Shown here piece by piece: positions 1-64,000 of a stretch of 64,000 bases of DNA. The notes under the pieces were generated by a model, which was given only the letters and a program-made list of their open reading frames with translations, made no database searches and was not told where the DNA came from. The DNA is from Wenjunlia tyrosinilytica (lineage in GTDB: Bacteria > Actinomycetota > Actinomycetes > Streptomycetales > Streptomycetaceae), in assembly GCF_014646055.1 (NCBI RefSeq), contig NZ_BMMS01000009.1:124001-188000 (forward strand), read 5' to 3'. The position numbers and the translations under genes were made by a program. Each line of letters starts with the position of its first letter. Position 1 is the stretch's first letter.

Positions 1-209
1 CCGGTGACGACGGCGACCGACCGCACACGCGGCGCGAGTCCCGACAGCGCCCGGACCGCTCCGGGGTGGGCGCGGGCCTGGTCGGGGTCCGGGACGATCG
101 GTGAGAGCGTTCCGTCGAAGTCGAGCGCGACCACGGCGCGCCCCGGCTCGGCCAGCAGCGCCGCGAGCCCTTCCTTGCCCTGCGGCGTGGTCGGCGTGGG
201 GATACCCAT
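1..209 (-). CDS. otsB: trehalose-6-phosphate phosphatase, N-terminal part (runs off the left edge)
   Basis: Only the first 69 codons are inside the window. The translation shows the HAD-family motif I, LDFDGTLSPI, with the expected nucleophile and acid/base Asp at residues 30 and 32, followed by PDPDQA as in OtsB proteins. The enzyme removes phosphate from trehalose-6-phosphate in the cytoplasm. The ATG at 209 is chosen because it sits about 30 residues before the DxD motif, the usual distance. It is divergent from the sigma factor gene that follows. The assignment rests on the motif and on remembered Streptomyces gene order, since the rest of the protein is not visible. Confidence 0.8.
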   Translation of the reverse strand, partial: MGIPTPTTPQGKEGLAALLAEPGRAVVALDFDGTLSPIVPDPDQARAHPGAVRALSGLAPRVRSVAVVT

Positions 210-351
210 GTCGCCCGACCCTACCCAAGGGCTGCCGGAGCATGTGAGGCGTACGGGAGCACGGCGCGGCCGGACCGGCCGCTTCCCCGGGCACCTTCGA
301 CGGCCCGTGAACCGATCGGGGCGGCCGTTGCGATGTAGGGGCGTGACAACG

Positions 352-897
352 ATGAGAGACGGGCCGAAGCCCTCGGACGTGGAGCTGGTGACGGCCGCCG
401 CGGACGGGGACCGCCGGGCCTTCGAGGAGCTGTACCGGCGGTACGCGGTCTGGCTGTCCCTTCGGCTGCGGGGCCGCTGCGCCGACGCCGCGCTCGTCGA
501 CGACGTCGTCCAGGAGACCTTCCTGGCGATCTGGCGCGGCTCGGCCCGGTACCGCCACGAGGGTGATGTCGCGGCCTGGCTGTGGCGCATCGGCTCACGG
601 CGGCTGATCGACGCCCTGCGCGGCGCCGGAGCGCGCGGCCGATTGCGGCAGGCGCTCTCCCGCGTGCGCGGCAAGGACGAGCCGTCCGCCGAGGAGCAAG
701 TGCTGGCCGGTGTCGAGCACGGCGATCTGGCCGGCTCGCTGGCCAGGCTCTCGCCCGAGCTGCGAGCGGTGCTCCAGGCGACGGTCATCGACGGCCTCAC
801 CACCCGTGAGGCCGCGGTCCTGCTGGGCATCCCGCCCGGAACCGTCAAGACCAGGGCGATGCGCGCCCGCAGGCAGCTGCGGCAGGAGCTGGCATGA
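352..897 (+). CDS. ECF-type RNA polymerase sigma factor
   Basis: A 181-residue protein with sigma region 2 (about residues 25-90, including DDVVQETFLAIW) and sigma region 4 near the C-terminus (LTTREAAVLLGIPPGTVKTR), so it directs RNA polymerase to a specific promoter set. ATG 352 is preferred over GTG 343 because AGGGGC lies about 10 nt upstream of the ATG and would overlap the GTG. The stop overlaps a downstream ATG as ATGA, and the adjacent gene encodes a zinc-finger membrane protein of the anti-sigma type, so the pair is probably a membrane-signal switch. No GGAAC-type autoregulatory promoter was recognised upstream. Confidence 0.9.
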   Translation: MRDGPKPSDVELVTAAADGDRRAFEELYRRYAVWLSLRLRGRCADAALVDDVVQETFLAIWRGSARYRHEGDVAAWLWRIGSRRLIDALRGAGARGRLRQALSRVRGKDEPSAEEQVLAGVEHGDLAGSLARLSPELRAVLQATVIDGLTTREAAVLLGIPPGTVKTRAMRARRQLRQELA

Positions 898-911
898 GAG
901 GAGGAACGGAC

Positions 912-1769
912 ATGGAGAGCTGGCACGTTCCCGAGGACGATCTGACCGGCTACGCCGAGGGCTCGCTGGCCGCGCCCCGGCTGTGGTCCACCGAGACCCA
1001 CCTCGCGGGCTGCGCCCACTGCCGGGAGCGGTTGAACACCGCGGTCGGCACGGCCGCCGTGGACGCGGGCTGGGCCCGGTTGGACGCCGAGCTCGACGCC
1101 CCGCGCCCCGGCCCGGTGGAGTCGCTGCTCGTGCGGCTCGGCGTCGCCGACCACACCGCGCGCCTGCTGGCCGCCACCCCCGTGCTGCGGCGCGCCTGGC
1201 TCGGCGCGGTCGTGCTGACCCTGCTCGTCGCGGTCGCCGCGGGGCACGCGATGCGCGGCGGCTCCGCGCTGATGATGCTGCTGGCCACCGCGCCCCTGCT
1301 GCCGCTCGCCGGGGTCGCCGTCTCCTTCGGACCGGGGCTGGACCCGACGTACGAGATGGCGGTGGTCGCGCCCATGCACACCTTCCGGCTGCTGATGCTG
1401 CGCACGGTCGCGGTGCTCACCACGACCACCACCCTCAGCGCCCTCGCGAGCCTGGCCCTGCCCTCCTTCGGGCTCGCCGCTCTCGGCTGGCTGCTGCCCG
1501 CGCTCGCCCTCACCGCTCTCGGCCTGGCCCTGATGCCCCGGCTCGGCCCGGTCGTCGCGCCATCGGTCGTCGCCGTGGCCTGGCTGACCGCGGTGTCGCT
1601 CGGGGGCCTGTGGACGGGCCCGACCGCGGCGCCGTTCACCACCGCCGGGCAATGCGCTCTCGCCGCCATCGCCGTCGCCGCCACGGCGGCAGTGCTCATC
1701 GCCAGGGACCGGTTCGACAGCAGCCGCCACATGAACGCCCGCGTTCGGATCAGCGCCGGGAGGCTTTGA
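912..1769 (+). CDS. membrane anti-sigma factor with zf-HC2 zinc finger
   Basis: 285 residues. The N-terminal cytoplasmic part carries a ZAS-like signature (HLAGCAHC around residue 31), which in this family holds zinc and binds an ECF sigma factor. It is followed by several hydrophobic segments between about residues 90 and 270, making this a polytopic membrane anti-sigma factor rather than a single-pass one. The start at 912 is set by a strong GAGGAGG at 898-904; the ATG at 894 that overlaps the sigma stop lacks a ribosome site of its own. The cognate sigma factor is probably the gene just upstream. Confidence 0.85.
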   Translation: MESWHVPEDDLTGYAEGSLAAPRLWSTETHLAGCAHCRERLNTAVGTAAVDAGWARLDAELDAPRPGPVESLLVRLGVADHTARLLAATPVLRRAWLGAVVLTLLVAVAAGHAMRGGSALMMLLATAPLLPLAGVAVSFGPGLDPTYEMAVVAPMHTFRLLMLRTVAVLTTTTTLSALASLALPSFGLAALGWLLPALALTALGLALMPRLGPVVAPSVVAVAWLTAVSLGGLWTGPTAAPFTTAGQCALAAIAVAATAAVLIARDRFDSSRHMNARVRISAGRL

Positions 1770-2657
1770 ATGACCGCGCCGCCAGCATCGAGGACCGCAC
1801 CGCCCACCGTTTCCGTCTCCGGACTCACGCTGCGCTATCGCGGCACGGTCGCCCTGGACGATGTCTCGTTCCGCCTCGGTGAGGGCGTCACCGGGCTGCT
1901 CGGCCCCAATGGCGCGGGCAAGACCACGCTCCTGCGCATCCTGGCCACCGCGACGCCGCCCGACAGGGGGGCGCTGACCGTCCTGGGCAACGACCCGAGC
2001 ACCGTGGCGGGCCGCCAGGCCGTCCGCCGCACTCTCGGCTACCTGCCGCAGAGCCCCGGCTTCCACCCGGGCTTCACCGCGTTCGAGTTCGTCGACTACG
2101 TGGCGATCCTCAAGGAGCTGACCGACCGGCGGCAGCGGCACCAGGAGGTCCGGCGCAGGCTGGACGACGTGGGGCTGGCCGATGCGCGCGGCAAACGGAT
2201 CAAGGCGCTGTCGGGCGGGATGCGGCAGCGGGTGGCACTGGCGGCGGCCCTGGTGGGCGACCCGTCGTTCGTGGTCCTCGACGAGCCGACGGTGGGCCTG
2301 GACCCCGAGCAGCGGATGCGGTTCCGCGAACTGATCGCCGAGGCGGGCCAGGGGCGGACGGTCCTGCTGTCCACCCACCAGACCGAGGACGTGGCGATGC
2401 TCTGCCACCGGGTCGTCGTCCTCGACCGGGGCAGGATCCGCTTCGACGGCACACCCGCCGAGCTGACCGCCGCGGCCGAGGGCAGGGTGTGGAGCAGTGA
2501 CGCCAAGGCCCAGGGGGCGCTGGCGGGATGGCGCACGGGCACGGGCGAATTCCGCAACCTCGGCGATCCGCCAGGGGGCGCGGCCATCCTCGAGCCGACC
2601 CTGGAGGACGGCTACCTGATGGCCATCGACGGCGCCGCCGAAGGGGCCATGGCATGA
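1770..2657 (+). CDS. ABC transporter ATP-binding protein
   Basis: 295 residues with all nucleotide-binding motifs: Walker A GPNGAGKT at 45-52, signature LSGGMRQRVAL and Walker B FVVLDEPTVG. It belongs to the exporter-type ABC-2 ATPases and hydrolyses ATP at the inner membrane. The ATG directly follows the anti-sigma stop, with GGGAGG just upstream, and its own stop overlaps the next ATG as ATGA. The gene is therefore translationally coupled to an adjacent membrane protein, its likely permease. Substrate is unknown. Confidence 0.9.
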   Translation: MTAPPASRTAPPTVSVSGLTLRYRGTVALDDVSFRLGEGVTGLLGPNGAGKTTLLRILATATPPDRGALTVLGNDPSTVAGRQAVRRTLGYLPQSPGFHPGFTAFEFVDYVAILKELTDRRQRHQEVRRRLDDVGLADARGKRIKALSGGMRQRVALAAALVGDPSFVVLDEPTVGLDPEQRMRFRELIAEAGQGRTVLLSTHQTEDVAMLCHRVVVLDRGRIRFDGTPAELTAAAEGRVWSSDAKAQGALAGWRTGTGEFRNLGDPPGGAAILEPTLEDGYLMAIDGAAEGAMA

Positions 2658-4246
2658 ACGCACTGACCGCGGTCCGCGAAACCGTGGACGCACCCGCCGC
2701 GAACCGCCGACGGGCCGTACTCGCCCTGGCGCGCTTCGAGGCGGGCCGCCTGCTGCTCCATCCACTCGTCTTCACCGCCGCTGTCGTCTACTCGGTGTGG
2801 CTGCTGTGGCCCGGCGGTTCACCGCAGGAGAGCTTCCCCGTCCTCCAGGACATGGACCGCGAGACGCAGATCGGCCTGGAGCTCATCGGCCTGGCGGCCC
2901 TGGTCGGCGCGAACGGGGCAGTGCTGCGCTCGCGCCGGCACGGCACAGAGGCGCACTTCGGCACCCTGGTGCTGCGACCGTGGCAGCGCACCTGCGCCCA
3001 CCTGCTGTCCCTGGTGCCACTGGTCCTGCTGACCGCCGCGGTCGTGGCCGCCCAGCTGGTCCGGGCACTCACCCGGCCCGGCGTGGTCGGGCACGCCAGC
3101 GTCAACGAGCTGGCAACCGGGCCCGCGCTGGTGCTGCTGTTCGCCGTGGTGGGTGTGCTGCTCGGGCGTGTGTTCCGCTCGTCGTTCGCCGCCCCGCTGG
3201 CCGTCGTCGTGGTGATCGCGCTCACCTTCGTCTTCGGGGTGGGCGCCTCGGGCGCCGAGGGGTTCCGCAGGCTGTCCCCGCTCGCCTTCGACGAGGGGGG
3301 AATGCCGCTGCCCTCGCACCTGATGGGGCGGCCCGCCGGGTGGCATCTGCTCTACCTGGCCGGGCTGGTGACGCTGACCGGTGCGGGGGCGGTCCTGGTC
3401 AGCGGCGGACGCAGCGCGGCCGTGAAGGCAACGGCCTTCGGCGCGCTGGCGGTCTGCTCGGTCGGCGCCGTCCTGCAGAGCCTGGGCCCGTCCGACGCGC
3501 TGCGGGCCGCTCGCGAGGAGGCGACCGACCGCCCCTCCTCCATGCAGGAGTGCCATCGCCGCGGTCCGACGACGTACTGCGCCTTCCCCGAGTTCACACC
3601 GTGGACGGACGAGTGGGACACGGTGGTGCGCGGGGTGCGCGGGCTCGCCCCCGACGGCGTGAAGGAGCGGCGGCTCTACGTGCGGCAGCGGGTCTTCGCC
3701 ACGGACGGCCCGAGCGGGCCGGGCTCGGGGACCCGTCCGGCGGTGCCCTCCGGCCTGCACTGGGCCGAGGACGACCGTGCGGCGGGCACCCCGGACGCCA
3801 TCGCGGCGGGTACGGCCTGGGGCGGCGGGGAGAAGGAGATCGCACTGGCGGCGGCCGTTGCCCACCAGCTCGTCATGGGCCACGGTCCGCGGGCGTCCTC
3901 CGCCGTCATGTGCGACGGGCGGGGGGTGCTGGTGTTCTGGCTCGCGACACAGGCCACCGAGCACACCGAGGGCGGTCTGCACTCGATCCTGGCGCACTCC
4001 TTCGGCGGCGGGGCCTCCATCCCCTCCCCCGCCGACGGCCTGAGCGCGGGCCTGGTGCTTCGCGACCACGAGTACGCGGTCGTGCGTGCCCTGCTCGACA
4101 GACCCAGGGCCGAGGCCGGCGCCCGCGTCAAGGCCGAGTGGGGGCAACTGACCGCCGAGGGCGTCAGCACCGAGCGCGCCGCCGAACTCCTGGGCGTCAA
4201 GGCGCCGCCGCTGACCGACGACGACCGGCAGTGGGGGTGCCAGTGA
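2654..4246 (+). CDS. ABC transporter permease-like membrane protein with large C-terminal soluble domain
   Basis: 530 residues. The first 280 or so contain several hydrophobic helices typical of ABC-2 permeases. The remaining 250 are mostly hydrophilic, with several cysteines (QECHRRGPTTYCAFPEF and a later VMCDGRG) and no recognised catalytic motif. The start overlaps the ATPase stop by 4 nt, which fixes it at 2654. With the ATPase and the small membrane protein after it, it probably forms an exporter co-expressed with the ECF sigma system. The function of the C-terminal domain is not known. Confidence 0.75.
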   Translation: MNALTAVRETVDAPAANRRRAVLALARFEAGRLLLHPLVFTAAVVYSVWLLWPGGSPQESFPVLQDMDRETQIGLELIGLAALVGANGAVLRSRRHGTEAHFGTLVLRPWQRTCAHLLSLVPLVLLTAAVVAAQLVRALTRPGVVGHASVNELATGPALVLLFAVVGVLLGRVFRSSFAAPLAVVVVIALTFVFGVGASGAEGFRRLSPLAFDEGGMPLPSHLMGRPAGWHLLYLAGLVTLTGAGAVLVSGGRSAAVKATAFGALAVCSVGAVLQSLGPSDALRAAREEATDRPSSMQECHRRGPTTYCAFPEFTPWTDEWDTVVRGVRGLAPDGVKERRLYVRQRVFATDGPSGPGSGTRPAVPSGLHWAEDDRAAGTPDAIAAGTAWGGGEKEIALAAAVAHQLVMGHGPRASSAVMCDGRGVLVFWLATQATEHTEGGLHSILAHSFGGGASIPSPADGLSAGLVLRDHEYAVVRALLDRPRAEAGARVKAEWGQLTAEGVSTERAAELLGVKAPPLTDDDRQWGCQ

Positions 4247-4938
4247 TCCGGGCGCTCGTCGTCGCACTGCTCGCTCCGACGTGGCGGACCCTGCCGTGGG
4301 CGCCGCTCGCCGCAGGCGGGACGCTCGGACTCGCTCTGGTAGGGGCGCCCGCGCTGCTCCCGCTGACGCTGCCCCCCGTGGTCCTGGTCGACCTGGTGCG
4401 GGTGGCTGCCCTCTCGGGCGCGCTCGGTGCCGCGTTCCTGCTGGACGACCCCGCCGGGCACACCACCGGCGCCGTGCCGACCCCCCGGCTGCTGCGGCAC
4501 TCGCTGCGCACGGCACTTCTGCTGCCGCTCGCCGCCGGGTGGTGGGTGGCGGTGCTCGCCGTCGCCCGGCTGGCACCGGCCTCCGGAGCGGGGCTGCCGT
4601 ACGGCGCCCTGACCGTCGAGGCGGCGGCTCTGACGGCCTGCTCGGTCGCGTGCGCCGCAGGAGTCCTGCGGTGGGGCGGCGGTACGGCGGCGGGTTCGAC
4701 CGCGGGCCCGGCGGTGATCGTGTTGTCGGCATCGCTGGCCGCCGTTCCGCACCGGTACCGGCTCTTCGTGGCCGTCGACGATCCTCACTGGGCCGATGTG
4801 CACCGCTACGGCTGGGCCGGTCTGCTGGCGGCGGCGGTGTGCGGGTGGTTCGCGTGGAGCCTGCAACCCACGACCCGCCGGCCGGTCAGCGGCGGCTTCG
4901 GCGGGCGTCGCGCATTCGGCGCAGCCGGTTCACGGTGA
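4243..4938 (+). CDS. hydrophobic membrane protein, probable second permease subunit
   Basis: 231 residues, starting at a GTG that overlaps the upstream stop as GTGA. It consists largely of hydrophobic segments separated by short loops and has no recognised enzymatic motif. Its position as the last gene of the sigma/anti-sigma/ATPase/permease operon suggests it is part of the same exporter. Its 3' end overlaps the 3' end of the opposite-strand DUF3263 gene by 53 nt. Confidence 0.7.
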   Translation: MIRALVVALLAPTWRTLPWAPLAAGGTLGLALVGAPALLPLTLPPVVLVDLVRVAALSGALGAAFLLDDPAGHTTGAVPTPRLLRHSLRTALLLPLAAGWWVAVLAVARLAPASGAGLPYGALTVEAAALTACSVACAAGVLRWGGGTAAGSTAGPAVIVLSASLAAVPHRYRLFVAVDDPHWADVHRYGWAGLLAAAVCGWFAWSLQPTTRRPVSGGFGGRRAFGAAGSR

Positions 4939-5353
4939 CCGGGTCGTGCTCCAGGGCGTCGGGGGTGTCCAGGAGGGCGTTGAGCACCTGGTAGTAGCGG
5001 GTCGGCGACATGCCCAGCTGCTCGCGAATGGCGCGTTCCTTGGCACCGGGACGGCTCCATGTGCGACGGGCCAGGTCGAGCACGGCACGGTCGCGGTCGG
5101 AGAGTCCGCCCCGCGCCGGCTCGGCGCCGTCCTGATCGGCCCCCTCCTGCTCGCCCCCCTCCTGCTCGCCCCCCTCCTGCTCGGGGGCGGCGTGCTCGGC
5201 GTCGACGTCCTCGGCGCCGGCGTGCTCGACCCCCACGTGCTCGGCCCCCAGGTGCTCGGCGCCCGCGTCCTCGGTGCCGCCGTGCTCGGCGCCCGCGTCC
5301 TCGGTGCCGCCGTGCTCCCTGCCCGCGTCCTCGGCGTTGTGCTCGCTCGACAC
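4886..5353 (-). CDS. DUF3263 domain protein with acidic repeat N-terminus
   Basis: 155 residues. The C-terminal 75 residues form a DUF3263 domain (LSDRDRAVLDLARRTW, then REQLGMSPTRYYQVLNALL), a compact helical, HTH-like domain widespread in actinobacteria. The N-terminal half is low complexity and rich in Glu, His, Gly and Asp. It is built of a decapeptide AEHGGTEDAG followed by EQEGG units, encoded by 30-bp and 15-bp DNA repeats. The GTG at 5353 lies 8 nt after the lipoprotein stop, so the two are probably co-transcribed. Function is unknown; a DNA-binding role is inferred only from the domain shape. Confidence 0.75.
   Translation of the reverse strand: MSSEHNAEDAGREHGGTEDAGAEHGGTEDAGAEHLGAEHVGVEHAGAEDVDAEHAAPEQEGGEQEGGEQEGADQDGAEPARGGLSDRDRAVLDLARRTWSRPGAKERAIREQLGMSPTRYYQVLNALLDTPDALEHDPVTVNRLRRMRDARRSRR
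5140..5340. repeat. in-frame tandem repeats inside the DUF3263 gene
   Basis: Two exact 30-bp units lie at 5252-5281 and 5282-5311, with a degenerate third from 5312. More distantly related units and three 15-bp units (CCCTCCTGCTCGCCC type) follow toward 5150. All periods are multiples of three, so copy-number change would not break the frame. Confidence 0.9.
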
Positions 5354-5361
5354 GGTGCCGC

Positions 5362-6648
5362 TCAGCTCTTCGTCTTCGCGTCCGCCGCCTTGAGGTCGGT
5401 CACCCGGTGGTTGGCGTAGGTCTGAAGCTGCTGGAGGACCTGGCGGGGGTCGCCGGTGACCGCCTTGCCGAGCTTCTTCTTCATCTCCGTGCTGACCGCG
5501 CCCCAGGTCGGGTCGCCGAGCGGGTACAGCCGGGCGGTGCTCAGCTTCTGCAGGAACGGCTGCACGGGCTTGAGCGAGGGGTCCTCGCTCATCGCGTCCG
5601 ACGCCGTCGTGGTCACCGGCAGCAGGTCGTACTTGTGCAGGAAGTCGACGGTGTTCTTCTGGTTGTAGGCGAACGCGAGGAACTCGCCTATCTGGTCGCG
5701 GTGCCCGTTCTTCTTGAAGCCCATCATCCAGTCGGCCACGCCGAGCGTCTCGCTCAGTGCCGCCCCCTTGCCGGGGATCGGGGCCAGCTTGTACTTGATC
5801 CCGGCCTTCCTGGCGGCCTCGGTGAGCGTCGGGTGGCCGTTGAGCATGCCGACCTTGCCCTTGAGGAACTTGTCGAAGACGTCCTGACGGTTGGTCTTCG
5901 CCGGGTCGGACCCGGCCAGTCCGGGGGTGACGAGATTGTCCTTGACCCACTGCAGCGCCTTGATGTTCTGCTCGGAGTCGAGGGTGTAACTGCCCGTCTG
6001 GTCGGTGTAGTCGCCCTCGCCGCCGAGCAGCCACATCATGGTCTCGGCCTGCGCCTCCTCGGGGCCCATCGGGAGGCCGTAGGGCATCTCGACGCCGGCC
6101 GCCTTGAGCTTGAGGGCGTCGGCCTTCAGCTCGACCCATGTCCGCGGGGCGCCCGTGGTGATGCCCGCCTTCTCGAACAGCTTGGTGTTGTAGAAGAACA
6201 TCCGCGAGCTGGAGACGAACGGGATGCCGTACTGCACGCCCTTCACATCGCCCGCGTCGGCCAGGGACGGGATGAAGTCGGACTGCACGGGGATGGGCAG
6301 CAGGTCGTCGGCGCTGTAGAGCATGCCCTTGGCGGCGAAGTCGGCATAGGAGCCGGTCTGCAGGATGTCCGGCACGTCCCCGCGGTCGAGCATCGCGGCG
6401 ACCTTCTGGTCGATCGTGTTCCAGCTGACGACGTGGACGTCGATCTTGATGTCGGGGTGCTGGGCGGTGAAGTCCTTGGCGAGGCTGTCCCAGTACTTCT
6501 TGGAGCTGCTCTCAGGGGTCGAGCCGTAGTCCGCGGCCACGAGCTTGAGGGTGACCGAGCCCGAGGAGCCCGTGCCAGTGCCACACGCCGTGAGCGTCAG
6601 GGCCCCCGCGAACACCACCGCGGTCAAGCCGATCAATCGCCGCTGCAC
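5362..6648 (-). CDS. sugar ABC transporter solute-binding lipoprotein
   Basis: 428 residues, extracellular solute-binding protein family 1. The N-terminus is a lipoprotein signal with lipobox LTAC about 23 residues in, so the mature protein would be anchored outside the membrane. The fold's typical features are present, such as YGIPFVSSSRMFFYNTKLF and GKVGMLNGHPTL. GTG 6648 is chosen because it puts a basic start directly before the signal helix; earlier in-frame GTGs exist. No permease genes adjoin it, so it must pair with permeases elsewhere. A DasR-like site lies upstream and nagKA is divergent, suggesting an amino-sugar or chitin-derived ligand. Confidence 0.85.
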   Translation of the reverse strand: MQRRLIGLTAVVFAGALTLTACGTGTGSSGSVTLKLVAADYGSTPESSSKKYWDSLAKDFTAQHPDIKIDVHVVSWNTIDQKVAAMLDRGDVPDILQTGSYADFAAKGMLYSADDLLPIPVQSDFIPSLADAGDVKGVQYGIPFVSSSRMFFYNTKLFEKAGITTGAPRTWVELKADALKLKAAGVEMPYGLPMGPEEAQAETMMWLLGGEGDYTDQTGSYTLDSEQNIKALQWVKDNLVTPGLAGSDPAKTNRQDVFDKFLKGKVGMLNGHPTLTEAARKAGIKYKLAPIPGKGAALSETLGVADWMMGFKKNGHRDQIGEFLAFAYNQKNTVDFLHKYDLLPVTTTASDAMSEDPSLKPVQPFLQKLSTARLYPLGDPTWGAVSTEMKKKLGKAVTGDPRQVLQQLQTYANHRVTDLKAADAKTKS

Positions 6649-6716
6649 CTGCTGTACCGCCTTATTTCTGCTCTGCCCTGCAACCGAAGCGCCTGAGTCT
6701 CCCCTGAACGCCACCC

Positions 6717-6732
6717 CTAGGTCTACACCAGT
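6717..6732. promoter_or_regulatory. DasR-responsive element (dre)-like site upstream of the lipoprotein gene
   Basis: CTAGGTCTACACCAGT matches the published dre consensus (A-S-TGGTCTAGACCA-S-T) at 12 of 16 positions. The right half is nearly perfect and the left half weak. It lies about 70 bp upstream of the lipoprotein start. Binding is inferred. Confidence 0.5.
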
Positions 6733-6889
6733 CGCGACTTCACTGGAAATATCGCTCCCCTTCCCCAAGCGGAAGCCCCGCCGCCACCCGTGCGTGCCCT
6801 TCCCTCCGGCCCGAGTTGACCGCGGAAGCACGCACCGGAAGGGCCGACCGCCACCCCGGTCACGTGGGGAAAACGACGCCGACCACGTG

Positions 6890-6905
6890 AGTGGACTAGA
6901 CCTAT
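6890..6905. promoter_or_regulatory. DasR-responsive element (dre)-like site upstream of nagK
   Basis: AGTGGACTAGACCTAT matches the dre consensus at 13 of 16 positions, with symmetrical changes inside both arms. It ends 27 nt before the nagK start, a repressor position. nagKA of S. coelicolor is a known DasR target, which supports the call. Confidence 0.7.
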
Positions 6906-6932
6906 TGCGGGTAGGGACGAGACACTGTTGCC

Positions 6933-7865
6933 GTGAGACACGTCATCGCCCTGGATGTGGGCGGCACCGGAATGAAGGCAGCCCTGGTCGCGGCGGACGG
7001 AACGCTTCTGCACGAGGAGCGCCGGCCCACCGCCAGGGAGCGGGGACCCGATGCCGTCGTCGAGACCGTCCTCGATTTCGCCGCCGAGCTCCGAGGGATC
7101 GGCGAGCGCACCTACGGTGAGCCCGCCGCCGCGGCGGGCGTCGCGGTACCCGGCACCGTCGACGAGGAGAACGGGGTCGCCGTCTTCTCCGCCAACCTCG
7201 GCTGGCGCGACGTGCCCATGCGCGAGCTGCTGAGCAAGCGGCTCGGCGGGGCGTCGGTCGCGCTCGGCCACGACCTGCGCACCGGCGGCCTCGCCGAGGG
7301 CAGGCTCGGCGCCGGACGCGGCCAGGACCGCTTCCTCTTCCTCGCGCTCGGCACCGGCATCGCCGCCGCCATCGGCATCGAGGGCAGGATCGAGGCCGGG
7401 GCCCACGGCTCCGCGGGTGAGCTGGGCCATGTGGTGGTCCGTCCCGACGGGCCCGTCTGCGGCTGCGGTCGCAACGGATGCCTGGAGGCCGTCGCCTCGG
7501 CGGCGGCGGTCACCCGCGACTGGGCACGGGCGGGCGGCGGCCCCGGCGCCGACGCGGCGGACGCCGCCCGCGCCGTCGAGGCCGGTGACCCACGGGCGCT
7601 GGCCGTCTGGGACGAGGCGGTCCGCGCACTGGCGGACGGCCTGGTCATCGCCGTGACCCTGCTCGACCCCCGCGTCCTCATCGTCGGCGGCGGCCTGGCC
7701 GAGGCCGGGGAAACGCTCTTCGCGCCCCTGCGCGAGGCGGTGCGGGAACGGATCACGTTCCAGACGCTGCCCCACATCGTTCCGGCGGAGCTGGGTGACA
7801 CGGCCGGGTGCCTGGGCGCGGGTCTGCTCGCCTGGGATCTGCTCTCCAAGGAGGTGACCGCGTGA
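6933..7865 (+). CDS. nagK: ROK-family N-acetylglucosamine-type sugar kinase
   Basis: 310 residues. An N-terminal phosphate-binding loop (DVGGTGMK, residues 8-15) and the ROK zinc motif (GHVV then CGCGRNGCLE, about 163-187) identify a ROK sugar kinase that phosphorylates a hexose in the cytoplasm. Its start is a GTG. The gene is followed without a gap by nagA, and the overlapping GTGA implies coupling. Substrate GlcNAc is inferred from this pairing and from the nagKA operon of S. coelicolor. A dre-like site lies just upstream, so repression by DasR, relieved by GlcN-6-P, is likely. Confidence 0.85.
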   Translation: MRHVIALDVGGTGMKAALVAADGTLLHEERRPTARERGPDAVVETVLDFAAELRGIGERTYGEPAAAAGVAVPGTVDEENGVAVFSANLGWRDVPMRELLSKRLGGASVALGHDLRTGGLAEGRLGAGRGQDRFLFLALGTGIAAAIGIEGRIEAGAHGSAGELGHVVVRPDGPVCGCGRNGCLEAVASAAAVTRDWARAGGGPGADAADAARAVEAGDPRALAVWDEAVRALADGLVIAVTLLDPRVLIVGGGLAEAGETLFAPLREAVRERITFQTLPHIVPAELGDTAGCLGAGLLAWDLLSKEVTA

Positions 7866-9148
7866 GCGACGCACGCGAGGCTGCCCGTCCGCACGGGACG
7901 GAAGGACCGCACGCCGGTCCCTCCCTGCCCAACGGCGGGCGCGAGGGGCCCACGGGCGCGGATGCGGCGGCACCGCTCCGGCGTCGTGCCGCAGATGGCA
8001 CGAAGGGGCGCACCGTGCTGAGCGGCGCACGGGTGGTGCTGCCCGGAGGCACCGTCGAGGGCGGGCGGCTGGCCGTCGAGGACGGCAGGATCGTGCCGGA
8101 CACCGGCCACGGCGCCGGGATCGACCTGTCCGGCCACTGGATCGTGCCGGGCTTCGTGGACATCCATGTGCACGGCGGCGGAGGCGCCTCGTACTCCTCC
8201 GGCACCGCCGAGGAGGCGCTGAAGGTCGCCCGCCTGCACCGGGCGCACGGCACCACGACGACGCTGGCCAGCCTGGTCACCGGCGACATCGACGACCTGG
8301 GCCGCCAGGCCGCCGCCCTGTCCGAGCTCGTCGAGGACGGCGAGCTGGCCGGTATCCACTTCGAGGGCCCGTTCATCAGCGCCGCCCGCTGCGGCGCCCA
8401 TGAGCCGTCCCTGCTGCGTGACCCCGACCCCGCGGTGGTGCGCAAGCTCGTCGACGCCGCCCGTGGCACCGCGAGGATGCTCACCCTCGCGCCCGAGCTG
8501 CCCGGCGGCCTGGACTCCGTCCGTCTGCTGGTCGAACACGGCGTCATCGCGGCCGTCGGCCACACCGACTCGACCTACGAGGGCTCGCTGGAGGCCGTGG
8601 AGGCGGGCGCCACGGTGGCCACGCACCTGTTCAACGCGATGCCGGGCGTGCACCACCGCCACCCCGGTCCCGTCACCGCGCTGCTCGAGGACGAGCGGAT
8701 CACCGTGGAGCTCATCAACGACGGCATCCATCTGCATCCGTCCGTGCTCAACCTCGCCTTCAACGAGGCCGGTGCCGACCGCGTGGCCTTCATCACCGAC
8801 GCCATGGGCGCGGCGGGGATGGGCGACGGCCTCTATCCGCTCGGCCCGATGCAGGTCCGGGTGGACGAGGGTGTGGCACGGCTCGTGGAGGGCGGGTCCA
8901 TCGCGGGCAGCACGCTCACCCTGGACACCGCGCTCAAGCGGGCGATCGAGGTCAATGGGCTGTCCATCGAGGACGCCGTGCGGGCACTGTCGGGCAACCC
9001 CGCCAGGCTCCTGGGCATCGACGACCGCGTGGGCTCCCTCGAGCCGGGCAAGGACGCCGACCTGGTCGTCCTCGACCGCGACCTCGACCTCGTGGCCGTG
9101 ATGCGGCACGGGATGTGGATCGCCGGGGCGGAGCGCCTGCCACGGTAG
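7862..9148 (+). CDS. nagA: N-acetylglucosamine-6-phosphate deacetylase
   Basis: 428 residues of the amidohydrolase superfamily. The metal/catalytic signatures are in order: HVHGG near residue 103, HLFNAMPG, NDGIHLHPS and ITDAMGAAG with the catalytic Asp near 312. It converts GlcNAc-6-P to GlcN-6-P plus acetate. GTG 7862 is preferred because AAGGAGG lies 7 nt upstream and the GTG overlaps the nagK stop. This gives about 50 extra, poorly conserved-looking N-terminal residues before TVLSGARVVLPGG. An internal GTG near 8013 is the alternative start. Confidence 0.93.
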   Translation: MSDAREAARPHGTEGPHAGPSLPNGGREGPTGADAAAPLRRRAADGTKGRTVLSGARVVLPGGTVEGGRLAVEDGRIVPDTGHGAGIDLSGHWIVPGFVDIHVHGGGGASYSSGTAEEALKVARLHRAHGTTTTLASLVTGDIDDLGRQAAALSELVEDGELAGIHFEGPFISAARCGAHEPSLLRDPDPAVVRKLVDAARGTARMLTLAPELPGGLDSVRLLVEHGVIAAVGHTDSTYEGSLEAVEAGATVATHLFNAMPGVHHRHPGPVTALLEDERITVELINDGIHLHPSVLNLAFNEAGADRVAFITDAMGAAGMGDGLYPLGPMQVRVDEGVARLVEGGSIAGSTLTLDTALKRAIEVNGLSIEDAVRALSGNPARLLGIDDRVGSLEPGKDADLVVLDRDLDLVAVMRHGMWIAGAERLPR

Positions 9149-9161
9149 ATACTCTCCCCGC

Positions 9162-10046
9162 ATGACCGAGACGATCACCCCCGTGCCGTCGCCCGTGCTG
9201 TCCTTCCTGACCGACTACGGGCTGCAGGACGGCTTCGTGGCCGCCTGCCACGGGGTGATCGCCGCCATCTCCCCCAGCGCCCGCGTCATCGACATCACCC
9301 ACCTGGTGCCCCCTCAGGACGTCAGGCGGGGATCCGCCGTGCTGGCCCAGACGCTCCCCCATCTGCCGTCGCGCACCGTACACATCGCCGTCGTGGACCC
9401 CGGCGTGGGCACGGCGCGCCGCTCCATCGCCCTGGCCACCGCGCGCGGTGACATCCTCGTCGGCCCCGACAACGGAATCCTGCACCCCGCCACCGACAGT
9501 CTCGGCGGAGTCGTCTCGGCGCACGAGCTGACGAACCCCGAACTGATGGGCGCTCATGTCTCCTCGACCTTCCACGGCCGGGACGTGTTCGCCCCCGTCG
9601 CCGCGCATCTGGCCAATGGGGTTGCGCTGGCCGAGGTGGGTCCCGCGTTCGCCCCCGCGGAGCTGGTGCGGCTGCCCGCGCCCGAGCGCCACCTCGACCT
9701 CGACGCGGGGCGCGCGGAGGGCGAGGTGGTGACGGTGGACCACTTCGGCAATGTGCAGACCAGCCTCGACCCCGAACTGCTCGCGCAGCTGGGCCTGCGG
9801 CCGGGGCCGGGCGCCGCCGTGTACGTGCGCACACCCCAGGCCGGCGGCGAGGTGCCGTACGCCGGGACGTTCGCCGATGTCCCGGCGGGCGGCCTGGTCG
9901 GCTACACCGACTCCGCGGGGCTGTTCACGGTGGCGGTCAACGGCGGCAGCGCCGCCGCCCGCCTCGGTCTCTCCCCCGGCGACCAGGTGTCGGTGGGCGC
10001 GCCCGGAGCGGCTACGGCCACTTCGCCGGGTAGCCCGACCTGGTGA
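9162..10046 (+). CDS. SAM hydrolase / DUF62 (SAM hydroxide adenosyltransferase) family protein
   Basis: 294 residues. The N-terminal signature LSFLTDYGLQDGFVAACHGVI, together with VDPGVGTARR and GPDNGIL, is diagnostic of the DUF62 family. Its members split S-adenosylmethionine to adenosine and methionine using hydroxide; the fluorinase and chlorinase are relatives. Nothing points to a halogenating role, and hydrolysis is the default. The gene follows nagA by 13 nt and is possibly in the same transcript. Its last 35 bp overlap the end of the convergent gene. Confidence 0.9.
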   Translation: MTETITPVPSPVLSFLTDYGLQDGFVAACHGVIAAISPSARVIDITHLVPPQDVRRGSAVLAQTLPHLPSRTVHIAVVDPGVGTARRSIALATARGDILVGPDNGILHPATDSLGGVVSAHELTNPELMGAHVSSTFHGRDVFAPVAAHLANGVALAEVGPAFAPAELVRLPAPERHLDLDAGRAEGEVVTVDHFGNVQTSLDPELLAQLGLRPGPGAAVYVRTPQAGGEVPYAGTFADVPAGGLVGYTDSAGLFTVAVNGGSAAARLGLSPGDQVSVGAPGAATATSPGSPTW

Positions 10047-11046
10047 GGGCGATCTGGTCGAGGTTGAATTCGCACTGGTCGTCCGAGCCGCAGGTGACCG
10101 CGATGGTGTTCTTGCCCGCCTTGAGCGTGACCAGGCCGTAGGACTTGGTCCACGCCTGCGACCAGTCGTCCTTGTGCGTGTAGTTGTCCAGGCCCAGCTT
10201 CTGCGGCTTGCCGTTCACGACCAGGGTCGCGGTGGCGTCCTCACCGGCGTTGCCGTAGTGCACGTTGAACCGGTACCGCCCGGCCTCGGGCACCTTGACC
10301 TGCCAGGTGGCGGCGGCGCCGGGGGTGTTCATGTGGTCGACGTACACCCCGTCCTTGCCGAGGGCGCCCGTGCGCTCGGTGCTCTTGGCGGCACCGCCCT
10401 CGAGGACCATCGCCGACGCGTCGGTCACCGGCGGCAGCTCGTCGACGGGCTTGTCCGTCGGCTTCTTCGTGTCGTCCTGGCTCGGCTGGTGCGACGCACT
10501 GGGACGGGGGTTGTCGGCCTTGTCGTCCTTCCCGTTGTCGCCGACCAACATCACGATGGCGATGACGACGGCCACCGCCGCCACGACCGCGACCGCGCCT
10601 ATGAGCAGACCGCGGTTGCCGTTGCCGCCGCCGGAGCGCCCCGCGCCGCGCCTGCCGCCGCTTCCGCCGCCGCTGTAGGCGGGGTCGGCCTGGGGCTCGG
10701 GGGCGTACTGCGGCTGGGCGTACGTCGGCTGCCCGTAGTCCGGCTGCCCGTACTCCGGCGGCGCGGACTGGGCCTGCTGGGGCGGGTAGCCGTACCCGCC
10801 CTGCGGCGGCGACTGGGGCGGGTAGCCGTACCCGCCGGTGCGCTGGCCCTGGCGTGAGGTGTTCTGCCCGACGCGCGTGACCTGGTTGTACGAGGTCCGC
10901 GGAACGCCCGGCTGCCCGTACTGGGGCTGCACCTGCGTCGCGGCGTCGGCGCTGTGGCCCTCGCCGCCCTCCTGGCGGTACAGGTAGGCGAACGGATCGT
11001 CGTCCTCGGGCGTCCCGTTGCCATGGCCGTTGGTGCCGGCAGTCAT
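10012..11046 (-). CDS. membrane-anchored protein with Tyr/Gln/Pro-rich N-terminus and CBM-like C-terminal domain
   Basis: 344 residues. The first 150 are hydrophilic and repetitive (YGQP, GGYGYPPQ units). One transmembrane helix (LLIGAVAVVAAVAVVIAIV) follows at about 178-200. A Ser/Thr/Asp-rich linker leads to a 125-residue beta-rich domain (WQVKVPEAGRYRFNVHYGN, ATLVVNGKP, FNLDQIAL) that resembles CBM35/CBM6 carbohydrate-binding modules. Topology would put the sugar-binding domain outside. ATG 11046 is supported by GGGAGG about 11 nt upstream. Confidence 0.75.
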   Translation of the reverse strand: MTAGTNGHGNGTPEDDDPFAYLYRQEGGEGHSADAATQVQPQYGQPGVPRTSYNQVTRVGQNTSRQGQRTGGYGYPPQSPPQGGYGYPPQQAQSAPPEYGQPDYGQPTYAQPQYAPEPQADPAYSGGGSGGRRGAGRSGGGNGNRGLLIGAVAVVAAVAVVIAIVMLVGDNGKDDKADNPRPSASHQPSQDDTKKPTDKPVDELPPVTDASAMVLEGGAAKSTERTGALGKDGVYVDHMNTPGAAATWQVKVPEAGRYRFNVHYGNAGEDATATLVVNGKPQKLGLDNYTHKDDWSQAWTKSYGLVTLKAGKNTIAVTCGSDDQCEFNLDQIALTRSGYPAKWP

Positions 11047-11282
11047 CCGCTCGTCAACCTCCCACTGAAGCTGGCCTTGGCGCACTCGCGCCCGTCAGCC
11101 GTATCAGGGCCGGGGTGCTCGGGGGAAGCAGATCTTCTGCGCGATGGCCAATGTTCATGATCGTTCAACCGGTGGCAGCCCTCACGGCGTCTGCCGACCG
11201 CAGCGTTGCGGACATACCTGACCCGCTGCACCCTACCCCGAACGGAGGAGTGCCAGTATCCACGTTCGGCAGACGGACGGGT

Positions 11283-12944
11283 TCAACCGGCCCTGCGGTG
11301 GTTGCGGGAACGGGATCTCTTGTCGACGTACATCCGCTGGTCGGCACTGTGCAGCACCTCTTCGGCGGTCATCCCGCAGGCGGCCCAGCCGATGCCGAAG
11401 CTCGCCCCCACCCTGACGGCCCGGCCGTCCACACGCATCGGCGGCGACAGCGCCGTACGCAGGCGTTCCGCGAGCTCCGAGGCGTCGGCCCTGCCGAGCC
11501 CGTCCGCGAGCACCACGAACTCGTCACCGCCGAGCCGGGCCACCGTGTCACCGTCGCGCACGGCGTTGGACAGCCTGCGCGCCACCTCCACCAGGACGGC
11601 GTCCCCGGTGTGGTGCCCGAACCTGTCGTTGATCGACTTGAAGCCGTCGAGGTCGCAGAAGAGCACCGCGACGCCCTTGATCCCGCGGTCGTCGCCCTGG
11701 CCCTCGACATCCGGGTCGGCGGACTCCCCGTCCGGCGTCACCGCGTGGACATGGCCGTCGTAGCCCGTCGGCATCGTCAGGCCCTCGAGGCCGAAGCTGT
11801 CGAACGCGTCCGCCAGCCCCGTGTCCAAGGTCGTGACCGAGCCTATGCCGGCGGCGTCCGGCTCATGTGCGCGATCACACAGCCGCCGCCCGAGGCGGGA
11901 GCGCAGCTCGGCGCTGTTCGGCAGCCCGGTGAGCGCGTCGTGGCTGGCCCGGTGGGCGAGCTGGAGTTCGTGCCGCTTGCGCTCCTCGATGTCCTCGACG
12001 TGCGTGAGCAGGTAGCGTGGGCCGTCGGCGGCGTCGGCGACGACCGAGTTGCGCAGCGAGACCCACAGGTAGCTGCCGTCGGGGCGAGAGAGCCGAAGCT
12101 CCGCCCGGCCGCCCTCGGCCGAGGTGCGCACGAGCAGATCCAGGTCCTCGAGGTGGACCAGGTCGGCGAAGGAGTAGCGGCGCAGGATCGTCGCCGGGCG
12201 GCCGAGCAGGCGGCACAGGGCGTCATTGGCGCGGTGCAGCTTCCCCTGCTGGTCCCCGCTCATCTCGGCGATGGCCATGCCGCTGGGGGCGTACTCGAAC
12301 GCCTGGCGGAAGCTCTCCTCGCTGGCCCGCAGCGCCTGCTGTTCGCGCTCGAGGCGGACCAGGGCGCGCTGCATATTGGAGCGCAGCCGCGCGTTGCTGA
12401 TGGCGATGCCGGCCTGGGAGCTGTACATCTGCAGGGCCTCGCGGACCCAGGGGCCGGGGCGCTTGCCGTTGCGCGGCCGGTCGACGGAGAGCACACCGAG
12501 CAGCTCGTTGCTGCTGTACATGGGGGCGAAGAGACGGTCGTTCGGGTGCCAGCTGTCCGGGTACATCGGCGACGCCGGGCCCTCGCCCGGCCAGGAGGGC
12601 ACGTCGTCGCCGTCGAGGCTCCAGCCGATCTCGTACGGGATGAAGCACAGGGTGCCCCACACCTCGCCCATGGAAAGACGCCGGTCCCAGGCCTCGCGCG
12701 AGCCGACCCGCCCGGCCATGAGCGCCTCTGCGGCGGCGCTGCCGGACACCGCGGCGACCACGAGATCGCCGTCCGGGCCGACCAGGTTCACGACGGCGAT
12801 CTGGAATCCGAGCCCGGACACGACACCGTCCGCGACCGCCTGCAGGGTCTCGGCCAGGCTGCGGGCCGCGTTCAGCTCCGCAACAACTTGGTGCAGCTGA
12901 CGCAGGGTCCCCAGCCGGACATACTGCTCCGACTCGGCTTCCAT
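11283..12944 (-). CDS. cdgB: diguanylate cyclase, GAF-PAS-GGDEF
   Basis: 553 residues. It contains a GAF-like domain (about 20-170), a PAS/PAC domain (about 190-310) and a GGDEF domain. The active site reads LGGDEF near residue 467, so GTP to c-di-GMP synthesis is expected. An RxxD (RDGD) five residues before it is an intact product-inhibition I-site. About 50 extra, acidic low-complexity residues separate DALTGLPN from LFCDLDGFK. ATG 12944, with GGGGAG upstream, gives a length matching my recollection of S. coelicolor CdgB; ATG 12980 is an alternative. A BldD-like box lies 89 bp upstream. Confidence 0.9.
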   Translation of the reverse strand: MEAESEQYVRLGTLRQLHQVVAELNAARSLAETLQAVADGVVSGLGFQIAVVNLVGPDGDLVVAAVSGSAAAEALMAGRVGSREAWDRRLSMGEVWGTLCFIPYEIGWSLDGDDVPSWPGEGPASPMYPDSWHPNDRLFAPMYSSNELLGVLSVDRPRNGKRPGPWVREALQMYSSQAGIAISNARLRSNMQRALVRLEREQQALRASEESFRQAFEYAPSGMAIAEMSGDQQGKLHRANDALCRLLGRPATILRRYSFADLVHLEDLDLLVRTSAEGGRAELRLSRPDGSYLWVSLRNSVVADAADGPRYLLTHVEDIEERKRHELQLAHRASHDALTGLPNSAELRSRLGRRLCDRAHEPDAAGIGSVTTLDTGLADAFDSFGLEGLTMPTGYDGHVHAVTPDGESADPDVEGQGDDRGIKGVAVLFCDLDGFKSINDRFGHHTGDAVLVEVARRLSNAVRDGDTVARLGGDEFVVLADGLGRADASELAERLRTALSPPMRVDGRAVRVGASFGIGWAACGMTAEEVLHSADQRMYVDKRSRSRNHRRAG

Positions 12945-13252
12945 TGATCTCCCCGAGCCCTCGACGTCGTCTCCTGACATTTCCTATGGTCCGATCGCAG
13001 AAGCAACTGAATCACAGCGAGCAGTGCGCTCGGTACGCAGGGTCAACAATTAGTGGCGCTTGTGACTCACCTCACAGCATGTTGTGTGCAAGTTGTGATG
13101 GAGTTGCCCGGTTCCGGCACGGTTGCGGTGCTGATCCTGCGCCGTTTCGGCATTTGTTCGATCGTCCTCGACCGGCCTCGGTCGAAGGTCTTGCCTGCGC
13201 ATACACCCCTGGCCCCTTATCCCACGTATGCGGCGGGGATAGCGTTCAAAGT
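12945..13252. other. divergent promoter region between cdgB and the flavin reductase
   Basis: This 308-bp stretch carries no convincing coding frame. It is visibly less GC-rich around 13000-13180 than its surroundings, as expected for regulatory DNA. It holds the BldD-like box annotated separately and a partly symmetrical GTGACTCACCTCACA at 13062-13076. Confidence 0.7.
13033..13045 (-). promoter_or_regulatory. BldD-like operator upstream of cdgB
   Basis: On the minus strand the sequence is TGACCCTGCGTAC. It agrees with the published BldD consensus TNACNCWGNGTNA at every specified position but the last. It lies 89 bp before the cdgB start. cdgB is a known BldD target in S. coelicolor, so the site is plausible, though binding is inferred. 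Confidence 0.6.
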
Positions 13253-13834
13253 GTGCGACAGATTGTGCAGGACACCTCACAGACGACCACGGCCGACCCC
13301 GCCGAGCCGACCGACCGCCATGCTGGAAGCGTGCATCCCGACGACTACAGAGCCGCGCTCTCCCGCCTCGCGGGAGGCGTTGTCCTCGTCACCGCGCACG
13401 ACCCGGAGGACGGGCCCCGCGGTGAGGACGTGGGGATGACCGCCACGGCGTTCATGTCGGTGTCCCTCGATCCGCCGCTCGTCACGGTCAGCGTCCGGAA
13501 CGACTCGCGCATGGAGGAACTGCTCTCCCGGCAGCCGCTGTGGGCGGTGTCGGTGCTCTCGGAGAGCCAGCGGCACATCGCGGGGCGGTTCGCGATGCGC
13601 GGGCGGATCAGCGACCGGCTGCTGTTCGAGGACATCCCGTACTACCGCGGGGAGGAGTCGGGGGCGCCGATCCTCGGCGGGGCACTGGCGGTGCTGGAGT
13701 GCCGGACCGAGCAACTCGTCCCCGCCGGTGACCACACCCTCGCCATCGGGCTGGTGCTCGCGGCGCAGACCCCGAGCGCGGACGGCGGGCCGCTGGCGTA
13801 TTTCCGGGGGAAGTACCGGTATTTGTCGAAGTAG
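13253..13834 (+). CDS. flavin reductase-like FMN-binding protein
   Basis: 193 residues of the flavin-reductase (FMN-binding split barrel) family: ALSRLAGGVVLVTA at the start of the domain, GMTATAFMSVSLDPPLVTVSV as the flavin-binding stretch, and a C-terminal AYFRGKYRYL. Such proteins reduce FMN with NAD(P)H or serve as the reductase half of two-component monooxygenases. The GTG at 13253 leaves about 35 variable residues before the domain, and GTG 13265 is an alternative. No monooxygenase partner is adjacent. Confidence 0.85.
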   Translation: MRQIVQDTSQTTTADPAEPTDRHAGSVHPDDYRAALSRLAGGVVLVTAHDPEDGPRGEDVGMTATAFMSVSLDPPLVTVSVRNDSRMEELLSRQPLWAVSVLSESQRHIAGRFAMRGRISDRLLFEDIPYYRGEESGAPILGGALAVLECRTEQLVPAGDHTLAIGLVLAAQTPSADGGPLAYFRGKYRYLSK

Positions 13835-13938
13835 GGGGATCCAAGGGCGACGCGGATCCGCGCCGCTCGAAACCTGGCTGTCGCTCGTGTTCCCGTGCCG
13901 GCCGCCAGGCCAGGCAAGCGGGAAGCGGGATGCGCGCC

Positions 13939-14022
13939 GGGTCGTGGCCGGATGCTTGCCCGGGCCGGGTCGTGGCCGGATGCTTGCCCGGGCCGGGTCG
14001 TGGCCGGATGCTTGCCCGGGCC
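13939..14022. repeat. three exact tandem copies of a 28-bp repeat
   Basis: Copies begin at 13939, 13967 and 13995, each starting GGGTCGTGGCCGGATGC. They lie between the 3' ends of the convergent flavin reductase and arfB genes. A 28-bp period is not a multiple of three, so the array is almost certainly noncoding. Confidence 0.95.
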
Positions 14023-14053
14023 GGGCGGGCTTGGCGCCGCTGAGCGCCGCAGG

Positions 14054-14482
14054 CTACGTCTCGTAGCGGCCGCTGCGCCCGCGTTTGATCTGGCTGCGGC
14101 GGCGCTTGTTCTCCAGCCGGCGCTCGATCATCCCGCGGGTCGGCCTGGTCGCCCTGCGGGGGCGCGGCGGGGGCGCGGTCGCCTCGGCGAGCAGGGCGCC
14201 CAGCCTGGTGAGGGCAACCTCGCGGTTGCGCCACTGCGAGCGGTGCTCGGACGCGCGCACGGACACCACGCCGTCGACGAGCCTGCCCGCCAGCCGCTCC
14301 AGCGCGCGCTCCCTCCACACCTCGGGCAGCACGGCCGAGTTGGCTATGTCGTAGCGCAGCTCCACCTGGCTGTCGCTGGTGTTCACATGCTGGCCGCCAG
14401 GCCCGGACGAGCGCGAGAAACGCCACTGGAGCTCGGCCTCCGGGACGGAGACCGAGCCGCGGATGTGCACGGGCCCGGACAT
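14054..14482 (-). CDS. arfB: alternative ribosome-rescue factor / peptidyl-tRNA hydrolase ArfB (YaeJ)
   Basis: 142 residues. The release-factor domain carries the catalytic GGQ ([20 protein letters not shown]). The C-terminal tail is basic ([21 protein letters not shown]), the shape of the ArfB tail that enters the empty mRNA channel of stalled ribosomes. It hydrolyses peptidyl-tRNA on stalled ribosomes. The full domain and usual length of about 140 residues are present. Confidence 0.93.
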
Positions 14483-14648
14483 GGTCCCAATGATCGCGCA
14501 GCCGGGCGCGCGCCGTCACGGCGTTTTCTCCCCCAAGGGAACCGCGCATCCCCCTGACGGCGTTCTGTGGGTTAGCGATAGCGTCGGCGCAGTCGTCGTC
14601 GACCCTGACACGACGGACGCTCGACACAAACGGAGGAAGGTACCCCCG

Positions 14649-15224
14649 ATGGCTGTAAGCCTGTCCAAGGGCGGCAATGTCTCGCTCACCAAGGAGGCCC
14701 CCGGCCTCACCGCCGTCACGGTCGGCCTCGGCTGGGACGTCCGCACCACGACCGGTACCGACTTCGACCTCGACGCGAGCGCCATCGCGGTGAACGCGAC
14801 GGGCAAGGTCGTCTCGGACGGACACTTCGTCTTCTTCAACAACAAGTCGACCCCGGACCAGACCATCGTCCACACCGGCGACAACCGCACCGGCGAGGGC
14901 GCGGGCGACGACGAGGCGATCAACGTCAACCTCGCGGGCCTGCCCGCCGACGTCGACAAGATCGTCTTCCCGGTCTCGGTCTACGACGCGGAGAACCGCG
15001 GCCAGAACTTCGGCCAGGTCCGCAACGCCTACATCCGCGTCATCAACCAGGCCGGCGGAGCCGAGATCGCCCGCTACGACCTGACCGAGGACGCGGCCAC
15101 CGAGACCGCGATGGTCTTCGGCGAGCTGTACCGCAACGGCGCCGAGTGGAAGTTCCGCGCCGTGGGCCAGGGCTACGCCTCGGGCCTCTCGGGCATCGCG
15201 AAGGACTTCGGCGTCAACATCTGA
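14649..15224 (+). CDS. TerD-family calcium-binding stress protein
   Basis: 191 residues. It begins [20 protein letters not shown] and contains GLGWD and DFDLDASA, with acidic loops ([18 protein letters not shown]) that bind calcium in TerD proteins. The family is linked to tellurite, phage and redox stress and, in Streptomyces, to development. ATG 14649 is preceded by GGAGGAAGG. It stands alone, without other ter genes, so a full tellurite operon is not implied. Confidence 0.93.
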
Positions 15225-15233
15225 CAGCGCGCC

Positions 15234-15274
15234 GAACGGCCCCCTTCACCCATTCGGGTGCACGGGGGCCGTTC
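15234..15274 (+). terminator. hairpin downstream of the TerD gene
   Basis: Eleven-bp arms GAACGGCCCCC and GGGGGCCGTTC enclose an 18-19 nt loop, starting 10 nt after the stop codon. Confidence 0.8.
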
Positions 15275-15339
15275 GGGTTGTCACTGCCGGGCTGTCGCTG
15301 CGGTGCTGTCGCTGCCGGGCTGTCGCTGCCGGGCGGCGG

Positions 15340-15825
15340 CTAGACGCGGGGGAACCGCGTGGCCAGCAGCCACAGCGCGGGGTTGGCCGCGAGGCCCTCG
15401 TGCATGTCGTTGAGGTCCTCGATCAGGTCGTGCAGGAAGTCACGGGCCTCGCGCCGCAGGTCCTCGTGGCGAACGGTCAGCCGCTCGTCCTCGACCCAGT
15501 CCGCCCGGATCTCCACCCATCCGAACCTACGGGCGAACCGCAGCCGGTCCGCCGTCTCGGTGAAGTCCAGCTCGGCGCTCTGCACCCTGGCGCTGCGGCT
15601 GCCCGCGGGGTCCTGGTCCAGCTCCTCCACGATGTCGCACAGCGCCCAGGCGAAGTCGAGGACCGGCACCCATCCCCAGGTTGTGGACAGCTCCGCCTCC
15701 TCGTCGGCCACGTAGACGTCGCCGGAGAACAGGTCATGACGCAGCGTCCGTACGTCCGCCGTGCGGTAGTCCGTCTGCGGCGGGTCGGGGAAGCGCTTGG
15801 ACAGGGAGTAGCCGAGCTCGATCAC
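15340..15825 (-). CDS. conserved hypothetical protein
   Basis: 161 residues, ATG start. It is acidic and rich in Trp and Arg (LSTTWGWVPVLDFAWALCDIV, RFARRFGWVEIRADWVEDERL), with no signal peptide or membrane segment and no motif I recognise. The C-terminal part (REARDFLHDLIEDLNDMHEGL) looks helical. It reads as a soluble cytoplasmic protein. No function can be assigned. Confidence 0.7.
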   Translation of the reverse strand: MIELGYSLSKRFPDPPQTDYRTADVRTLRHDLFSGDVYVADEEAELSTTWGWVPVLDFAWALCDIVEELDQDPAGSRSARVQSAELDFTETADRLRFARRFGWVEIRADWVEDERLTVRHEDLRREARDFLHDLIEDLNDMHEGLAANPALWLLATRFPRV

Positions 15826-16459
15826 GGCCCGATGGTGTCACGGTTGGCGCCGGGAGCCGTTGCCCCTGCCCCGCGGCTCGTTCGAGCGGTCACCGCTCCC
15901 CGTGTCCGCCGCAGCTCCTCGTGTCCGCCGCCACGCCGACGCGCCGCCGCATCCCCGCGCTCACCGTTCGACGCCTGCGCTCACCGTTCTCCGCCTGCGC
16001 TCACCGAAGGACGTCGAGATCACCGACGGCCACAAGCCCTTCATCCTTCCGGCCTTCCTGCGCCTTCTGCCCGAGCCGTCCGAGCCGTCCGAGCAGGCCG
16101 AGCCGTCCGAGCAGGCCGAGCAGGCCGACGTGCTCAGGCGCAGGCTCGCCTTCCGCGACATCCCCCGCGAGCTTCCTCTACAAGGACGGCGAGCCGGTGC
16201 GCATGGCGGAGGTCGACGACCCTTTCCGCTAAAGCATGCTGCGGGTGGGCCCGCGCCACCGCCCCCGCCGAGCGCGAATGGCTCAAGGAAGCCATCTCCG
16301 ACCTCGAAGCCTCCGCCCGACGGCCACTGCCGGGCGCCCGCCAACTGACGTCCGTTGCTGAAAACCGGCGCCTGAAAACCGGCGCCCGAGTACCGGCGCA
16401 TGAAGACCGGCGCCTGGCGCCTGGGCCCGACTGCCCGCGGCCAACCGCCCCGAGCTCCG
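15826..16459 (+). pseudogene. decayed coding remnant, family unknown
   Basis: No intact gene is seen, but protein-like pieces occur in different + frames. VEITDGHKPFILPAFLRLLP starts near 16012. FLYKDGEPVRMAEVDDPFR ends at a stop at 16232. EREWLKEAISDLEAS starts near 16270. GAGCCGTCCGAGCAGGCC-type repeats at 16074-16130 sit between them. The pattern suggests a gene broken by frameshifts and repeat growth. I do not recognise the parent family. Confidence 0.35.
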
Positions 16460-17578
16460 CTACTTCACATCCTGACGGATCGTCCAACGCCCCTCGGCCA
16501 CCTTGGGGGCTGAGCGGCCGTCGGCACCGCCGCTGCCCGGCATGGGTTTGATCGCCACATAGACATGCTGGCCCTTGGTGAGCCCCTTGCTGAAGGGGAC
16601 GGGCAGGAAGTCGCTGCCCGACGTCGAGGCGTGGTCGAGGATGATCTCCGTCCAGACCCCGTGCGACTTGCCGTCCTTCCAGTCGTGCACCTGGTACTGC
16701 ACCTGGACGCTGTCACCGGGCTGGGTGCCGCTGATCACGAGGCGCCCGTTGAAGTCCGCCCATGACGTCGCCGGAGCGACATAACCGGGATGGTTGCCGT
16801 CGGCGTGGGCCTTCTGCGGATCGCCGTGCTCGACATTCCAGGTTATGGGGGTGAACTCGCCCCAGGGCAGGCTCTGTTCCTTTGTCTTGCCCAGGCTCGT
16901 GCGGTACGCCACGTCGTCGTCCTCGGGGTCGGTTTCTGCAGGTCCGCCGTGCGCCCAGGAGCGGAACGCGGCGGCGGACAGGTAAGCGATGCTCCGGTCC
17001 AGCGGGGTGCCCGTGAACTGCCAGATCAACGGGTGTCCATGTCCTTGGGGCAGGGTCGGCCGGGAGTGGTCCTCGGCCTTGGAGTAGCTGCCGTTGCGAC
17101 CCCACGGGTACTCCGGGTACCACAGTGTCGTTCCGTGCGGCACATGCCCGGCGGACAGGTCGGATCGGCTGGTGTAGACGCCGGTGCGCTGACCGGGGAA
17201 CGCCTTGCGGACGGCGGCCAGCCAGTGCGCCACATAGGAGTGGATATGGGCGGCGCTGCGGCCGCGGTAGTTGCGGCCGTCCTCGTAGCGCTCCAGATCC
17301 AGCCAGTGCACAAAGCCCTTGCCCGCGTGCGGCTTTACGGCGGCTATGTAGTTGTTGGCCTCGACCGTGGCGCTCTGGTTCGGCCAGGCGAAGTGATAGG
17401 CCCCCGGCACCAGGCCCGCCGCTTTGATGGCCTTGATGTGCATGGTGAAGTGCGGGTCCCGGGTGTGCTGGCCCTCGCTCGCCTTGGCGAAAGCGAAGGT
17501 CACACCGCCCCTGATGTGCTTCTTCCAGTCCTGCGCACCCTGGTGGACCGAGACGTCAATACCGCGCGTGGCTGCCAC
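16460..17578 (-). CDS. GH25 muramidase (lysozyme) domain protein
   Basis: 372 residues. The N-terminal 210 show the GH25 pattern: RGIDVSVHQG at the start, FAFAKASEG, GAYHFAWP and HWLDLERY with the catalytic acids. It would cleave MurNAc-GlcNAc bonds. About 130 further residues form a beta-rich C-terminal region ending in an aqueous, Ser/Gly-rich part. No signal peptide or membrane helix is visible from the GTG at 17578, unusual for a wall-degrading enzyme. AGGAG is only 1 nt from the GTG, so the start is uncertain. Confidence 0.8.
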   Translation of the reverse strand: MAATRGIDVSVHQGAQDWKKHIRGGVTFAFAKASEGQHTRDPHFTMHIKAIKAAGLVPGAYHFAWPNQSATVEANNYIAAVKPHAGKGFVHWLDLERYEDGRNYRGRSAAHIHSYVAHWLAAVRKAFPGQRTGVYTSRSDLSAGHVPHGTTLWYPEYPWGRNGSYSKAEDHSRPTLPQGHGHPLIWQFTGTPLDRSIAYLSAAAFRSWAHGGPAETDPEDDDVAYRTSLGKTKEQSLPWGEFTPITWNVEHGDPQKAHADGNHPGYVAPATSWADFNGRLVISGTQPGDSVQVQYQVHDWKDGKSHGVWTEIILDHASTSGSDFLPVPFSKGLTKGQHVYVAIKPMPGSGGADGRSAPKVAEGRWTIRQDVK

Positions 17579-17611
17579 GCTCCTGTGATACCCCCCCTTC
17601 CGACGGCCGAT

Positions 17612-18259
17612 TCATGTGCCATTGAGGTAAGCCAGCACTGCCAGAACCCGCCGATTGTCATCGTCCGAGGGCGGCAGCCGGAGCTTCCCGAAGATGTTCG
17701 ATGTGTGCTTTGTGACGGCTCTTTCGGTGATGACGAGACGCTGGGCGATGGCGGCGTTCGACCGGCCCTCCGCCATCAGTTCGAGCACCTCTCTCTCACG
17801 TGGTGTCAACCGGCCCAGCGGCTCGTCCCGGGCGTTACGGGCGAGGAGCTGGGAGATGACCTGGGGATCCATCGCCGTGCCGCCGGCGGCCACCCGGCGT
17901 ACCGCGTCGATGAACTGGTCCGCGTCGAACACGCGGTCCTTGAGCAGATATCCCACCCCACCGCTGCCGTCCGCGAGCAACTCTCCCGCGTACAACTGCT
18001 CCACATGCTGCGACAGCACCAGCACCGGAAGACCGGGGGTCTCCCGCCGTGCGTGCAGGGCCGCCTGAAGCCCCTCGTCCGTGAACGACGGCGGCAGACG
18101 CACATCCACGACCGCCACATCCGGCTTGAGCTCGGTGAGCGCCCTCGCCAGCTCCGGACCATTGTCGACGGCGGCCGCGATCTCGAAGTCGTACGCCTCG
18201 AGCAACCGCACCAAACCGTCCCTCAGGAGGAAGAGGTCTTCGGCGAGGACAACACGCAA
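17612..18259 (-). CDS. NarL/LuxR-type response regulator
   Basis: 215 residues. The receiver domain has acidic residues E7/D8, phospho-acceptor D52 (VVDVRLPP) and a conserved Lys (YLLKD). The C-terminal HTH (LTPREREVLELMAEGRSN, AVTKHTSNIFGKL) is of LuxR type. It starts at TTG 18259, preceded by GGAG six nt upstream, and overlaps the end of the kinase gene by 37 nt, so translation is coupled. The likely target is the divergent MMPL exporter gene beyond the kinase; this is inferred from position only. Confidence 0.9.
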   Translation of the reverse strand: MRVVLAEDLFLLRDGLVRLLEAYDFEIAAAVDNGPELARALTELKPDVAVVDVRLPPSFTDEGLQAALHARRETPGLPVLVLSQHVEQLYAGELLADGSGGVGYLLKDRVFDADQFIDAVRRVAAGGTAMDPQVISQLLARNARDEPLGRLTPREREVLELMAEGRSNAAIAQRLVITERAVTKHTSNIFGKLRLPPSDDDNRRVLAVLAYLNGT

Positions 18260-19500
18260 GGCAGCTCCATCGTGACCATCGTCGGACCGCCCGGCGGGCT
18301 GCTCAAGGCGAGGACTCCGTCGAATGTACCGAGTCGGCGCTCCACCCCGCGCAGCCCCGTGCCCCTCTCGAGGTCCGCGCCGCCTTGGCCGTCGTCGACA
18401 ACTGCTATGCGCAGCATGCCGCCCTCGTGCCTGATGTCGATCCAGATCTGCTCCGCGCCCGAGTGCTTGGCCGCGTTGGCCAGTGTCTCCGACACAGCGA
18501 AGTACGCCGCCGCCTCAACGGGTGCGTCCGCGCGGCCGGACAGCTCGACCGTGACCTCGGTCCTGATGGGTATCCGCAGCGCCAGCGCGCGCACCGCGTC
18601 CCCCAGACCGCGCTCGGCCAGCACCGGCGGATGGATGCCGCGCACCAGGTCGCGCAGCTCGTGCAGCGCCATCGCGGAGGACTCCCGGGCCTGGGCGAGG
18701 AGCAACTTGGCCCGCTCCGGGTCCCGTTCCATGAGCCGCTCGACCGCGCCGAGGCTCATCCCCATGGCCACCAGCCGTGCCTGGGCGCCGTCGTGCAGAT
18801 CCCGCTCGATGCGGCGCAACTCTGCCGCCGAGGTGTCAAGGGCATCCGAGCGGGTCTCGGTGAGCCGCTCGACGCGCAGCTCCAACTCCCGCTCGTGGTT
18901 GGGTCCCAGCAGAGCGCGGGCAACCAGGGCCTGGCCGCGTGTGATCGCCGGGCCGAAGCGCAGACCTGTCGCCAAGAACACGATGCCGAGGCCCGCCGCC
19001 ATGAACGCGCTGGTCTGGCTCGTGACATGGATGAAGCCGTACCACTCGCCGCCGCCGGCGTCGTAGACCGGCTTCCACACACCCGCGGCGAGTACGAAGC
19101 CGTACACGCCCTCGCCGATCAGCGCCAGGGGCAGGATGCCCAGAGTGAAGCCGACGGAGGGGTCGATGAACATCCACAGCAGATCCCGCCAGGTCGCCGG
19201 GTCCCGCAGCATCCACTGGCAGCGCTGCGCCTGACCGATGACGCCGCCCTGGAACCGCGGCTCCTTCCGGTAGGGGACGGCGACCTCCACGCCGAACCAC
19301 TCATCGGAGATGCGTCTGCGCATATTGAGTTGGGCGCGTGCGCTCTGCATGAGCACGGGAGTAGTGAGGACACCGATCCCGATCGGGATGAGAGCGATGG
19401 AGACCGTGACGAGGATGTAGTGGGCCAGGGACACAGCCATCGAGAGCACCGCGACGGTGAATCCCCGTACCGCCGCGAGTAGTCCAGCCTTGACCGTCAT
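18223..19500 (-). CDS. membrane sensor histidine kinase, HisKA_3 type
   Basis: 425 residues. Four or more hydrophobic segments (about 20-60 and 130-195) precede the dimerisation box RRIERDLHDGAQARLVAMGM, whose His is the phosphorylation site. An HATPase domain follows with ETLANAAKHSGA, VVDDGQGG and GTGLRGVERR. ATG 19500 has GGGAGG four nt before it and fits better than the ATG at 19539. It partners the overlapping NarL-type regulator. The stimulus is unknown; membrane-embedded sensing is likely because no large extracellular domain is present. Confidence 0.9.
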   Translation of the reverse strand: MTVKAGLLAAVRGFTVAVLSMAVSLAHYILVTVSIALIPIGIGVLTTPVLMQSARAQLNMRRRISDEWFGVEVAVPYRKEPRFQGGVIGQAQRCQWMLRDPATWRDLLWMFIDPSVGFTLGILPLALIGEGVYGFVLAAGVWKPVYDAGGGEWYGFIHVTSQTSAFMAAGLGIVFLATGLRFGPAITRGQALVARALLGPNHERELELRVERLTETRSDALDTSAAELRRIERDLHDGAQARLVAMGMSLGAVERLMERDPERAKLLLAQARESSAMALHELRDLVRGIHPPVLAERGLGDAVRALALRIPIRTEVTVELSGRADAPVEAAAYFAVSETLANAAKHSGAEQIWIDIRHEGGMLRIAVVDDGQGGADLERGTGLRGVERRLGTFDGVLALSSPPGGPTMVTMELPCVLSSPKTSSS

Positions 19501-19635
19501 GCCGCCTCCCAAGCCGATGTCGTCGTGCACGGCCAACACTGCCGCATGGGCGCAGGCGGGTCACTGGGCCTTGCACCCCAGTGGGGGTGTAGCTGAGTGC
19601 ACCGCGGATCGGGGATCTGGACGGCTGGGGGCGGG

Positions 19636-19661
19636 GCCGTCGAATTCGTAGCGTCGACGGC
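19636..19661. promoter_or_regulatory. inverted repeat in front of the MMPL gene
   Basis: GCCGTCGA and TCGACGGC are separated by 10 nt and lie 26 nt upstream of the MMPL start. A second symmetric element (CACCCC, 4 nt, GGGGTG) lies at 19574-19589. Either could be the operator of the divergent response regulator. Confidence 0.4.
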
Positions 19662-19686
19662 GACATCACATCGCTGGGGAGACGTC

Positions 19687-21897
19687 ATGAGAGACAATCT
19701 CGCTGCCAGGCTCGGCGGCTGGAGCGCCCGCCACCGAAAGACGGCGATCTTCGGATGGCTGTTGTTCGTGGTCGCCGCCGTCCTGGTCGGCGGCATGGTC
19801 GGCCAGGACAAGATGGACGACTACGAGAACGGGGCGGGTGACTCCGCCCGCGCCCAGCGCATCCTCTTCGACGCGGGGATCAAGGACCCGGCGAGCGAGA
19901 TGGTGATCGTCGGCTCCACCGAGGCCGGCGGCTGGCGGGCGGCGGCGAAGGCCGTCACCGAGGGCATCCGCCACACCGGCCGGGCGGTCGGCATCAAGGC
20001 ACCCGTGGTTTCGGAGAACGGCCGTGACGCCCTGATCCGATTCGACCTCACGGGTGACCCCGACAAGGCGGGCGACCGGGTCGCCCCGATCCTCGACGCC
20101 GTGAAGAAGGCGCAGGCCGACCACCCCGAGGCGTCGATAGGGGAGTTCGGCGACGGCAGCGCCCAGCACTGGCTCGACAAGATACTCGGCGACGACTTCG
20201 CCTCGGCCGAGCTGACCGCTGTGCCCGTGGCCCTCGGCATCCTGCTGGTGGCGTTCGGCGCTCTGATGGCCGCGGTGCTCCCGGTGGGCCTGGCCATCAC
20301 CGCGTTCCTCGCGGCCAATGGGCTTCTGGTCCTTGCCAGCCACACGATGCATGTGGCCGACACGACGGCGTCGGTGATGCTCCTGATGGGCCTCGCCGTG
20401 GGCGTCGACTACTGCCTGTTCTACCTGCGCAGGGAGCGGGACGAGCGCGCCGCCGGGCGGGACAAGGAGACGGCGCTGCGGATCGCCGCGGCCACATCCG
20501 GCCGCGCGGTGCTGGTGTCGGGCCTGACCGTCATGGTCGCCATGGCGGGGATGTTCTTCTCCGGCCTCCTGCTGTTCAAGGGGTTCGCGATCGCCACGAT
20601 TCTGGTGGTGTTCATCGCGATGCTCGGCTCGGTGACGGTGCTGCCCGCACTGCTCTCCCTGCTCGGCGACAGGATCGAGTTCGGCAGGATCCCCTTCCTC
20701 AACTCCCGCAAGCGGGCCGGGCGTCCGCGCGGCCGCTTCATCGGGGCCGTGCTGCGCCCGGTGCTGGCCCGTCCGAAGGTGTTCGCGCTGGTCGCCGCCG
20801 GAGTACTCCTCGCCCTGGCCGCTCCTGCCCTGGGCATGAAGACCGAGCAGATCGGCCTCGAGCGGCAGGTGGCCTCCGACCATCCGCTGGCCACCTCGTA
20901 CAAGCGGATCACCCACTCCTTCCCTGGCGGCCCGGCCCCGGCCCAGATCGTGGTCGAGGCCGATGACATCCGGTCGCCGAAGGTCCGCGACGCCATCGCG
21001 GATCTGGAGTCGGCTGTCGCGAGGTCCCAGGAGTTCGGCAAGCCGGTGACCGTGCGGGTGCATCCCGCGCAGAACGTCGCACAGATCGACATTCCCCTGG
21101 CCGGCGACGGCACGGGCGCGGTCTCACGGCACGCGCTGTCCACCCTGCGCGAGGACGTGGTGCCGTCCACCGTCGGCAAGGTGTCCACGGCCTATGTGGA
21201 CGGTGAGCTGGCCGGTTCCCTCGACTTCTCCGACCAGTTGGGCAAGGACATCACTCCGGTCCTGCTCTTCGTCACGGGAGTGACCTTCCTCCTCATGCTG
21301 GTGTCCTTCCGGTCCGTGGTCGTCGCGGCGACGTCCATAGCGCTCAACCTGCTGTCGGTGGCAGCCGCTTTCGGAGTGATGGTCGCGGTCTTCCAGCACG
21401 GGTGGGGCGCGGACCTGTTCGGCACGGAGAAGGCCGGTGCGATCGAGTCGTGGATGCCGCTGTTCGTCCTCGTTGTCCTCTTCGGACTGTCGATGGACTA
21501 CCACGTGTTCGTGGTGTCCCGCATACGCGAGGCCCGCGACCGGGGTATGACCACCGCCGATGCCGTGGCCCACGGGGTGCGCTCCACCGCCGGAGCGGTC
21601 ACCAGTGCCGCCGTCATCATGGTCGCCGTGTTCTCGGTCTTCGCGACCCTGTCGATGCAGGACATGAAACAGATGGGCGTCGGACTCGCGGTGGCCGTCC
21701 TTCTGGACGCGACCGTCATACGGACGCTGCTCCTGCCCGCGCTGATGACCCTGCTCGGCGAGCGGAACTGGTATCTGCCTCGGTGGCTCGGATGGCTGCC
21801 GCACCTCTCCCATGGTGAGGAGTCCGGTCCCGACGCGCAGGCCGATGGTCCCGGCCACGCCCTGGTGCCCCCGATACCGGTGCGCACCCAGCGGTAG
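19687..21897 (+). CDS. MMPL-family RND transporter
   Basis: 736 residues. It has an N-terminal helix, a first large extracellular loop and a bundle of helices (ASVMLLMGLAVGVDYCLFYLRR at the end of the first MMPL repeat). A second loop and repeat follow (VVLFGLSMDYHVFVVSRIREARD). GVDYCLF and SMDYHVF are the paired proton-relay-type motifs of MMPL proteins. It probably exports a lipid or small molecule using the proton gradient. ATG 19687 follows GGGGAG by six nt. It diverges from a two-component system that probably controls it. Confidence 0.92.
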   Translation: MRDNLAARLGGWSARHRKTAIFGWLLFVVAAVLVGGMVGQDKMDDYENGAGDSARAQRILFDAGIKDPASEMVIVGSTEAGGWRAAAKAVTEGIRHTGRAVGIKAPVVSENGRDALIRFDLTGDPDKAGDRVAPILDAVKKAQADHPEASIGEFGDGSAQHWLDKILGDDFASAELTAVPVALGILLVAFGALMAAVLPVGLAITAFLAANGLLVLASHTMHVADTTASVMLLMGLAVGVDYCLFYLRRERDERAAGRDKETALRIAAATSGRAVLVSGLTVMVAMAGMFFSGLLLFKGFAIATILVVFIAMLGSVTVLPALLSLLGDRIEFGRIPFLNSRKRAGRPRGRFIGAVLRPVLARPKVFALVAAGVLLALAAPALGMKTEQIGLERQVASDHPLATSYKRITHSFPGGPAPAQIVVEADDIRSPKVRDAIADLESAVARSQEFGKPVTVRVHPAQNVAQIDIPLAGDGTGAVSRHALSTLREDVVPSTVGKVSTAYVDGELAGSLDFSDQLGKDITPVLLFVTGVTFLLMLVSFRSVVVAATSIALNLLSVAAAFGVMVAVFQHGWGADLFGTEKAGAIESWMPLFVLVVLFGLSMDYHVFVVSRIREARDRGMTTADAVAHGVRSTAGAVTSAAVIMVAVFSVFATLSMQDMKQMGVGLAVAVLLDATVIRTLLLPALMTLLGERNWYLPRWLGWLPHLSHGEESGPDAQADGPGHALVPPIPVRTQR

Positions 21898-21920
21898 CCG
21901 ACCGACGGGTGCCGTTCGGG

Positions 21921-21951
21921 GGAGGGTGCCGTTCGGGACAGGGCACCCTCC
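21921..21951. terminator. hairpin between convergent MMPL and modBC genes
   Basis: Ten-bp arms GGAGGGTGCC and GGCACCCTCC around an 11-nt loop. It can serve both strands, as the two genes end at 21897 and 21991. Confidence 0.75.
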
Positions 21952-21990
21952 CGCCGGGTCCTGCCGGACACCGTGGCCACTGCCCAGTGA

Positions 21991-24171
21991 CTAGAGGGCC
22001 ACCAGGGTGACCTCGGTGGCCTTCACGCTGGTCCACACCGGGGTCAGCTCGGCCAGACCCAGCTCGGCGGCAGCGTGCGGGGTGATCTCCGCGACGATGT
22101 CCGGGACCTCGTCGGAGGCCACCAGCACCCGCAGGCGGCTGCCAACGGTGGTGATCTCGCGGATGCGGCCGGGCCAGACATTGCGGGGGCTGCCCCGGGG
22201 GCGGTCGCGGTGGAGCGAGACGGCCTCGGGGCCGATGATCGCCAGTGCTTCGGCACCCTCGGGCAGCGGGTCGGCGACGACGATACGCCCCTCGCCCGGC
22301 AGCGCGAGACCGTCGTCCGTCGTCATGCCCGCCCAGGCGTTGCGGCCGAGCATCCGGGCCACCCAGGGCGAGCGCGGATGGCGGCTTACTTCGGCGGGCG
22401 GGGCGTAGTGGAGGGCACGGCCCTCGTCGAGGACCAGGACCCGGTCGGCGAGGGAGACCGCCTCCACGGGGTCATGGGTGACGATCAGGCAGACGCCGCC
22501 GAAGCCGGAGAGATGGTGGCGCAAGGTGTGCCGCACACGGGCGCGAGTGGTCTGGTCGAGCGCGGCGAGTGGTTCGTCCAGCAGGAGGAGCCGGGGACGG
22601 GCCGCCAAGGCGCGGGCGAGGGCGACGCGCTGGGCCTGACCACCGGAGAGCTGGGTGGGCCTGCGGTTGGCGAGGTGGCCGACGCCCAGCCGGTCCAGCC
22701 ACTGCTGGGCGGCCCTTCGGGCTTCGGCCCGGCCCGTGCCATGGGCCCTCATCCCATAGGCGGTGTTGCGAAGGGCGGTGAGATGAGGGAAGAGGGCGCC
22801 GTCCTGCGGGACCCAGGCCACTGCCCTGCGGTGAGGAGGAAGAGCGGTCACCTCGCGGTCGCCCAGGCGGAGTTCGGCATGGGAGCGGTTGGTGAGGCCG
22901 AGCATGGCACGCAGGAGGGTGGTCTTCCCCGCGCCGTTGGGGCCGACCACGGCGATGGTGGTCCCGGGCTCGGCGTCCAGCATCAGGTCGGTGAAGCCGG
23001 TGACGCGGGCGCTGAGCGACCACCGCTCGCTCTCGGCGGACACCCGCCCGTCCCCGGCGACGGGCTCGCCGCCGCCGACACGGGCTCCGGGCGTATCGCC
23101 CACTGCCACGGCGACGGGCTCTGCCACACCGCCCGCCGCCACGCCGCCCGCCGCCACCGCGACGACCGCGACCTCCGCGTCATTCGCAGCGTCGGTCGCC
23201 GCGTCTGTTGCCGTGACTGTTGCCGTGACTGTTGCCGTGTCGGTCGCGGTGCCGGTCGCGGTGTCGGTCGCCGTGCCGGTCGCCGTGCCGGTCGCAGCGT
23301 CGGTCGCCGCGTCATTCGCAGCGTCGGTCGTGGTGTCGGTCGGCGTCTCCGCCTCTGGACGGCGCCGCCGCCGACTCGCCGGTGCCGCGCCTGTCCACCG
23401 GCCGCGCAGCGCCACCAGCACCGCCATGGCGATCACCAACAGCAGGAGGGAGACAGCGGTGGCGCCTTCGGGGTCGTCCTGGAGGAGGAGGTACACCTCA
23501 AGAGGCAGGGTCTGGGTGACCCCGGGCAGATTCCCGGCGAAGGTGATCGTCGCCCCGAACTCCCCCAGCGCCCGCGCCCAGGTCAGCGCCGCCCCGGCGG
23601 CGAGGCCGGGGGCGACCATGGGCAGCGTGACCGTGAAGAAGACCCGCACCTGGGAGGCGCCGAGGGAGGCGGCGGTCTCCTCGTAGCGGGGATGGAGGCC
23701 CGCGAGCGCGCCTTCGAGGCTGATCACGAGAAACGGCATCGCGACAAAGGTCGCGGCCACTACCGCACCAGAGGTGGTGAACGGCAAGGTGACCCCGAAC
23801 CAGTCCTCCAGAGTCCCCCCGAGAATCCCCCGCCGCCCGAAGCCCAGCAGCAGCGCCACCCCGCCCACGGTCGGCGGCAGCACGAGCGGCAGGAGGACGA
23901 GCGAACGCACCAGCGTCCTACCGGGAAAGTCCACCCGGGCGAGCAGCCACGCCAGTGGCACACCGAGCAGGAGGGACAGGCCCAGGGCCCAGAGCGAGAC
24001 GACCAGCGACAGCTTGAGCGCCTCGACGACCTCGGGTCGGCCCAGGTGCTCGCCGAGGCCGCTCCACGGAGTGCGGGTCAGCACGCCGATCAGCGGCAGC
24101 AGGAGCAGGGCGACAGCGGCCGCCGCCGGAATGGCGAGGGCCACCGGGGCTCGGCGGGTGTCTGATCTCAT
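21991..24171 (-). CDS. modBC: fused molybdate ABC transporter permease and ATPase (ModB-ModC)
   Basis: 726 residues. Residues 1-260 are a ModB-type permease with the EAA loop (EETAASLGASQVRVFFTVTLP). Residues about 265-385 are a linker of Thr/Ala/Asp/Gly repeats. From about 395 the ModC ATPase has Walker A GPNGAGKT, signature LSGGQAQRVALA and Walker B LLLLDEPLAALD. A TOBE-like C-terminus (WPGRIREITTVGSRLRVLV) would bind oxyanion. It imports molybdate or tungstate with the adjacent ModA. Separate ModB and ModC genes are the more usual arrangement elsewhere; fusion is known in actinobacteria, but the linker is exceptional. Confidence 0.9.
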   Translation of the reverse strand: MRSDTRRAPVALAIPAAAAVALLLLPLIGVLTRTPWSGLGEHLGRPEVVEALKLSLVVSLWALGLSLLLGVPLAWLLARVDFPGRTLVRSLVLLPLVLPPTVGGVALLLGFGRRGILGGTLEDWFGVTLPFTTSGAVVAATFVAMPFLVISLEGALAGLHPRYEETAASLGASQVRVFFTVTLPMVAPGLAAGAALTWARALGEFGATITFAGNLPGVTQTLPLEVYLLLQDDPEGATAVSLLLLVIAMAVLVALRGRWTGAAPASRRRRRPEAETPTDTTTDAANDAATDAATGTATGTATDTATGTATDTATVTATVTATDAATDAANDAEVAVVAVAAGGVAAGGVAEPVAVAVGDTPGARVGGGEPVAGDGRVSAESERWSLSARVTGFTDLMLDAEPGTTIAVVGPNGAGKTTLLRAMLGLTNRSHAELRLGDREVTALPPHRRAVAWVPQDGALFPHLTALRNTAYGMRAHGTGRAEARRAAQQWLDRLGVGHLANRRPTQLSGGQAQRVALARALAARPRLLLLDEPLAALDQTTRARVRHTLRHHLSGFGGVCLIVTHDPVEAVSLADRVLVLDEGRALHYAPPAEVSRHPRSPWVARMLGRNAWAGMTTDDGLALPGEGRIVVADPLPEGAEALAIIGPEAVSLHRDRPRGSPRNVWPGRIREITTVGSRLRVLVASDEVPDIVAEITPHAAAELGLAELTPVWTSVKATEVTLVAL
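23178..23345. repeat. 12-bp in-frame repeats encoding the modBC linker
   Basis: Successive 12-bp units of type GTCGGTCGCNGT on the + strand encode TATD, TATG, AATD and TATV tetrapeptides on the minus strand. About 14 degenerate units are visible. Confidence 0.85.
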
Positions 24172-24258
24172 ATCGCTGCCAGGTGTGCTCCGGGGGCCGC
24201 TGGGGCCCGGAGGAGCCTGTCCGTCCCCGCTCGGGCAGGCTCCCCGTCCTGTGCCGGA

Positions 24259-25080
24259 TCAGGGCTTCTGGAATCCGGCGTCGTGCAGGATCTTCTGCGC
24301 CTCGGCGGAGCTGAGCCACTTCACGAAGTCGGCGGCGGCCTCCGCCTGCTTGGACTGCTTGAGCGTCACTGCGGGATAGGAGGCGATGGCGTTCTGGGCG
24401 TCCGGGATCGTGACGGCCTCGACCTTGCCCGGAGCGGTGGCGGCGTCGGTGACGTACACCAGGCCCGCGTCGGCCTCGCCGAGCTCGACCTTGCTGAGCA
24501 CCGCCCTCACATTCGGCTCCTGCGAGACCGGCTTGACCTTGACGTGCTGCCCGTCGAGCACCTTCTTGCTGTAGCGGCCGACGGGGACCTCGGGGGCGGC
24601 CAGGACCACCTTGAGGTTCTTGTCGGAGAGGTTCTTCAGGCCTTGGACCTTCTTCGGGTTGCCCTTGGCGACCGCGATGACCAGGCGGTTCTTGGCGATC
24701 ACCGTCGGAGTGCCGGTGTCGGCCTTGAGCGCGTCGACGGTCTTGGTGTCGGCGGTGACCAGCGCGTCGGCCGGGGCGCCCGCCTTGACCTGGGCGGCGA
24801 GTTCCTGGGAGCCGGCGAAGGAGAACTTCACCTTCGTTCCCGGGTGCTCCTTCTCGTAGGCGGCTCCGGCCGTCTTGAACACGTCGGTGAGCGAGGACGC
24901 GGCGAGCACCGTGAGGTCGGCGCCCTTGTCCGAGCCGCCCGAGGAGGAGGCCGCGGGCGAGCCCTTGTCGGCCTTGCCGGAGTCGGACTCGTCGTCGCTG
25001 CCGCAGGCCGCCAGCGGCACGAGGAGGGCGGCGGTCAGTGTGGCGGCCGCGACACGGCGGCGGGACAGCAGAGGGGACAT
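24259..25080 (-). CDS. modA: molybdate-binding lipoprotein
   Basis: 273 residues. The lipoprotein signal ends in lipobox LAAC about 25 residues in, followed by a Ser/Asp/Lys-rich linker. The binding domain has the ModA landmarks [33 protein letters not shown] and [11 protein letters not shown]. It captures molybdate at the outer membrane face for the ModBC fusion encoded 87 nt downstream. It lies downstream of a TOBE regulator in the same direction, so the three probably form one operon. Confidence 0.92.
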
Positions 25081-25143
25081 GAGGGTATGGCTCCTTGCAT
25101 GGGAGAGCCCCCCGGGGGGACGGCCCGGGACTGGCGAGCCGCG

Positions 25144-25539
25144 TCAGGCGCGGTCGATATGGACGCTGGTGGACTTCACGCGGGCGGTGGCCTCCATGCC
25201 CACCTCCAGGCCCAGTTCCTCGACGGCCTCCCTGGTCAGCAGGGAGACCAGCCGGTGTGGACCGGCCTGGATCTCCACCTGGGCGGCGATGTCGCCGAGC
25301 TTGACCGCGGTGACGATGCCCGGAAACGCGTTGCGCACCGAGGTGTAGGAGGGTTCGTCGTCGCCTCCGGCGCTCTCCGCCAGCGACACCGAGAACGCCG
25401 CCAGGTCCCGTCCGTCGATCAGCCGCCGCCCGGACTCGTCGCGATGCGTGGGCACCCGCCCGGCATCCGCCCAGCGGCGGGCGGTGTCGGGACTGACGCC
25501 GAGCAGGCGCGCCGCCTGACCGATGGTGTAGGACCGCAT
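25144..25539 (-). CDS. HTH-TOBE molybdate-responsive DNA-binding protein
   Basis: 131 residues. The N-terminus is an excisionase/MerR-like HTH (YTIGQAARLLGVSPDTARRWADAGRVPTHR, cited as two motifs: IGQAARLLGVS and TARRWADAGR). The C-terminal 65 residues are a TOBE/Mop domain (GIVTAVKLGDIAAQVEIQ, ARVKSTSVHIDRA) that binds molybdate. It is probably the regulator of the mod operon, fulfilling the role of ModE with a different HTH. The start is ATG 25539 or GTG 25548. Both lie in or next to the palindrome CCGCATATGCGG, and no clear ribosome site is seen, so the message may be leaderless. Confidence 0.85.
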   Translation of the reverse strand: MRSYTIGQAARLLGVSPDTARRWADAGRVPTHRDESGRRLIDGRDLAAFSVSLAESAGGDDEPSYTSVRNAFPGIVTAVKLGDIAAQVEIQAGPHRLVSLLTREAVEELGLEVGMEATARVKSTSVHIDRA

Positions 25540-25605
25540 ATGCGGCACTTTAGAGCCGAGAAGCTCGCATCTGCAAATAGGCTGGATGATCCAGGCAGCA
25601 GATGC
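25534..25605 (-). promoter_or_regulatory. palindromes in the mod operon promoter
   Basis: CCGCATATGCGG at 25534-25545 is a perfect 12-bp palindrome over the start codon. Upstream, GCATCTGC (25567-25574) and GCAGATGC (25598-25605) flank an inner CTGGAT-G-ATCCAG (25582-25594). These are candidate operators for the TOBE regulator. The rest of the gap, 25606-25816, is a Pro/Arg-coding-like low-complexity GC stretch with no gene seen. Confidence 0.5.
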
Positions 25606-25816
25606 ACCGATGGTTGGGTCATCACCCGGTCGAGCAGCTCACGGCCCGAGCGCCGCCCCGCCGCGCGGCCGCCGCCGCCCCGCCGCCACCGCCGCGCCAC
25701 AGCGCCGCCGCGCCACAGCCGCCGCCACCACCGCCACCGGGAAGTGATGCCCCGGACGTCACCCGGCGTGCCGTTTCGCGTCCGCAGGGGCACCATGTCG
25801 AGGAGGAGGTGCCGCC

Positions 25817-26020
25817 ATGGAGCATGAGATGCGCGCCGAGATCCACCCGGGGTCGAGCCGAGTGAAGATCTGGCACATGGTGCGCAAGACCGGCAGTGTG
25901 GCCATGTGCGGCCGCGAGCTCGAAGCCGGCTCCCCCACACGGAGCGATGAGGCCTGGGGGAGCACGGAGGAGCCGTTCTGCCACTCGTGCGGGGCCATGT
26001 ACCTGCGCGAAGTGCCGTAA
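25817..26020 (+). CDS. small putative zinc-binding protein
   Basis: 67 residues. ATG 25817 has a strong GAGGAGG upstream. The protein has a Cys pair layout MCGREL and FCHSCGAMYL about 27 residues later, compatible with a single zinc site. The loop between them is Ser/Thr/Glu-rich. It resembles small actinomycete proteins of unknown function. No partner is obvious; the neighbours are the mod operon (divergent) and corA (convergent). Confidence 0.7.
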   Translation: MEHEMRAEIHPGSSRVKIWHMVRKTGSVAMCGRELEAGSPTRSDEAWGSTEEPFCHSCGAMYLREVP

Positions 26021-26052
26021 CGGCTCCGGTCCCCCGTGACCGGCCCCGTTCG

Positions 26053-27243
26053 CTACAGCCAGTCGCGGCGTTTGAAGACCAGGTAGAGCACCAGGCAGAC
26101 CACGGCCATCAACAGCAGGGCGAACGGGTAGCCGCCGAGCCAGTGCAGCTCCGGCATGTGGTCGAAGTTCATGCCGTAGACGGTGCCGATGAGCGTGGGC
26201 GCGAAAAGGATCGCCGCCCAGGAGGAGATCTTCTTGATCTCGTCGTTCTGCGCGTTGCTGGCCTCGGCGAGACGGCGCATCTCCTCGTTCTGCGCCTGCG
26301 TCACCAGCGTGGCGTTGACCGACATGATGTCGGTGAGCATCTGCCGGAAGCCGTCCACCCGCTCCACCACCGTGGTGGCGTGGTCGGCGACGTCCCGCAG
26401 GTAGCGCTGGAGTTCCTCGTCGGTGCCGTACTTCTCGAAGCCCGCGGCGAGCCCCTCCAGCATCTCCAGCAGCGGCCGGGTCGCCCGCTGGAACTCCACG
26501 ACCTCCCGGGACAGCTCGTAGATACGCCGGGAGACCTTGGGGTCGCCGCCGAAGACCTCGGTCTCGATCTCGTCGATGTCGTTCTGGAGCCCCGCCACCA
26601 CGGGGGCGTAGCCGTCGACCACGGCGTCCAGCACCGCGTAGAGCACCGCCTCCGGCCCCAGCCGGAGCAGATCGGGGTCGTCCTCCATCCGGCGGCGCAC
26701 GGCGGCGAGGTCCGGGGCCTGGCTGTGGCGCACGGTCAGCACAAAGCCGGGGCCCACGAACAGGTGCAGCTCGCCGAAGTCGACCTCCTCGGCGGCGTCG
26801 ATGTAGCGGGCTGCGCGCAGGACGACGAAGAGGGTGTCGCCGTAACGTTCCAGCTTGGGCCGCTGGTGGGCCACGATCGCGTCCTCGACCGCCACCTCGT
26901 GCAGCCCGAACTCGTCCGCCGCCGCCAGCAGCTGCGCCTCGGTCGGCCGGTAGAGCCCGATCCAGGCCAGCGAACCCGGGTGGTCGGGCAGCCGGCGCCA
27001 GGCGTCCGCGAGCGTGGGCGGTGAGTCGATGCGGTGGCCGTCGCGGTAGATCGCGGCGTCGATCACACTGCGCTCGACGGGAGTGGCCGCCGGTGTCGGA
27101 CGGGGGTCCATCTCGTGCTCGGGCGCGGTGGGCACGGCTGGGGGCGGGGCACCGCGGTGGGAGCCGTCACCGGCGGGGTTCGCCGCGTTGGAGCGGCTGC
27201 CGCGCTTGGTGGGCAGGAGGGCACGAGGGCGCCAGTCGGACAT
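26053..27243 (-). CDS. corA: CorA-family magnesium/cobalt transporter (first copy)
   Basis: 396 residues. A long cytoplasmic domain contains VAVEDAIVAHQRPKLERYGDTLFVVLRAA and coiled helices. Two C-terminal membrane helices follow, with the pore signature YGMNFDHMPEL between them and a basic tail (FKRRDWL). CorA forms pentameric Mg2+/Co2+ channels. ATG 27243 is fixed by GGAGG five nt upstream; further upstream the frame is not protein-like. About 55 Pro/Ala/Arg-rich residues precede the conserved domain. It is divergent from a second corA 220 bp away. Confidence 0.93.
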   Translation of the reverse strand: MSDWRPRALLPTKRGSRSNAANPAGDGSHRGAPPPAVPTAPEHEMDPRPTPAATPVERSVIDAAIYRDGHRIDSPPTLADAWRRLPDHPGSLAWIGLYRPTEAQLLAAADEFGLHEVAVEDAIVAHQRPKLERYGDTLFVVLRAARYIDAAEEVDFGELHLFVGPGFVLTVRHSQAPDLAAVRRRMEDDPDLLRLGPEAVLYAVLDAVVDGYAPVVAGLQNDIDEIETEVFGGDPKVSRRIYELSREVVEFQRATRPLLEMLEGLAAGFEKYGTDEELQRYLRDVADHATTVVERVDGFRQMLTDIMSVNATLVTQAQNEEMRRLAEASNAQNDEIKKISSWAAILFAPTLIGTVYGMNFDHMPELHWLGGYPFALLLMAVVCLVLYLVFKRRDWL

Positions 27244-27463
27244 GGGGACCTCCGAGGCGAGGAGAGCGCTGCGGATGCTTCGGGCAACCAGGGCAGCTTC
27301 ACCGCTGCGCTGATGAGAACCGTTCGGCTTCAGTGCGTACTGGGAGGTTGGCTGCTCATGGCGGGCCCCACCTCCTGTGTCTCCTCGTGGATTCTCGGCC
27401 GGGGTCAGGCTATACCAGTGCGGACGGGCGGACAGCCCAACGCCCAACCCGAAGGAGCCCGCC

Positions 27464-28558
27464 ATGTCGATGATCCGCAGTCTCCGGAAGGCGGTGCGCC
27501 TCCCGCACCGCCGACCGAAGGTCGACCTCAGCCATCCCGCCCGCTCCCCGCTGGGCAGCTCGGTCGTGAACTGCGTGGTCTACCTCGACGGCAAGCGGCA
27601 GACCGGCCACTGCCCGGCGGGCGAGGCCATCGCCCGCGTCCGCAAGTCCGGCAACGGCTTCGTCTGGATCGGCCTGCACGAACCCAGCCAGGCGGAGATC
27701 GCCGATGTCGCCGAGCTGTTCGGGCTGCACCCGCTGGCCGTCGAGGACGCCGTCCACGCCCACCAGCGGCCCAAGGTGGAGACGTACGACGAGACGCTGT
27801 TCACGGTGGTCAAGACCGTCCGCTACGTCGAGCACGACCGCCTGACCGCCACCAGCGAGGTCGTGGACACCGGCGAGATCATGGTCTTCACGGGGCCGGA
27901 CTTCGTCATCTCGGTCCGCCATGGGCGGCACGGCTCCCTCGGCCCGCTGCGCGAGGAACTCGAGGCCGACCCCGCCCGGCTGGCCAAGGGCCCGGCGGCC
28001 GTGCTGCACGCGATAGTGGACCACGTCGTGGACGACTACCTCGTGGTCACCTCGGCCGTTCAGGACGACATCGACGTGGTCGAGACCGACGTCTTCGCCC
28101 ACCGATCCGGCCGTGGCACCGACCCCACCCGGATCTACCAGCTCAAACGCGAGCTGCTGGAGCTGAAGCGGGCCGTGGCACCGCTGGACCGCCCCCTCCA
28201 GGCGCTGTCCACCCAGCCGGTCCCCATGATCGACCTGGACACCCGCAAGTACTTCCGCGACGTCTCCGACCACCTCGCCCAGGTCACCGAGCGGATCACC
28301 GCCTTCGACGACCTGCTCAACTCGATCCTCCAGGCGAATCTGGCGCAGGTGACCGTCGCCCAGAACGAGGACATGCGCAAGATCAGCGCCTGGGTCGCGA
28401 TCATCGCCGTCCCCACCATGGTGTGCGCCATCTACGGCATGAACTTCGACCACATGCCGGAGTTGCGCTGGACGTACAGCTACCCCGTCGTCATCGTGCT
28501 GATGGTCGTGGCGTGCGTGGTCATCCACCGCGGATTCCGGCGCAACGGGTGGCTGTGA
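27464..28558 (+). CDS. corA: CorA-family magnesium/cobalt transporter (second copy)
   Basis: 364 residues. It shares with the divergent neighbour the motifs FVWIGLHEPSQAE, AVEDAVHAHQRPKVETYDETLF and the pore signature YGMNFDHMPEL between two C-terminal helices. The N-terminus is shorter and basic (RKAVRLPHRRPK). ATG 27464 is preceded by GAAGGAG. The two copies look like an old duplication, and the shared 220-bp region must hold both promoters. No Mg-responsive RNA fold was recognised in it. Confidence 0.93.
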   Translation: MSMIRSLRKAVRLPHRRPKVDLSHPARSPLGSSVVNCVVYLDGKRQTGHCPAGEAIARVRKSGNGFVWIGLHEPSQAEIADVAELFGLHPLAVEDAVHAHQRPKVETYDETLFTVVKTVRYVEHDRLTATSEVVDTGEIMVFTGPDFVISVRHGRHGSLGPLREELEADPARLAKGPAAVLHAIVDHVVDDYLVVTSAVQDDIDVVETDVFAHRSGRGTDPTRIYQLKRELLELKRAVAPLDRPLQALSTQPVPMIDLDTRKYFRDVSDHLAQVTERITAFDDLLNSILQANLAQVTVAQNEDMRKISAWVAIIAVPTMVCAIYGMNFDHMPELRWTYSYPVVIVLMVVACVVIHRGFRRNGWL

Positions 28559-28585
28559 CCTCCTGATCCGGGGATCATCGCTGGT

Positions 28586-30106
28586 ATGACCGACTCCGCT
28601 CCCGGAAGCGTCCGTCTCTCCGAGGCGAGGGGGCGGTGGGTATTGACGACCACCGTTCTCGGCTCCGGCATGGCGATGCTGGACAGCACGGTCGTCAACG
28701 TCGCCCTCCCCCACATCGGCGAGGACCTGGGCGCGGATCTGGCCGGCCTCCAGTGGACCGTCAACGCCTACATGCTCACGCTCGCGGGACTGATCCTGCT
28801 CGGCGGGGCGCTCGGGGACCGCTTCGGGCGTCGCCGGGTATTCGTCCTGGGCGTGGTGTGGTTCGCGCTGGCCTCCCTGCTGTGCGGGATGGCGCCGAAC
28901 GCCGGGGTGCTGATCATCGCCCGGGCGCTGCAGGGCATCGGCGGTGCGCTGCTGACGCCGGGCTCGCTGGCGCTGATCCAGTCCACCTTCCATCCCGACG
29001 ACCGGGCGCGCGCTGTCGGCGCCTGGTCCGGGCTCGGCGGGGTGGCGGCGGCGGTCGGACCGTTCCTGGGCGGCTGGCTGGTGGACGGTCCCGGCTGGCG
29101 GTGGGTGTTCCTGATCAATCTGCCGGTCGCGGCGGTGTGCGTACCCGTGGCGCTGCGGCACGTTCCGGAGTCGAGCGATCCCCGCCAGGCGGGACGGACC
29201 TTCGACGTCACGGGGGCGGCGCTCGCCGCGCTGTCCCTCGGCTCCTTGACGTATGCGCTGATCGCGGCTCCGGGGCGGGGCGCGTCGGCACAGGTGGTGC
29301 TCCCGGCGGTGGCCGGGGTGCTGCTCGGTGCGGCGTTTGTGGCGGTGGAGCGGCGCCGGGCGGACCCGATGCTGCCGCTGGAGATCTTCCGGTCCCGCCA
29401 GTTCACGGCCGTCAACGCCGTCACCGTGTGCGTGTACGCGGCCTTCGGCGGCTTCTTCTTCCTCGCCGTGCTGGACCTTCAGGTGGTGGCCGGGTACTCG
29501 GCGCTCCAGGCGGGCACCGCGCTCCTGCCCACAACGATCATGATGCTGCTGCTGTCGGCCCGCTCCGGCCAGCTCGGGCAGCGCATCGGCCCGCGCATCC
29601 CGCTCACCGTGGGCCCGCTGCTGTGCGCGGCCGGCATGCTGTTGATCACCCGGGTCGGGCCGCACGCCGTGTACTGGCGCGATGTGCTGCCGGCGCTGCT
29701 GATCCTCGGCCTGGGCATGGTCGCCCTGGTGGCCCCCCTGACCGCGACCGTCCTGGCGTCCGTGGACGTGGGGCGGGCGGGTCTGGCCAGCGGGGTCAAC
29801 AACGCCGCCGCGCGGGCCGCCGGTCTCATCGCGGTGGCCGCGCTCCCGCTGCTGGCGGGGACGAGCCCGGAGGCCTACCGGTCGGCGACGGAGTTCTCGC
29901 GGACCTTCCGCCGGGCCATGCCGTTGTGCGCGGGGATCCTGGTGGTGGGCTCGCTGATCGCGTGGTTCACGGTCCGCTCGAATGTCCTGGCACGCGCCCC
30001 CGAGGAGGAGGGCGCCTGCGCCCCGGAGTGCCGGATGCACTGCGGGATGGTCTCGCCGCCACTCGACCCCGGCCACACACGGACGACGCCGACGCACGCG
30101 TCCTGA
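28586..30106 (+). CDS. MFS drug exporter, EmrB/QacA (DHA2) type
   Basis: 506 residues with about 14 hydrophobic helices. Family motifs are LDSTVVNVALPHIGEDL in helix 1, the loop LGGALGDRFGRRRVFVLG (motif A) and LQGIGGALLTPGSLALIQ (motif C region). It exports hydrophobic compounds by proton antiport. The C-terminus is a hydrophilic tail with three Cys/Met-rich residues (ACAPECRMHCGM). It starts 27 nt after corA, possibly as a read-through partner. No TetR-type regulator adjoins it. Confidence 0.9.
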   Translation: MTDSAPGSVRLSEARGRWVLTTTVLGSGMAMLDSTVVNVALPHIGEDLGADLAGLQWTVNAYMLTLAGLILLGGALGDRFGRRRVFVLGVVWFALASLLCGMAPNAGVLIIARALQGIGGALLTPGSLALIQSTFHPDDRARAVGAWSGLGGVAAAVGPFLGGWLVDGPGWRWVFLINLPVAAVCVPVALRHVPESSDPRQAGRTFDVTGAALAALSLGSLTYALIAAPGRGASAQVVLPAVAGVLLGAAFVAVERRRADPMLPLEIFRSRQFTAVNAVTVCVYAAFGGFFFLAVLDLQVVAGYSALQAGTALLPTTIMMLLLSARSGQLGQRIGPRIPLTVGPLLCAAGMLLITRVGPHAVYWRDVLPALLILGLGMVALVAPLTATVLASVDVGRAGLASGVNNAAARAAGLIAVAALPLLAGTSPEAYRSATEFSRTFRRAMPLCAGILVVGSLIAWFTVRSNVLARAPEEEGACAPECRMHCGMVSPPLDPGHTRTTPTHAS

Positions 30107-30305
30107 CCACCCGTACGACGCCGGGGCCATCAGGGCCGGGCGCCGCGGGTCGGCGCGTCGGCGGGTCGGCGGGGCGCGGGCAGCCGATGAAGGCGCCCGC
30201 ACCCCCGCCCACGAAGGAGCTCGGCGCTCGAGGACCTCGGTACTGAAGGGGTCGGCACTGAAGGGGTCGGCACGAAAGTCGCTCGCGCGAACGAACCCCG
30301 CGAAC

Positions 30306-30992
30306 TCAAGCCGCCTTGGTGCCCGTCAGATGCGCGAACACCACGATGTTGTCCGCGTAGTGGTGCGCCTTCGCCGAGAAGTCCCCACCGCAGGTGATCA
30401 GGCGCAGGCCCGCGTGATCGAGGTTGCGGTAGACCTCGATGGTGGGAAACCTCTCCTTGGCGTAGCGGGCGGTGCGGTCCACCGTGAACACGGCCGTGGT
30501 GCCGTCCTGGCGGCCGACCTCGACGGTGTCGCCCTTCTTCATCTGGGCGAGGCGGAAGAACACCCCGGGCGAGCCGTTCCAGGTCACATGCCCGGCGATC
30601 ACCGAGGGGCCGAGGGCGCCCGGTGTGGGACCGGGGGTGAACCAGCCGGCCTTGTCGGGGTCGCGAGGGGTCTGCATGGCCTGCTTGGCGTCGAGGCCGA
30701 GGCGCTCCAGCGACGAGGAGACATTCAGGCTCGGGATGCTGATCTGCTCGGGGGCGGACGCCTTGAGCACCGTTCCCCTGACCTTCGTTCCGGCGCGGGC
30801 CGAGTCGTGCCCCTGGTGCTGTCCCTGCTGTCCCTGCTGCTGTGCGGCGGGGCCCTGCGGTGGAGCCGGGTCCTGGCGGCCCATGGCGACCACGATCAGC
30901 GCGACGGCGACCAGGGCGAGGACTGCTGAGCCGATGTAGAGCGGGCGGCGGCCACGTCGTGGTCCGGCCGCGTGCTGGGAGGAGTTGGCCAT
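30306..30992 (-). CDS. class F-like sortase
   Basis: 228 residues. An N-terminal membrane helix (LYIGSAVLALVAVALIVVAM) is followed by a Gln/Pro/Gly-rich stalk. The sortase barrel has catalytic His in VIAGHVTW and catalytic Cys in RLITCGGDF. The catalytic Arg expected after the Cys is not obvious: the stretch there reads AHHYADNIVVF. Sortases attach surface proteins by cleaving a C-terminal sorting signal. It lies 19 nt downstream of a CHRD-domain surface protein, its possible substrate. Confidence 0.85.
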   Translation of the reverse strand: MANSSQHAAGPRRGRRPLYIGSAVLALVAVALIVVAMGRQDPAPPQGPAAQQQGQQGQHQGHDSARAGTKVRGTVLKASAPEQISIPSLNVSSSLERLGLDAKQAMQTPRDPDKAGWFTPGPTPGALGPSVIAGHVTWNGSPGVFFRLAQMKKGDTVEVGRQDGTTAVFTVDRTARYAKERFPTIEVYRNLDHAGLRLITCGGDFSAKAHHYADNIVVFAHLTGTKAA

Positions 30993-31011
30993 CGTCGTGT
31001 CCCGTCCGCCC

Positions 31012-31794
31012 TCAGCCTTCTTGTCCTTGCTCGCGCCTGCGGGCCAGGAACCAGGCCCCGGCCGCGCCCGCGAGCGTCACCCCGCCCACACCGAACATCG
31101 CCGGGGACTCGATTCCCGCGGTGGACCCGGAGCCGGTCTCCACACCGCCTGCGGGCATGGCGCCGACCGAGGCTCCCTCGACCTCACCGCAGTCGGTGGG
31201 GGCGGTGGCCTCCTGGGGCAGCTTGGGGTCGAGTTCGCTCTTGCCCTTGCCGAAGTCGTACTTGCCGTTCTTGTTCGGGTCGATGCCGTGCTGGACGATG
31301 TGCAGGTCCTGGATGTGGTCGGCGACGTCCTGCGAGACGGCGATGGTCCGCTCGTAGGACAGGTGCCCGGTGCTGTCGGCGTTCGGCATACGGTCCACCG
31401 CGAGCCCGCTCTTCGCCGAGGTGTCGCCTTCCGTGGTCAGCGAGATATTGATGTCGCCGTACATGGGCACGGCCTCGGTGGTGGTGACGATGCCGTCGCC
31501 GTCGGCGTCCGCGCTGGCGTCGGGGCAGTGGAAGTTGTGGCCCTCCGTGGAGCCGTGGAGGTGCTGGGCGTGCGGGGCGCCCGGGGTGAGGCCGTCGGCC
31601 TCGATCTTCACAGTCAGCTGGGTGCCGTTCACCCCGAGCATGACGGTGCCGGTCGCACCGCTGTTGTTGAGCGACTCCAGATTGATCTGGAACGCTGAGC
31701 CCGGGGCCGCGCTCGCGGGCGCCGCGGCGGCGAGAGCGAAGATGGTGGGCAGGGCGGCAAGCACGGCGAACCGCGCGGTGCGCTTGGCTTTCAC
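31012..31794 (-). CDS. secreted CHRD-domain protein with C-terminal membrane anchor
   Basis: 260 residues. Signal peptide (residues 1-29, ending APASAAPG), then a CHRD-like domain (LTVKIEADGLTPGAPHAQHLHG) and acidic DADGDG and DPNKNGKYDFGKG stretches resembling calcium loops. A Gly/Ser linker precedes a C-terminal helix with the tail FLARRREQGQEG. That tail has sorting-signal architecture, but no LPXTG or LAXTG stands before it (the stretch reads GIESPAMFG). It starts at GTG 31794 and shares an operon with the sortase. Confidence 0.8.
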   Translation of the reverse strand: MKAKRTARFAVLAALPTIFALAAAAPASAAPGSAFQINLESLNNSGATGTVMLGVNGTQLTVKIEADGLTPGAPHAQHLHGSTEGHNFHCPDASADADGDGIVTTTEAVPMYGDINISLTTEGDTSAKSGLAVDRMPNADSTGHLSYERTIAVSQDVADHIQDLHIVQHGIDPNKNGKYDFGKGKSELDPKLPQEATAPTDCGEVEGASVGAMPAGGVETGSGSTAGIESPAMFGVGGVTLAGAAGAWFLARRREQGQEG

Positions 31795-32236
31795 GGTCTC
31801 TCATCCCCTTGATCGCGGCTGCCCCTCCGTTGAGGACAACCACCCGGTGGTCGTGGCACAGGCGCGGTGTTTCCTTGCCTGCACTCTGGGTTTCGGAGCG
31901 GGAAGGGGCGTGGATTGGTCCCGGCGGCAACTTCCGTCCCGGACATGTCGTCAGGGCCCGGGTCGCGCAGGTCAGTCGGGGGTGGCCCGCGGGGAACCGG
32001 GATCGGCGCAGGCGATTTCGAGGACGAGCCCATTCCCCGAGTCGGCCAAACCTTTGAAGTAGATGGGCACGATGCCGGCACCCGGGTTGCCGACGGGGGC
32101 GGTGAACGGGGCGGCAACTGGGGCGGTGACGGGGCGGTGACCGCGGAACACCGAACGCCCCGGACCACTGGGGTCCGGGGCGTTCGCCTACGTGCTCACC
32201 CTAGGTACACACACGGCACAGGGCCGCGCGGGACGG
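31795..32236. other. intergenic region between CHRD gene and protease gene
   Basis: The 442 bp contain the promoter of the CHRD/sortase operon near 31800-31900 and the protease terminator at 32152-32186. No gene is convincing on either strand. Confidence 0.6.
32152..32186 (-). terminator. terminator of the trypsin-like protease gene
   Basis: A perfect 15-bp stem, CGAACGCCCCGGACC and GGTCCGGGGCGTTCG, with a 5-nt loop, about 50 nt beyond the stop codon. Confidence 0.9.
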
Positions 32237-33256
32237 TCAGGTGTCGTTGCCGACCTGGTTGTACAGCTTGCGGACAGCCTCACCGAAGTAGGGGCTCTCG
32301 TTGCCGACCTTGTCGTAGTCAAGGGTGCTCTGGACACCGTTGGCGTAGCCGAGCATCGAGGTGGTGCTGAACTTGCGGAACCACGGGCCGCCGCTCGAGC
32401 CGCCGTTGAGGTTGCAGTTGGGGAGCTTGAGCCGCCCAGCCGAGTTCTCCTGCTGCGTGGTGCCCTTGCACAGCCACTGGGTCCGGCCGTCGAACGGGCT
32501 GGCGGCCGGGTAGCCGTACACTCGCACGCTCACCTTGTGCGGGTAGTTGAACGAGATTCCGTTACCGCCCACACGGCTGACCAGGGTCTTGCCGTTCTGC
32601 TTGTAGACCGTCACAAAGCCGACGTCGTAGCGGAAGTCGGTCTTCGTCGACCAGGCGCTGAAGGTGTTCAGGCGCTTGGCGGAGAAGCGGCCGTAAGGCT
32701 CCTTCCCCTTGTAGTACTTGGGGACGAAGATCCACTTTTGCATCCACTTCTTGCCCTTGCCGCCGTGCACGCAGTGCCCGGCCGTCAGGACAAGCAGCTT
32801 CGAGGAGCTGTTGATCGCGCTGGCCGAGCAGACGTAGTTCTTCTTGTCGCTCGGGTTGTAGAAGAAGACCTTGCCCACGGAACGCACGCTCTTCGCGCGC
32901 ACCGCACGCCCGCCGGCACGGTCGGCGGCCGAGTCGGACACCGCGTCCGCGACCGGAGCGGAACCGGCGTAGCTGGTCGGCGCGCCCTTCTCGACACGCT
33001 CGCTGATCGCTCCCGGGTTCACCTTCGGGGCCTTCGGGCCGGAAGCCGGGATCGCCTGACGCATGCGCTCGGGCGTCCAGTAGTCCTGCGCACGCTGCGA
33101 GTCGATCGCGGAACCCGCGGACGAGGAGACAACGGTGTCCGCGGCGGTGTGCTTCGGAGTGCTGGCGTGTCCCTGCACCCCCGTGGTGAGGACGAGCGCC
33201 GAAGAGGCAAGAGCTGCAACGGCCCAGGTTTTCCGCCTGATTGACCGATTTGTCAC
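32237..33256 (-). CDS. secreted trypsin-like serine protease
   Basis: 339 residues. A signal peptide with a basic start and hydrophobic core (KTWAVAALASSALVLTTG) leads to a pro-region of about 100 residues. The protease domain has the complete triad: His in LTAGHCVHG, Asp in FRYDVGFVTV and Ser in NGGSSGGPW. It belongs to the glutamyl endopeptidase/trypsin-like clan and acts outside the cell. GTG 33256 is preferred over ATG 33268 because GGGGGA lies just before the GTG and nothing precedes the ATG. Confidence 0.9.
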   Translation of the reverse strand: MTNRSIRRKTWAVAALASSALVLTTGVQGHASTPKHTAADTVVSSSAGSAIDSQRAQDYWTPERMRQAIPASGPKAPKVNPGAISERVEKGAPTSYAGSAPVADAVSDSAADRAGGRAVRAKSVRSVGKVFFYNPSDKKNYVCSASAINSSSKLLVLTAGHCVHGGKGKKWMQKWIFVPKYYKGKEPYGRFSAKRLNTFSAWSTKTDFRYDVGFVTVYKQNGKTLVSRVGGNGISFNYPHKVSVRVYGYPAASPFDGRTQWLCKGTTQQENSAGRLKLPNCNLNGGSSGGPWFRKFSTTSMLGYANGVQSTLDYDKVGNESPYFGEAVRKLYNQVGNDT

Positions 33257-33487
33257 TGATTCCCCCATGCTTGTGGTCACTGACGGTAGTAAGTGAACCA
33301 CGATGGGATCTTCATATGATCAACATTTAGCAACGGGTATTCAACAGCCCTGTCCCGAACGGCATATGGCGCCGAACCCGCACGGCGAGACCGACGTCGG
33401 GCCCAACCGGAACGGTGAGGAGGGAACGCACCGGCGCGTGGAAACCCCTTCGCTGCCAGGGCCGCCACCCCCGCGACAATCCCGCTC

Positions 33488-34117
33488 ATGGCTGCCCGAT
33501 CCCCGCGTCTGCGCTTCGAGTCGGACCGGCTCGACGACCACCTCGTCGCAGACGCCGTCATCGACCACCATCACCCCTCGATCCGCGAGAGCGCGGTCGC
33601 ACGGGACCCACACGACGACATCACACACGACGACACCGCGCACGCCGACACCGCGCACGCCGACACCGCGGTGGCCCGAGCGGCTTTCGAGTTCGTCAGG
33701 GACGAGGTGTCGCACTCGGCGGACGTCGGCGAGTGGAGCGCGGCCTACGTGGCCTCCGACGTCCTCCGCGAGCGCAATGGGATCTGCCACGCCAAGTCCC
33801 ACCTCCTGGCAGCGCTCCTGCGTGCCCGGGGCATCCCCACCGGCTTCTGCTACCAGCGCCTGACCGGTGCCACTCCCGGCAGCTTCGCCCTGCACGGCCT
33901 CACCGCGGTCCACCTGGTGTCCGCGAACCCCTGGATCCGCCTCGACGCCCGCGGCAACAAGGAGGGCGCCGACGCCCGCTTCTGCCTGGAAGGCGAACAC
34001 CTGGCCTGGCCGGTCGCCCCTTCCCGGGGCGAGATCGACTACCCGCTGGTCCATACGTCCCCGCCCCCCGCCGTCGTGGCGGCCCTGGCCACCGCCCGCC
34101 CGGGCATCGCGGGCTAG
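33488..34117 (+). CDS. transglutaminase-like domain protein
   Basis: 209 residues, ATG start. It has the transglutaminase-like core with Cys in ERNGICHAKSHLLAALLRARGIP, His in LHGLTAVHL and an acidic partner in WIRLDARG. Proteins of this kind are cysteine peptidases or amidases. Between residues 42 and 62 is an odd His/Asp/Thr/Ala repeat (THDDTA, HADTA, HADTA) encoded by 15-bp repeats at 33629-33672. No signal peptide, so it is cytoplasmic. The substrate is unknown. Confidence 0.85.
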   Translation: MAARSPRLRFESDRLDDHLVADAVIDHHHPSIRESAVARDPHDDITHDDTAHADTAHADTAVARAAFEFVRDEVSHSADVGEWSAAYVASDVLRERNGICHAKSHLLAALLRARGIPTGFCYQRLTGATPGSFALHGLTAVHLVSANPWIRLDARGNKEGADARFCLEGEHLAWPVAPSRGEIDYPLVHTSPPPAVVAALATARPGIAG

Positions 34118-34256
34118 CGGTGGCCAGGCGACAACCTCCCGACGCAGCTGTGGCCCCGAGGCACGGCGAGACCCGCCGGCTCGAGATCACATCCGGGAAG
34201 AGCCCGCGCCGCCGTCCGCGACGGGCCGCACGAGGCTCCGGAACCCCACGCCGAAC

Positions 34257-34280
34257 GCCCGGACCTTGATCGGTCCGGGC
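34257..34280 (+). terminator. hairpin downstream of the transglutaminase-like gene
   Basis: GCCCGGACC and GGTCCGGGC arms around a 6-nt loop. It lies just outside the tRNA-like att copy. Confidence 0.65.
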
Positions 34281-34301
34281 CCTCCGCGTTCTGGATCCGC
34301 C

Positions 34302-34326
34302 AGCCGCCTGCCGGGGTCGAACCGGC
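34302..34326. other. tRNA-Thr 3'-end-like duplicate, candidate att site
   Basis: AGCCGCCTGCCGGGGTCGAA plus the next 5 nt repeat the last 25 nt of the tRNA-Thr gene (38862-38886) with 3 mismatches, in the same orientation. They keep a perfect 5-bp T-stem. No upstream half of a tRNA is present. The copy fits the distal attachment site of an integrated element. Confidence 0.6.
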
Positions 34327-34378
34327 CACCCGAGCCGTCGCAGCGCATGATCCGCCGGCCGCGATTAAGCTTGCAGAG

Positions 34379-36016
34379 GTGGCGTGGCCGGTCATTTTCG
34401 TGGTGGAACACGACCCGAGCTCGTTTGATGTGCTGCTCACCGATCTCACGCGACGGTTCGGCAGAGCATTCGCGGTGAAGGGCGCGGGCTCGTCGAAGGC
34501 TGCGCTGACCGCTGTCGAGGAACTGGCGCGGGACGAGGAACCCGTCGCACTGCTGCTGGTGGACGACGGCTCCGACGACGTCCTCATACGGGCCCATGAG
34601 CTGTATCCGCGCGCCAAGCGTGTGCTGCTCGTGGACCGCGACTACTCGTCGACGAGTCCAGCGGTCCAGGCGATCGCACTCGGCCGCGCGGATTACCACC
34701 TCGTGCGGCCATGGATGGACAACGAAACGATGTACCGCGCCGTGAGCACGTTCCTCTCGTCGTGGACGAAGGAGCAGGAGCCGACCTTCGAACTGTTCCG
34801 CATCGTCGCCCGGGAGGGCGACAGCCGCGTGCTGCGGCTACGCGATGTGATGACGCGCTTCAGCATGCCGTTCGGGGTCTATCCGGTGGAACGGGAGGCC
34901 GGACGACGTCTGCTGCGCGAGGCCGGGCTCGACGCGTCGCGGCTGCCGGTGGTGATTCGCCACGACGGCCACGTGTTCGTCGATCCGAGCCTGCCCGACC
35001 TCGCCCGTACGATCGGGGTCAGCGTCACGAACGATGTGAACATCTGCGACGTCGCCATCGTGGGTGCCGGGGCGGCCGGCCTGACGGCGGCCGTCTACGC
35101 CGCCTCCGAAGGGCTCGACACGGTACTGCTCGAACAAGCCGTCTCGGGCGGGCAGGCCGGGACGAGCCCGCTGATCAGGAACTACCCCGGGTTTCCCCAT
35201 GGCATCAACGGTGGCGACCTCATGGGGCAGACCTGCGAACAGGCGTGGCTCATGGGCGCGCACATCGTCTTCGCGCAACAAGCGATCGGGCTCGAACGCC
35301 GCGGCGACCGCCGAGTGGTCCACCTGCTGGACGGCTCGGAGGTCAGTGCCCGTGGGGTCGTGATCACCACCGGTATCGACTGGCGGCGCCTCGGTGTGCC
35401 GAGGCTGGAAGCCCTCGTCGGCTCCGGCGTGTTCTACGGCGCGGCCGTGAGCGAGAGCCGGGCAATGCAGGACCAGGACGTGTTCATCGTCGGCGCCGGG
35501 AACTCGGCCGGGCAGGCCGCGGTGCATCTGGCCAAGCACGCTCGCACGGTCACCTTGGTCGTCCGGGGCGACAACCTGGCGAAGTCCACATCGGCCTATC
35601 TCGTGCGTGCCATCGAGGCGACGCCGAACATCATCGTCCGCCATCGGACCGAGGTGGTCGACGGCGGCGGCGACGGGCACCTCGCATATCTGACGCTCGC
35701 AGACCGCAAGGCGGACGCCGTCGAGCGGGTACCGGCCACCGCGCTGTTCATCCTGATCGGCGGTGAACCGCACACGCAGTGGCTCCCGGACAGCATCGCC
35801 CGCGATGACCAGGGCTACCTCCTGACCGGACGGGACATTCGCGAGAGGTCCGGAGCACACCGCCATCATGGTCGCGCCCCCTCGGTCCTGGAAACGAGCA
35901 TGCCCGGCGTCTTCGCCGCGGGAGACGTACGGAGAGGCTCGATCAAGCGCGTCGCCTCCGCGGTGGGCGAGGGAGCCGCGGCCATCCGCCTGGTGCACGA
36001 CTACCTGGGCACCTGA
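34379..36016 (+). CDS. receiver-domain / thioredoxin-reductase-like flavoprotein fusion
   Basis: 545 residues. Residues 1-130 are receiver-like (VVEHDPSSFDVLL, acceptor region LLLVDDGSDD), but the conserved Lys is Arg (YHLVRPW). About 135-215 is a thioredoxin/glutaredoxin-like segment. From about 220 an FAD domain (VAIVGAGAAGLTAA), an NADPH site (IVGAGNSAGQAA) and a final FAAGDVRRGS follow. The CxxC of thioredoxin reductases is absent (the position reads FYGAAVSESRAM), so it cannot reduce thioredoxin in the usual way. GTG 34379 is the first usable start, with a weak ribosome site. Confidence 0.8.
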   Translation: MAWPVIFVVEHDPSSFDVLLTDLTRRFGRAFAVKGAGSSKAALTAVEELARDEEPVALLLVDDGSDDVLIRAHELYPRAKRVLLVDRDYSSTSPAVQAIALGRADYHLVRPWMDNETMYRAVSTFLSSWTKEQEPTFELFRIVAREGDSRVLRLRDVMTRFSMPFGVYPVEREAGRRLLREAGLDASRLPVVIRHDGHVFVDPSLPDLARTIGVSVTNDVNICDVAIVGAGAAGLTAAVYAASEGLDTVLLEQAVSGGQAGTSPLIRNYPGFPHGINGGDLMGQTCEQAWLMGAHIVFAQQAIGLERRGDRRVVHLLDGSEVSARGVVITTGIDWRRLGVPRLEALVGSGVFYGAAVSESRAMQDQDVFIVGAGNSAGQAAVHLAKHARTVTLVVRGDNLAKSTSAYLVRAIEATPNIIVRHRTEVVDGGGDGHLAYLTLADRKADAVERVPATALFILIGGEPHTQWLPDSIARDDQGYLLTGRDIRERSGAHRHHGRAPSVLETSMPGVFAAGDVRRGSIKRVASAVGEGAAAIRLVHDYLGT

Positions 36017-36126
36017 GCCGATCCGGTCTCGTATGGTCCTCGGCCGTCGGCACAACAGTCGCCTTCCCCCGTGGTGTCGTACGAAGGGACGCCTGCTGCC
36101 GGATCCGCGCCCTCCCGATGGCACGC

Positions 36127-36160
36127 GAACGCCCCGGACCACGTTCGATCCGGGGCGTTC
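36127..36160 (+). terminator. terminator of the flavoprotein gene
   Basis: Twelve-bp arms GAACGCCCCGGA and TCCGGGGCGTTC with a 10-nt loop, followed by TCTTC. The arms are identical to part of the protease terminator at 32152-32186. Confidence 0.85.
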
Positions 36161-36196
36161 TCTTCGTCCCGAGCCACAGGTAGGGGTGGCCGCTGA

Positions 36197-36245
36197 GGTT
36201 GCGGTGGTTGCTGTACTCCGCTGCCGTACAGCAACCACCGCAACC
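36197..36245. repeat. 20-bp perfect inverted repeat with 9-nt loop
   Basis: GGTTGCGGTGGTTGCTGTAC (36197-36216) is followed after TCCGCTGCC by its exact complement (36226-36245). Such a long perfect stem with no U-tract is not a standard terminator. It could be a recombination or replication site, a small RNA or an operator. Confidence 0.9.
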
Positions 36246-36479
36246 GAGCCGATCTCGTCGCACTCGGCTCCGGAGGGCCCGCGCGCTCAGCATTTCAGCA
36301 GGGCGCGAACCTGCGTTTGCCCTTTCGGGCGATGTCTTGTCCACAACTAGTCCACGGCACGAGAGCCTGGCCACGGAAGGGGTGCTGGCAATTGTCTGAA
36401 CCAGCGCCCAGCGCCCAGCGCCCAGCGCTCTGCCTTGGAAGTCGGTGTGCGTGCGGTAGGTTTGAGCGCCACTCAACGG

Positions 36480-36627
36480 TCTCGACATGGCCGACGAGCC
36501 CCGCGGAGTAGTGCGGCTTCTCTCCCAGTTCCTGGTGCGTCAGCCGCGCACGGACACGGAAGTGGCGGGCCACCTCCCCGAAGTACTTCAGCGCTTCGGA
36601 GGGTTGTGCCGGGCCTTCGCCGATCAC
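36480..36627 (-). pseudogene. truncated XRE-family regulator
   Basis: GTG 36627 has GGGAG five nt upstream and begins about 50 codons that match the N-terminus of Streptomyces XRE/DUF397-type regulators (ALKYFGEVARHFRVRARLTH, QELGEKPHYSAGLVGHVETVE). After that the homology stops and the frame runs on as unrelated, repetitive sequence (GCGCCCA repeats near 36400-36425) to a stop at 36295. The remaining 200 or so residues usual for the family are missing. Confidence 0.6.
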
Positions 36628-36916
36628 GATTTCTCCCACGGTGATCACTTGTGTTTGCTCTGCAGTGACCCGCTCCGGCCGGCCGCTGTCCTTCCATCGA
36701 CAGCCGGAGCGGGAGCTAGAGGGTGCTGTGCCGGACCGCCAGCACCACCAGCACGGCAGGCGCGGCAACCCAGAACACGAGCAGGGATGCGATGAACAAG
36801 CACTGCCACACCTCAGCCCACCTGCCCCGGCCCGGCTTGGCGGATGCGCTCCGCCAGGCGCCGCAACGACTCCTCCCGGAACTGCCCGTGTCTTGACCGT
36901 AAGGTGAGCCTGGTGC

Positions 36917-36946
36917 GGCGAGGGGTAGAGGCGCTACCCCTTCGCC
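36917..36946 (-). terminator. hairpin downstream of the island XRE gene
   Basis: GGCGA-GGGGTAG pairs with CTACCCC-TTCGCC, one bulged T, 5-nt loop, beginning 23 nt after the stop. Confidence 0.65.
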
Positions 36947-36968
36947 GAGAGGTACAACCTGTACCCGT

Positions 36969-38189
36969 CTACGCCGGCACGCCGAGCCGACGCGTCAGGT
37001 CGCGCACGTCATCGCGGATCATCGCGCTGCCCGTCGAGGCCAGCTCCGAGACAGTCGAGCGGGCGAAGATGTTGAACCGCGTCGTCTCCGGCGACACCTC
37101 GTATGCCTTCTTCAACAGGTGGACAACCGCAACGTTTTCTCCCTGCATGCTGTACGCCCTTGCCGTTTCCGCCAGGTGGAAGCTGCGGCGCGTCGCCGAC
37201 GGCATCGGCCCGAGGTCGATGCTCGTGGCTGCCTCGATAGCCGCGCCCGCTCGCATCAGGTCGGCGTTCATCGTCACCGCGTAGGCGTCGACCATGCCCC
37301 TACCGAAGATCAGCCACGGGTGCGCGTAGCCGTCGCCGAGTCGGCGAGCGGCCTCGTCGGCGCGGTCCCAGTACCGCTCCGCATCGCCACGCCGCCCCAC
37401 CCGCGCGTAGGACAGGGCGGCGGCCAGCTGGAGCAGCCCCCAGCGCGCCAGCCCCTCCGGGCCGCGGTCCGGGTCGAGCAGGCTGGCCGCTTTCATGGCG
37501 AGGTCCACGCGGGCCTCATGGCGCTCGCCAGCGTCGCGGAAGACGTGGTTCACGTACCAGGCCGCCACCGCGATTGCGTGCGGGCTGTCGGCATCCGGCG
37601 CTGCGGCCATGGAGCGGTCACCGGTGAGCATCACCAGTTCCGGAGCCGGCTGGAACGCCAGGAACAACTGCGCCGGGTGGTAGGTCTGCGCCAACGCCAC
37701 CTGCGCGCCTCGCCGTTCGGTGCCTTCGAGGGTGCGGGCAGCGTGCTGACAGTCGGCCAGCAGGTCCGGCAGCAGGAGGGCGCTGCGGGTCCGGTGGTCT
37801 CCGCTGCCGTGCCACATCTGCCAGGCTTGCCGGACCCGGGCCCCCAGCTCGGCCGCTGTCTCCGGTTCTGCGTCGTTCGCGAAACGGTAGGTGGTCAGAG
37901 CGGCCTTCACCGCAGGCAGGGACTCGTGCACCGCCTTGGTGTAGGTCGCGGCGGCCAGCCGTTCTTCTCCCGTGAGTTCGGCCAGGTCCTCGATGCCCAG
38001 GACTTCCGCGAGGCGCAGGAGCAGCGGCAGGCGCGGCATGTGCAGTCGGCCGGTTTCGATGAACTTGACCCACTCGGTAGAGCGGCCCACAAGCCCCCCG
38101 AGGACCGGGCGGGTGAGACCGGCTCGTTCACGGGCGCGGCGAACTCGCTGGCCGAACGTAAGGGGGGTGTTGTCAGCGTGCTCGGGCAT
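36969..38189 (-). CDS. XRE-family transcriptional regulator with helical C-terminal domain
   Basis: 406 residues. The N-terminal HTH (FGQRVRRARERAGLTRPVL, STEWVKFIETGR) is followed by about 320 residues of Ala/Leu/Arg-rich helices with TPR-like character (AAALSYARVGRRGDAERYWDRA). This architecture is common among Streptomyces mobile-element and signalling regulators. ATG 38189 has GGAG five nt upstream. It lies inside the putative tRNA-Thr island, between a truncated XRE copy and the recombinase remnant. Targets are unknown. Confidence 0.8.
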   Translation of the reverse strand: MPEHADNTPLTFGQRVRRARERAGLTRPVLGGLVGRSTEWVKFIETGRLHMPRLPLLLRLAEVLGIEDLAELTGEERLAAATYTKAVHESLPAVKAALTTYRFANDAEPETAAELGARVRQAWQMWHGSGDHRTRSALLLPDLLADCQHAARTLEGTERRGAQVALAQTYHPAQLFLAFQPAPELVMLTGDRSMAAAPDADSPHAIAVAAWYVNHVFRDAGERHEARVDLAMKAASLLDPDRGPEGLARWGLLQLAAALSYARVGRRGDAERYWDRADEAARRLGDGYAHPWLIFGRGMVDAYAVTMNADLMRAGAAIEAATSIDLGPMPSATRRSFHLAETARAYSMQGENVAVVHLLKKAYEVSPETTRFNIFARSTVSELASTGSAMIRDDVRDLTRRLGVPA

Positions 38190-38336
38190 ACGGACTCCGT
38201 TCTGACCTCGACACTCAAAACGGTATCCCCGGCCGATGTCGGGGAAGGACGAACGGCCCCGCTCCGGCGGAGGCCATCGTGCTGCAGGGGGGACGACCAA
38301 AGCGCCTCCGAGTCCCGAAGGACAGCGGGGGCGCGT

Positions 38337-38550
38337 TCACTTGGTCAGCAGTCCGTAGAGGGTCAGCAGTGGCGCGGCCACTCCGGTCAGTGCGGCCAGG
38401 GAAGGTAGCGGCCAGCGGGTGCGCTCGAGGGTGTGCAGGCGCGTCTCGTGATCCGACACGTCGTCGGTCACGTCCTTGCAGTCGGCCCGAAACGCGTCGA
38501 GATCGGTCTCCACCCGGGATGCCGCGTCATGCAGGGCCCTCGGGAGCTGG
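38337..38550 (-). pseudogene. phage-like coiled-coil/membrane protein, 5' end lost
   Basis: The readable part, LPRALHDAASRVETDLDAFR through VSDHETRLHTLERTRWPLP to a C-terminal helix ending LLTLYGLLTK, resembles small coiled-coil, single-helix proteins of actinophages and conjugative elements. Its expected N-terminus runs into the opposite-strand recombinase fragment near 38550 and no good start codon is seen. Confidence 0.5.
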
Positions 38551-38810
38551 CTGCACGATCTGCGCCATGGGGGGCAACGCTGATCCACGCCGCGGGCGGG
38601 GACATGCACACGATCAAGGAGACGCGGGGGCACTCGGGTATCGCGATCAGCTCGGACACGTACACCACGCTGCCACCCCAGGTTGATGCCGAGACCGCGG
38701 AGGCGGCGGCGAATCTGGTCCCGCTGGAGCCTTTGGGCGGGCCCGGCGGGACGCCCGTTCACGCACCGCTCAGGCACAAGGCCCCGGACGCGATGTCCGA
38801 GGCCGGTCTA
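38546..38810 (+). pseudogene. tyrosine recombinase (integrase) C-terminal remnant
   Basis: WLHDLRHG (38548-38571) is the HxxR catalytic box. In a shifted frame, ATLIHAAGGDMHTIKETRGH and SGIAISSDTYTTLPPQV continue it, with the nucleophilic Tyr. The GGGGGG run at 38569-38574 looks like the site of a one-base loss. The first two thirds of the enzyme are absent. The remnant lies next to the 3' end of tRNA-Thr, and its frame stops inside the tRNA. Confidence 0.75.
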
Positions 38811-38861
38811 AACGTCTCCTCTGGGGATTCCCTGGCTGGTCAGCCGGGGTCCCGGTGGTTG

Positions 38862-38935
38862 AGCCGCCTGTCGGGTTCGAACCGACGACCCTCGCTTTAC
38901 AAGAGCGATGCTCTGGCCAGCTGAGCTAAGGCGGC
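38862..38935 (-). tRNA. tRNA-Thr (anticodon TGT)
   Basis: A 74-nt cloverleaf on the minus strand. The acceptor stem is GCCGCCT/AGGCGGC, the D-arm is TAGCTCAGCTGGC-like, the anticodon loop is CTTGTAA with anticodon TGT, and the T-arm is GTCGGTTCGAACCCGAC. CCA is not encoded. It is the probable integration target of the degenerate element to its left. Confidence 0.95.
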
Positions 38936-39016
38936 GTGGCCTCGCCGGGGCGGGGCCGTCTGCAGTGTACTCAACAGGGGATCGGAACCGTTACTCAAAT
39001 CGGTCGGCGTCCGGTA

Positions 39017-39046
39017 CTGACAAACGAGGACGGCTCCGGGTAGCGT
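39017..39046 (+). promoter_or_regulatory. candidate msiK promoter
   Basis: CTGACA and TAGCGT separated by 18 nt, close to the HrdB-type consensus. The -10 box ends 19 nt before the DasR-like site. Confidence 0.45.
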
Positions 39047-39064
39047 CACACGCAGTCTACGGCC

Positions 39065-39080
39065 AGTGGACTAGACAACC
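39065..39080. promoter_or_regulatory. DasR-responsive element (dre)-like site upstream of msiK
   Basis: AGTGGACTAGACAACC matches the dre consensus at 13 of 16 positions and shares its first 12 bases exactly with the site in front of nagK. It lies between the candidate promoter and the msiK start, a position suited to repression. Confidence 0.6.
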
Positions 39081-39136
39081 ATCTCCTTTACTCGGATCGT
39101 CCGGCACGTTCCTGCCGGTGAAGGGACCTGATCACC

Positions 39137-40255
<1,119 letters not shown>

Positions 40256-40293
40256 TCTCCCGCCGCCTCTCCCGCCGGCCCCTCAGTGTGATT

Positions 40294-40327
40294 CGGCCGC
40301 CCGTCCCGTCCCCGGGGCGGGCGGCCG
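40294..40327 (+). terminator. msiK terminator
   Basis: Ten-bp arms CGGCCGCCCG and CGGGCGGCCG around a GC-rich loop, about 40 nt after the stop. Confidence 0.8.
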
Positions 40328-40353
40328 TCCGCGTTGTGGCGCAGGATGACCGC

Positions 40354-40782
40354 ATGCGAAACATGACCGACGCCGAATGGCGCGAATTCGTCCTGACCGG
40401 CACCCGCACGGCGAAGGTGGCCACGACACGCAAGGACGGCCGCCCGCACGTGGCGCCCGTGTGGTTCCTGCTCGACGGCGACGACCTGGTGTTCAACACG
40501 GCCAAGGAGTCGGTGAAGGGCCGCACCCTGCGTGCCCCCGGGGCACGGGCCGCGGTGTGCGTGGACGACGACCGCCCCCCGTACTCGTACGTGATGCTCG
40601 AGGGGGCGGTGACGGTCTCCGAGGACCTGGGCGAGGTGCGGACCTGGGCCGCGAGGATCGGCGGCCGCTACATGGGCGAGGACCGGGCCGAGGAGTTCGG
40701 CGAGCGTAACGGGGTGCCGGGCGAGCTCCTCGTCCGCGTGCGCATCGACAAGGTGGTCGCGCACGCGGACATGGCCGACTAG
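40354..40782 (+). CDS. PPOX-class F420- or flavin-dependent oxidoreductase
   Basis: 142 residues. The split-barrel signature TAKVATTRKDGRPHVAPVWF opens the protein, followed by LVFNTAKESVKGRTL and a C-terminal VRVRIDKVVAHADM. The family binds F420 or FMN and reduces small substrates. ATG 40354 is chosen with a weak AGGATG upstream; ATG 40363 is an alternative. A second member of the same broad family is at 46918-47310. Confidence 0.85.
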   Translation: MRNMTDAEWREFVLTGTRTAKVATTRKDGRPHVAPVWFLLDGDDLVFNTAKESVKGRTLRAPGARAAVCVDDDRPPYSYVMLEGAVTVSEDLGEVRTWAARIGGRYMGEDRAEEFGERNGVPGELLVRVRIDKVVAHADMAD

Positions 40783-40950
40783 CGGGGACACGGAAGCCGG
40801 GGAACGGGCTCCGCAGAGCGGAACAAAGGGGGCAGAAAGGGGTTTGGAGGCGGACTGCGTCAACATCATGCATCCGAGCCGGGTGAAATCCATCGCTCGT
40901 CGGGGTGACTAAATGTCGCCATATCATCACTGAGCGATACGCTTCCGGAC

Positions 40951-41385
40951 GTGAACCAGGCAGCCCGCCGCATCGGCAAATCCATCGCATTCGTCCTCCC
41001 GGTCGTCATGGTGCTCTCCGGGACCCTCGCGGTCACCCGGGTTCCGTGGGCGACATCGGGCTCGGACGCACAGGTACTCACCGCGGCGTCGCACGACAAG
41101 AGCGCCATCTCCTCGGACGCCGCAAGCAGGGCCGCCACCCCGCAGGGTGCCCTGCGGCAGCGGCTGCTCAACGAGCTCCAGAGCGACGGCCCCGGCGTCG
41201 CGCTGACCCACCTCCAGCAGGAGATGGCGCGCACGCCGTCGCTGGCCAAGTACTGCACCTCCATCGCCCGTTCCCTCGGCCGAGCCACCGTGGCGCTCTA
41301 CGGCGGCAACACCTACCGGGCGCAGAAGTGGTCCCGGCCGGTCTGCGACACCGCGTTCGCGACCGGGGTCATGACCGCGCACTGA
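40951..41385 (+). CDS. small membrane-anchored or secreted hypothetical protein
   Basis: 144 residues from GTG 40951. One N-terminal hydrophobic segment (IAFVLPVVMVLSGTLAVTRV) precedes a polar, mostly helical region with two cysteines (LAKYCTSIARSLG, SRPVCDTAFATGV), which may form a disulfide outside the cell. No family recognised. No good ribosome site is present, so translation may be weak or leaderless. The 168 bp before it carry no gene. Confidence 0.65.
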   Translation: MNQAARRIGKSIAFVLPVVMVLSGTLAVTRVPWATSGSDAQVLTAASHDKSAISSDAASRAATPQGALRQRLLNELQSDGPGVALTHLQQEMARTPSLAKYCTSIARSLGRATVALYGGNTYRAQKWSRPVCDTAFATGVMTAH

Positions 41386-41475
41386 CCGACCGCGCGCCGC
41401 ACCGAGGTGGCCCACCGGATACGGTCCGACCCGCCGGGTCGGCACCCCGGTTCGGCACCGCATAAGGTGCCGGTC

Positions 41476-42210
41476 ATGAACGGTGCCCACCACCCCTCCC
41501 CGCCCGTCACCCAGGCTGTCCTGCTGGCGGGCGGACAGGGCTCCAGGCTGCGCCCGTACACCGACGACCGGCCCAAGCCGATGGTCGAGATCCCCGGCAC
41601 CGGGATCCCGATCATCGGCCATCAGCTCAACTGGCTGGCCGAGGAAGGCGTCACCGACGCCGTCGTCTCCTGCGGCCACCTCGCCGAAGTCCTCCAGGAG
41701 TGGCTTTCCGGCGCGGACCTCCCGCTGCGGGTCAGCACCGTCGTCGAGAGCGAACCGCTCGGCCGCGGTGGCGGCCTGAAGTACGCGGCCGCGTCCCTGC
41801 CGCGCCCCGACGAGCCCTGGTACGCGACCAACGGCGACATCTGGACCAGGTTCCGGCTGCGGGACATGGCCGCCTTCCACCACGAGCGCGCGGCGACCGC
41901 GACGCTCGCCCTCGCCCGCCCGCGGATCCCGTGGGGCGCCGTGGAGACCAATGAGTTCGGGCATGTCCTGGACTTCATCGAGTCCCCGCCCTCGCCCTAC
42001 CTGATCAACGCGGGCGTCTACGTCTTCTCCCCCGAGTTCACCCGCCTGCTGCCCGAGCGCGGCGACCATGAGCGGACGACCTTCCCCCGGCTCGCCCGGG
42101 AACGCAGGCTCGCCGGGTTCCCGATCCCGCAGGGCGCCTACTGGCGGGCGATCGACACGGCCAAGGACCTCACCGAGGCGGCCAAGGAACTGGGCCAGAA
42201 GGAGAAGTAG
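41476..42210 (+). CDS. sugar-phosphate nucleotidyltransferase
   Basis: 244 residues. The N-terminal nucleotide-binding signature is AVLLAGGQGSRLRPYTDDRPKPMVEI, followed by PLGRGGGLKYAA, NGDIWTRF and NAGVYVFSPE, all typical of NTP-transferases making NDP-sugars such as GDP-mannose or dTDP-glucose. The exact sugar is not decidable. ATG 41476 follows AAGGTG. It ends before a bidirectional terminator and 21-bp repeats. Confidence 0.88.
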   Translation: MNGAHHPSPPVTQAVLLAGGQGSRLRPYTDDRPKPMVEIPGTGIPIIGHQLNWLAEEGVTDAVVSCGHLAEVLQEWLSGADLPLRVSTVVESEPLGRGGGLKYAAASLPRPDEPWYATNGDIWTRFRLRDMAAFHHERAATATLALARPRIPWGAVETNEFGHVLDFIESPPSPYLINAGVYVFSPEFTRLLPERGDHERTTFPRLARERRLAGFPIPQGAYWRAIDTAKDLTEAAKELGQKEK

Positions 42211-42228
42211 GGGGCCCGGCCCCAGCGG

Positions 42229-42326
42229 CAAGCGAACGCCGCAGCGCGGCGAGTGAACGGCTTGGCCCAGCAAGCGGACGCCGCAGCCCGGCAAGCGAAC
42301 GGCGCAGCCCGGCAAGCGAACACAGC
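42229..42326. repeat. 21-bp tandem repeats after the nucleotidyltransferase gene
   Basis: Four to five degenerate units built on GCAAGCGAACGCCGCAGCCCG. Copies are clearest from 42269 to 42325. They are noncoding, between a stop codon and a terminator. Confidence 0.8.
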
Positions 42327-42361
42327 GGCGGCCGACCGGAATCCATCCGGTCGGCCGCCGC
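42325..42361. terminator. bidirectional terminator
   Basis: Perfect 16-bp stem GCGGCGGCCGACCGGA / TCCGGTCGGCCGCCGC with loop ATCCA, between the convergent nucleotidyltransferase and DoxX genes. Confidence 0.9.
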
Positions 42362-42413
42362 CCGCTACGCCGCCTTCACCGCTCTCGCGCCGACGCCGAC
42401 GTGGACACCTACC

Positions 42414-44150
42414 TCACGCCGACGTCGACGAGCCCGGCGAGCGGCCCGGCATCCCCAGCAGATCGCTGCCGAGGATTCCACCGAGAGCGCCTCCGCTGGA
42501 GCCGCCGCCCGTGCCACCGCCGCCGCCTCCACCGCTGCCGCTGCCGCTGCCGCTGCCACCGGACGGCGGGGCCGGGTCCGGAGCGTGGCTCGGGGGTGCC
42601 TGCGTCGGCGGCTGGTGCTGTTGCAGCGTCCCGCTGCCCTGCGTCGGCTGCCCCGCGCCGGCGGTCGCCGCGCCGGAACCGGTGGTGGTGCCGGCCGTCG
42701 GCTGCCGCACGACCGGGGGCTGGGTGGCCGAGTGGGTCGGCGACGGCCGGTCGGCGGACGGAGTCGAGCTCGGCGACTGCGACGGCGCGTGCGAGCGCCG
42801 GGGGTGGCCGGGCGGCTCGGTGACGGGGAGCGGGGAGCCCTGCTGGTTGTTGGTGGGCAGGTCGCTGGGGCCGGGAACGTCGGTGTGGAACGTGCTCGAG
42901 CGCACCGCGCCACCGAGCAGCGAGCCGATGATCAGGGTCAGTCCCGTGACCACCGTGGTCATCGTGGCGCCGCGCCGCAGCACCCAGCGGCGCACCGAGT
43001 ACGCCGAGGCCCGCGGCCCGAGCTTGCGCCAGGCCCGGGCGGCCAGCCGCCCGTCGAGCGAGTAGTAGGGCGCGCCCGCGATGAGCAACGGGCTCCAGGC
43101 GGCCAGGTAGATGATGTCCGGGGCGTCGTAGGCGGGCGCGGAGCGCCAGCTCACGGTCAGCAGCAACACCGCCGACAGGAGCATCCCGACGACGGCCGCG
43201 GCCCGCTGCCAGAGCCCGAGCACGGACAGCATGCCGACGACGATCTGGAGGAACGCCACCGTCAGGCCCGCGCCGACGGGGTGGGCCAGCGCGAGGTCAC
43301 GCAGCGGTTCGGCCGCGGCCCACGGGTGCAGGCCGGACAGCCACTGCACCATGGAGCCGCGGTCGCCGCCGTCGAAGAAGACCGGGTCGCAGAGCTTGCT
43401 CATCCCGGCGTAGATCGAGATGCCGCCGAGGAAGATGCGCAGCGGCATGAGGACAGGGCCGGGGTTGCGGCGGGGGCGGGCGTGGTGGGCGGGTTCGCCG
43501 GAGCGCTCCCGGGCCCGCTCGCCGTAGTCGTCGTACCCGTCGTCGTAGTCGTCCTCGTAGCCGTCGTCGTCCCCGCCGTCGGGCTCGTGGTCGTTCCCGG
43601 CGAACGGGCGGCCGGGCAGGTCGCCCCCGGCCTCGGGGCCGCGGGGGCGGCCGATGAGCGACGTGCGGGCCGCAAGCGGTTCGGCGTCGAGCAGGCCCAC
43701 GCCGACGCGCGGCACGAGCCGGGTCGCGCCGCCCTGCACCGCGTCGAGCAGTTGCGTCGCCGCGAAGTCCCCCGGCTCGGTACGGCCGCTCCACATCACC
43801 GGGGTGACCCGCGCGCGGCTTCCCGGGCGCGCGCCCGGGCCGATGCCCGCGCGCGTACGCGAAGCGCCCGCGAGCATGCCGGAGGCCGGCCGTCCCGACG
43901 CGGGTACGGCCGGCAGCGGCGCGGTGTCCTCCGACACGGTGTGCGCCGGTCTGGAGGTCCCCCACAAGAGCGGCCGCGAGAACTGGTCCGTCCTGCGGGA
44001 GCGCAGGGGCTGCGCGAGCTTCACCCGGAAGCTCGCGTGATTGACGATGACCTGGGCAGGGTCGCTCGGCACCTTCACGGCGCTGATGGCGGGTTCGTCT
44101 ATCCCCTGAGCGCGTCCCCCCGACGGGCGTGGGGCTGTTCTGGTGTCCAC
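42414..44150 (-). CDS. DoxX-family membrane protein with Ser/Gly-rich tail
   Basis: 578 residues. A 240-residue N-terminus is hydrophilic and ends in an acidic Asp/Tyr stretch (DDDGYEDDYDDGYDDY). The DoxX core follows (LMPLRIFLGGISIYAGMSKL, AFLQIVVGMLSVLGLWQRAAAV) with four helices. A further helix near 430 precedes about 150 residues rich in Pro, Ser, Thr and Gly. DoxX proteins sit in the inner membrane and are linked to thiol/redox homeostasis. The start is GTG 44150, with no strong ribosome site, so the true N-terminus may be shorter. Confidence 0.8.
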   Translation of the reverse strand: MDTRTAPRPSGGRAQGIDEPAISAVKVPSDPAQVIVNHASFRVKLAQPLRSRRTDQFSRPLLWGTSRPAHTVSEDTAPLPAVPASGRPASGMLAGASRTRAGIGPGARPGSRARVTPVMWSGRTEPGDFAATQLLDAVQGGATRLVPRVGVGLLDAEPLAARTSLIGRPRGPEAGGDLPGRPFAGNDHEPDGGDDDGYEDDYDDGYDDYGERARERSGEPAHHARPRRNPGPVLMPLRIFLGGISIYAGMSKLCDPVFFDGGDRGSMVQWLSGLHPWAAAEPLRDLALAHPVGAGLTVAFLQIVVGMLSVLGLWQRAAAVVGMLLSAVLLLTVSWRSAPAYDAPDIIYLAAWSPLLIAGAPYYSLDGRLAARAWRKLGPRASAYSVRRWVLRRGATMTTVVTGLTLIIGSLLGGAVRSSTFHTDVPGPSDLPTNNQQGSPLPVTEPPGHPRRSHAPSQSPSSTPSADRPSPTHSATQPPVVRQPTAGTTTGSGAATAGAGQPTQGSGTLQQHQPPTQAPPSHAPDPAPPSGGSGSGSGSGGGGGGGTGGGSSGGALGGILGSDLLGMPGRSPGSSTSA

Positions 44151-44246
44151 GTCCCACTAACCGAGTGAACTCGGCAGAGGACACGCAGTAATTGACGGGC
44201 CGCCGTCAACCAAGATCAGCGAAGGCCGGGCGCGGATCGGCGACGG

Positions 44247-45197
44247 TCACGCGCGGCGGCGCGCGGCCTCGTACAGGACGATCCCGGCGGCGACACCGGC
44301 GTTGAGGGACTCGGCCCCGCCCGGCATGGGAATCCGGACCGTCAAGTCGCAGGTCTCGCCCACGAGTCGGGACAGTCCCTTGCCCTCGGAGCCGACCACG
44401 ATCACGACGGGGCCCTCGAGCGCCTCAAGCTCGGTCAGCTCCAGATCGCCGTCCGCCGCGAGGCCGATCACGGTCATGCCGGCCTTCTGGTAGGTCTCCA
44501 GCGCCCGGGTGAGGTTGGTGGCCCTGGCCACGGGCACCTTGGCCGCCGTGCCCGCCGAGGTCTTCCACGCGCCCGCGGTCATCCCGGCCGCGCGCCGCTC
44601 CGGCACCACCACGCCATGGCCGCCGAAGGCCGCGACGGAGCGGACCACGGCGCCGAGGTTGCGCGGGTCGGTGACCCCGTCCAGCGCCACGATCAGCGGG
44701 TCCTCGGAGACGTCGAAAGCGCCTTCCGGCAGGTCATCCGGGTGCGCGTACTCGTAAGGCGGCACCTGGAGCGCGAGGCCCTGGTGGTTCATGTGGTTGG
44801 TCATCCGGTCCAGCTCGGGGCGCGGGGCCTCCATGAGCGGGATGCCGCGGTCGTTGGCGAGGGTGAGCGCCTCACGTACGCGGTCGTCGTTCTCGATGTA
44901 CTGCTGGACGTACAGCGCCGAGGCGGGCACCCCGGCGCGCAGTGCCTCGACCACCGGGTTGCGGCCGGTGACCAGCTCGGAGCTGGTGCGGCCGCCGCCG
45001 CGGCGCTGCTGCGGGCGGCGGGTCGCCTGCTTGGCCCTGGCGTTCGCGGCACGCTGCTTGGCGTGGCCCTTGCGCATCTCGGCGGGCGGGGTCGGGCCCT
45101 TGCCGCGCAGCGCCTTGCGGCTGTGCCCGCCGGTGCCGACCTGCGCGCCCTTCTTGGACGAGGTGCGGCGGTTCCTGCGCTGGCTGTTCCCGGCCAT
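44247..45197 (-). CDS. rlmB: 23S rRNA (guanosine-2'-O-)-methyltransferase, SpoU family
   Basis: 316 residues. A basic N-terminal tail ([13 protein letters not shown] and following) leads to the substrate-binding domain ([20 protein letters not shown]). The SPOUT knot has the three SpoU motifs [26 protein letters not shown] and [18 protein letters not shown]. It methylates a guanosine in 23S rRNA. ATG 45197 has GAAGGAAG upstream. It follows cysS in the same direction, as in many actinobacteria. Confidence 0.93.
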
Positions 45198-45299
45198 GAT
45201 CTGCACTTCCTTCAATCATTACGGCTGGAAGGCCGGGTGTGGTCCCGGCGAGACACAGCCTCAAACGTCGATCACAGCGCGACGGCGGGGCCGCCCCCC

Positions 45300-45326
45300 G
45301 GCGGCGGCCGACTGTCGGCCGCCGCC
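45300..45326 (-). terminator. hairpin between cysS and rlmB
   Basis: Twelve-bp arms GGCGGCGGCCGA and TCGGCCGCCGCC with a 3-nt loop, 64 nt after the cysS stop. It may reduce read-through into rlmB. Confidence 0.75.
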
Positions 45327-45389
45327 TCGATGGGGTCCTGGCCCCGCCCCCCGCTGTAGCTATTCCTGGCGCTGCAGCTTTTCGTGGAG

Positions 45390-46784
<1,395 letters not shown>

Positions 46785-46917
46785 GCTACAAGGGTAGTGG
46801 GCGTGCGGCAGTGCCCCGCGACCTTTCCGGGCACGGGGACTCAGCCGTCACGTTTGCGTTACGAGGGTCTACGGGCTCGCGGCACCGCCGGGGGTCGGGG
46901 AGCGGTCCGCGCGGGGC

Positions 46918-47310
46918 TCAGATATTGCCGACCACCTTGCGCGGGGTGACGCGGACCACCACGCGGACGGTGTCCGGGGTGTCGTACGCGTAGTCCTTGC
47001 CCATGTACTTGCGGGACAGCTCGTCGATGAGCTCGCGCCCGCCCTCGGTGGTCATGGTCGCGGTGCCCCGGATCTCGGCGTACACGTAGGGGTCGGCCTC
47101 GTCCTTGAGGAGCAGGCTCAGCCTCGGGTCGCGCTCCAGGTTCTCGTGCTTGCGGCGTCCGGCGACCGTGGAGAACAGCACGTCGTCGCCGTCACGCTTG
47201 GCCCACACGATGGACAGCTGGGGACTGCCGTCGGGCTGGATGGTCGCCACACTGGCGAACGCCTGGCCGTTGAGCAGCTTCTTCACGGTGTCCGGCAGTG
47301 CAGTCGCCAC
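46918..47310 (-). CDS. PPOX-class F420-dependent protein
   Basis: 130 residues. The core is FASVATIQPDGSPQLSIVWAKRDGDDVLFSTVAGRRKHENLERDP, cited as FASVATIQPDGSPQLSIVWA and RKHENLERDP, which fits the TIGR03618-like F420 PPOX family. It probably binds F420 for reduction of a small substrate. GTG 47310 lies just before the conserved part; earlier in-frame residues are not protein-like. Confidence 0.85.
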   Translation of the reverse strand: MATALPDTVKKLLNGQAFASVATIQPDGSPQLSIVWAKRDGDDVLFSTVAGRRKHENLERDPRLSLLLKDEADPYVYAEIRGTATMTTEGGRELIDELSRKYMGKDYAYDTPDTVRVVVRVTPRKVVGNI

Positions 47311-47624
47311 CTTGGGTCGCCTCTTCCTCGAGTCTGGACGCGGCACGGGACGCGGGCAGGCACGCGGGTGCTCTCCTCGGTCCGCCCAATCCGTACCCAA
47401 CTCTGCCCCCGCCTTGCGCATTCCCGCGACGATCAACCATCTGCGTCATAAAGCCGGAAGCCGTTACGGCGAGGCAGCCACCGGGCAGCGCGGGCGCGGC
47501 GGCGCGGCGCACGCGCAGCCGGCATGGGCGCAGCCGGCATGGGCGCAAGCCGACGGGGCGCAGCCGGCGCAGGCGCATCCGGCGGGGCCGGCGGGTCCCG
47601 CCGGGACCCCGGCGGGACCCGGCG
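47311..47624. other. intergenic region with GCGCAGCCGGC repeats
   Basis: The 314 bp include the promoter of the PPOX gene and, at 47511-47585, imperfect copies of GCGCAGCCGGCATGG-like units of about 14-15 bp. No gene is seen. Confidence 0.6.
47593..47620 (-). terminator. terminator of the ispD-ispF operon
   Basis: Twelve-bp arms GGGTCCCGCCGG and CCGGCGGGACCC with loop GACC, 4 nt beyond the ispF stop. Confidence 0.85.
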
Positions 47625-48152
47625 TCAGGAGGCCGGGGACTCGACCGGGTAGACCAGCGCGGTCGCAATCGCGGCCAGGCCCTCCGCCCGGCCGGTGAGG
47701 CCGAGCCCGTCCGTCGTGGTACCGGAGACGGAGAAGGGGGCGCCGACCGCCGCCGAGAGCACCTTCTGCGCCTCCTCACGGCGTTTGCCGACCTTGGGGC
47801 GCACACCGATGACCTGGACGGCCACATTGCCGATCTCGAACCCGGCCTCGCGCACGATCCTGGCCGCCTCCGCGAGCAGGGTCACTCCGGAGGCTCCGGA
47901 CCACTGCGGGCGGTCGGTGCCGAAGTGCGCGCCGAGGTCGCCGACCCCGGCCGCGGAGAACAGGGCGTCGCAGGCGGCGTGCGCCACCACATCGGCGTCG
48001 GAGTGGCCCGCGAGGCCGTACTCGGCGCCCTCCCACTCGAGCCCGGCCACCCACAGCGGGCGGCCCTTCACGAAGGCGTGCACATCCGTGCCGATGCCGG
48101 TCCGCGGCAGCGGCGGGCGCCGGAGCGGCTGCCGCGGGAGCTCAGTACCCAT
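47625..48152 (-). CDS. ispF: 2-C-methyl-D-erythritol 2,4-cyclodiphosphate synthase
   Basis: 175 residues. The N-terminal metal-binding signature [19 protein letters not shown] is followed by [19 protein letters not shown] and [20 protein letters not shown]. It makes MEcPP in the non-mevalonate isoprenoid pathway. It overlaps the ispD stop by 11 nt, so both are co-translated. Length is normal for the family. Confidence 0.95.
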
Positions 48153-48876
48153 CGTTGGCCCTCCGCCTGGCCAGGACGGCCTCCGCGAGTACGAGGTCCA
48201 GTGGGCGCGTGACCTTGAACGCCTCCTCGTGCCCGGGGACGACGACCACGGGGGTGCCGAGCCGCTCCACCATCCCGGCGTCGTCGGTCGCCCCCTCGCC
48301 GGTGGCGGCGACGGTCTCGTGGGCCTTCACCAGGATGTCCCGGCGGAAGCCCTGCGGGGTCTGCACGGCCCGCAGGAGGGCGCGCTCGGGGGTGCCCACG
48401 ACTGCCTCGGGGGCGCCCTTGGCGGACCCCGCGGCCGGCTCGACCTGCTTGACGGTGTCGGCGAGCGGCAGGCCAGGCACGACGGCCGGGGCGCCGGCGC
48501 GCACGGCCTCGGCGACCGCGTCCACCATGTCGACGGGGACGAGCGGGCGGGCGGCGTCATGAACGAGGACGGTGTCCACGGCCTCCGGGAGCGCGGCGAG
48601 ACCGAGCCGCACCGACTCCTGGCGCGTGGCGCCGCCGGCGACGACCCTTATCTCCTTGCTCTCCGGCAGGCCGTTGCTGTCGAGGAGGGCGCGGACCTTG
48701 TTCACACCGTCCGGAGGGGCGACCACGACGACAAGGGTGACCGCGCGGGCGCGGATGAGCGCGCGGACCGCGTGGACCAGCATCGGGACGCCGCCCAGCG
48801 TGCGCAGCGCCTTGGGCGCCCCGGGGCCGAGACGGATTCCCTTGCCTGCGGCGGGAATGACTGCTGCGGTACTCAG
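48142..48876 (-). CDS. ispD: 2-C-methyl-D-erythritol 4-phosphate cytidylyltransferase
   Basis: 244 residues. The nucleotide-binding stretch [21 protein letters not shown], then [10 protein letters not shown] and TPQGFRR, identify IspD. It converts MEP and CTP to CDP-ME. No ATG, GTG or TTG stands in frame near the N-terminus: the nearest is a GTG at 49029, 51 codons earlier, preceded by sequence unlike a protein. CTG 48876 has AAGGA seven nt upstream and gives [11 protein letters not shown], the usual family beginning, so a CTG start is proposed. Confidence 0.93.
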
Positions 48877-49312
48877 GTTTGTGTCCTTAACCGAAGTGGG
48901 TATCGCCTCAACGTGCCGGGTACGGCACCCTGTCCGGCCCCTTCCGTGCAGACCGGCGCAGGGACGGCACCCGGTGGTTCTCGGTGGTTCTTGGCGGGTG
49001 CGTGCCCGGCTGGCACCACTATGGCGCACGCGTCACCGTGGCACGTACGGGACGGCGCGTACGGGGTCGCGCGTACGAGGAGGGACGGGGGACGGCCGGT
49101 CGCGGCCGCGTTGTCACAGGCCATTGTCACGGGCCGGTTCTGTCACAGGCCGTTTGTCTTTGTCACAGGCTGATTCCGGGCCGTGTGGCGGACGACACAT
49201 GTGGCTCACGGACACGTCAACGGCATGCCACGCGGACATGCCACCACGCGGACATGCCACAGTGCCCGGCTGCACTGTGGAGAGCATCAGCCGAGCACTG
49301 CCGCATCGAGCG
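48877..49312. other. intergenic region with two short repeat families
   Basis: Four copies of TGTCACAGGCC (49112, 49125 with one change, 49141, 49161 with one change) and three of CATGCCAC spaced by CGCGGA-type units (49222-49260). No gene is convincing. The ispD promoter must lie here. Confidence 0.7.
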
Positions 49313-49795
49313 TCAGGACGCGAGCACCTCGTCGAGGAGGGCCTCGGCCTTGTCCTCGTTGGTGTTCTCGGCCAGCGCGAGCTCGCTGACCAGGATCTGC
49401 CGGGCCTTCGCCAGCATCCGCTTCTCACCGGCCGACAGACCGCGCTCACGCTCGCGGCGCCACAGGTCGCGCACTACCTCGGCGACCTTGATCACGTCAC
49501 CGGAGGCGAGCTTCTCGAGATTTGCCTTGTAGCGGCGGGACCAGTTCGTGGGCTCCTCGGTGTAAGGCGCGCGAAGCACCTCGAAGACCCGGTCCAGCCC
49601 CTCCTGGCCGACCACGTCGCGCACGCCGACGAACTCCGCATTGTCCGCGGGCACGCGTACCGTCAAGTCGCCCTGGGCGACCTTAAGCACCAGATAGGTC
49701 TTGTCCACGCCCTTGATCTGCCGAATTTCGATGGCTTCGATCAGCGCGGCCCCGTGATGGGGGTAGACCACGGTGTCGCCAACCTTGAACGTCAT
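49313..49795 (-). CDS. carD: CarD-family RNA polymerase-binding transcription factor
   Basis: 160 residues. The N-terminal Tudor-like RNAP-binding domain is [20 protein letters not shown], and the C-terminal helical DNA-binding part includes [17 protein letters not shown] and [20 protein letters not shown]. CarD stabilises open promoter complexes and is essential in mycobacteria. It is upstream of ispD-ispF in the same direction, with a 436-bp gap, so it is likely a separate transcript. Confidence 0.95.
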
Positions 49796-50331
49796 GTGAC
49801 AGGTACCCCTTCCGTGGCTTTCCAGGGTAACACGGTTGCGGCGTCTTCTGAATGGCGTTTCCGCAGGTCAGAGCGTATCTCGGGGCTTGACAAGAGCGCC
49901 CGGACCATGCTCATACCCCCTTCGGGATCACGGTCTGCGCAGGTGGGAGCCGTTCTGGGGAAGCCTTGAAACGCGCCCGTTACACATGTTTGGAGGACGC
50001 GAACAGGAGCCGAAGAGTCCGCGTTGTCCAGACCTTGGAACCGATCGGGGCACTCCGTTCAGCCGTCCGGAGCAAGATCGACGGCAAATGGGCGACGAGT
50101 GGTTCTCGAGCTGTTTTCCGCGGGTGTTCATGGAACGCGTTCACGGCCCAGAATTCGATCTTGGATTCGACGCCGGGCGCCTTCTCGGGGCGGTCCCGGG
50201 GACAGTTCGAGCACGGCCCCTGCGGCGCACGGGTGGGGCGGTGCGGGCGCGGCAGGGCGGATCGGTAACCTAAGCGGGCTGGAAGATCCTTGGACATCTG
50301 AAAAACCACCCCCGAAGGAGAAGCCGCCGCC
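49796..50331. other. divergent promoter region of carD and the lipoprotein gene
   Basis: These 536 bp show lower GC and AT-richer patches near 50130-50170 and 50255-50330, as expected of promoters. No conserved coding frame is apparent. A TTGACA stands at 49887 on the + strand, but no convincing -10 box follows it. Confidence 0.6.
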
Positions 50332-51024
50332 GTGAGCCGCAGCCTTCGACGCGGCGTCCTCGCCGCCTCTCTCGTCCTGGCCGTCGCCCCGCTGTCCGCC
50401 TGCGCGGCCAGCAACGACGCGACCACACTGCAGGTCCACCCGGACAATCCGGAGGCCTCAGTGGGCAGCATCCAGGTACAGAACGCCGTGGTGATCGTGC
50501 CCGCGGACGGCGGCCCGGACGCCGTCTCCGTCTCCGCCGCGCTCGTCAACAACGGCGGCAGGGCCCAGACCCTGAAGTCGGTGACCGTGCAGGGGCAGTC
50601 CCAGCCGCTCAAGCTCGCGGGCCCCAATGGAAAGGGCGGGATCACCGTTCCCGCCAACGGCCAGGTCGTCCTGCTCGGCGGCAAGGACCAGGCCTCGGCG
50701 ACCCTGCCGGGCGCCGCCGCCCGCGCGCGCAAGGACCTCGGCAGCTTCGAGAAGGTGACGTTCACCTTCAGCTCGACCGGTGAGGTCCCGGTCGACGCGA
50801 GCGTGGTTCCGGCCGAGGGCTACTACGAGCCGTTCGGCCCCTCTCCGCAGGCCGCGTCCGGGGCACCGAGCGAGTCGGCCTCGCCCAGCGGCTCGGCCTC
50901 CCCCGGGGAGAGCTCGAAGCCGGGCAAGCCTGGCTCGAGTGCCGAGCCGGGCTCCGGCGAGAGCGGCTCGTCCACCCCCAGCGCTCCGCCGAGCCCGAAC
51001 CCGTCGCAGTCGGCCTCGGGCTGA
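50332..51024 (+). CDS. lipoprotein of unknown function (DUF461-like)
   Basis: 230 residues from GTG 50332, with GAAGGAG upstream. The signal and lipobox LSAC are near residue 24. The mature part begins with a beta-rich domain (VQNAVVIVPADGGPDAVSVSA, ALVNNGGRAQTLKSVTV) similar to small copper-chaperone-like (PCuAC/DUF461) lipoproteins. The final 60 residues are Ser/Pro/Gly-rich. No His/Met copper motif is obvious, so metal binding is not claimed. It is divergent from carD. Confidence 0.8.
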   Translation: MSRSLRRGVLAASLVLAVAPLSACAASNDATTLQVHPDNPEASVGSIQVQNAVVIVPADGGPDAVSVSAALVNNGGRAQTLKSVTVQGQSQPLKLAGPNGKGGITVPANGQVVLLGGKDQASATLPGAAARARKDLGSFEKVTFTFSSTGEVPVDASVVPAEGYYEPFGPSPQAASGAPSESASPSGSASPGESSKPGKPGSSAEPGSGESGSSTPSAPPSPNPSQSASG

Positions 51025-51064
51025 GCCACGGCGCCGAGCGGCCACAGCGCTCGAAGAGCCCACG

Positions 51065-51107
51065 ACGAGGGCGGGGCACCTCCGGTCCGGAGGTGCCCCG
51101 CCCTCGT
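51065..51107 (+). terminator. terminator of the lipoprotein gene
   Basis: A nearly perfect 19-bp stem whose arms begin ACGAGGGCGGGGCACC and end in the complement, with loop GGTCC, followed by CTTG. Confidence 0.9.
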
Positions 51108-51119
51108 CTTGCCAGGTGA

Positions 51120-51255
51120 TGCGCGGTGTCAGGTGATGCGCGGCTTCGGATAGTGCGCGGCTTCGGATAGTGCGCGGCTTCGGATAGTGCGCGGCTTCGG
51201 ATAGTGCGCGGCTTCGGATAGTGCGTGGCTTCGGGTGATGCGCGGCTTCGGGTGA
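51120..51255. repeat. eight tandem copies of a 17-bp repeat
   Basis: Units start every 17 bp from 51120 (51137, 51154, 51171, 51188, 51205, 51222, 51239). The central five are identical TGCGCGGCTTCGGATAG and the outer ones vary. They lie between the convergent lipoprotein and phoP genes and are too regular to be coding. Confidence 0.95.
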
Positions 51256-51293
51256 TGCTCGCCGTTCGCTGCCGGCGCGCGTCCGTCGGCGGC

Positions 51294-51974
51294 TTACGGC
51301 TCGAACTTGTAGCCGAGGCCGCGCACGGTCACCAGGTAGCGAGGCGCTCCCGGGTCCGGCTCGATCTTGGCGCGCAGCCGCTTGACGTGGACGTCCAGGG
51401 TCTTGGTGTCCCCGACGTAGTCGGCGCCCCAGACCCGGTCGATGAGCTGCATACGGGTCAGCACACGGCCCGCGTTGCGCAGCAGCATCTCCAGGAGGTC
51501 GAACTCCTTGAGCGGGAGGTCGACCTTGGCACCGCTGACGGTGACCACGTGACGGTCCACGTCCATCCGCACCGGGCCGGCCTCCAGGGCCGCCGGTGTG
51601 ATCTCCTCGGGCTCCCCGCGGCGCCGCAGCACCGCGCGGATGCGGGCGACCAGCTCCCGCGAGGAGAAGGGCTTCGTCACGTAGTCGTCAGCGCCTATTT
51701 CGAGACCGACGACCTTGTCGATCTCGCTGTCCTTGGCGGTGACCATGATCACCGGGACATTGGAGCGGTTGCGCAGCTGGCGGCACACCTCGGTACCCGG
51801 CAGGCCGGGAAGCATGAGGTCGAGCAGAACCAGGTCGGCGCCGTTTCGCTCGAACTCGTCGAGCGCGTCCGGGCCGGTGGGAGCGATCGCGACCTCGAAC
51901 CCCTCCTTGCGGAGCATGTACGAAAGCGCGTCACTGAACGACTCCTCGTCCTCGACGACGAGCACTCGGGTCAC
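51294..51974 (-). CDS. phoP: phosphate-response regulator PhoP
   Basis: 226 residues. OmpR-type regulator: receiver with D8/E9 acidic pocket, phospho-acceptor D52 (LLDLMLPG) and Lys of YVTKPF, then a winged-helix C-terminus (KEFDLLEMLLRNAGRVLTR, THVKRLRAKI-like DVHVKRLRAKI, TVRGLGYKFEP). It controls the phosphate regulon. It starts with GTG overlapping the phoR stop. Identity rests on PhoR/PhoU context and PHO boxes. Confidence 0.95.
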   Translation of the reverse strand: MTRVLVVEDEESFSDALSYMLRKEGFEVAIAPTGPDALDEFERNGADLVLLDLMLPGLPGTEVCRQLRNRSNVPVIMVTAKDSEIDKVVGLEIGADDYVTKPFSSRELVARIRAVLRRRGEPEEITPAALEAGPVRMDVDRHVVTVSGAKVDLPLKEFDLLEMLLRNAGRVLTRMQLIDRVWGADYVGDTKTLDVHVKRLRAKIEPDPGAPRYLVTVRGLGYKFEP

Positions 51975-53356
51975 GGCAGGACCTCCGGGGCAGGAGAAGC
52001 GGGGGTTGCGGGGGTGGTTTGGCGCTGCCGGCCGTTGTGGTCCGGTGCTGAGTCGGATGCGGACGGGGAATCGGGGGTGGAACCCGTGCCGGAGCAGGCG
52101 CGGGAAGTCTCGTCGTACGGGTCACCGGGTCCGGGGTACGCCAGGTCGCCGGATTCCGGACCGGGGTACGCCGGGTCGTTGGACGCGTGGGCGCGTCCCT
52201 CGCGTCCGACCACAGCTTCGGGGAGGCGGAGGGTGAAGGTGGAGCCCTGGCCCTCCGCGCTCCAGACCGTCACCTCTCCCCCGTGCGAGGCGGCCACGTG
52301 CTTGACGATGGACAGGCCCAGCCCGGTGCCACCGGTGGCACGCGAGCGGGCCGGGTCCACACGGTAGAACCTCTCGAAGATCCGCTCGCGGTCGCGCTCG
52401 GGGATTCCGATGCCCTGGTCGGTCACGGAGATCTCGATGAGGTTGCCGCCGGGGGCTGCGATGCGGCGGCCCGCGATACCGACCCTGGTACGGGCGGGGC
52501 TGTAGTTGACGGCGTTCTCGACGAGGTTGCCGAGCGCCGCGGCGAGCTGGCCGCGGTTGCCGAAGATGTGCAGGTCGGGGGCGGCGCCGGTGGCCATGGT
52601 GATCTGCTTGGTGTTCGCCTGGTGGCGGCAGCGGTCCACTGCCTCGGCGACCAGGTCGTCCACGGAGACCGGCTCGGCGTCCTCCATGGGGTGGTCGTTC
52701 TGGACCCGGGAGAGGTCGATCAGCTCCTGGACCAGATTGGTCAGGCGGGTGGCCTCGATCTGCATGCGTCCGGCGAAGCGGTGGACGGCCTCCGGGTCGT
52801 CGCTGGCGTCCATGACGGCCTCGGACAGCAGCGACAGGGCGCCGACCGGGGTCTTGAGCTCATGGCTCACATTCGCGACGAAGTCCCTGCGCACTGCCTC
52901 GATCCTGCGGGCCTCGGTGAGGTCCTCCACGAGGAGGAGGACCAGGCGCGAGCCCAGCGGAGCGACGCGGGCGGAGACGGCGAGGGCCTCGCCCCGTCCC
53001 GTTCCACGCCGCGGCAGGTCCAGCTCGACCTGCCGTATCTCGCCGTCGCGGCGAGTGTCCCTTGCCATCTGGAGCATCTGGTCGACCGAGAGCTTGCCGC
53101 CGCGGACCAGGCCGAGCGCGTACGCCGCGGAACTCGCCTTGACGACGGTGTCGCCCTCGTCGAGGACCACGGCCGAGGAGCGCAGCACCGACAGGACGGT
53201 GTCCACGCCGGGCGGCAGTACGGCCTCGGTGTGCAGGGACGTCCGCGTGAGGCCGGCTTGCTCGCGCTCGCTCCACCTGATGGCGAGCGCGGCGACGAGG
53301 CCGGTCACCAGACCGGCAATCGCGCTGGCTGCGGCGACTGCCGCGTTGACGTCCAT
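51971..53356 (-). CDS. phoR: phosphate-sensing histidine kinase PhoR
   Basis: 461 residues. A single N-terminal membrane helix (AAVAAASAIAGLVTGLVAAL) is followed by a PAS-like segment and the phosphorylation box FVANVSHELKTPVGAL (His near 166). The ATPase domain has NLVENAVNYSP, DQGIGIPERD and GTGLGLSIVKH. The last 80 residues are a Pro/Ser/Asp-rich low-complexity tail with a repeated AYPGP. ATG 53356 starts the membrane helix. It overlaps phoP by 4 nt and is divergent from phoU. Confidence 0.95.
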   Translation of the reverse strand: MDVNAAVAAASAIAGLVTGLVAALAIRWSEREQAGLTRTSLHTEAVLPPGVDTVLSVLRSSAVVLDEGDTVVKASSAAYALGLVRGGKLSVDQMLQMARDTRRDGEIRQVELDLPRRGTGRGEALAVSARVAPLGSRLVLLLVEDLTEARRIEAVRRDFVANVSHELKTPVGALSLLSEAVMDASDDPEAVHRFAGRMQIEATRLTNLVQELIDLSRVQNDHPMEDAEPVSVDDLVAEAVDRCRHQANTKQITMATGAAPDLHIFGNRGQLAAALGNLVENAVNYSPARTRVGIAGRRIAAPGGNLIEISVTDQGIGIPERDRERIFERFYRVDPARSRATGGTGLGLSIVKHVAASHGGEVTVWSAEGQGSTFTLRLPEAVVGREGRAHASNDPAYPGPESGDLAYPGPGDPYDETSRACSGTGSTPDSPSASDSAPDHNGRQRQTTPATPASPAPEVLP

Positions 53357-53419
53357 GTTCTCCAGCGTAGGCGGGGGGAGGGGGTGCTCCGTAGTCGTCC
53401 GTATGGGCACTCGAACACT

Positions 53420-53463
53420 CGTTGCCAAGAGTTCACCCTGGTGTCGGTGGTGGTTCACTCGTG
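53420..53463. promoter_or_regulatory. PHO box between phoR and phoU
   Basis: GTTCACCCTGG (53431) and GTTCACTCGTG (53453) are 11-bp direct repeat units of the PhoP consensus GTTCACC. A degenerate unit lies between them (TGTCGGTGGTG at 53442) and another precedes them (CGTTGCCAAGA at 53420). Spacing is exactly 11 bp. Confidence 0.75.
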
Positions 53464-53588
53464 GAGCCCTGCTGGGACAAACGGGCAACGCAGCGTTGAG
53501 GACACGCGGCGACACACGGCCATCGAAGGGGCAGACTCGGGGCTGAAAGGCGTGTCGAACGTGACCCAGGCACGAGGAAAGGAAGACA

Positions 53589-54251
53589 ATGCGCGACGCA
53601 TACCACGAGGAGCTGGACTCGATCGGTGACGGTCTGGTCGAGATGGCCCGGCTCGTCGGGTCCGCGATCGGCCGCGCCACGACCGCGCTCCTGGACGCCG
53701 ACCTGAAGATCGCGGAGAGTGTGATCGCCGCGGACGAGAAGGTCGACGACCTTCAGCGCGACCTGGAGCAGCGGGCGATCGCGCTGCTCGCCCGCCAGCA
53801 GCCCGTGGCCACCGACCTGCGGATCGTGGTGACCTCGCTGCGGATGAGCTCCGACCTCGAGCGGTGCGGCGACCTGGCCCGGCACGTGGCCAAGGTGGCC
53901 CGGCTGCGGTACCCGAACTCGGCCGTCCCCTCCGACCTGCATCCCACCATCCTGGAGATGGGGCAGCTCGCGCAGCGGCTCGTCGCCAAGGCGGGCCAGG
54001 TGATCACGACCAAGGACGTGGACGCCGCGATGCAGCTGGAGCAGGACGACGACGAGATGGACCTGCTGCACCGCACCCTCTTCCAGCACCTGCTGGACGA
54101 CCGGTGGAGCCACGGCATCGAGACGGCCGTGGACGTGACGCTGTGCGGCCGCTACTACGAGCGCTTCGCGGACCACGCGGTGTCGGTGGCCAAGCGCGTG
54201 GTGTACCTGGTGACGGGTGAGCACGCGGACGAGCTGACGACCACGGCCTGA
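53589..54251 (+). CDS. phoU: phosphate-system regulator PhoU
   Basis: 220 residues. Two PhoU repeats are seen: ELDSIGDGLVEMARLVGSAI with DLRIVVTSLRMSSDLERCGD, and LFQHLLDDRWSHGIETAVDV with YYERFADHAVSVAKRVVYL. PhoU links PhoR activity to phosphate transport in the cytoplasm. ATG 53589 follows GAAAGGAAG. The shared region with phoR holds a PHO box. Confidence 0.95.
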   Translation: MRDAYHEELDSIGDGLVEMARLVGSAIGRATTALLDADLKIAESVIAADEKVDDLQRDLEQRAIALLARQQPVATDLRIVVTSLRMSSDLERCGDLARHVAKVARLRYPNSAVPSDLHPTILEMGQLAQRLVAKAGQVITTKDVDAAMQLEQDDDEMDLLHRTLFQHLLDDRWSHGIETAVDVTLCGRYYERFADHAVSVAKRVVYLVTGEHADELTTTA

Positions 54252-54386
54252 GCAGCGCTCCGGGAAACGGTGCACCGGGGAGCGCGAGTGTCGATTTGCG
54301 CTCCAATGCGCCGTTGATGCGCCTACGGGGGATGGGTGTTCCCTGGAGGGTGGCAGCGTCGACCGCACCGCATTGGAGGGCATTCG

Positions 54387-54557
54387 ATGACCGACTCCCC
54401 CACTGTTCCTGGATCGCGTGACCAGCCTTCGACAGATCAGCCGACGCGGCTCGTCTCCACCCCGCTGCCGATTCTGGGAGCGTGCGGATGCGGGGCAGGC
54501 TGCGGCTGCGGGTGCCAGTCGGGTGGCTCCTGCCAGTGCGGCGGCTGCTGCGGCTGA
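54387..54557 (+). CDS. 56-residue protein with Cys/Gly-rich C-terminus
   Basis: ATG 54387 has GGAGGGC upstream. The first 30 residues are polar and unremarkable (MTDSPTVPGSRDQPSTDQP, LPILGACG), and the last 26 contain nine cysteines spaced as CGC, CGCGC, SC, QC and CC. That density suggests binding of a soft metal such as zinc or copper. It might instead be a ribosomal-peptide precursor core, though no modifying enzyme is nearby. It lies between phoU and a strong terminator. Function unknown. Confidence 0.7.
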   Translation: MTDSPTVPGSRDQPSTDQPTRLVSTPLPILGACGCGAGCGCGCQSGGSCQCGGCCG

Positions 54558-54615
54558 TCCTCCGAACAGACCGAACGAGCACGGACGACTACCGGACCCA
54601 TCACACTCCACGCAC

Positions 54616-54647
54616 GAAGGGCCCCACTCCACGGAGCGGGGCCCTTC
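54616..54647. terminator. terminator after the Cys-rich gene
   Basis: Ten-bp arms GAAGGGCCCC and GGGGCCCTTC, with an inner CTCC/GGAG, followed by TCTCG. It can serve phoU-side transcription and the convergent gpmA. Confidence 0.85.
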
Positions 54648-54739
54648 TCGCTGCGTCCCGAGCGCCGTCCAGTCGGCCCATGAACGGCGACGGCCCTCAT
54701 CTGCGCCGAACGCGCAGGTGAGGGTCATGATCACAAAGG

Positions 54740-55501
54740 CTACTTCTTCTTGCCCTGGTTCTTGACGGCCTCGATGGCCGCGGCGGCGGCGTCGGGGTCG
54801 AGGTATTTGCCGCCCTTCTCGACGGGGTGGAAGTCGCTGTCGAGCTCGTAGTACAGCGGGATGCCCGTCGGGATGTTCAGGCCGGCGATGTCGGCGTCGG
54901 AGATGCCGTCGAGGTGCTTGACCAGGGCCCGCAGGCTGTTGCCGTGGGCGGCGACCAGCACGGTGCGGCCCACCAGCAGGTCGGGGACGATGCCGTCGTA
55001 CCAGTACGGCAGCATGCGGTGGACGACGTCGCGCAGGCACTCCGTGCGCGGGCGCAGCTCCGGCGGGATCGAGGCGTAGCGGGCGTCGTTGGCCTGCGAG
55101 AACTCGCTGTCGTCGTCGATGGGCGGCGGCGGGACGTCGTAGGAGCGGCGCCAGAGCATGAACTGCTCCTCGCCGAACTCCTTGAGCGTCTGGGCCTTGT
55201 CCTTGCCCTGGAGCGCTCCGTAGTGGCGCTCGTTGAGGCGCCAGGAGCGCCGTACCGGGATCCAGTGGCGGTCGGCCTCGTTGAGGGCGAGCTGGGCGGT
55301 GCGGATCGCCCGGCGCTGGAGGGAGGTGTGGACGACGTCCGGGAGGAGCCCGGCGTCGCGAAGCAGTTCGCCGCCGCGGACGGCTTCCTTCTCCCCCTTC
55401 TCATTGAGGTTGACGTCGACCCAACCGGTGAACAGGTTCTTCGCGTTCCACTCGCTCTCGCCGTGGCGGAGGAGGATCAGCTTGTAAGCAGCGTCGGCCA
55501 T
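54740..55501 (-). CDS. gpmA: 2,3-bisphosphoglycerate-dependent phosphoglycerate mutase
   Basis: 253 residues. The catalytic His lies in [20 protein letters not shown] and the second in [17 protein letters not shown], with [11 protein letters not shown] and [14 protein letters not shown] between them. Full-length dPGM. It interconverts 3- and 2-phosphoglycerate in glycolysis. The C-terminus ends in a run of Lys (NQGKKK). Confidence 0.95.
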
Positions 55502-55627
55502 GGCCCGAGCTTATGCGACCCGCTCAAAACCCGGTGGTGCAGGTCCCCCTCCGACAGTAATGCCCACTACCGCCATTCACCACTTACGCCACCATGTGCG
55601 CCACGGGGTCCACGGGGGAGCCTCAGC

Positions 55628-56035
55628 ATGCCTTCAAGTCCTGCCGTATCCGGCCTCGGACGTGCCGTCCGCGAGACCGTCCCGGGCCTGCCCCGCCAGC
55701 CCTGGTGGCTGCGGACCAGCACCCTGGTCGGCTGATCGTCCTGCTCCAGATCCCGGTCACCCGGATCATCACCGGCCGCAGCCCCGCCAAGCTGCTCGCG
55801 CTCTCCGCACTGCTGTGCGGCTACGGCTTCGGGCCGACCGCGTTCGCCGGGTCGATGGGCGGCGGCCTGGTGCTCGACCGCTTCGGCGGCGCCACGCTGT
55901 GGAGCGCGAGCGCGGTCGTGGGCACGGTGGCCGCGCTCGGCTACTGGACCCTGCTGCGCACCCGCGCGAGCGCGGCGGCCGCGAAGCTCCGGGCCCCGAG
56001 CCCTGCCCGGCGCCGGAGGCGGCGGCCTAGGACTG
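55628..56035 (+). pseudogene. MFS transporter with internal deletions
   Basis: ATG 55628 opens an MFS-like N-terminus (GLPRQPWWLRTSTLVG), which hits a stop after about 35 codons. In the next frame, RLIVLLQIPVTRIITGRS and LLCGYGFGPTAFAGSMGGG continue as the middle and end of an MFS protein, finishing LGYWTLLRTRA. About two thirds of the 400 residues of such an exporter are missing, including most helices. The fragments join abruptly. Confidence 0.75.
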
Positions 56036-56097
56036 GCCGGGCCCTGGGGCGGCGCAGCGTTCCCGCCGAGCCTTCCGGCAGGAACCGGCGCCGGGGG

Positions 56098-56619
56098 TCA
56101 TTCGCCGGACGGGCGGCGGGAGGGGTCCGCCAGATGCGCGAACGCCTCCAGGTTCCGCAGGCTCTCGCCGCGCTTGACCCTCCAGTCCCACTCCTTGCGG
56201 ATGGAGGTGGCGAACCCCAGCTCCAGCAGGGTGTTGAAGCTGCCGTCCGCGTTCTCCAGCACCGTGCCGAGCAGCCGGTCCAGTTCCTCGGCGGTGACGG
56301 CGGCCAGGGCGAGCTTGCCCACGAGGAAGACGTCGCCGAGCCGGTCGATCGCGTAACTCACCCCGTACAGCCGGGTGTTGCGCTCCAGAAGCCAGCGGTA
56401 GACGGCCTCGTGGTTCTCGTCGGGACGGCGCACCACGAAGGCGTTGAGGGAGAGGGTGTGCCCGCCCACGACGAGCGAGCAGGTCGTGGAGAGCTTGCGG
56501 GTGCCGGGGAGAGTCACCACGAACGAGTACGGGTCGGGCCGCTCCCAGGCGAGCTCCGCGTCCTTCAGCGTGTCCTCGACAAGCTGTGCGACGCGCTCGC
56601 GCTCCTCCGTGTCACCCAT
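56098..56619 (-). CDS. YbjN-domain protein
   Basis: 173 residues. Family features are DPYSFVVTLPGTRKLSTTC, NAFVVRRPDENHEAVYRWL and YAIDRLGDVFLVGKLAL. YbjN proteins are soluble, chaperone-like in fold, and their role is undefined. It lies directly downstream of mshA (mshA stops 14 nt from its start) and probably belongs to that transcript. The conserved neighbourhood is its best clue. Confidence 0.85.
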   Translation of the reverse strand: MGDTEERERVAQLVEDTLKDAELAWERPDPYSFVVTLPGTRKLSTTCSLVVGGHTLSLNAFVVRRPDENHEAVYRWLLERNTRLYGVSYAIDRLGDVFLVGKLALAAVTAEELDRLLGTVLENADGSFNTLLELGFATSIRKEWDWRVKRGESLRNLEAFAHLADPSRRPSGE

Positions 56620-56632
56620 GGGGCGATGGTAG

Positions 56633-57979
56633 TCAGACGTGGACGGGTCGGCGTCCCGGGGCGGTCACGTCGGCGTACACATCGGCCATCGCCGAGGCCG
56701 ACGCGCCCCAGCCGAACGCCTCCGCGTGCCGTGCCGCCGCCTCCCCGAGGGAGCGGCGCAGCCGCGGCCGGTCCACGAAGCGGCGCAGCACCCTCGCGTA
56801 GTCGGCGGGGTCGTGCCCATCGACCAGGAATCCGGTGACCCCGTCGCGCACCGCCACCGGCAGTCCGCCGACCGCGGCCGCGACCACCGGGGTCCCGCAG
56901 GCCTGCGCCTCGATGGCCACGAGGCCGAAGGACTCGCTGTAGGAGGGGGTGACCAAGGTGGTGGCCGCGCGGTACCAGTCGGCGAGCTCGCGCTGGCCGA
57001 CCGGGGGCTGGAAGCGGACGACGTCGGCGATGCCGAGGCGGGCGGCGAGCTTGTGCAGATGCTCCGGCTTGGCCAGTCCCGTTCCGCTGGGACCGCCGAC
57101 GACCGGGACGACGAGCCGGTCGCGCAGGCCCGGGTCCTGTTCGAGCAGGACGGCGACCGCACGCAGCAGGACGTCGGGGGCCTTCAGCGGCTGTATCCGG
57201 CCCGCGAACAGCGGGATGACCGCGTCCTGCGGCAGTCCCAGCCTGCGGCGGGCGGCCGCACGGCCGTCCGCACGGCGGAAGAGGTCGAGGTTGACGCCGG
57301 GGTGGACGACCTCGATGCGGTCCGCGGGGGCGTCGTAGTGGAGGGCGAGTTCGTCCGCCTCCTCGGCGGTGTTGGCGATGAGCCGCTGGGCGGCGTCCAC
57401 GACCTGGGTCTCGCCGATGATCCGCGCGGCGGGCTCAGGGGTGTCCCCCTCGGCCAGGGCGGCGTTCTTGACCTTCGCCATGGTGTGCATGGTGTGCACC
57501 AGCGGCACCCCCCAGCGCTCGGCGGAGAGCCAGCCGACCTGCCCGGAGAGCCAGTAGTGGGAGTGCACGAGGTCGTAGTAGCCGGGCCGGTGGGAGGCCT
57601 CGGCCTGCAGAACGCCGTGGGTGAACGCGCACAGTTGCGCGGGCAGCTCCTCCTTGGCCAGTCCCTCGTAGGGGCCGGCGTCGACGTGCCGCACGAGCAC
57701 ACCGGGGGCGAGGTCAACGGTCGGCGGCAGCGCCCCGGTCGTGGCACGGGTGAAGATCTCCACCTCGACGCCGAGCTCGGCGAGCCGCTTGGACAGCTCC
57801 ACGATGTAGACGTTCATTCCGCCCGCGTCGCCCGTGCCGGGCTGGTGCAGCGGCGAGGTGTGGACGCTGAGCATGGCGACCCTGCGGGGTCTGCGCGAGT
57901 AGCCGGAGAAACGGCGACGCAGGGCCCTGGCGGGGCGTACGCCCGCGCGCCTGCCCAGCCGAGCAACGTGCTGGCTCAC
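56633..57979 (-). CDS. mshA: D-inositol-3-phosphate glycosyltransferase (mycothiol step 1)
   Basis: 448 residues. GT4 glycosyltransferase: N-terminal [21 protein letters not shown], donor-site [15 protein letters not shown] and [23 protein letters not shown] with the conserved Glu pair. MshA adds GlcNAc to inositol-3-phosphate, the first committed step to mycothiol. GTG 57979 has GGGAGG upstream and is followed by an Arg-rich leader. The [17 protein letters not shown] match is family-specific. Confidence 0.95.
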
Positions 57980-58219
57980 CTCGAGCGACCTCCCGTGTTG
58001 CGCCCCGAGCCACGCTGCCCGACAGCTGATGTGCTTGCCTGCCCACCTTTGCCCCCGCATGCGGACGGGGATGTCCACCGAAGCTGAACAGGCTGGAGGC
58101 CGCACACATTTCCTCGTTACCCAATCGTTACCATCGGATCGCGACAGGAGGCCGCACAAGGGCCGCCTCGGGTCACCTCGTGGCATAAGGGACGACCCGA
58201 GCGCCTTACGCTTCTGCGC

Positions 58220-59026
58220 ATGGACAAGCCGGTGGGGACGGTGACGCGGGGGACCACCAATCCCAACCGGTTGCGCCGCATGGATCGCTGGGTGGCCGCG
58301 TGCCACGCCGCGCCCCTTCGGCATGCGGTGGACCCGGTCGCCGTCGACCTCGGATACGGCGCGGCGCCCTGGACCGCCGTGGAACTGCTGGACCGGCTCA
58401 GGAGGGTCCGCCCCGACACCGAGGTGGTCGGCATCGAGATCGAGCCGGCCAGGGTGGCCGCGGCCGGACGCTTCGCGCGGCCCGGACTGTCGTTCCGGCG
58501 GGGCGGCTTCGAGGTGCCGCTGGGCGCGGGTCGGCGGCCCGTCCTGATCAGGGCGGCCAATGTGCTGCGCCAGTACGACGAGGGCGAGGTCGCCGCCGTG
58601 TGGGCGGCGCTGTGCTCGCGGCTGGCACCCGAGGGCCTGCTCGTCGAGGGGACCTGTGACGAGATAGGGCGGCGGCATGTGTGGGTCGCGCTCGGGCCGG
58701 AGGGGCCGCGCACCGTGACCTTCGCCGCACGGCTGGGCTCACTGGCGGCACCCTCCGACCTCGCCGAGCGGCTGCCCAAGGCGCTGATCCACCGCAATGC
58801 GCCCGGGGAGCCTGTGCACGCCTTCCTGCTCGACTTCGACCGGGCGTGGGCCGCGGCGGCGCCGTTCGGGGCGTTCGGCGCCCGCCAGCGGTGGGTGCAG
58901 GCGGTGCGCTCGCTGGCCGGGGCATGGCCGGTGGTGGACGGCCCGGCGCGCTGGCGGCAGGGCGAGGTCACCGTGGCGTGGAGCGCGCTCGCCCCGAGGG
59001 ACGGGGCCCTCTCGCTTCCGGTTTGA
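58220..59026 (+). CDS. class I SAM-dependent methyltransferase
   Basis: 268 residues, ATG start. The N-terminal [17 protein letters not shown] is the SAM-binding motif I, followed by [11 protein letters not shown] (acidic motif II), [10 protein letters not shown] and [10 protein letters not shown]. It transfers methyl from SAM to an unknown acceptor. It is divergent from mshA, and nothing ties it to mycothiol beyond position. Confidence 0.85.
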
Positions 59027-59088
59027 CGCGGGCCGTGGCACCATCCGCCCACTGAGTGACGGACCATCAGATCATGGGGGGCCGTGCC

Positions 59089-60132
59089 ATGGGGAGGACA
59101 CCCGGATCCGCGGCGGGCCGTGCGGCCGCGGCGCTGGCGCTCTCGCTCACCTTCGCGCTCGGCGGCACGGCCGAGGCGGCTCCCGCGCCGGAGCGGCCCC
59201 TCACCCTCGAACAGCTCCGCGCGCGGGTGGACTCCCTCTACCGTGACGCCGAGCGCGCCACCGACGCCTACAACGGCGCCCAGCAGGAGATCGTCCGCCG
59301 GCAGAAGGACATCGTCACCCTCGCCCGCGCGATCGTCGCCGCGCAAAAGCGCGTCACCACGCTCAGGACCGAGATCGGCTCGTTCGCCCGCGCGCAGTAC
59401 CGCGGCTCGGGGATGTCCGCCGAGCTGGAACTGATGCTCTCCGCCGGCCCCGACGAGTACCTCGAGCGTGAGCCGCTGGTCCAAAAGGGCGCCCATGCCG
59501 CGGCGAGCGCCCTCTCCCGTTTCCGGCGGGCGAACCGCGAACTCGACGCCTACGCCAAATCCGCCACCGACCGGCTGAGCGGGCTCCAGCGGTCGCGGCG
59601 CGCCAAGGCCGCCGCGAGGAAGAGGATCATGACGCGGCTGGCCCGGGCCGAGACGCTGCTCTCCCGCCTGGAGACGCACGAGCGGGACCGTCTCCAGCGG
59701 CTCGAGGACGAGGCCGCGCACCGCTCCCAGGTGACCTGGCTCAAGAAGACCCCGGGCGTCGGTACCCACGGCCCGGTGTCGGACGCGGCCGGGCGGGCGG
59801 TGGCGTTCGCCAAGGCGCAGCTCGGCAAGCCGTACCGGTGGGGGGCGCAGGGACCGGACGCGTTCGACTGCTCGGGGCTGACCTCGCAGGCGTGGGCGGC
59901 GGCCGGGCGGCCGATCCCGCGCACGTCCCAGGCGCAGTGGGCCGCGCTGCCGCGTGTGCCGGTCACCGGTATGCGACCGGGCGATCTGATCGTCTACTTC
60001 CACGACGCCGGCCACGTCGCCCTCTACATCGGCGGTGGAGCGGTCATCCACGCCCCCCGGCCCGGCCGCTCGATCACCGTGGCGGGCGCGGGCTCCATGC
60101 CGATCCTGGGCGTTGTCCGCCCGGACGCGTGA
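59089..60132 (+). CDS. secreted NlpC/P60 peptidoglycan hydrolase
   Basis: 347 residues. A signal peptide (ALALSLTFALGGTAEAAPAP) is followed by a long coiled-coil region (about 30-210, LARAIVAAQKRVTTLRTEIG). The C40 peptidase domain has Cys in PDAFDCSGLTSQAW, His in HDAGHVALYIGGG and a third polar residue in VIHAPRPG. It cleaves peptide cross-links outside the cell. ATG 59089 follows GGGGGG by seven nt. Confidence 0.92.
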   Translation: MGRTPGSAAGRAAAALALSLTFALGGTAEAAPAPERPLTLEQLRARVDSLYRDAERATDAYNGAQQEIVRRQKDIVTLARAIVAAQKRVTTLRTEIGSFARAQYRGSGMSAELELMLSAGPDEYLEREPLVQKGAHAAASALSRFRRANRELDAYAKSATDRLSGLQRSRRAKAAARKRIMTRLARAETLLSRLETHERDRLQRLEDEAAHRSQVTWLKKTPGVGTHGPVSDAAGRAVAFAKAQLGKPYRWGAQGPDAFDCSGLTSQAWAAAGRPIPRTSQAQWAALPRVPVTGMRPGDLIVYFHDAGHVALYIGGGAVIHAPRPGRSITVAGAGSMPILGVVRPDA

Positions 60133-60146
60133 GGGGTGAGGAGTTC

Positions 60147-60208
60147 GCGGTGTCCACCGCTGGGGCGCTCGCGGTGTCCACCGCCGGGGCGCTCGCGGTG
60201 TCCACCAC
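60147..60208. repeat. 24-bp direct repeats
   Basis: GCGGTGTCCACCGCTGGGGC plus GCTC at 60147-60170 is repeated at 60171-60194 with one change, and a partial third copy starts at 60195. The array lies between the NlpC/P60 gene and the REC-PP2C gene. The surrounding gap 60133-60408 holds no gene. Confidence 0.9.
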
Positions 60209-60408
60209 GGCGCCGACTTCCTGTTGGGTGATGTCCTCGCGACCGGCGTGATGTTCGTCATGCCGCCGATGGTCCTGTCCGATCGCCAAATGGCGCTCCG
60301 ACCACCGCATATGCCATGGGCGGCATTACGCCATGCGACCCTCTCCCGCCCCGGCGGGCGGCTAGGGTCTGCGGCAATGCCCTCAGGGGAGCGAAGGATT
60401 TTTCGACG

Positions 60409-61677
60409 ATGACCAGCCCTGAACGGGAGATCGAACGGCTGCGGACCCCTGGCCTCGGGAGCCCGCTCCCAGCCGTGCCCAGGCAGCGCCAGGAGGAACC
60501 GGCGTCCGTGCCCGCGCAGTTCCCGCAGGACTGCCTGACGCTCCTCGTTGTCGGCGACGATCCGCAGGACGCGTTCACCGTCGAGCAGGCGCTGGCGGCC
60601 GCGGGCACCCGGGTGCGAATACGCCGGGCCCGCAACCTCACCGAGGTGGGCCGGCTCCTCACCGACGACGTGAACTGCATCATGCTCGATCTGGACCTGC
60701 CCGGACGCCAGGAGCTCGAGACGCTCCACGAGGTGCTGCGGCTCGCCCCGCGCACGGCGGTCCTCGGCATCACCGGCGAGGCGGACACGGGGCGCGGCGC
60801 CGAAGCGGTGCGGATCGGGGCGCAGGACTACCTCGTCAAGGGTGAGCTGGGCGGCAGCTGGCTGACCCGGGCCATCCGCTACGCGGTGGAGCGCAAAAGG
60901 GCCGACATCTCCCAGCGGCAGCTCGCCGAGTCCCGGCTCAGAGCCCGCGAGAACGCCCGCCTCGAACGCGGACTGCTGCCCAACCCCCTGCTCGGCGGCG
61001 CGGGACTGAGCTTCGCCGCCCGCTACCGCCCGGGCCGCAGCCGCTCGCTGCTCGGCGGGGACTTCTACGACACCGTCCGCTCCCCCGACGGCACCGTGCA
61101 CGCGATGATCGGCGATGTCTGCGGTCACGGCCCGGACGAGGCGGCGCTCGGCGTGGAGCTGCGTATCGCCTGGCGGGCACTGACCTTCGCCGGTATCGGC
61201 GGCGAGGAACTCCTGACAACGTTGCAACAGGTCCTCGAGGCCGAGCGCCCGGACGACGAGATCTTCGCGACGCTGTGCGCCGTGGACATCGCCCCGGACG
61301 CGCGCAGCGCCGATCTCTATCTGGCCGGCCACCCCGTTCCGCTGGTGAGCCGGGCGGGCTCAGCGCCCGAGCTGCTGCCGTACGAGGAGGGCGGTCCGGC
61401 GCTGGGCCTTCTGCCCGGCGGGCACTGGCCCCGGCGCAGGGTGGAGCTCGGCGACGCGTGGAGCCTGATGCTCTACACGGACGGCCTGATCGAGGGCCGG
61501 GTCGGCGAGGGATCGGCGCGCCTCGGACAGGACGGCATGGTCGACGTCATCGGCCGCCTGCTCCGCGAGGGGCTGAGCGGGCAGCATCTGCTGGACGCGG
61601 CGCTGGTCGAGGTCGAGCGGCTCAACGAGGGCGTGCTCACCGACGACGTCGCGATGGTGCTGCTCGACCGCGGCTGA
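60409..61677 (+). CDS. receiver-domain PP2C phosphatase (RsbU-like)
   Basis: 422 residues. A polar leader precedes the receiver domain (LLVVGDDPQDAF, phospho-acceptor in IMLDLDLPG, Lys in YLVKGEL). A short coiled coil (ADISQRQLAESRLRARENAR) links it to a PP2C domain with LLGGDFYD and IGDVCGHGPDEAALG, holding the metal-binding Asps. Such proteins dephosphorylate anti-sigma antagonists. No STAS-domain target or kinase is next to it. Confidence 0.9.
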   Translation: MTSPEREIERLRTPGLGSPLPAVPRQRQEEPASVPAQFPQDCLTLLVVGDDPQDAFTVEQALAAAGTRVRIRRARNLTEVGRLLTDDVNCIMLDLDLPGRQELETLHEVLRLAPRTAVLGITGEADTGRGAEAVRIGAQDYLVKGELGGSWLTRAIRYAVERKRADISQRQLAESRLRARENARLERGLLPNPLLGGAGLSFAARYRPGRSRSLLGGDFYDTVRSPDGTVHAMIGDVCGHGPDEAALGVELRIAWRALTFAGIGGEELLTTLQQVLEAERPDDEIFATLCAVDIAPDARSADLYLAGHPVPLVSRAGSAPELLPYEEGGPALGLLPGGHWPRRRVELGDAWSLMLYTDGLIEGRVGEGSARLGQDGMVDVIGRLLREGLSGQHLLDAALVEVERLNEGVLTDDVAMVLLDRG

Positions 61678-61760
61678 ACGACGAGCTGAACGGACCGGGG
61701 CAACAGACCGGGGCAACGGACCACGGGAACAGTCCGGCGGAACGGCCGCTCGACAAGCCC

Positions 61761-62120
61761 TTACCAGGGGCCGTACGGGCCCATGTGGTCGCCGTTGCCC
61801 CTCTTGCGTCCACCCGTGATCTGCTTGACCGCCGGACGGACGTCGACGACGTACACGATCGCGGCGATCAGGCCGATGATCGGCAGGAAGCTGCGGATGT
61901 CGAAGCCGAAGAACCAGTCGGTGAAGGTGAACAGGCCGAGGATGATCAGCCAGAACGGCTTGGTCTGCTTGCCCGCCGCGGTGAAGGCGTCCTTGCGGCG
62001 GAAGGCCGCGTCGACGAACGCGAACAGTTTGAAGACGAAGAGTGCGAAGCCGAGAATGACCAGCCCGTCCTCGAAGCGGGGGACCAGCTGCAGCTGGCCG
62101 GCGGCCATCATCACATTCAT
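61761..62120 (-). CDS. DUF2516 small membrane protein
   Basis: 119 residues with three hydrophobic helices (LVILGFALFVFKLFAFVDAA, FWLIILGLFTFTDWFFGF, FLPIIGLIAAIVYVVDV). The signatures AFRRKDAFTAAGKQTKPFW and DVRPAVKQITGG fit DUF2516, conserved in Streptomyces. ATG 62120 has GGAGGAG upstream. Function unknown. It lies downstream of the HBHA-like gene in the same direction. Confidence 0.88.
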   Translation of the reverse strand: MNVMMAAGQLQLVPRFEDGLVILGFALFVFKLFAFVDAAFRRKDAFTAAGKQTKPFWLIILGLFTFTDWFFGFDIRSFLPIIGLIAAIVYVVDVRPAVKQITGGRKRGNGDHMGPYGPW

Positions 62121-62285
62121 CGCTCCTCCACGAACGGCCGGGCACGGCTGGACTCACCGTACCCGTGCAACGGACCGGGCACCCGTGAGGTGCCCGGTCC
62201 AGCTTCGACCGTTCTGTCGCATCGGCCGTTCTGCCGCATCGGCCGTTCTGTGCCGTTGCGGTGCTCCGGTCGCCCGGCCGCCCGA

Positions 62286-62840
62286 TTACTCGGCGGACTT
62301 GGCCGGGGCGGTCTTCTTGGTGGCCGGCTTGCGTGCCGGGGCCTTCTTGGCGGCGGGCTCGGACCCGGCCGCGGAAGCGGAGCCGTTCTTCTTGGTCTGC
62401 GGGTCCGGCTCGATGGCGACGGCGACGTCCTCGACCTGCTCGGCGGCGTCGCCCCGCAGGTTGTTCACGACGACACGGCCGCGCTCGGCCAGCTCGTCGT
62501 AGGCCTCGCGGGCCTTGACCGCGGCCTCGGCGGCGCGGCCGACCTGCTGGAGGGCGAAGTCCTGAGCGGAGTCACGCAGCTGCTTGACGTCGACGGACGA
62601 CACGATCTCGTTGAACTTGACCTGGGCTTCCCGGGCGCGCTCGGAGACCTTCTCCGAGACGACCTTGGGGTCGGCACCGGCGCGCACCGCCGCGAACCGC
62701 TCGGGCGCCTCCGCGCGCAGCTTCTCGATGAGCACGGGTACCTCGCGGGCCTTCTCGACGCTCAGGTCGATGGTGCCGGCGACGGCGTAGAGCGGGGTGG
62801 GGTCGGTGAGGGTCTTGCGCAGGTCATCGGCGATGGCCAT
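62286..62840 (-). CDS. heparin-binding-hemagglutinin-like protein
   Basis: 184 residues. Opening LRKTLTDPTPLYAVAGTIDL is followed by helical, coiled-coil-like repeats. The C-terminal 40 residues are Lys/Ala/Pro-rich (AKKAPARKPATKKTAPAKS), as in mycobacterial HBHA, which binds polyanions. In Streptomyces such proteins are of uncertain role and have no signal peptide. It lies just downstream of the XRE gene in the same direction. Confidence 0.85.
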   Translation of the reverse strand: MAIADDLRKTLTDPTPLYAVAGTIDLSVEKAREVPVLIEKLRAEAPERFAAVRAGADPKVVSEKVSERAREAQVKFNEIVSSVDVKQLRDSAQDFALQQVGRAAEAAVKAREAYDELAERGRVVVNNLRGDAAEQVEDVAVAIEPDPQTKKNGSASAAGSEPAAKKAPARKPATKKTAPAKSAE

Positions 62841-62938
62841 GACGGGGGTCCTCCGTGACGTCTTGGGTGAGGGTTCTCGGGTGGGGGGATTTGGGGGATT
62901 TCGGCGGTTGGCTCAGGCGTGCGGGTCAGGCGTGCGGG

Positions 62939-63592
62939 TCAGGCGGTGGAGGCCGCGGCGGCCTCGTCGCCGCCGGCGGTCCCTTCCGCCCTGGTCGCCC
63001 TGGTCGCTTCGGTGGACCTGCGGGGCGAGCGCACGGCCCGCCCGGCCACCTTCTCGGCGACCTTCTTCGCGGTCTTCTTGGCCGCGCGCTTGACCGGTGC
63101 GACGCCGTCGCCCTCGATCGAGGGCTTGCGCGCGGTCTTCGTCGCGGTCTTCTTGACGGTCTTCTTCGCAGCGCGCTCGCGCGCGGGCGGCACGGCGGCG
63201 GTTTCGCCCGCCACCGCCTCGGCTGGGTTGTCCGGGACACCCTCCGCGAAGCCGTTCTCCTTGCGGAACGACTCATAGATCTGGAGCAGCACCTGCTTCT
63301 GCCGCTCGTTGATCGTGGGGTCCGTCAGGATGGCGCTGTGCACCTCGAGCGCGTCGCGGTCGCGCTCGTCGAGTATGCCGGCCTGCACGTACAGGCTCTC
63401 CGCCGAGATCCGCAGTGCCTTCGCGATCTGCTGGAGGATCTCCGCGGAGGGCTTGCGCAGCCCGCGCTCGATCTGGCTCAGGTAGGGGTTGGACACCCCC
63501 GCCGCGTCGGCGAGCTGGCGCAGCGAGTACTGCGCGCTGCGGCGCTGCTCGCGGATGTACTCGCCGAGGGAGCCGACGTTGAGTGAGGCCAT
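62939..63592 (-). CDS. XRE-family regulator with histone-H1-like tail
   Basis: 217 residues. The N-terminal HTH (LGEYIREQRRSAQYSLRQLA, SNPYLSQIERGLRKPS) is followed by a helical segment (INERQKQVLLQIYESFRKE). The last 90 residues are Lys/Ala/Arg-rich (AKKTVKKTATKTARK, KRAAKKTAKKVAEKVAGR), a tail like that of actinobacterial H1-type proteins and probably a nonspecific DNA grip. It is likely transcribed with the HBHA-like gene. Confidence 0.9.
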   Translation of the reverse strand: MASLNVGSLGEYIREQRRSAQYSLRQLADAAGVSNPYLSQIERGLRKPSAEILQQIAKALRISAESLYVQAGILDERDRDALEVHSAILTDPTINERQKQVLLQIYESFRKENGFAEGVPDNPAEAVAGETAAVPPARERAAKKTVKKTATKTARKPSIEGDGVAPVKRAAKKTAKKVAEKVAGRAVRSPRRSTEATRATRAEGTAGGDEAAAASTA

Positions 63593-63619
63593 GTCCTCGA
63601 TACTGCACGCTCGTGCTAA

Positions 63620-64000
63620 CTATTGCAAGCGAACCGCTTGCAACGGTGCTGTTTCAGCCAGATGACGTAGCGCGTCAGGGAACTCCTGACGCCCCGCCGG
63701 ACACGGATGGCCCAAGCGAAGCCGCAGCTCAGAGCCCCGCACCAGGCCACCCGGAAAGCCGAGCCGGACCATCGAGGACCGCCTGGCGGTCTGCGCCGGG
63801 GCATCCATGCGCCGACGCCGGCCCCGCTGTCCGCCGGCCCACTGTCCGCCTGCCCGCTGTCCGCCTGCCCACTGTCCGAGGGCGGCACGCACCGCGTTCG
63901 CGGCGCAGGCGCCCGCGGCAGGCATGGGCTCCGGCCTCCTTCCTGGCCGCCCGGGCCAGCATGAGCGCACCCTCCAGCAGGGCGATCGTGGAAATGCTCA
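63620..64000 (-). pseudogene. TetR-family regulator, C-terminal part, apparently frameshifted (runs off the right edge)
   Basis: From the right edge the frame reads ISTIALLEGALMLARAARKEA, the typical last helix of TetR proteins. Homology then continues in another frame as EPMPAAGACAANAVRAALGQ, placing a one-base shift near 63930. After that the sequence becomes QWAGG/QRAGG repeats (15-bp units, 63828-63880) and ends at 63620. The rest of the gene is outside the window. Confidence 0.55.
63828..63880. repeat. 15-bp tandem repeats in the TetR remnant
   Basis: CTGTCCGCCTGCCCA-type units, three full and one partial copy, with single-base differences. Confidence 0.85.

Follow-up and report, generated by a model that had tools for sequence, protein, structure and literature searches.

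A probable prophage remnant at the tRNA-Thr(TGT) gene of Wenjunlia tyrosinilytica

The region from position 34302 to 38935 of the 64,000-nucleotide stretch of Wenjunlia tyrosinilytica DNA analyzed here (the window) is most probably, at an estimated probability of roughly 0.8, what remains of a temperate prophage of siphophage type, which had inserted at the 3' end of a tRNA-Thr(TGT) gene and later collapsed by internal deletion. An earlier note on this DNA, made from the letters alone, had proposed a relic integrative element at tRNA-Thr. This proposal was borne out by an attachment-site repeat with its terminator, integrase relatives at the same tRNA gene, remnants of phage genes and a gene order that is absent in relatives. 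The relic can be described more sharply as a collapsed tyrosine-integrase prophage, for which prophage remnant is the best name.

The tRNA-Thr gene and its displaced 3' end

The tRNA-Thr(TGT) gene taken as the integration target was identified by ARAGORN on the minus strand (38861-38935). It is intact, and the tested 45 bases of its 3' half are identical to those of the single genus mate in our comparison (G001). A copy of the tRNA 3' end, which the earlier note had placed 4.5 kb away in the same orientation with 22 of 25 bases matching, was found at 34302-34331 (annotated on the plus strand), where it probably represents the remnant of the distal attachment site. It shares the orientation of the tRNA and is a diverged match to 38862-38891, with 26 of 30 bases identical overall and 19 of the first 21. 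Dinucleotide shuffles (n=100) yielded no match as good as this copy. When the whole 8.49 Mb genome was searched with a degenerate 21-mer, three exact matches were obtained, corresponding to the copy at 34302, the tRNA-Thr gene and a copy on another contig (C36), and a reversed control gave three hits at up to two mismatches. The 21-mer carried two N at variable positions and was designed after the copy had been seen, and these counts are a guide and not a test.

The distal copy is adjoined by a terminator-like hairpin (34250-34296, plus strand). Hairpins of a similar type are also present at window positions 36128 and 32154, and the hairpin by itself is unspecific. The alignment with the native tRNA-Thr end and downstream terminator of G001 spans the hairpin, the spacer and the tRNA end at 34302, and because of this the copy seems to be the original 3' end of the tRNA gene, displaced together with its terminator by an insertion. 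A direct repeat of the tRNA 3' end in terminator context therefore flanks the element. A mere chance match to the T-arm was considered for the 34302 sequence and rejected on the basis of the shuffles, the genome counts and the terminator alignment.

The distal match is short and carries four changes, which speaks against a prophage, as does the presence of a second displaced tRNA end elsewhere in the genome. One unlikely alternative is that two unrelated events took place, namely an integrase and phage scar at the tRNA and, at 34302, a sequence that arose by chance or from a tRNA, in which case the flavoprotein gene described below would lie outside any element. Two of the four changes in 30 bases form a compensated T-stem pair, as might be seen in a copy of another tRNA gene, and intact elements have a longer repeat core, matching over 42-44 bases. 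Such paired changes are, however, explicable by GC-biased drift. A chance match this good, within 5 kb and in this orientation, would be very rare, and the homology extends into the terminator beside the copy. We prefer a displaced tRNA end left by a prophage.

The second displaced tRNA-Thr 3' end is located on contig C36 of the same genome at position 7302 (L055:7302-7336), where it matches in 33 of 35 positions beside a similar terminator hairpin. It is neighbored by RepL-like and ParA/ParB genes and has one base change in common with the distal copy of the window. Two displaced ends for a single tRNA-Thr gene fit no explanation offered here.

Integrase and phage gene remnants

The broken recombinase reported on the correct side of the tRNA is a truncated tyrosine integrase (38549-38783, plus strand), recognized by homology and translation. 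Its sequence reads LHDLRHGG from 38551 and, after a frameshift near 38573, ATLIHAAGGDMHTIKETRGHSGIAISSDTYTTLPPQ from 38574; all N-terminal sequence is gone. There is no complete integrase reading frame, and the element is unable to move itself. Matches to this relic were found in 66 of 150 family genomes, while no trace of it was detected in G001. Several of the closest intact integrases in whole genomes (66-71%) adjoin the 3' end of tRNA-Thr(TGT), in five genomes (G026, G035, G166, G101 and G081), and other relatives in family genomes lie beside tRNA-Lys, tRNA-Met or tRNA-Arg. The relative in G166 is a Phage_integrase. In four of them (G026, G035, G166 and G101) the tRNA end is repeated in direct orientation at a distance of 8.7-19.3 kb. 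The earlier note had suggested a search for complete elements with this integrase; intact ones occur at tRNA-Thr(TGT) in related genomes. DNA homology runs across the end of the integrase gene into the tRNA at 68-71% over about 400 bp. The site-specific integrase next to the tRNA is thus present only as a C-terminal, frameshifted remnant, and its kin use the same tRNA. Elsewhere in the same genome (contig C1, 327483-327662), a related integrase with 57% identity to the relic lies beside tRNA-Met and probably belongs to another element of the same integrase family.

Phage-type and XRE-type fragments had been noted between the two tRNA ends, and Pfam and PHROGs searches showed them to be real. 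The first is the C-terminal remnant of a small membrane protein of the lysis region, PHROG 5225 (38337-38528, minus strand; PHROGs E 3.9e-16, with phage and prophage hits). It covers positions 33-90 of the 92 in the family, the N-terminal part being lost. In Streptomyces phages this membrane protein is encoded beside the endolysin. The second is an intact XRE-type regulator of 406 aa (36969-38189, minus strand), a full-length match (E 1.7e-100) to PHROG 5823, a phage and plasmid regulator. A broken XRE-type HTH fragment is also present (36469-36582, minus strand; Pfam HTH_31, E 7e-4, below cut-off). In the Streptomyces phages Chymera and Eklok the lysin gene precedes that of the membrane protein, with no more than a few small genes in between, and the regulator comes next. 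The minus strand of the window has the same order, with the PHROG 5225 remnant followed by the PHROG 5823 gene, so that lysis-region and regulator genes stand in phage order. No remnants of further Chymera genes were detected in the surroundings of the XRE gene, and a scan of viral contigs returned no relatives of the regulator. The corresponding scan of genome contigs returned two homologs, neither near tRNA-Thr. The XRE regulator is probably a surviving gene of the prophage end.

The closest viral integrases and the best membrane-protein homologs are found together in two intact prophages, IMGVR_UViG_2912679106_000005 (G176, 34.6 kb) and IMGVR_UViG_2693429751_000005 (G175, 41.0 kb). Over a conserved C-terminal stretch their integrases are 72% and 70% identical to the relic, and their membrane proteins share 53% and 45% identity with the remnant. 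In both prophages the integrase gene occupies one end and the membrane-protein gene the other, with opposite orientations, and an endolysin-like amidase gene, judged from translation, adjoins the membrane-protein gene. A regulator of the PHROG 5823 family was not found in either of them. The left end of G176 aligns with window positions 38404-38518 (71%), and its right end aligns with positions 38549-38807 (74%). The deletion junction would lie within 38519-38548, between the last position with DNA homology to one prophage end (38518) and the first with homology to the other (38549). The two truncated genes are separated by no more than about 30 bp here, and their counterparts stand at opposite ends of G176 and G175; therefore, one internal deletion explains the layout. 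By analogy, a deletion of about 34 kb, as judged from G176, to 38 kb, as judged from G175, would give the arrangement of the window.

From the computed parts, homologs and matching layout of intact prophages, we infer a single deletion, an order of events and an origin for the flavoprotein. A tyrosine integrase would have put the prophage into the 3' end of tRNA-Thr(TGT), leaving the tRNA gene whole, while the 3' end and terminator that it had before were carried to the other end of the prophage, today at 34302. Within the integrated prophage, the genes for the XRE regulator, the small membrane protein, the endolysin and the tail (all on the minus strand) would have lain beside the distal site and the integrase (plus strand) beside the tRNA. 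A single later deletion with its ends inside the membrane-protein and integrase genes would then have joined the two prophage ends, with the loss of almost everything between them. Later decay could account for the frameshift in the integrase remnant and the base changes in the distal site. The flavoprotein could be a cargo gene from the same prophage end or a later arrival. Two further viral sequences bear on this arrangement. A 38 kb viral contig (L185), which carries a primase, has at its very end, just past the integrase, a sequence matching the tRNA-Thr(TGT) core in 28 of 30 positions. A phage with an integrase of the relic's family (L188) has the integrase on the plus strand, a tRNA-end-like site and then XRE and endolysin genes on the minus strand, which is the order needed.

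The flavoprotein gene and the flanking DNA

The flavoprotein gene (34379-36016, plus strand; Pfam PF07992) lies between the distal site and the XRE regulator and is possible cargo. Both it and the regulator are intact open reading frames, in agreement with the earlier note. An N-terminal part of about 220 aa without a Pfam hit is joined to a thioredoxin-reductase-like domain that, as read from the sequence, lacks a CxxC motif. With 205 bits against an NCBIfam cut-off of 343 for TIGR01292 and no CxxC, the protein does not qualify as a thioredoxin reductase. Its best homolog (58%; 61 genomes) is in another family, the genus mate has a single match at 36%, and no close or contiguous match was found in plasmids and phages. 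The deviation in GC and codon usage that had been suggested as a check is present but only mild, with GC3 values of 0.85 and 0.86 for the flavoprotein and XRE genes as compared to 0.88-0.96 for most neighbors. A foreign origin of the flavoprotein is likely. It is doubtful that the flavoprotein and XRE regulator represent a former lysogenic-conversion module at the prophage end, kept in host use after the collapse.

Gene order is conserved in relatives to the right of tRNA-Thr and not to its left; the same gene order in all relatives, named in the earlier note as what would speak against a relic, was looked for and not found. A left block that is conserved (window 11.3-15.8 kb) comes to within about 3 kb of the tRNA in G001, as against about 23 kb here. 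The order of the response-regulator and kinase genes found at 17.6-19.5 kb is inverted in another genome (G007), and the regulator is also present in G001. Because the distance to the conserved block differs from G001 and the 17.6-19.5 kb genes are inverted as compared to G007, the left flank (window 15800-34300) is rearranged relative to G001. The comparison with an empty site is accordingly partial, being limited to a single genus mate relative to which the left flank is rearranged. Treating the whole of 15.8-38.8 kb as one island is unsupported, since a distal site belonging to it was not detected and the inverted genes point to rearrangement. This flank also contains two adjacent CorA-type magnesium transporter genes in opposite directions, about 42% identical to each other (26053-28558).

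Comparison with known elements

Integration at tRNA-Thr has precedents: this gene is a known site of ICE and AICE integration in Streptomyces (PMC9513070) and is used by pSE211-type integrases (PMC3218068). Decayed elements with a partial integrase, cargo and repeats have also been described (PMC9513070). An improbable alternative is that the element is a decayed AICE or an integrase-only island and not a prophage, the phage-like membrane-protein fragment having been acquired separately. No terminase, capsid or tail genes were recognized in 34.3-38.9 kb by Pfam, NCBIfam and PHROGs, and this absence of structural genes counts against the prophage reading, the case for which is built on the remnants of two genes together with a single regulator and the order of the genes. 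The closest relatives of the XRE regulator lie on plasmids and chromosomes (72-75%), nearer than the Chymera copy (64%). In the examined intact tRNA-Thr elements with the relic's integrase family, among them those with the closest genomic integrases, phage structural genes were not recognized and the cargo consists of genes such as those for type I restriction. On the other side, the same three databases revealed no remnant of TraB/FtsK-type transfer, Rep or Spd genes in the region, although such genes may have been lost by decay. The membrane-protein remnant also abuts the integrase remnant, as expected from fused prophage ends. A collapsed prophage is the more probable reading.

Two observations concern other elements at this tRNA. 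The 19.3 kb tRNA-Thr element of G101 (contig C7, L157:86-16326) contains genes for type I restriction, an AIPR protein, a protein kinase and a DUF6119 protein and is likely a defence island with the relic's integrase family. Two other genomes, G007 (contig C10, L058) and G008 (contig C20, L060), have two extra copies of the tRNA-Thr 3' end each, left of the tRNA and at distances of 4.5 and 13.7 kb in the former and about 24 and 29 kb in the latter, which suggests tandem insertions.

The case is clear yet ordinary and of a kind already known, because actinobacteria commonly carry prophage remnants: these account for 47% of the prophage sequences predicted in them, and a Chymera-like remnant prophage has been reported (PMC10023795). 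What it offers is a well-resolved collapse of a prophage, seemingly through one internal deletion, and an example of how a testable history can be drawn from a repeat and a broken integrase. It also shows repeated use of tRNA-Thr(TGT) by the relic's integrase family in these actinomycetes, as seen in a viral contig, restriction islands and relics.

Among known systems, the window shares its target tRNA and closest genomic integrases (66-71%) with the tRNA-Thr(TGT) elements of the five genomes named above. It differs from those examined in cargo, theirs being type I restriction, methyltransferase, JmjC and DUF3631 genes; an XRE regulator or membrane protein of the window's kind was not found in them. 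Unlike the decayed Streptomyces AICEs at tRNA genes (PMC9513070), it has a phage lysis-region remnant and lacks a conjugation or replication remnant. Streptomyces phage Chymera (KU958700) has an XRE regulator with 64% identity, likewise preceded by a lysin and a small membrane protein, and a Y-integrase on the opposite strand; unlike the window, Chymera is a complete 34.7 kb phage, and its integrase is absent from the matches to the relic. The closest likeness in layout is to G176 and G175, with the membrane protein (minus strand) at one end and the integrase (plus strand) at the other, at identities of 45-53% and, over the conserved C-terminal stretch, 70-72%. Those prophages span 34-41 kb with endolysin-like and tail-like genes, whereas in the window the whole interior is missing.
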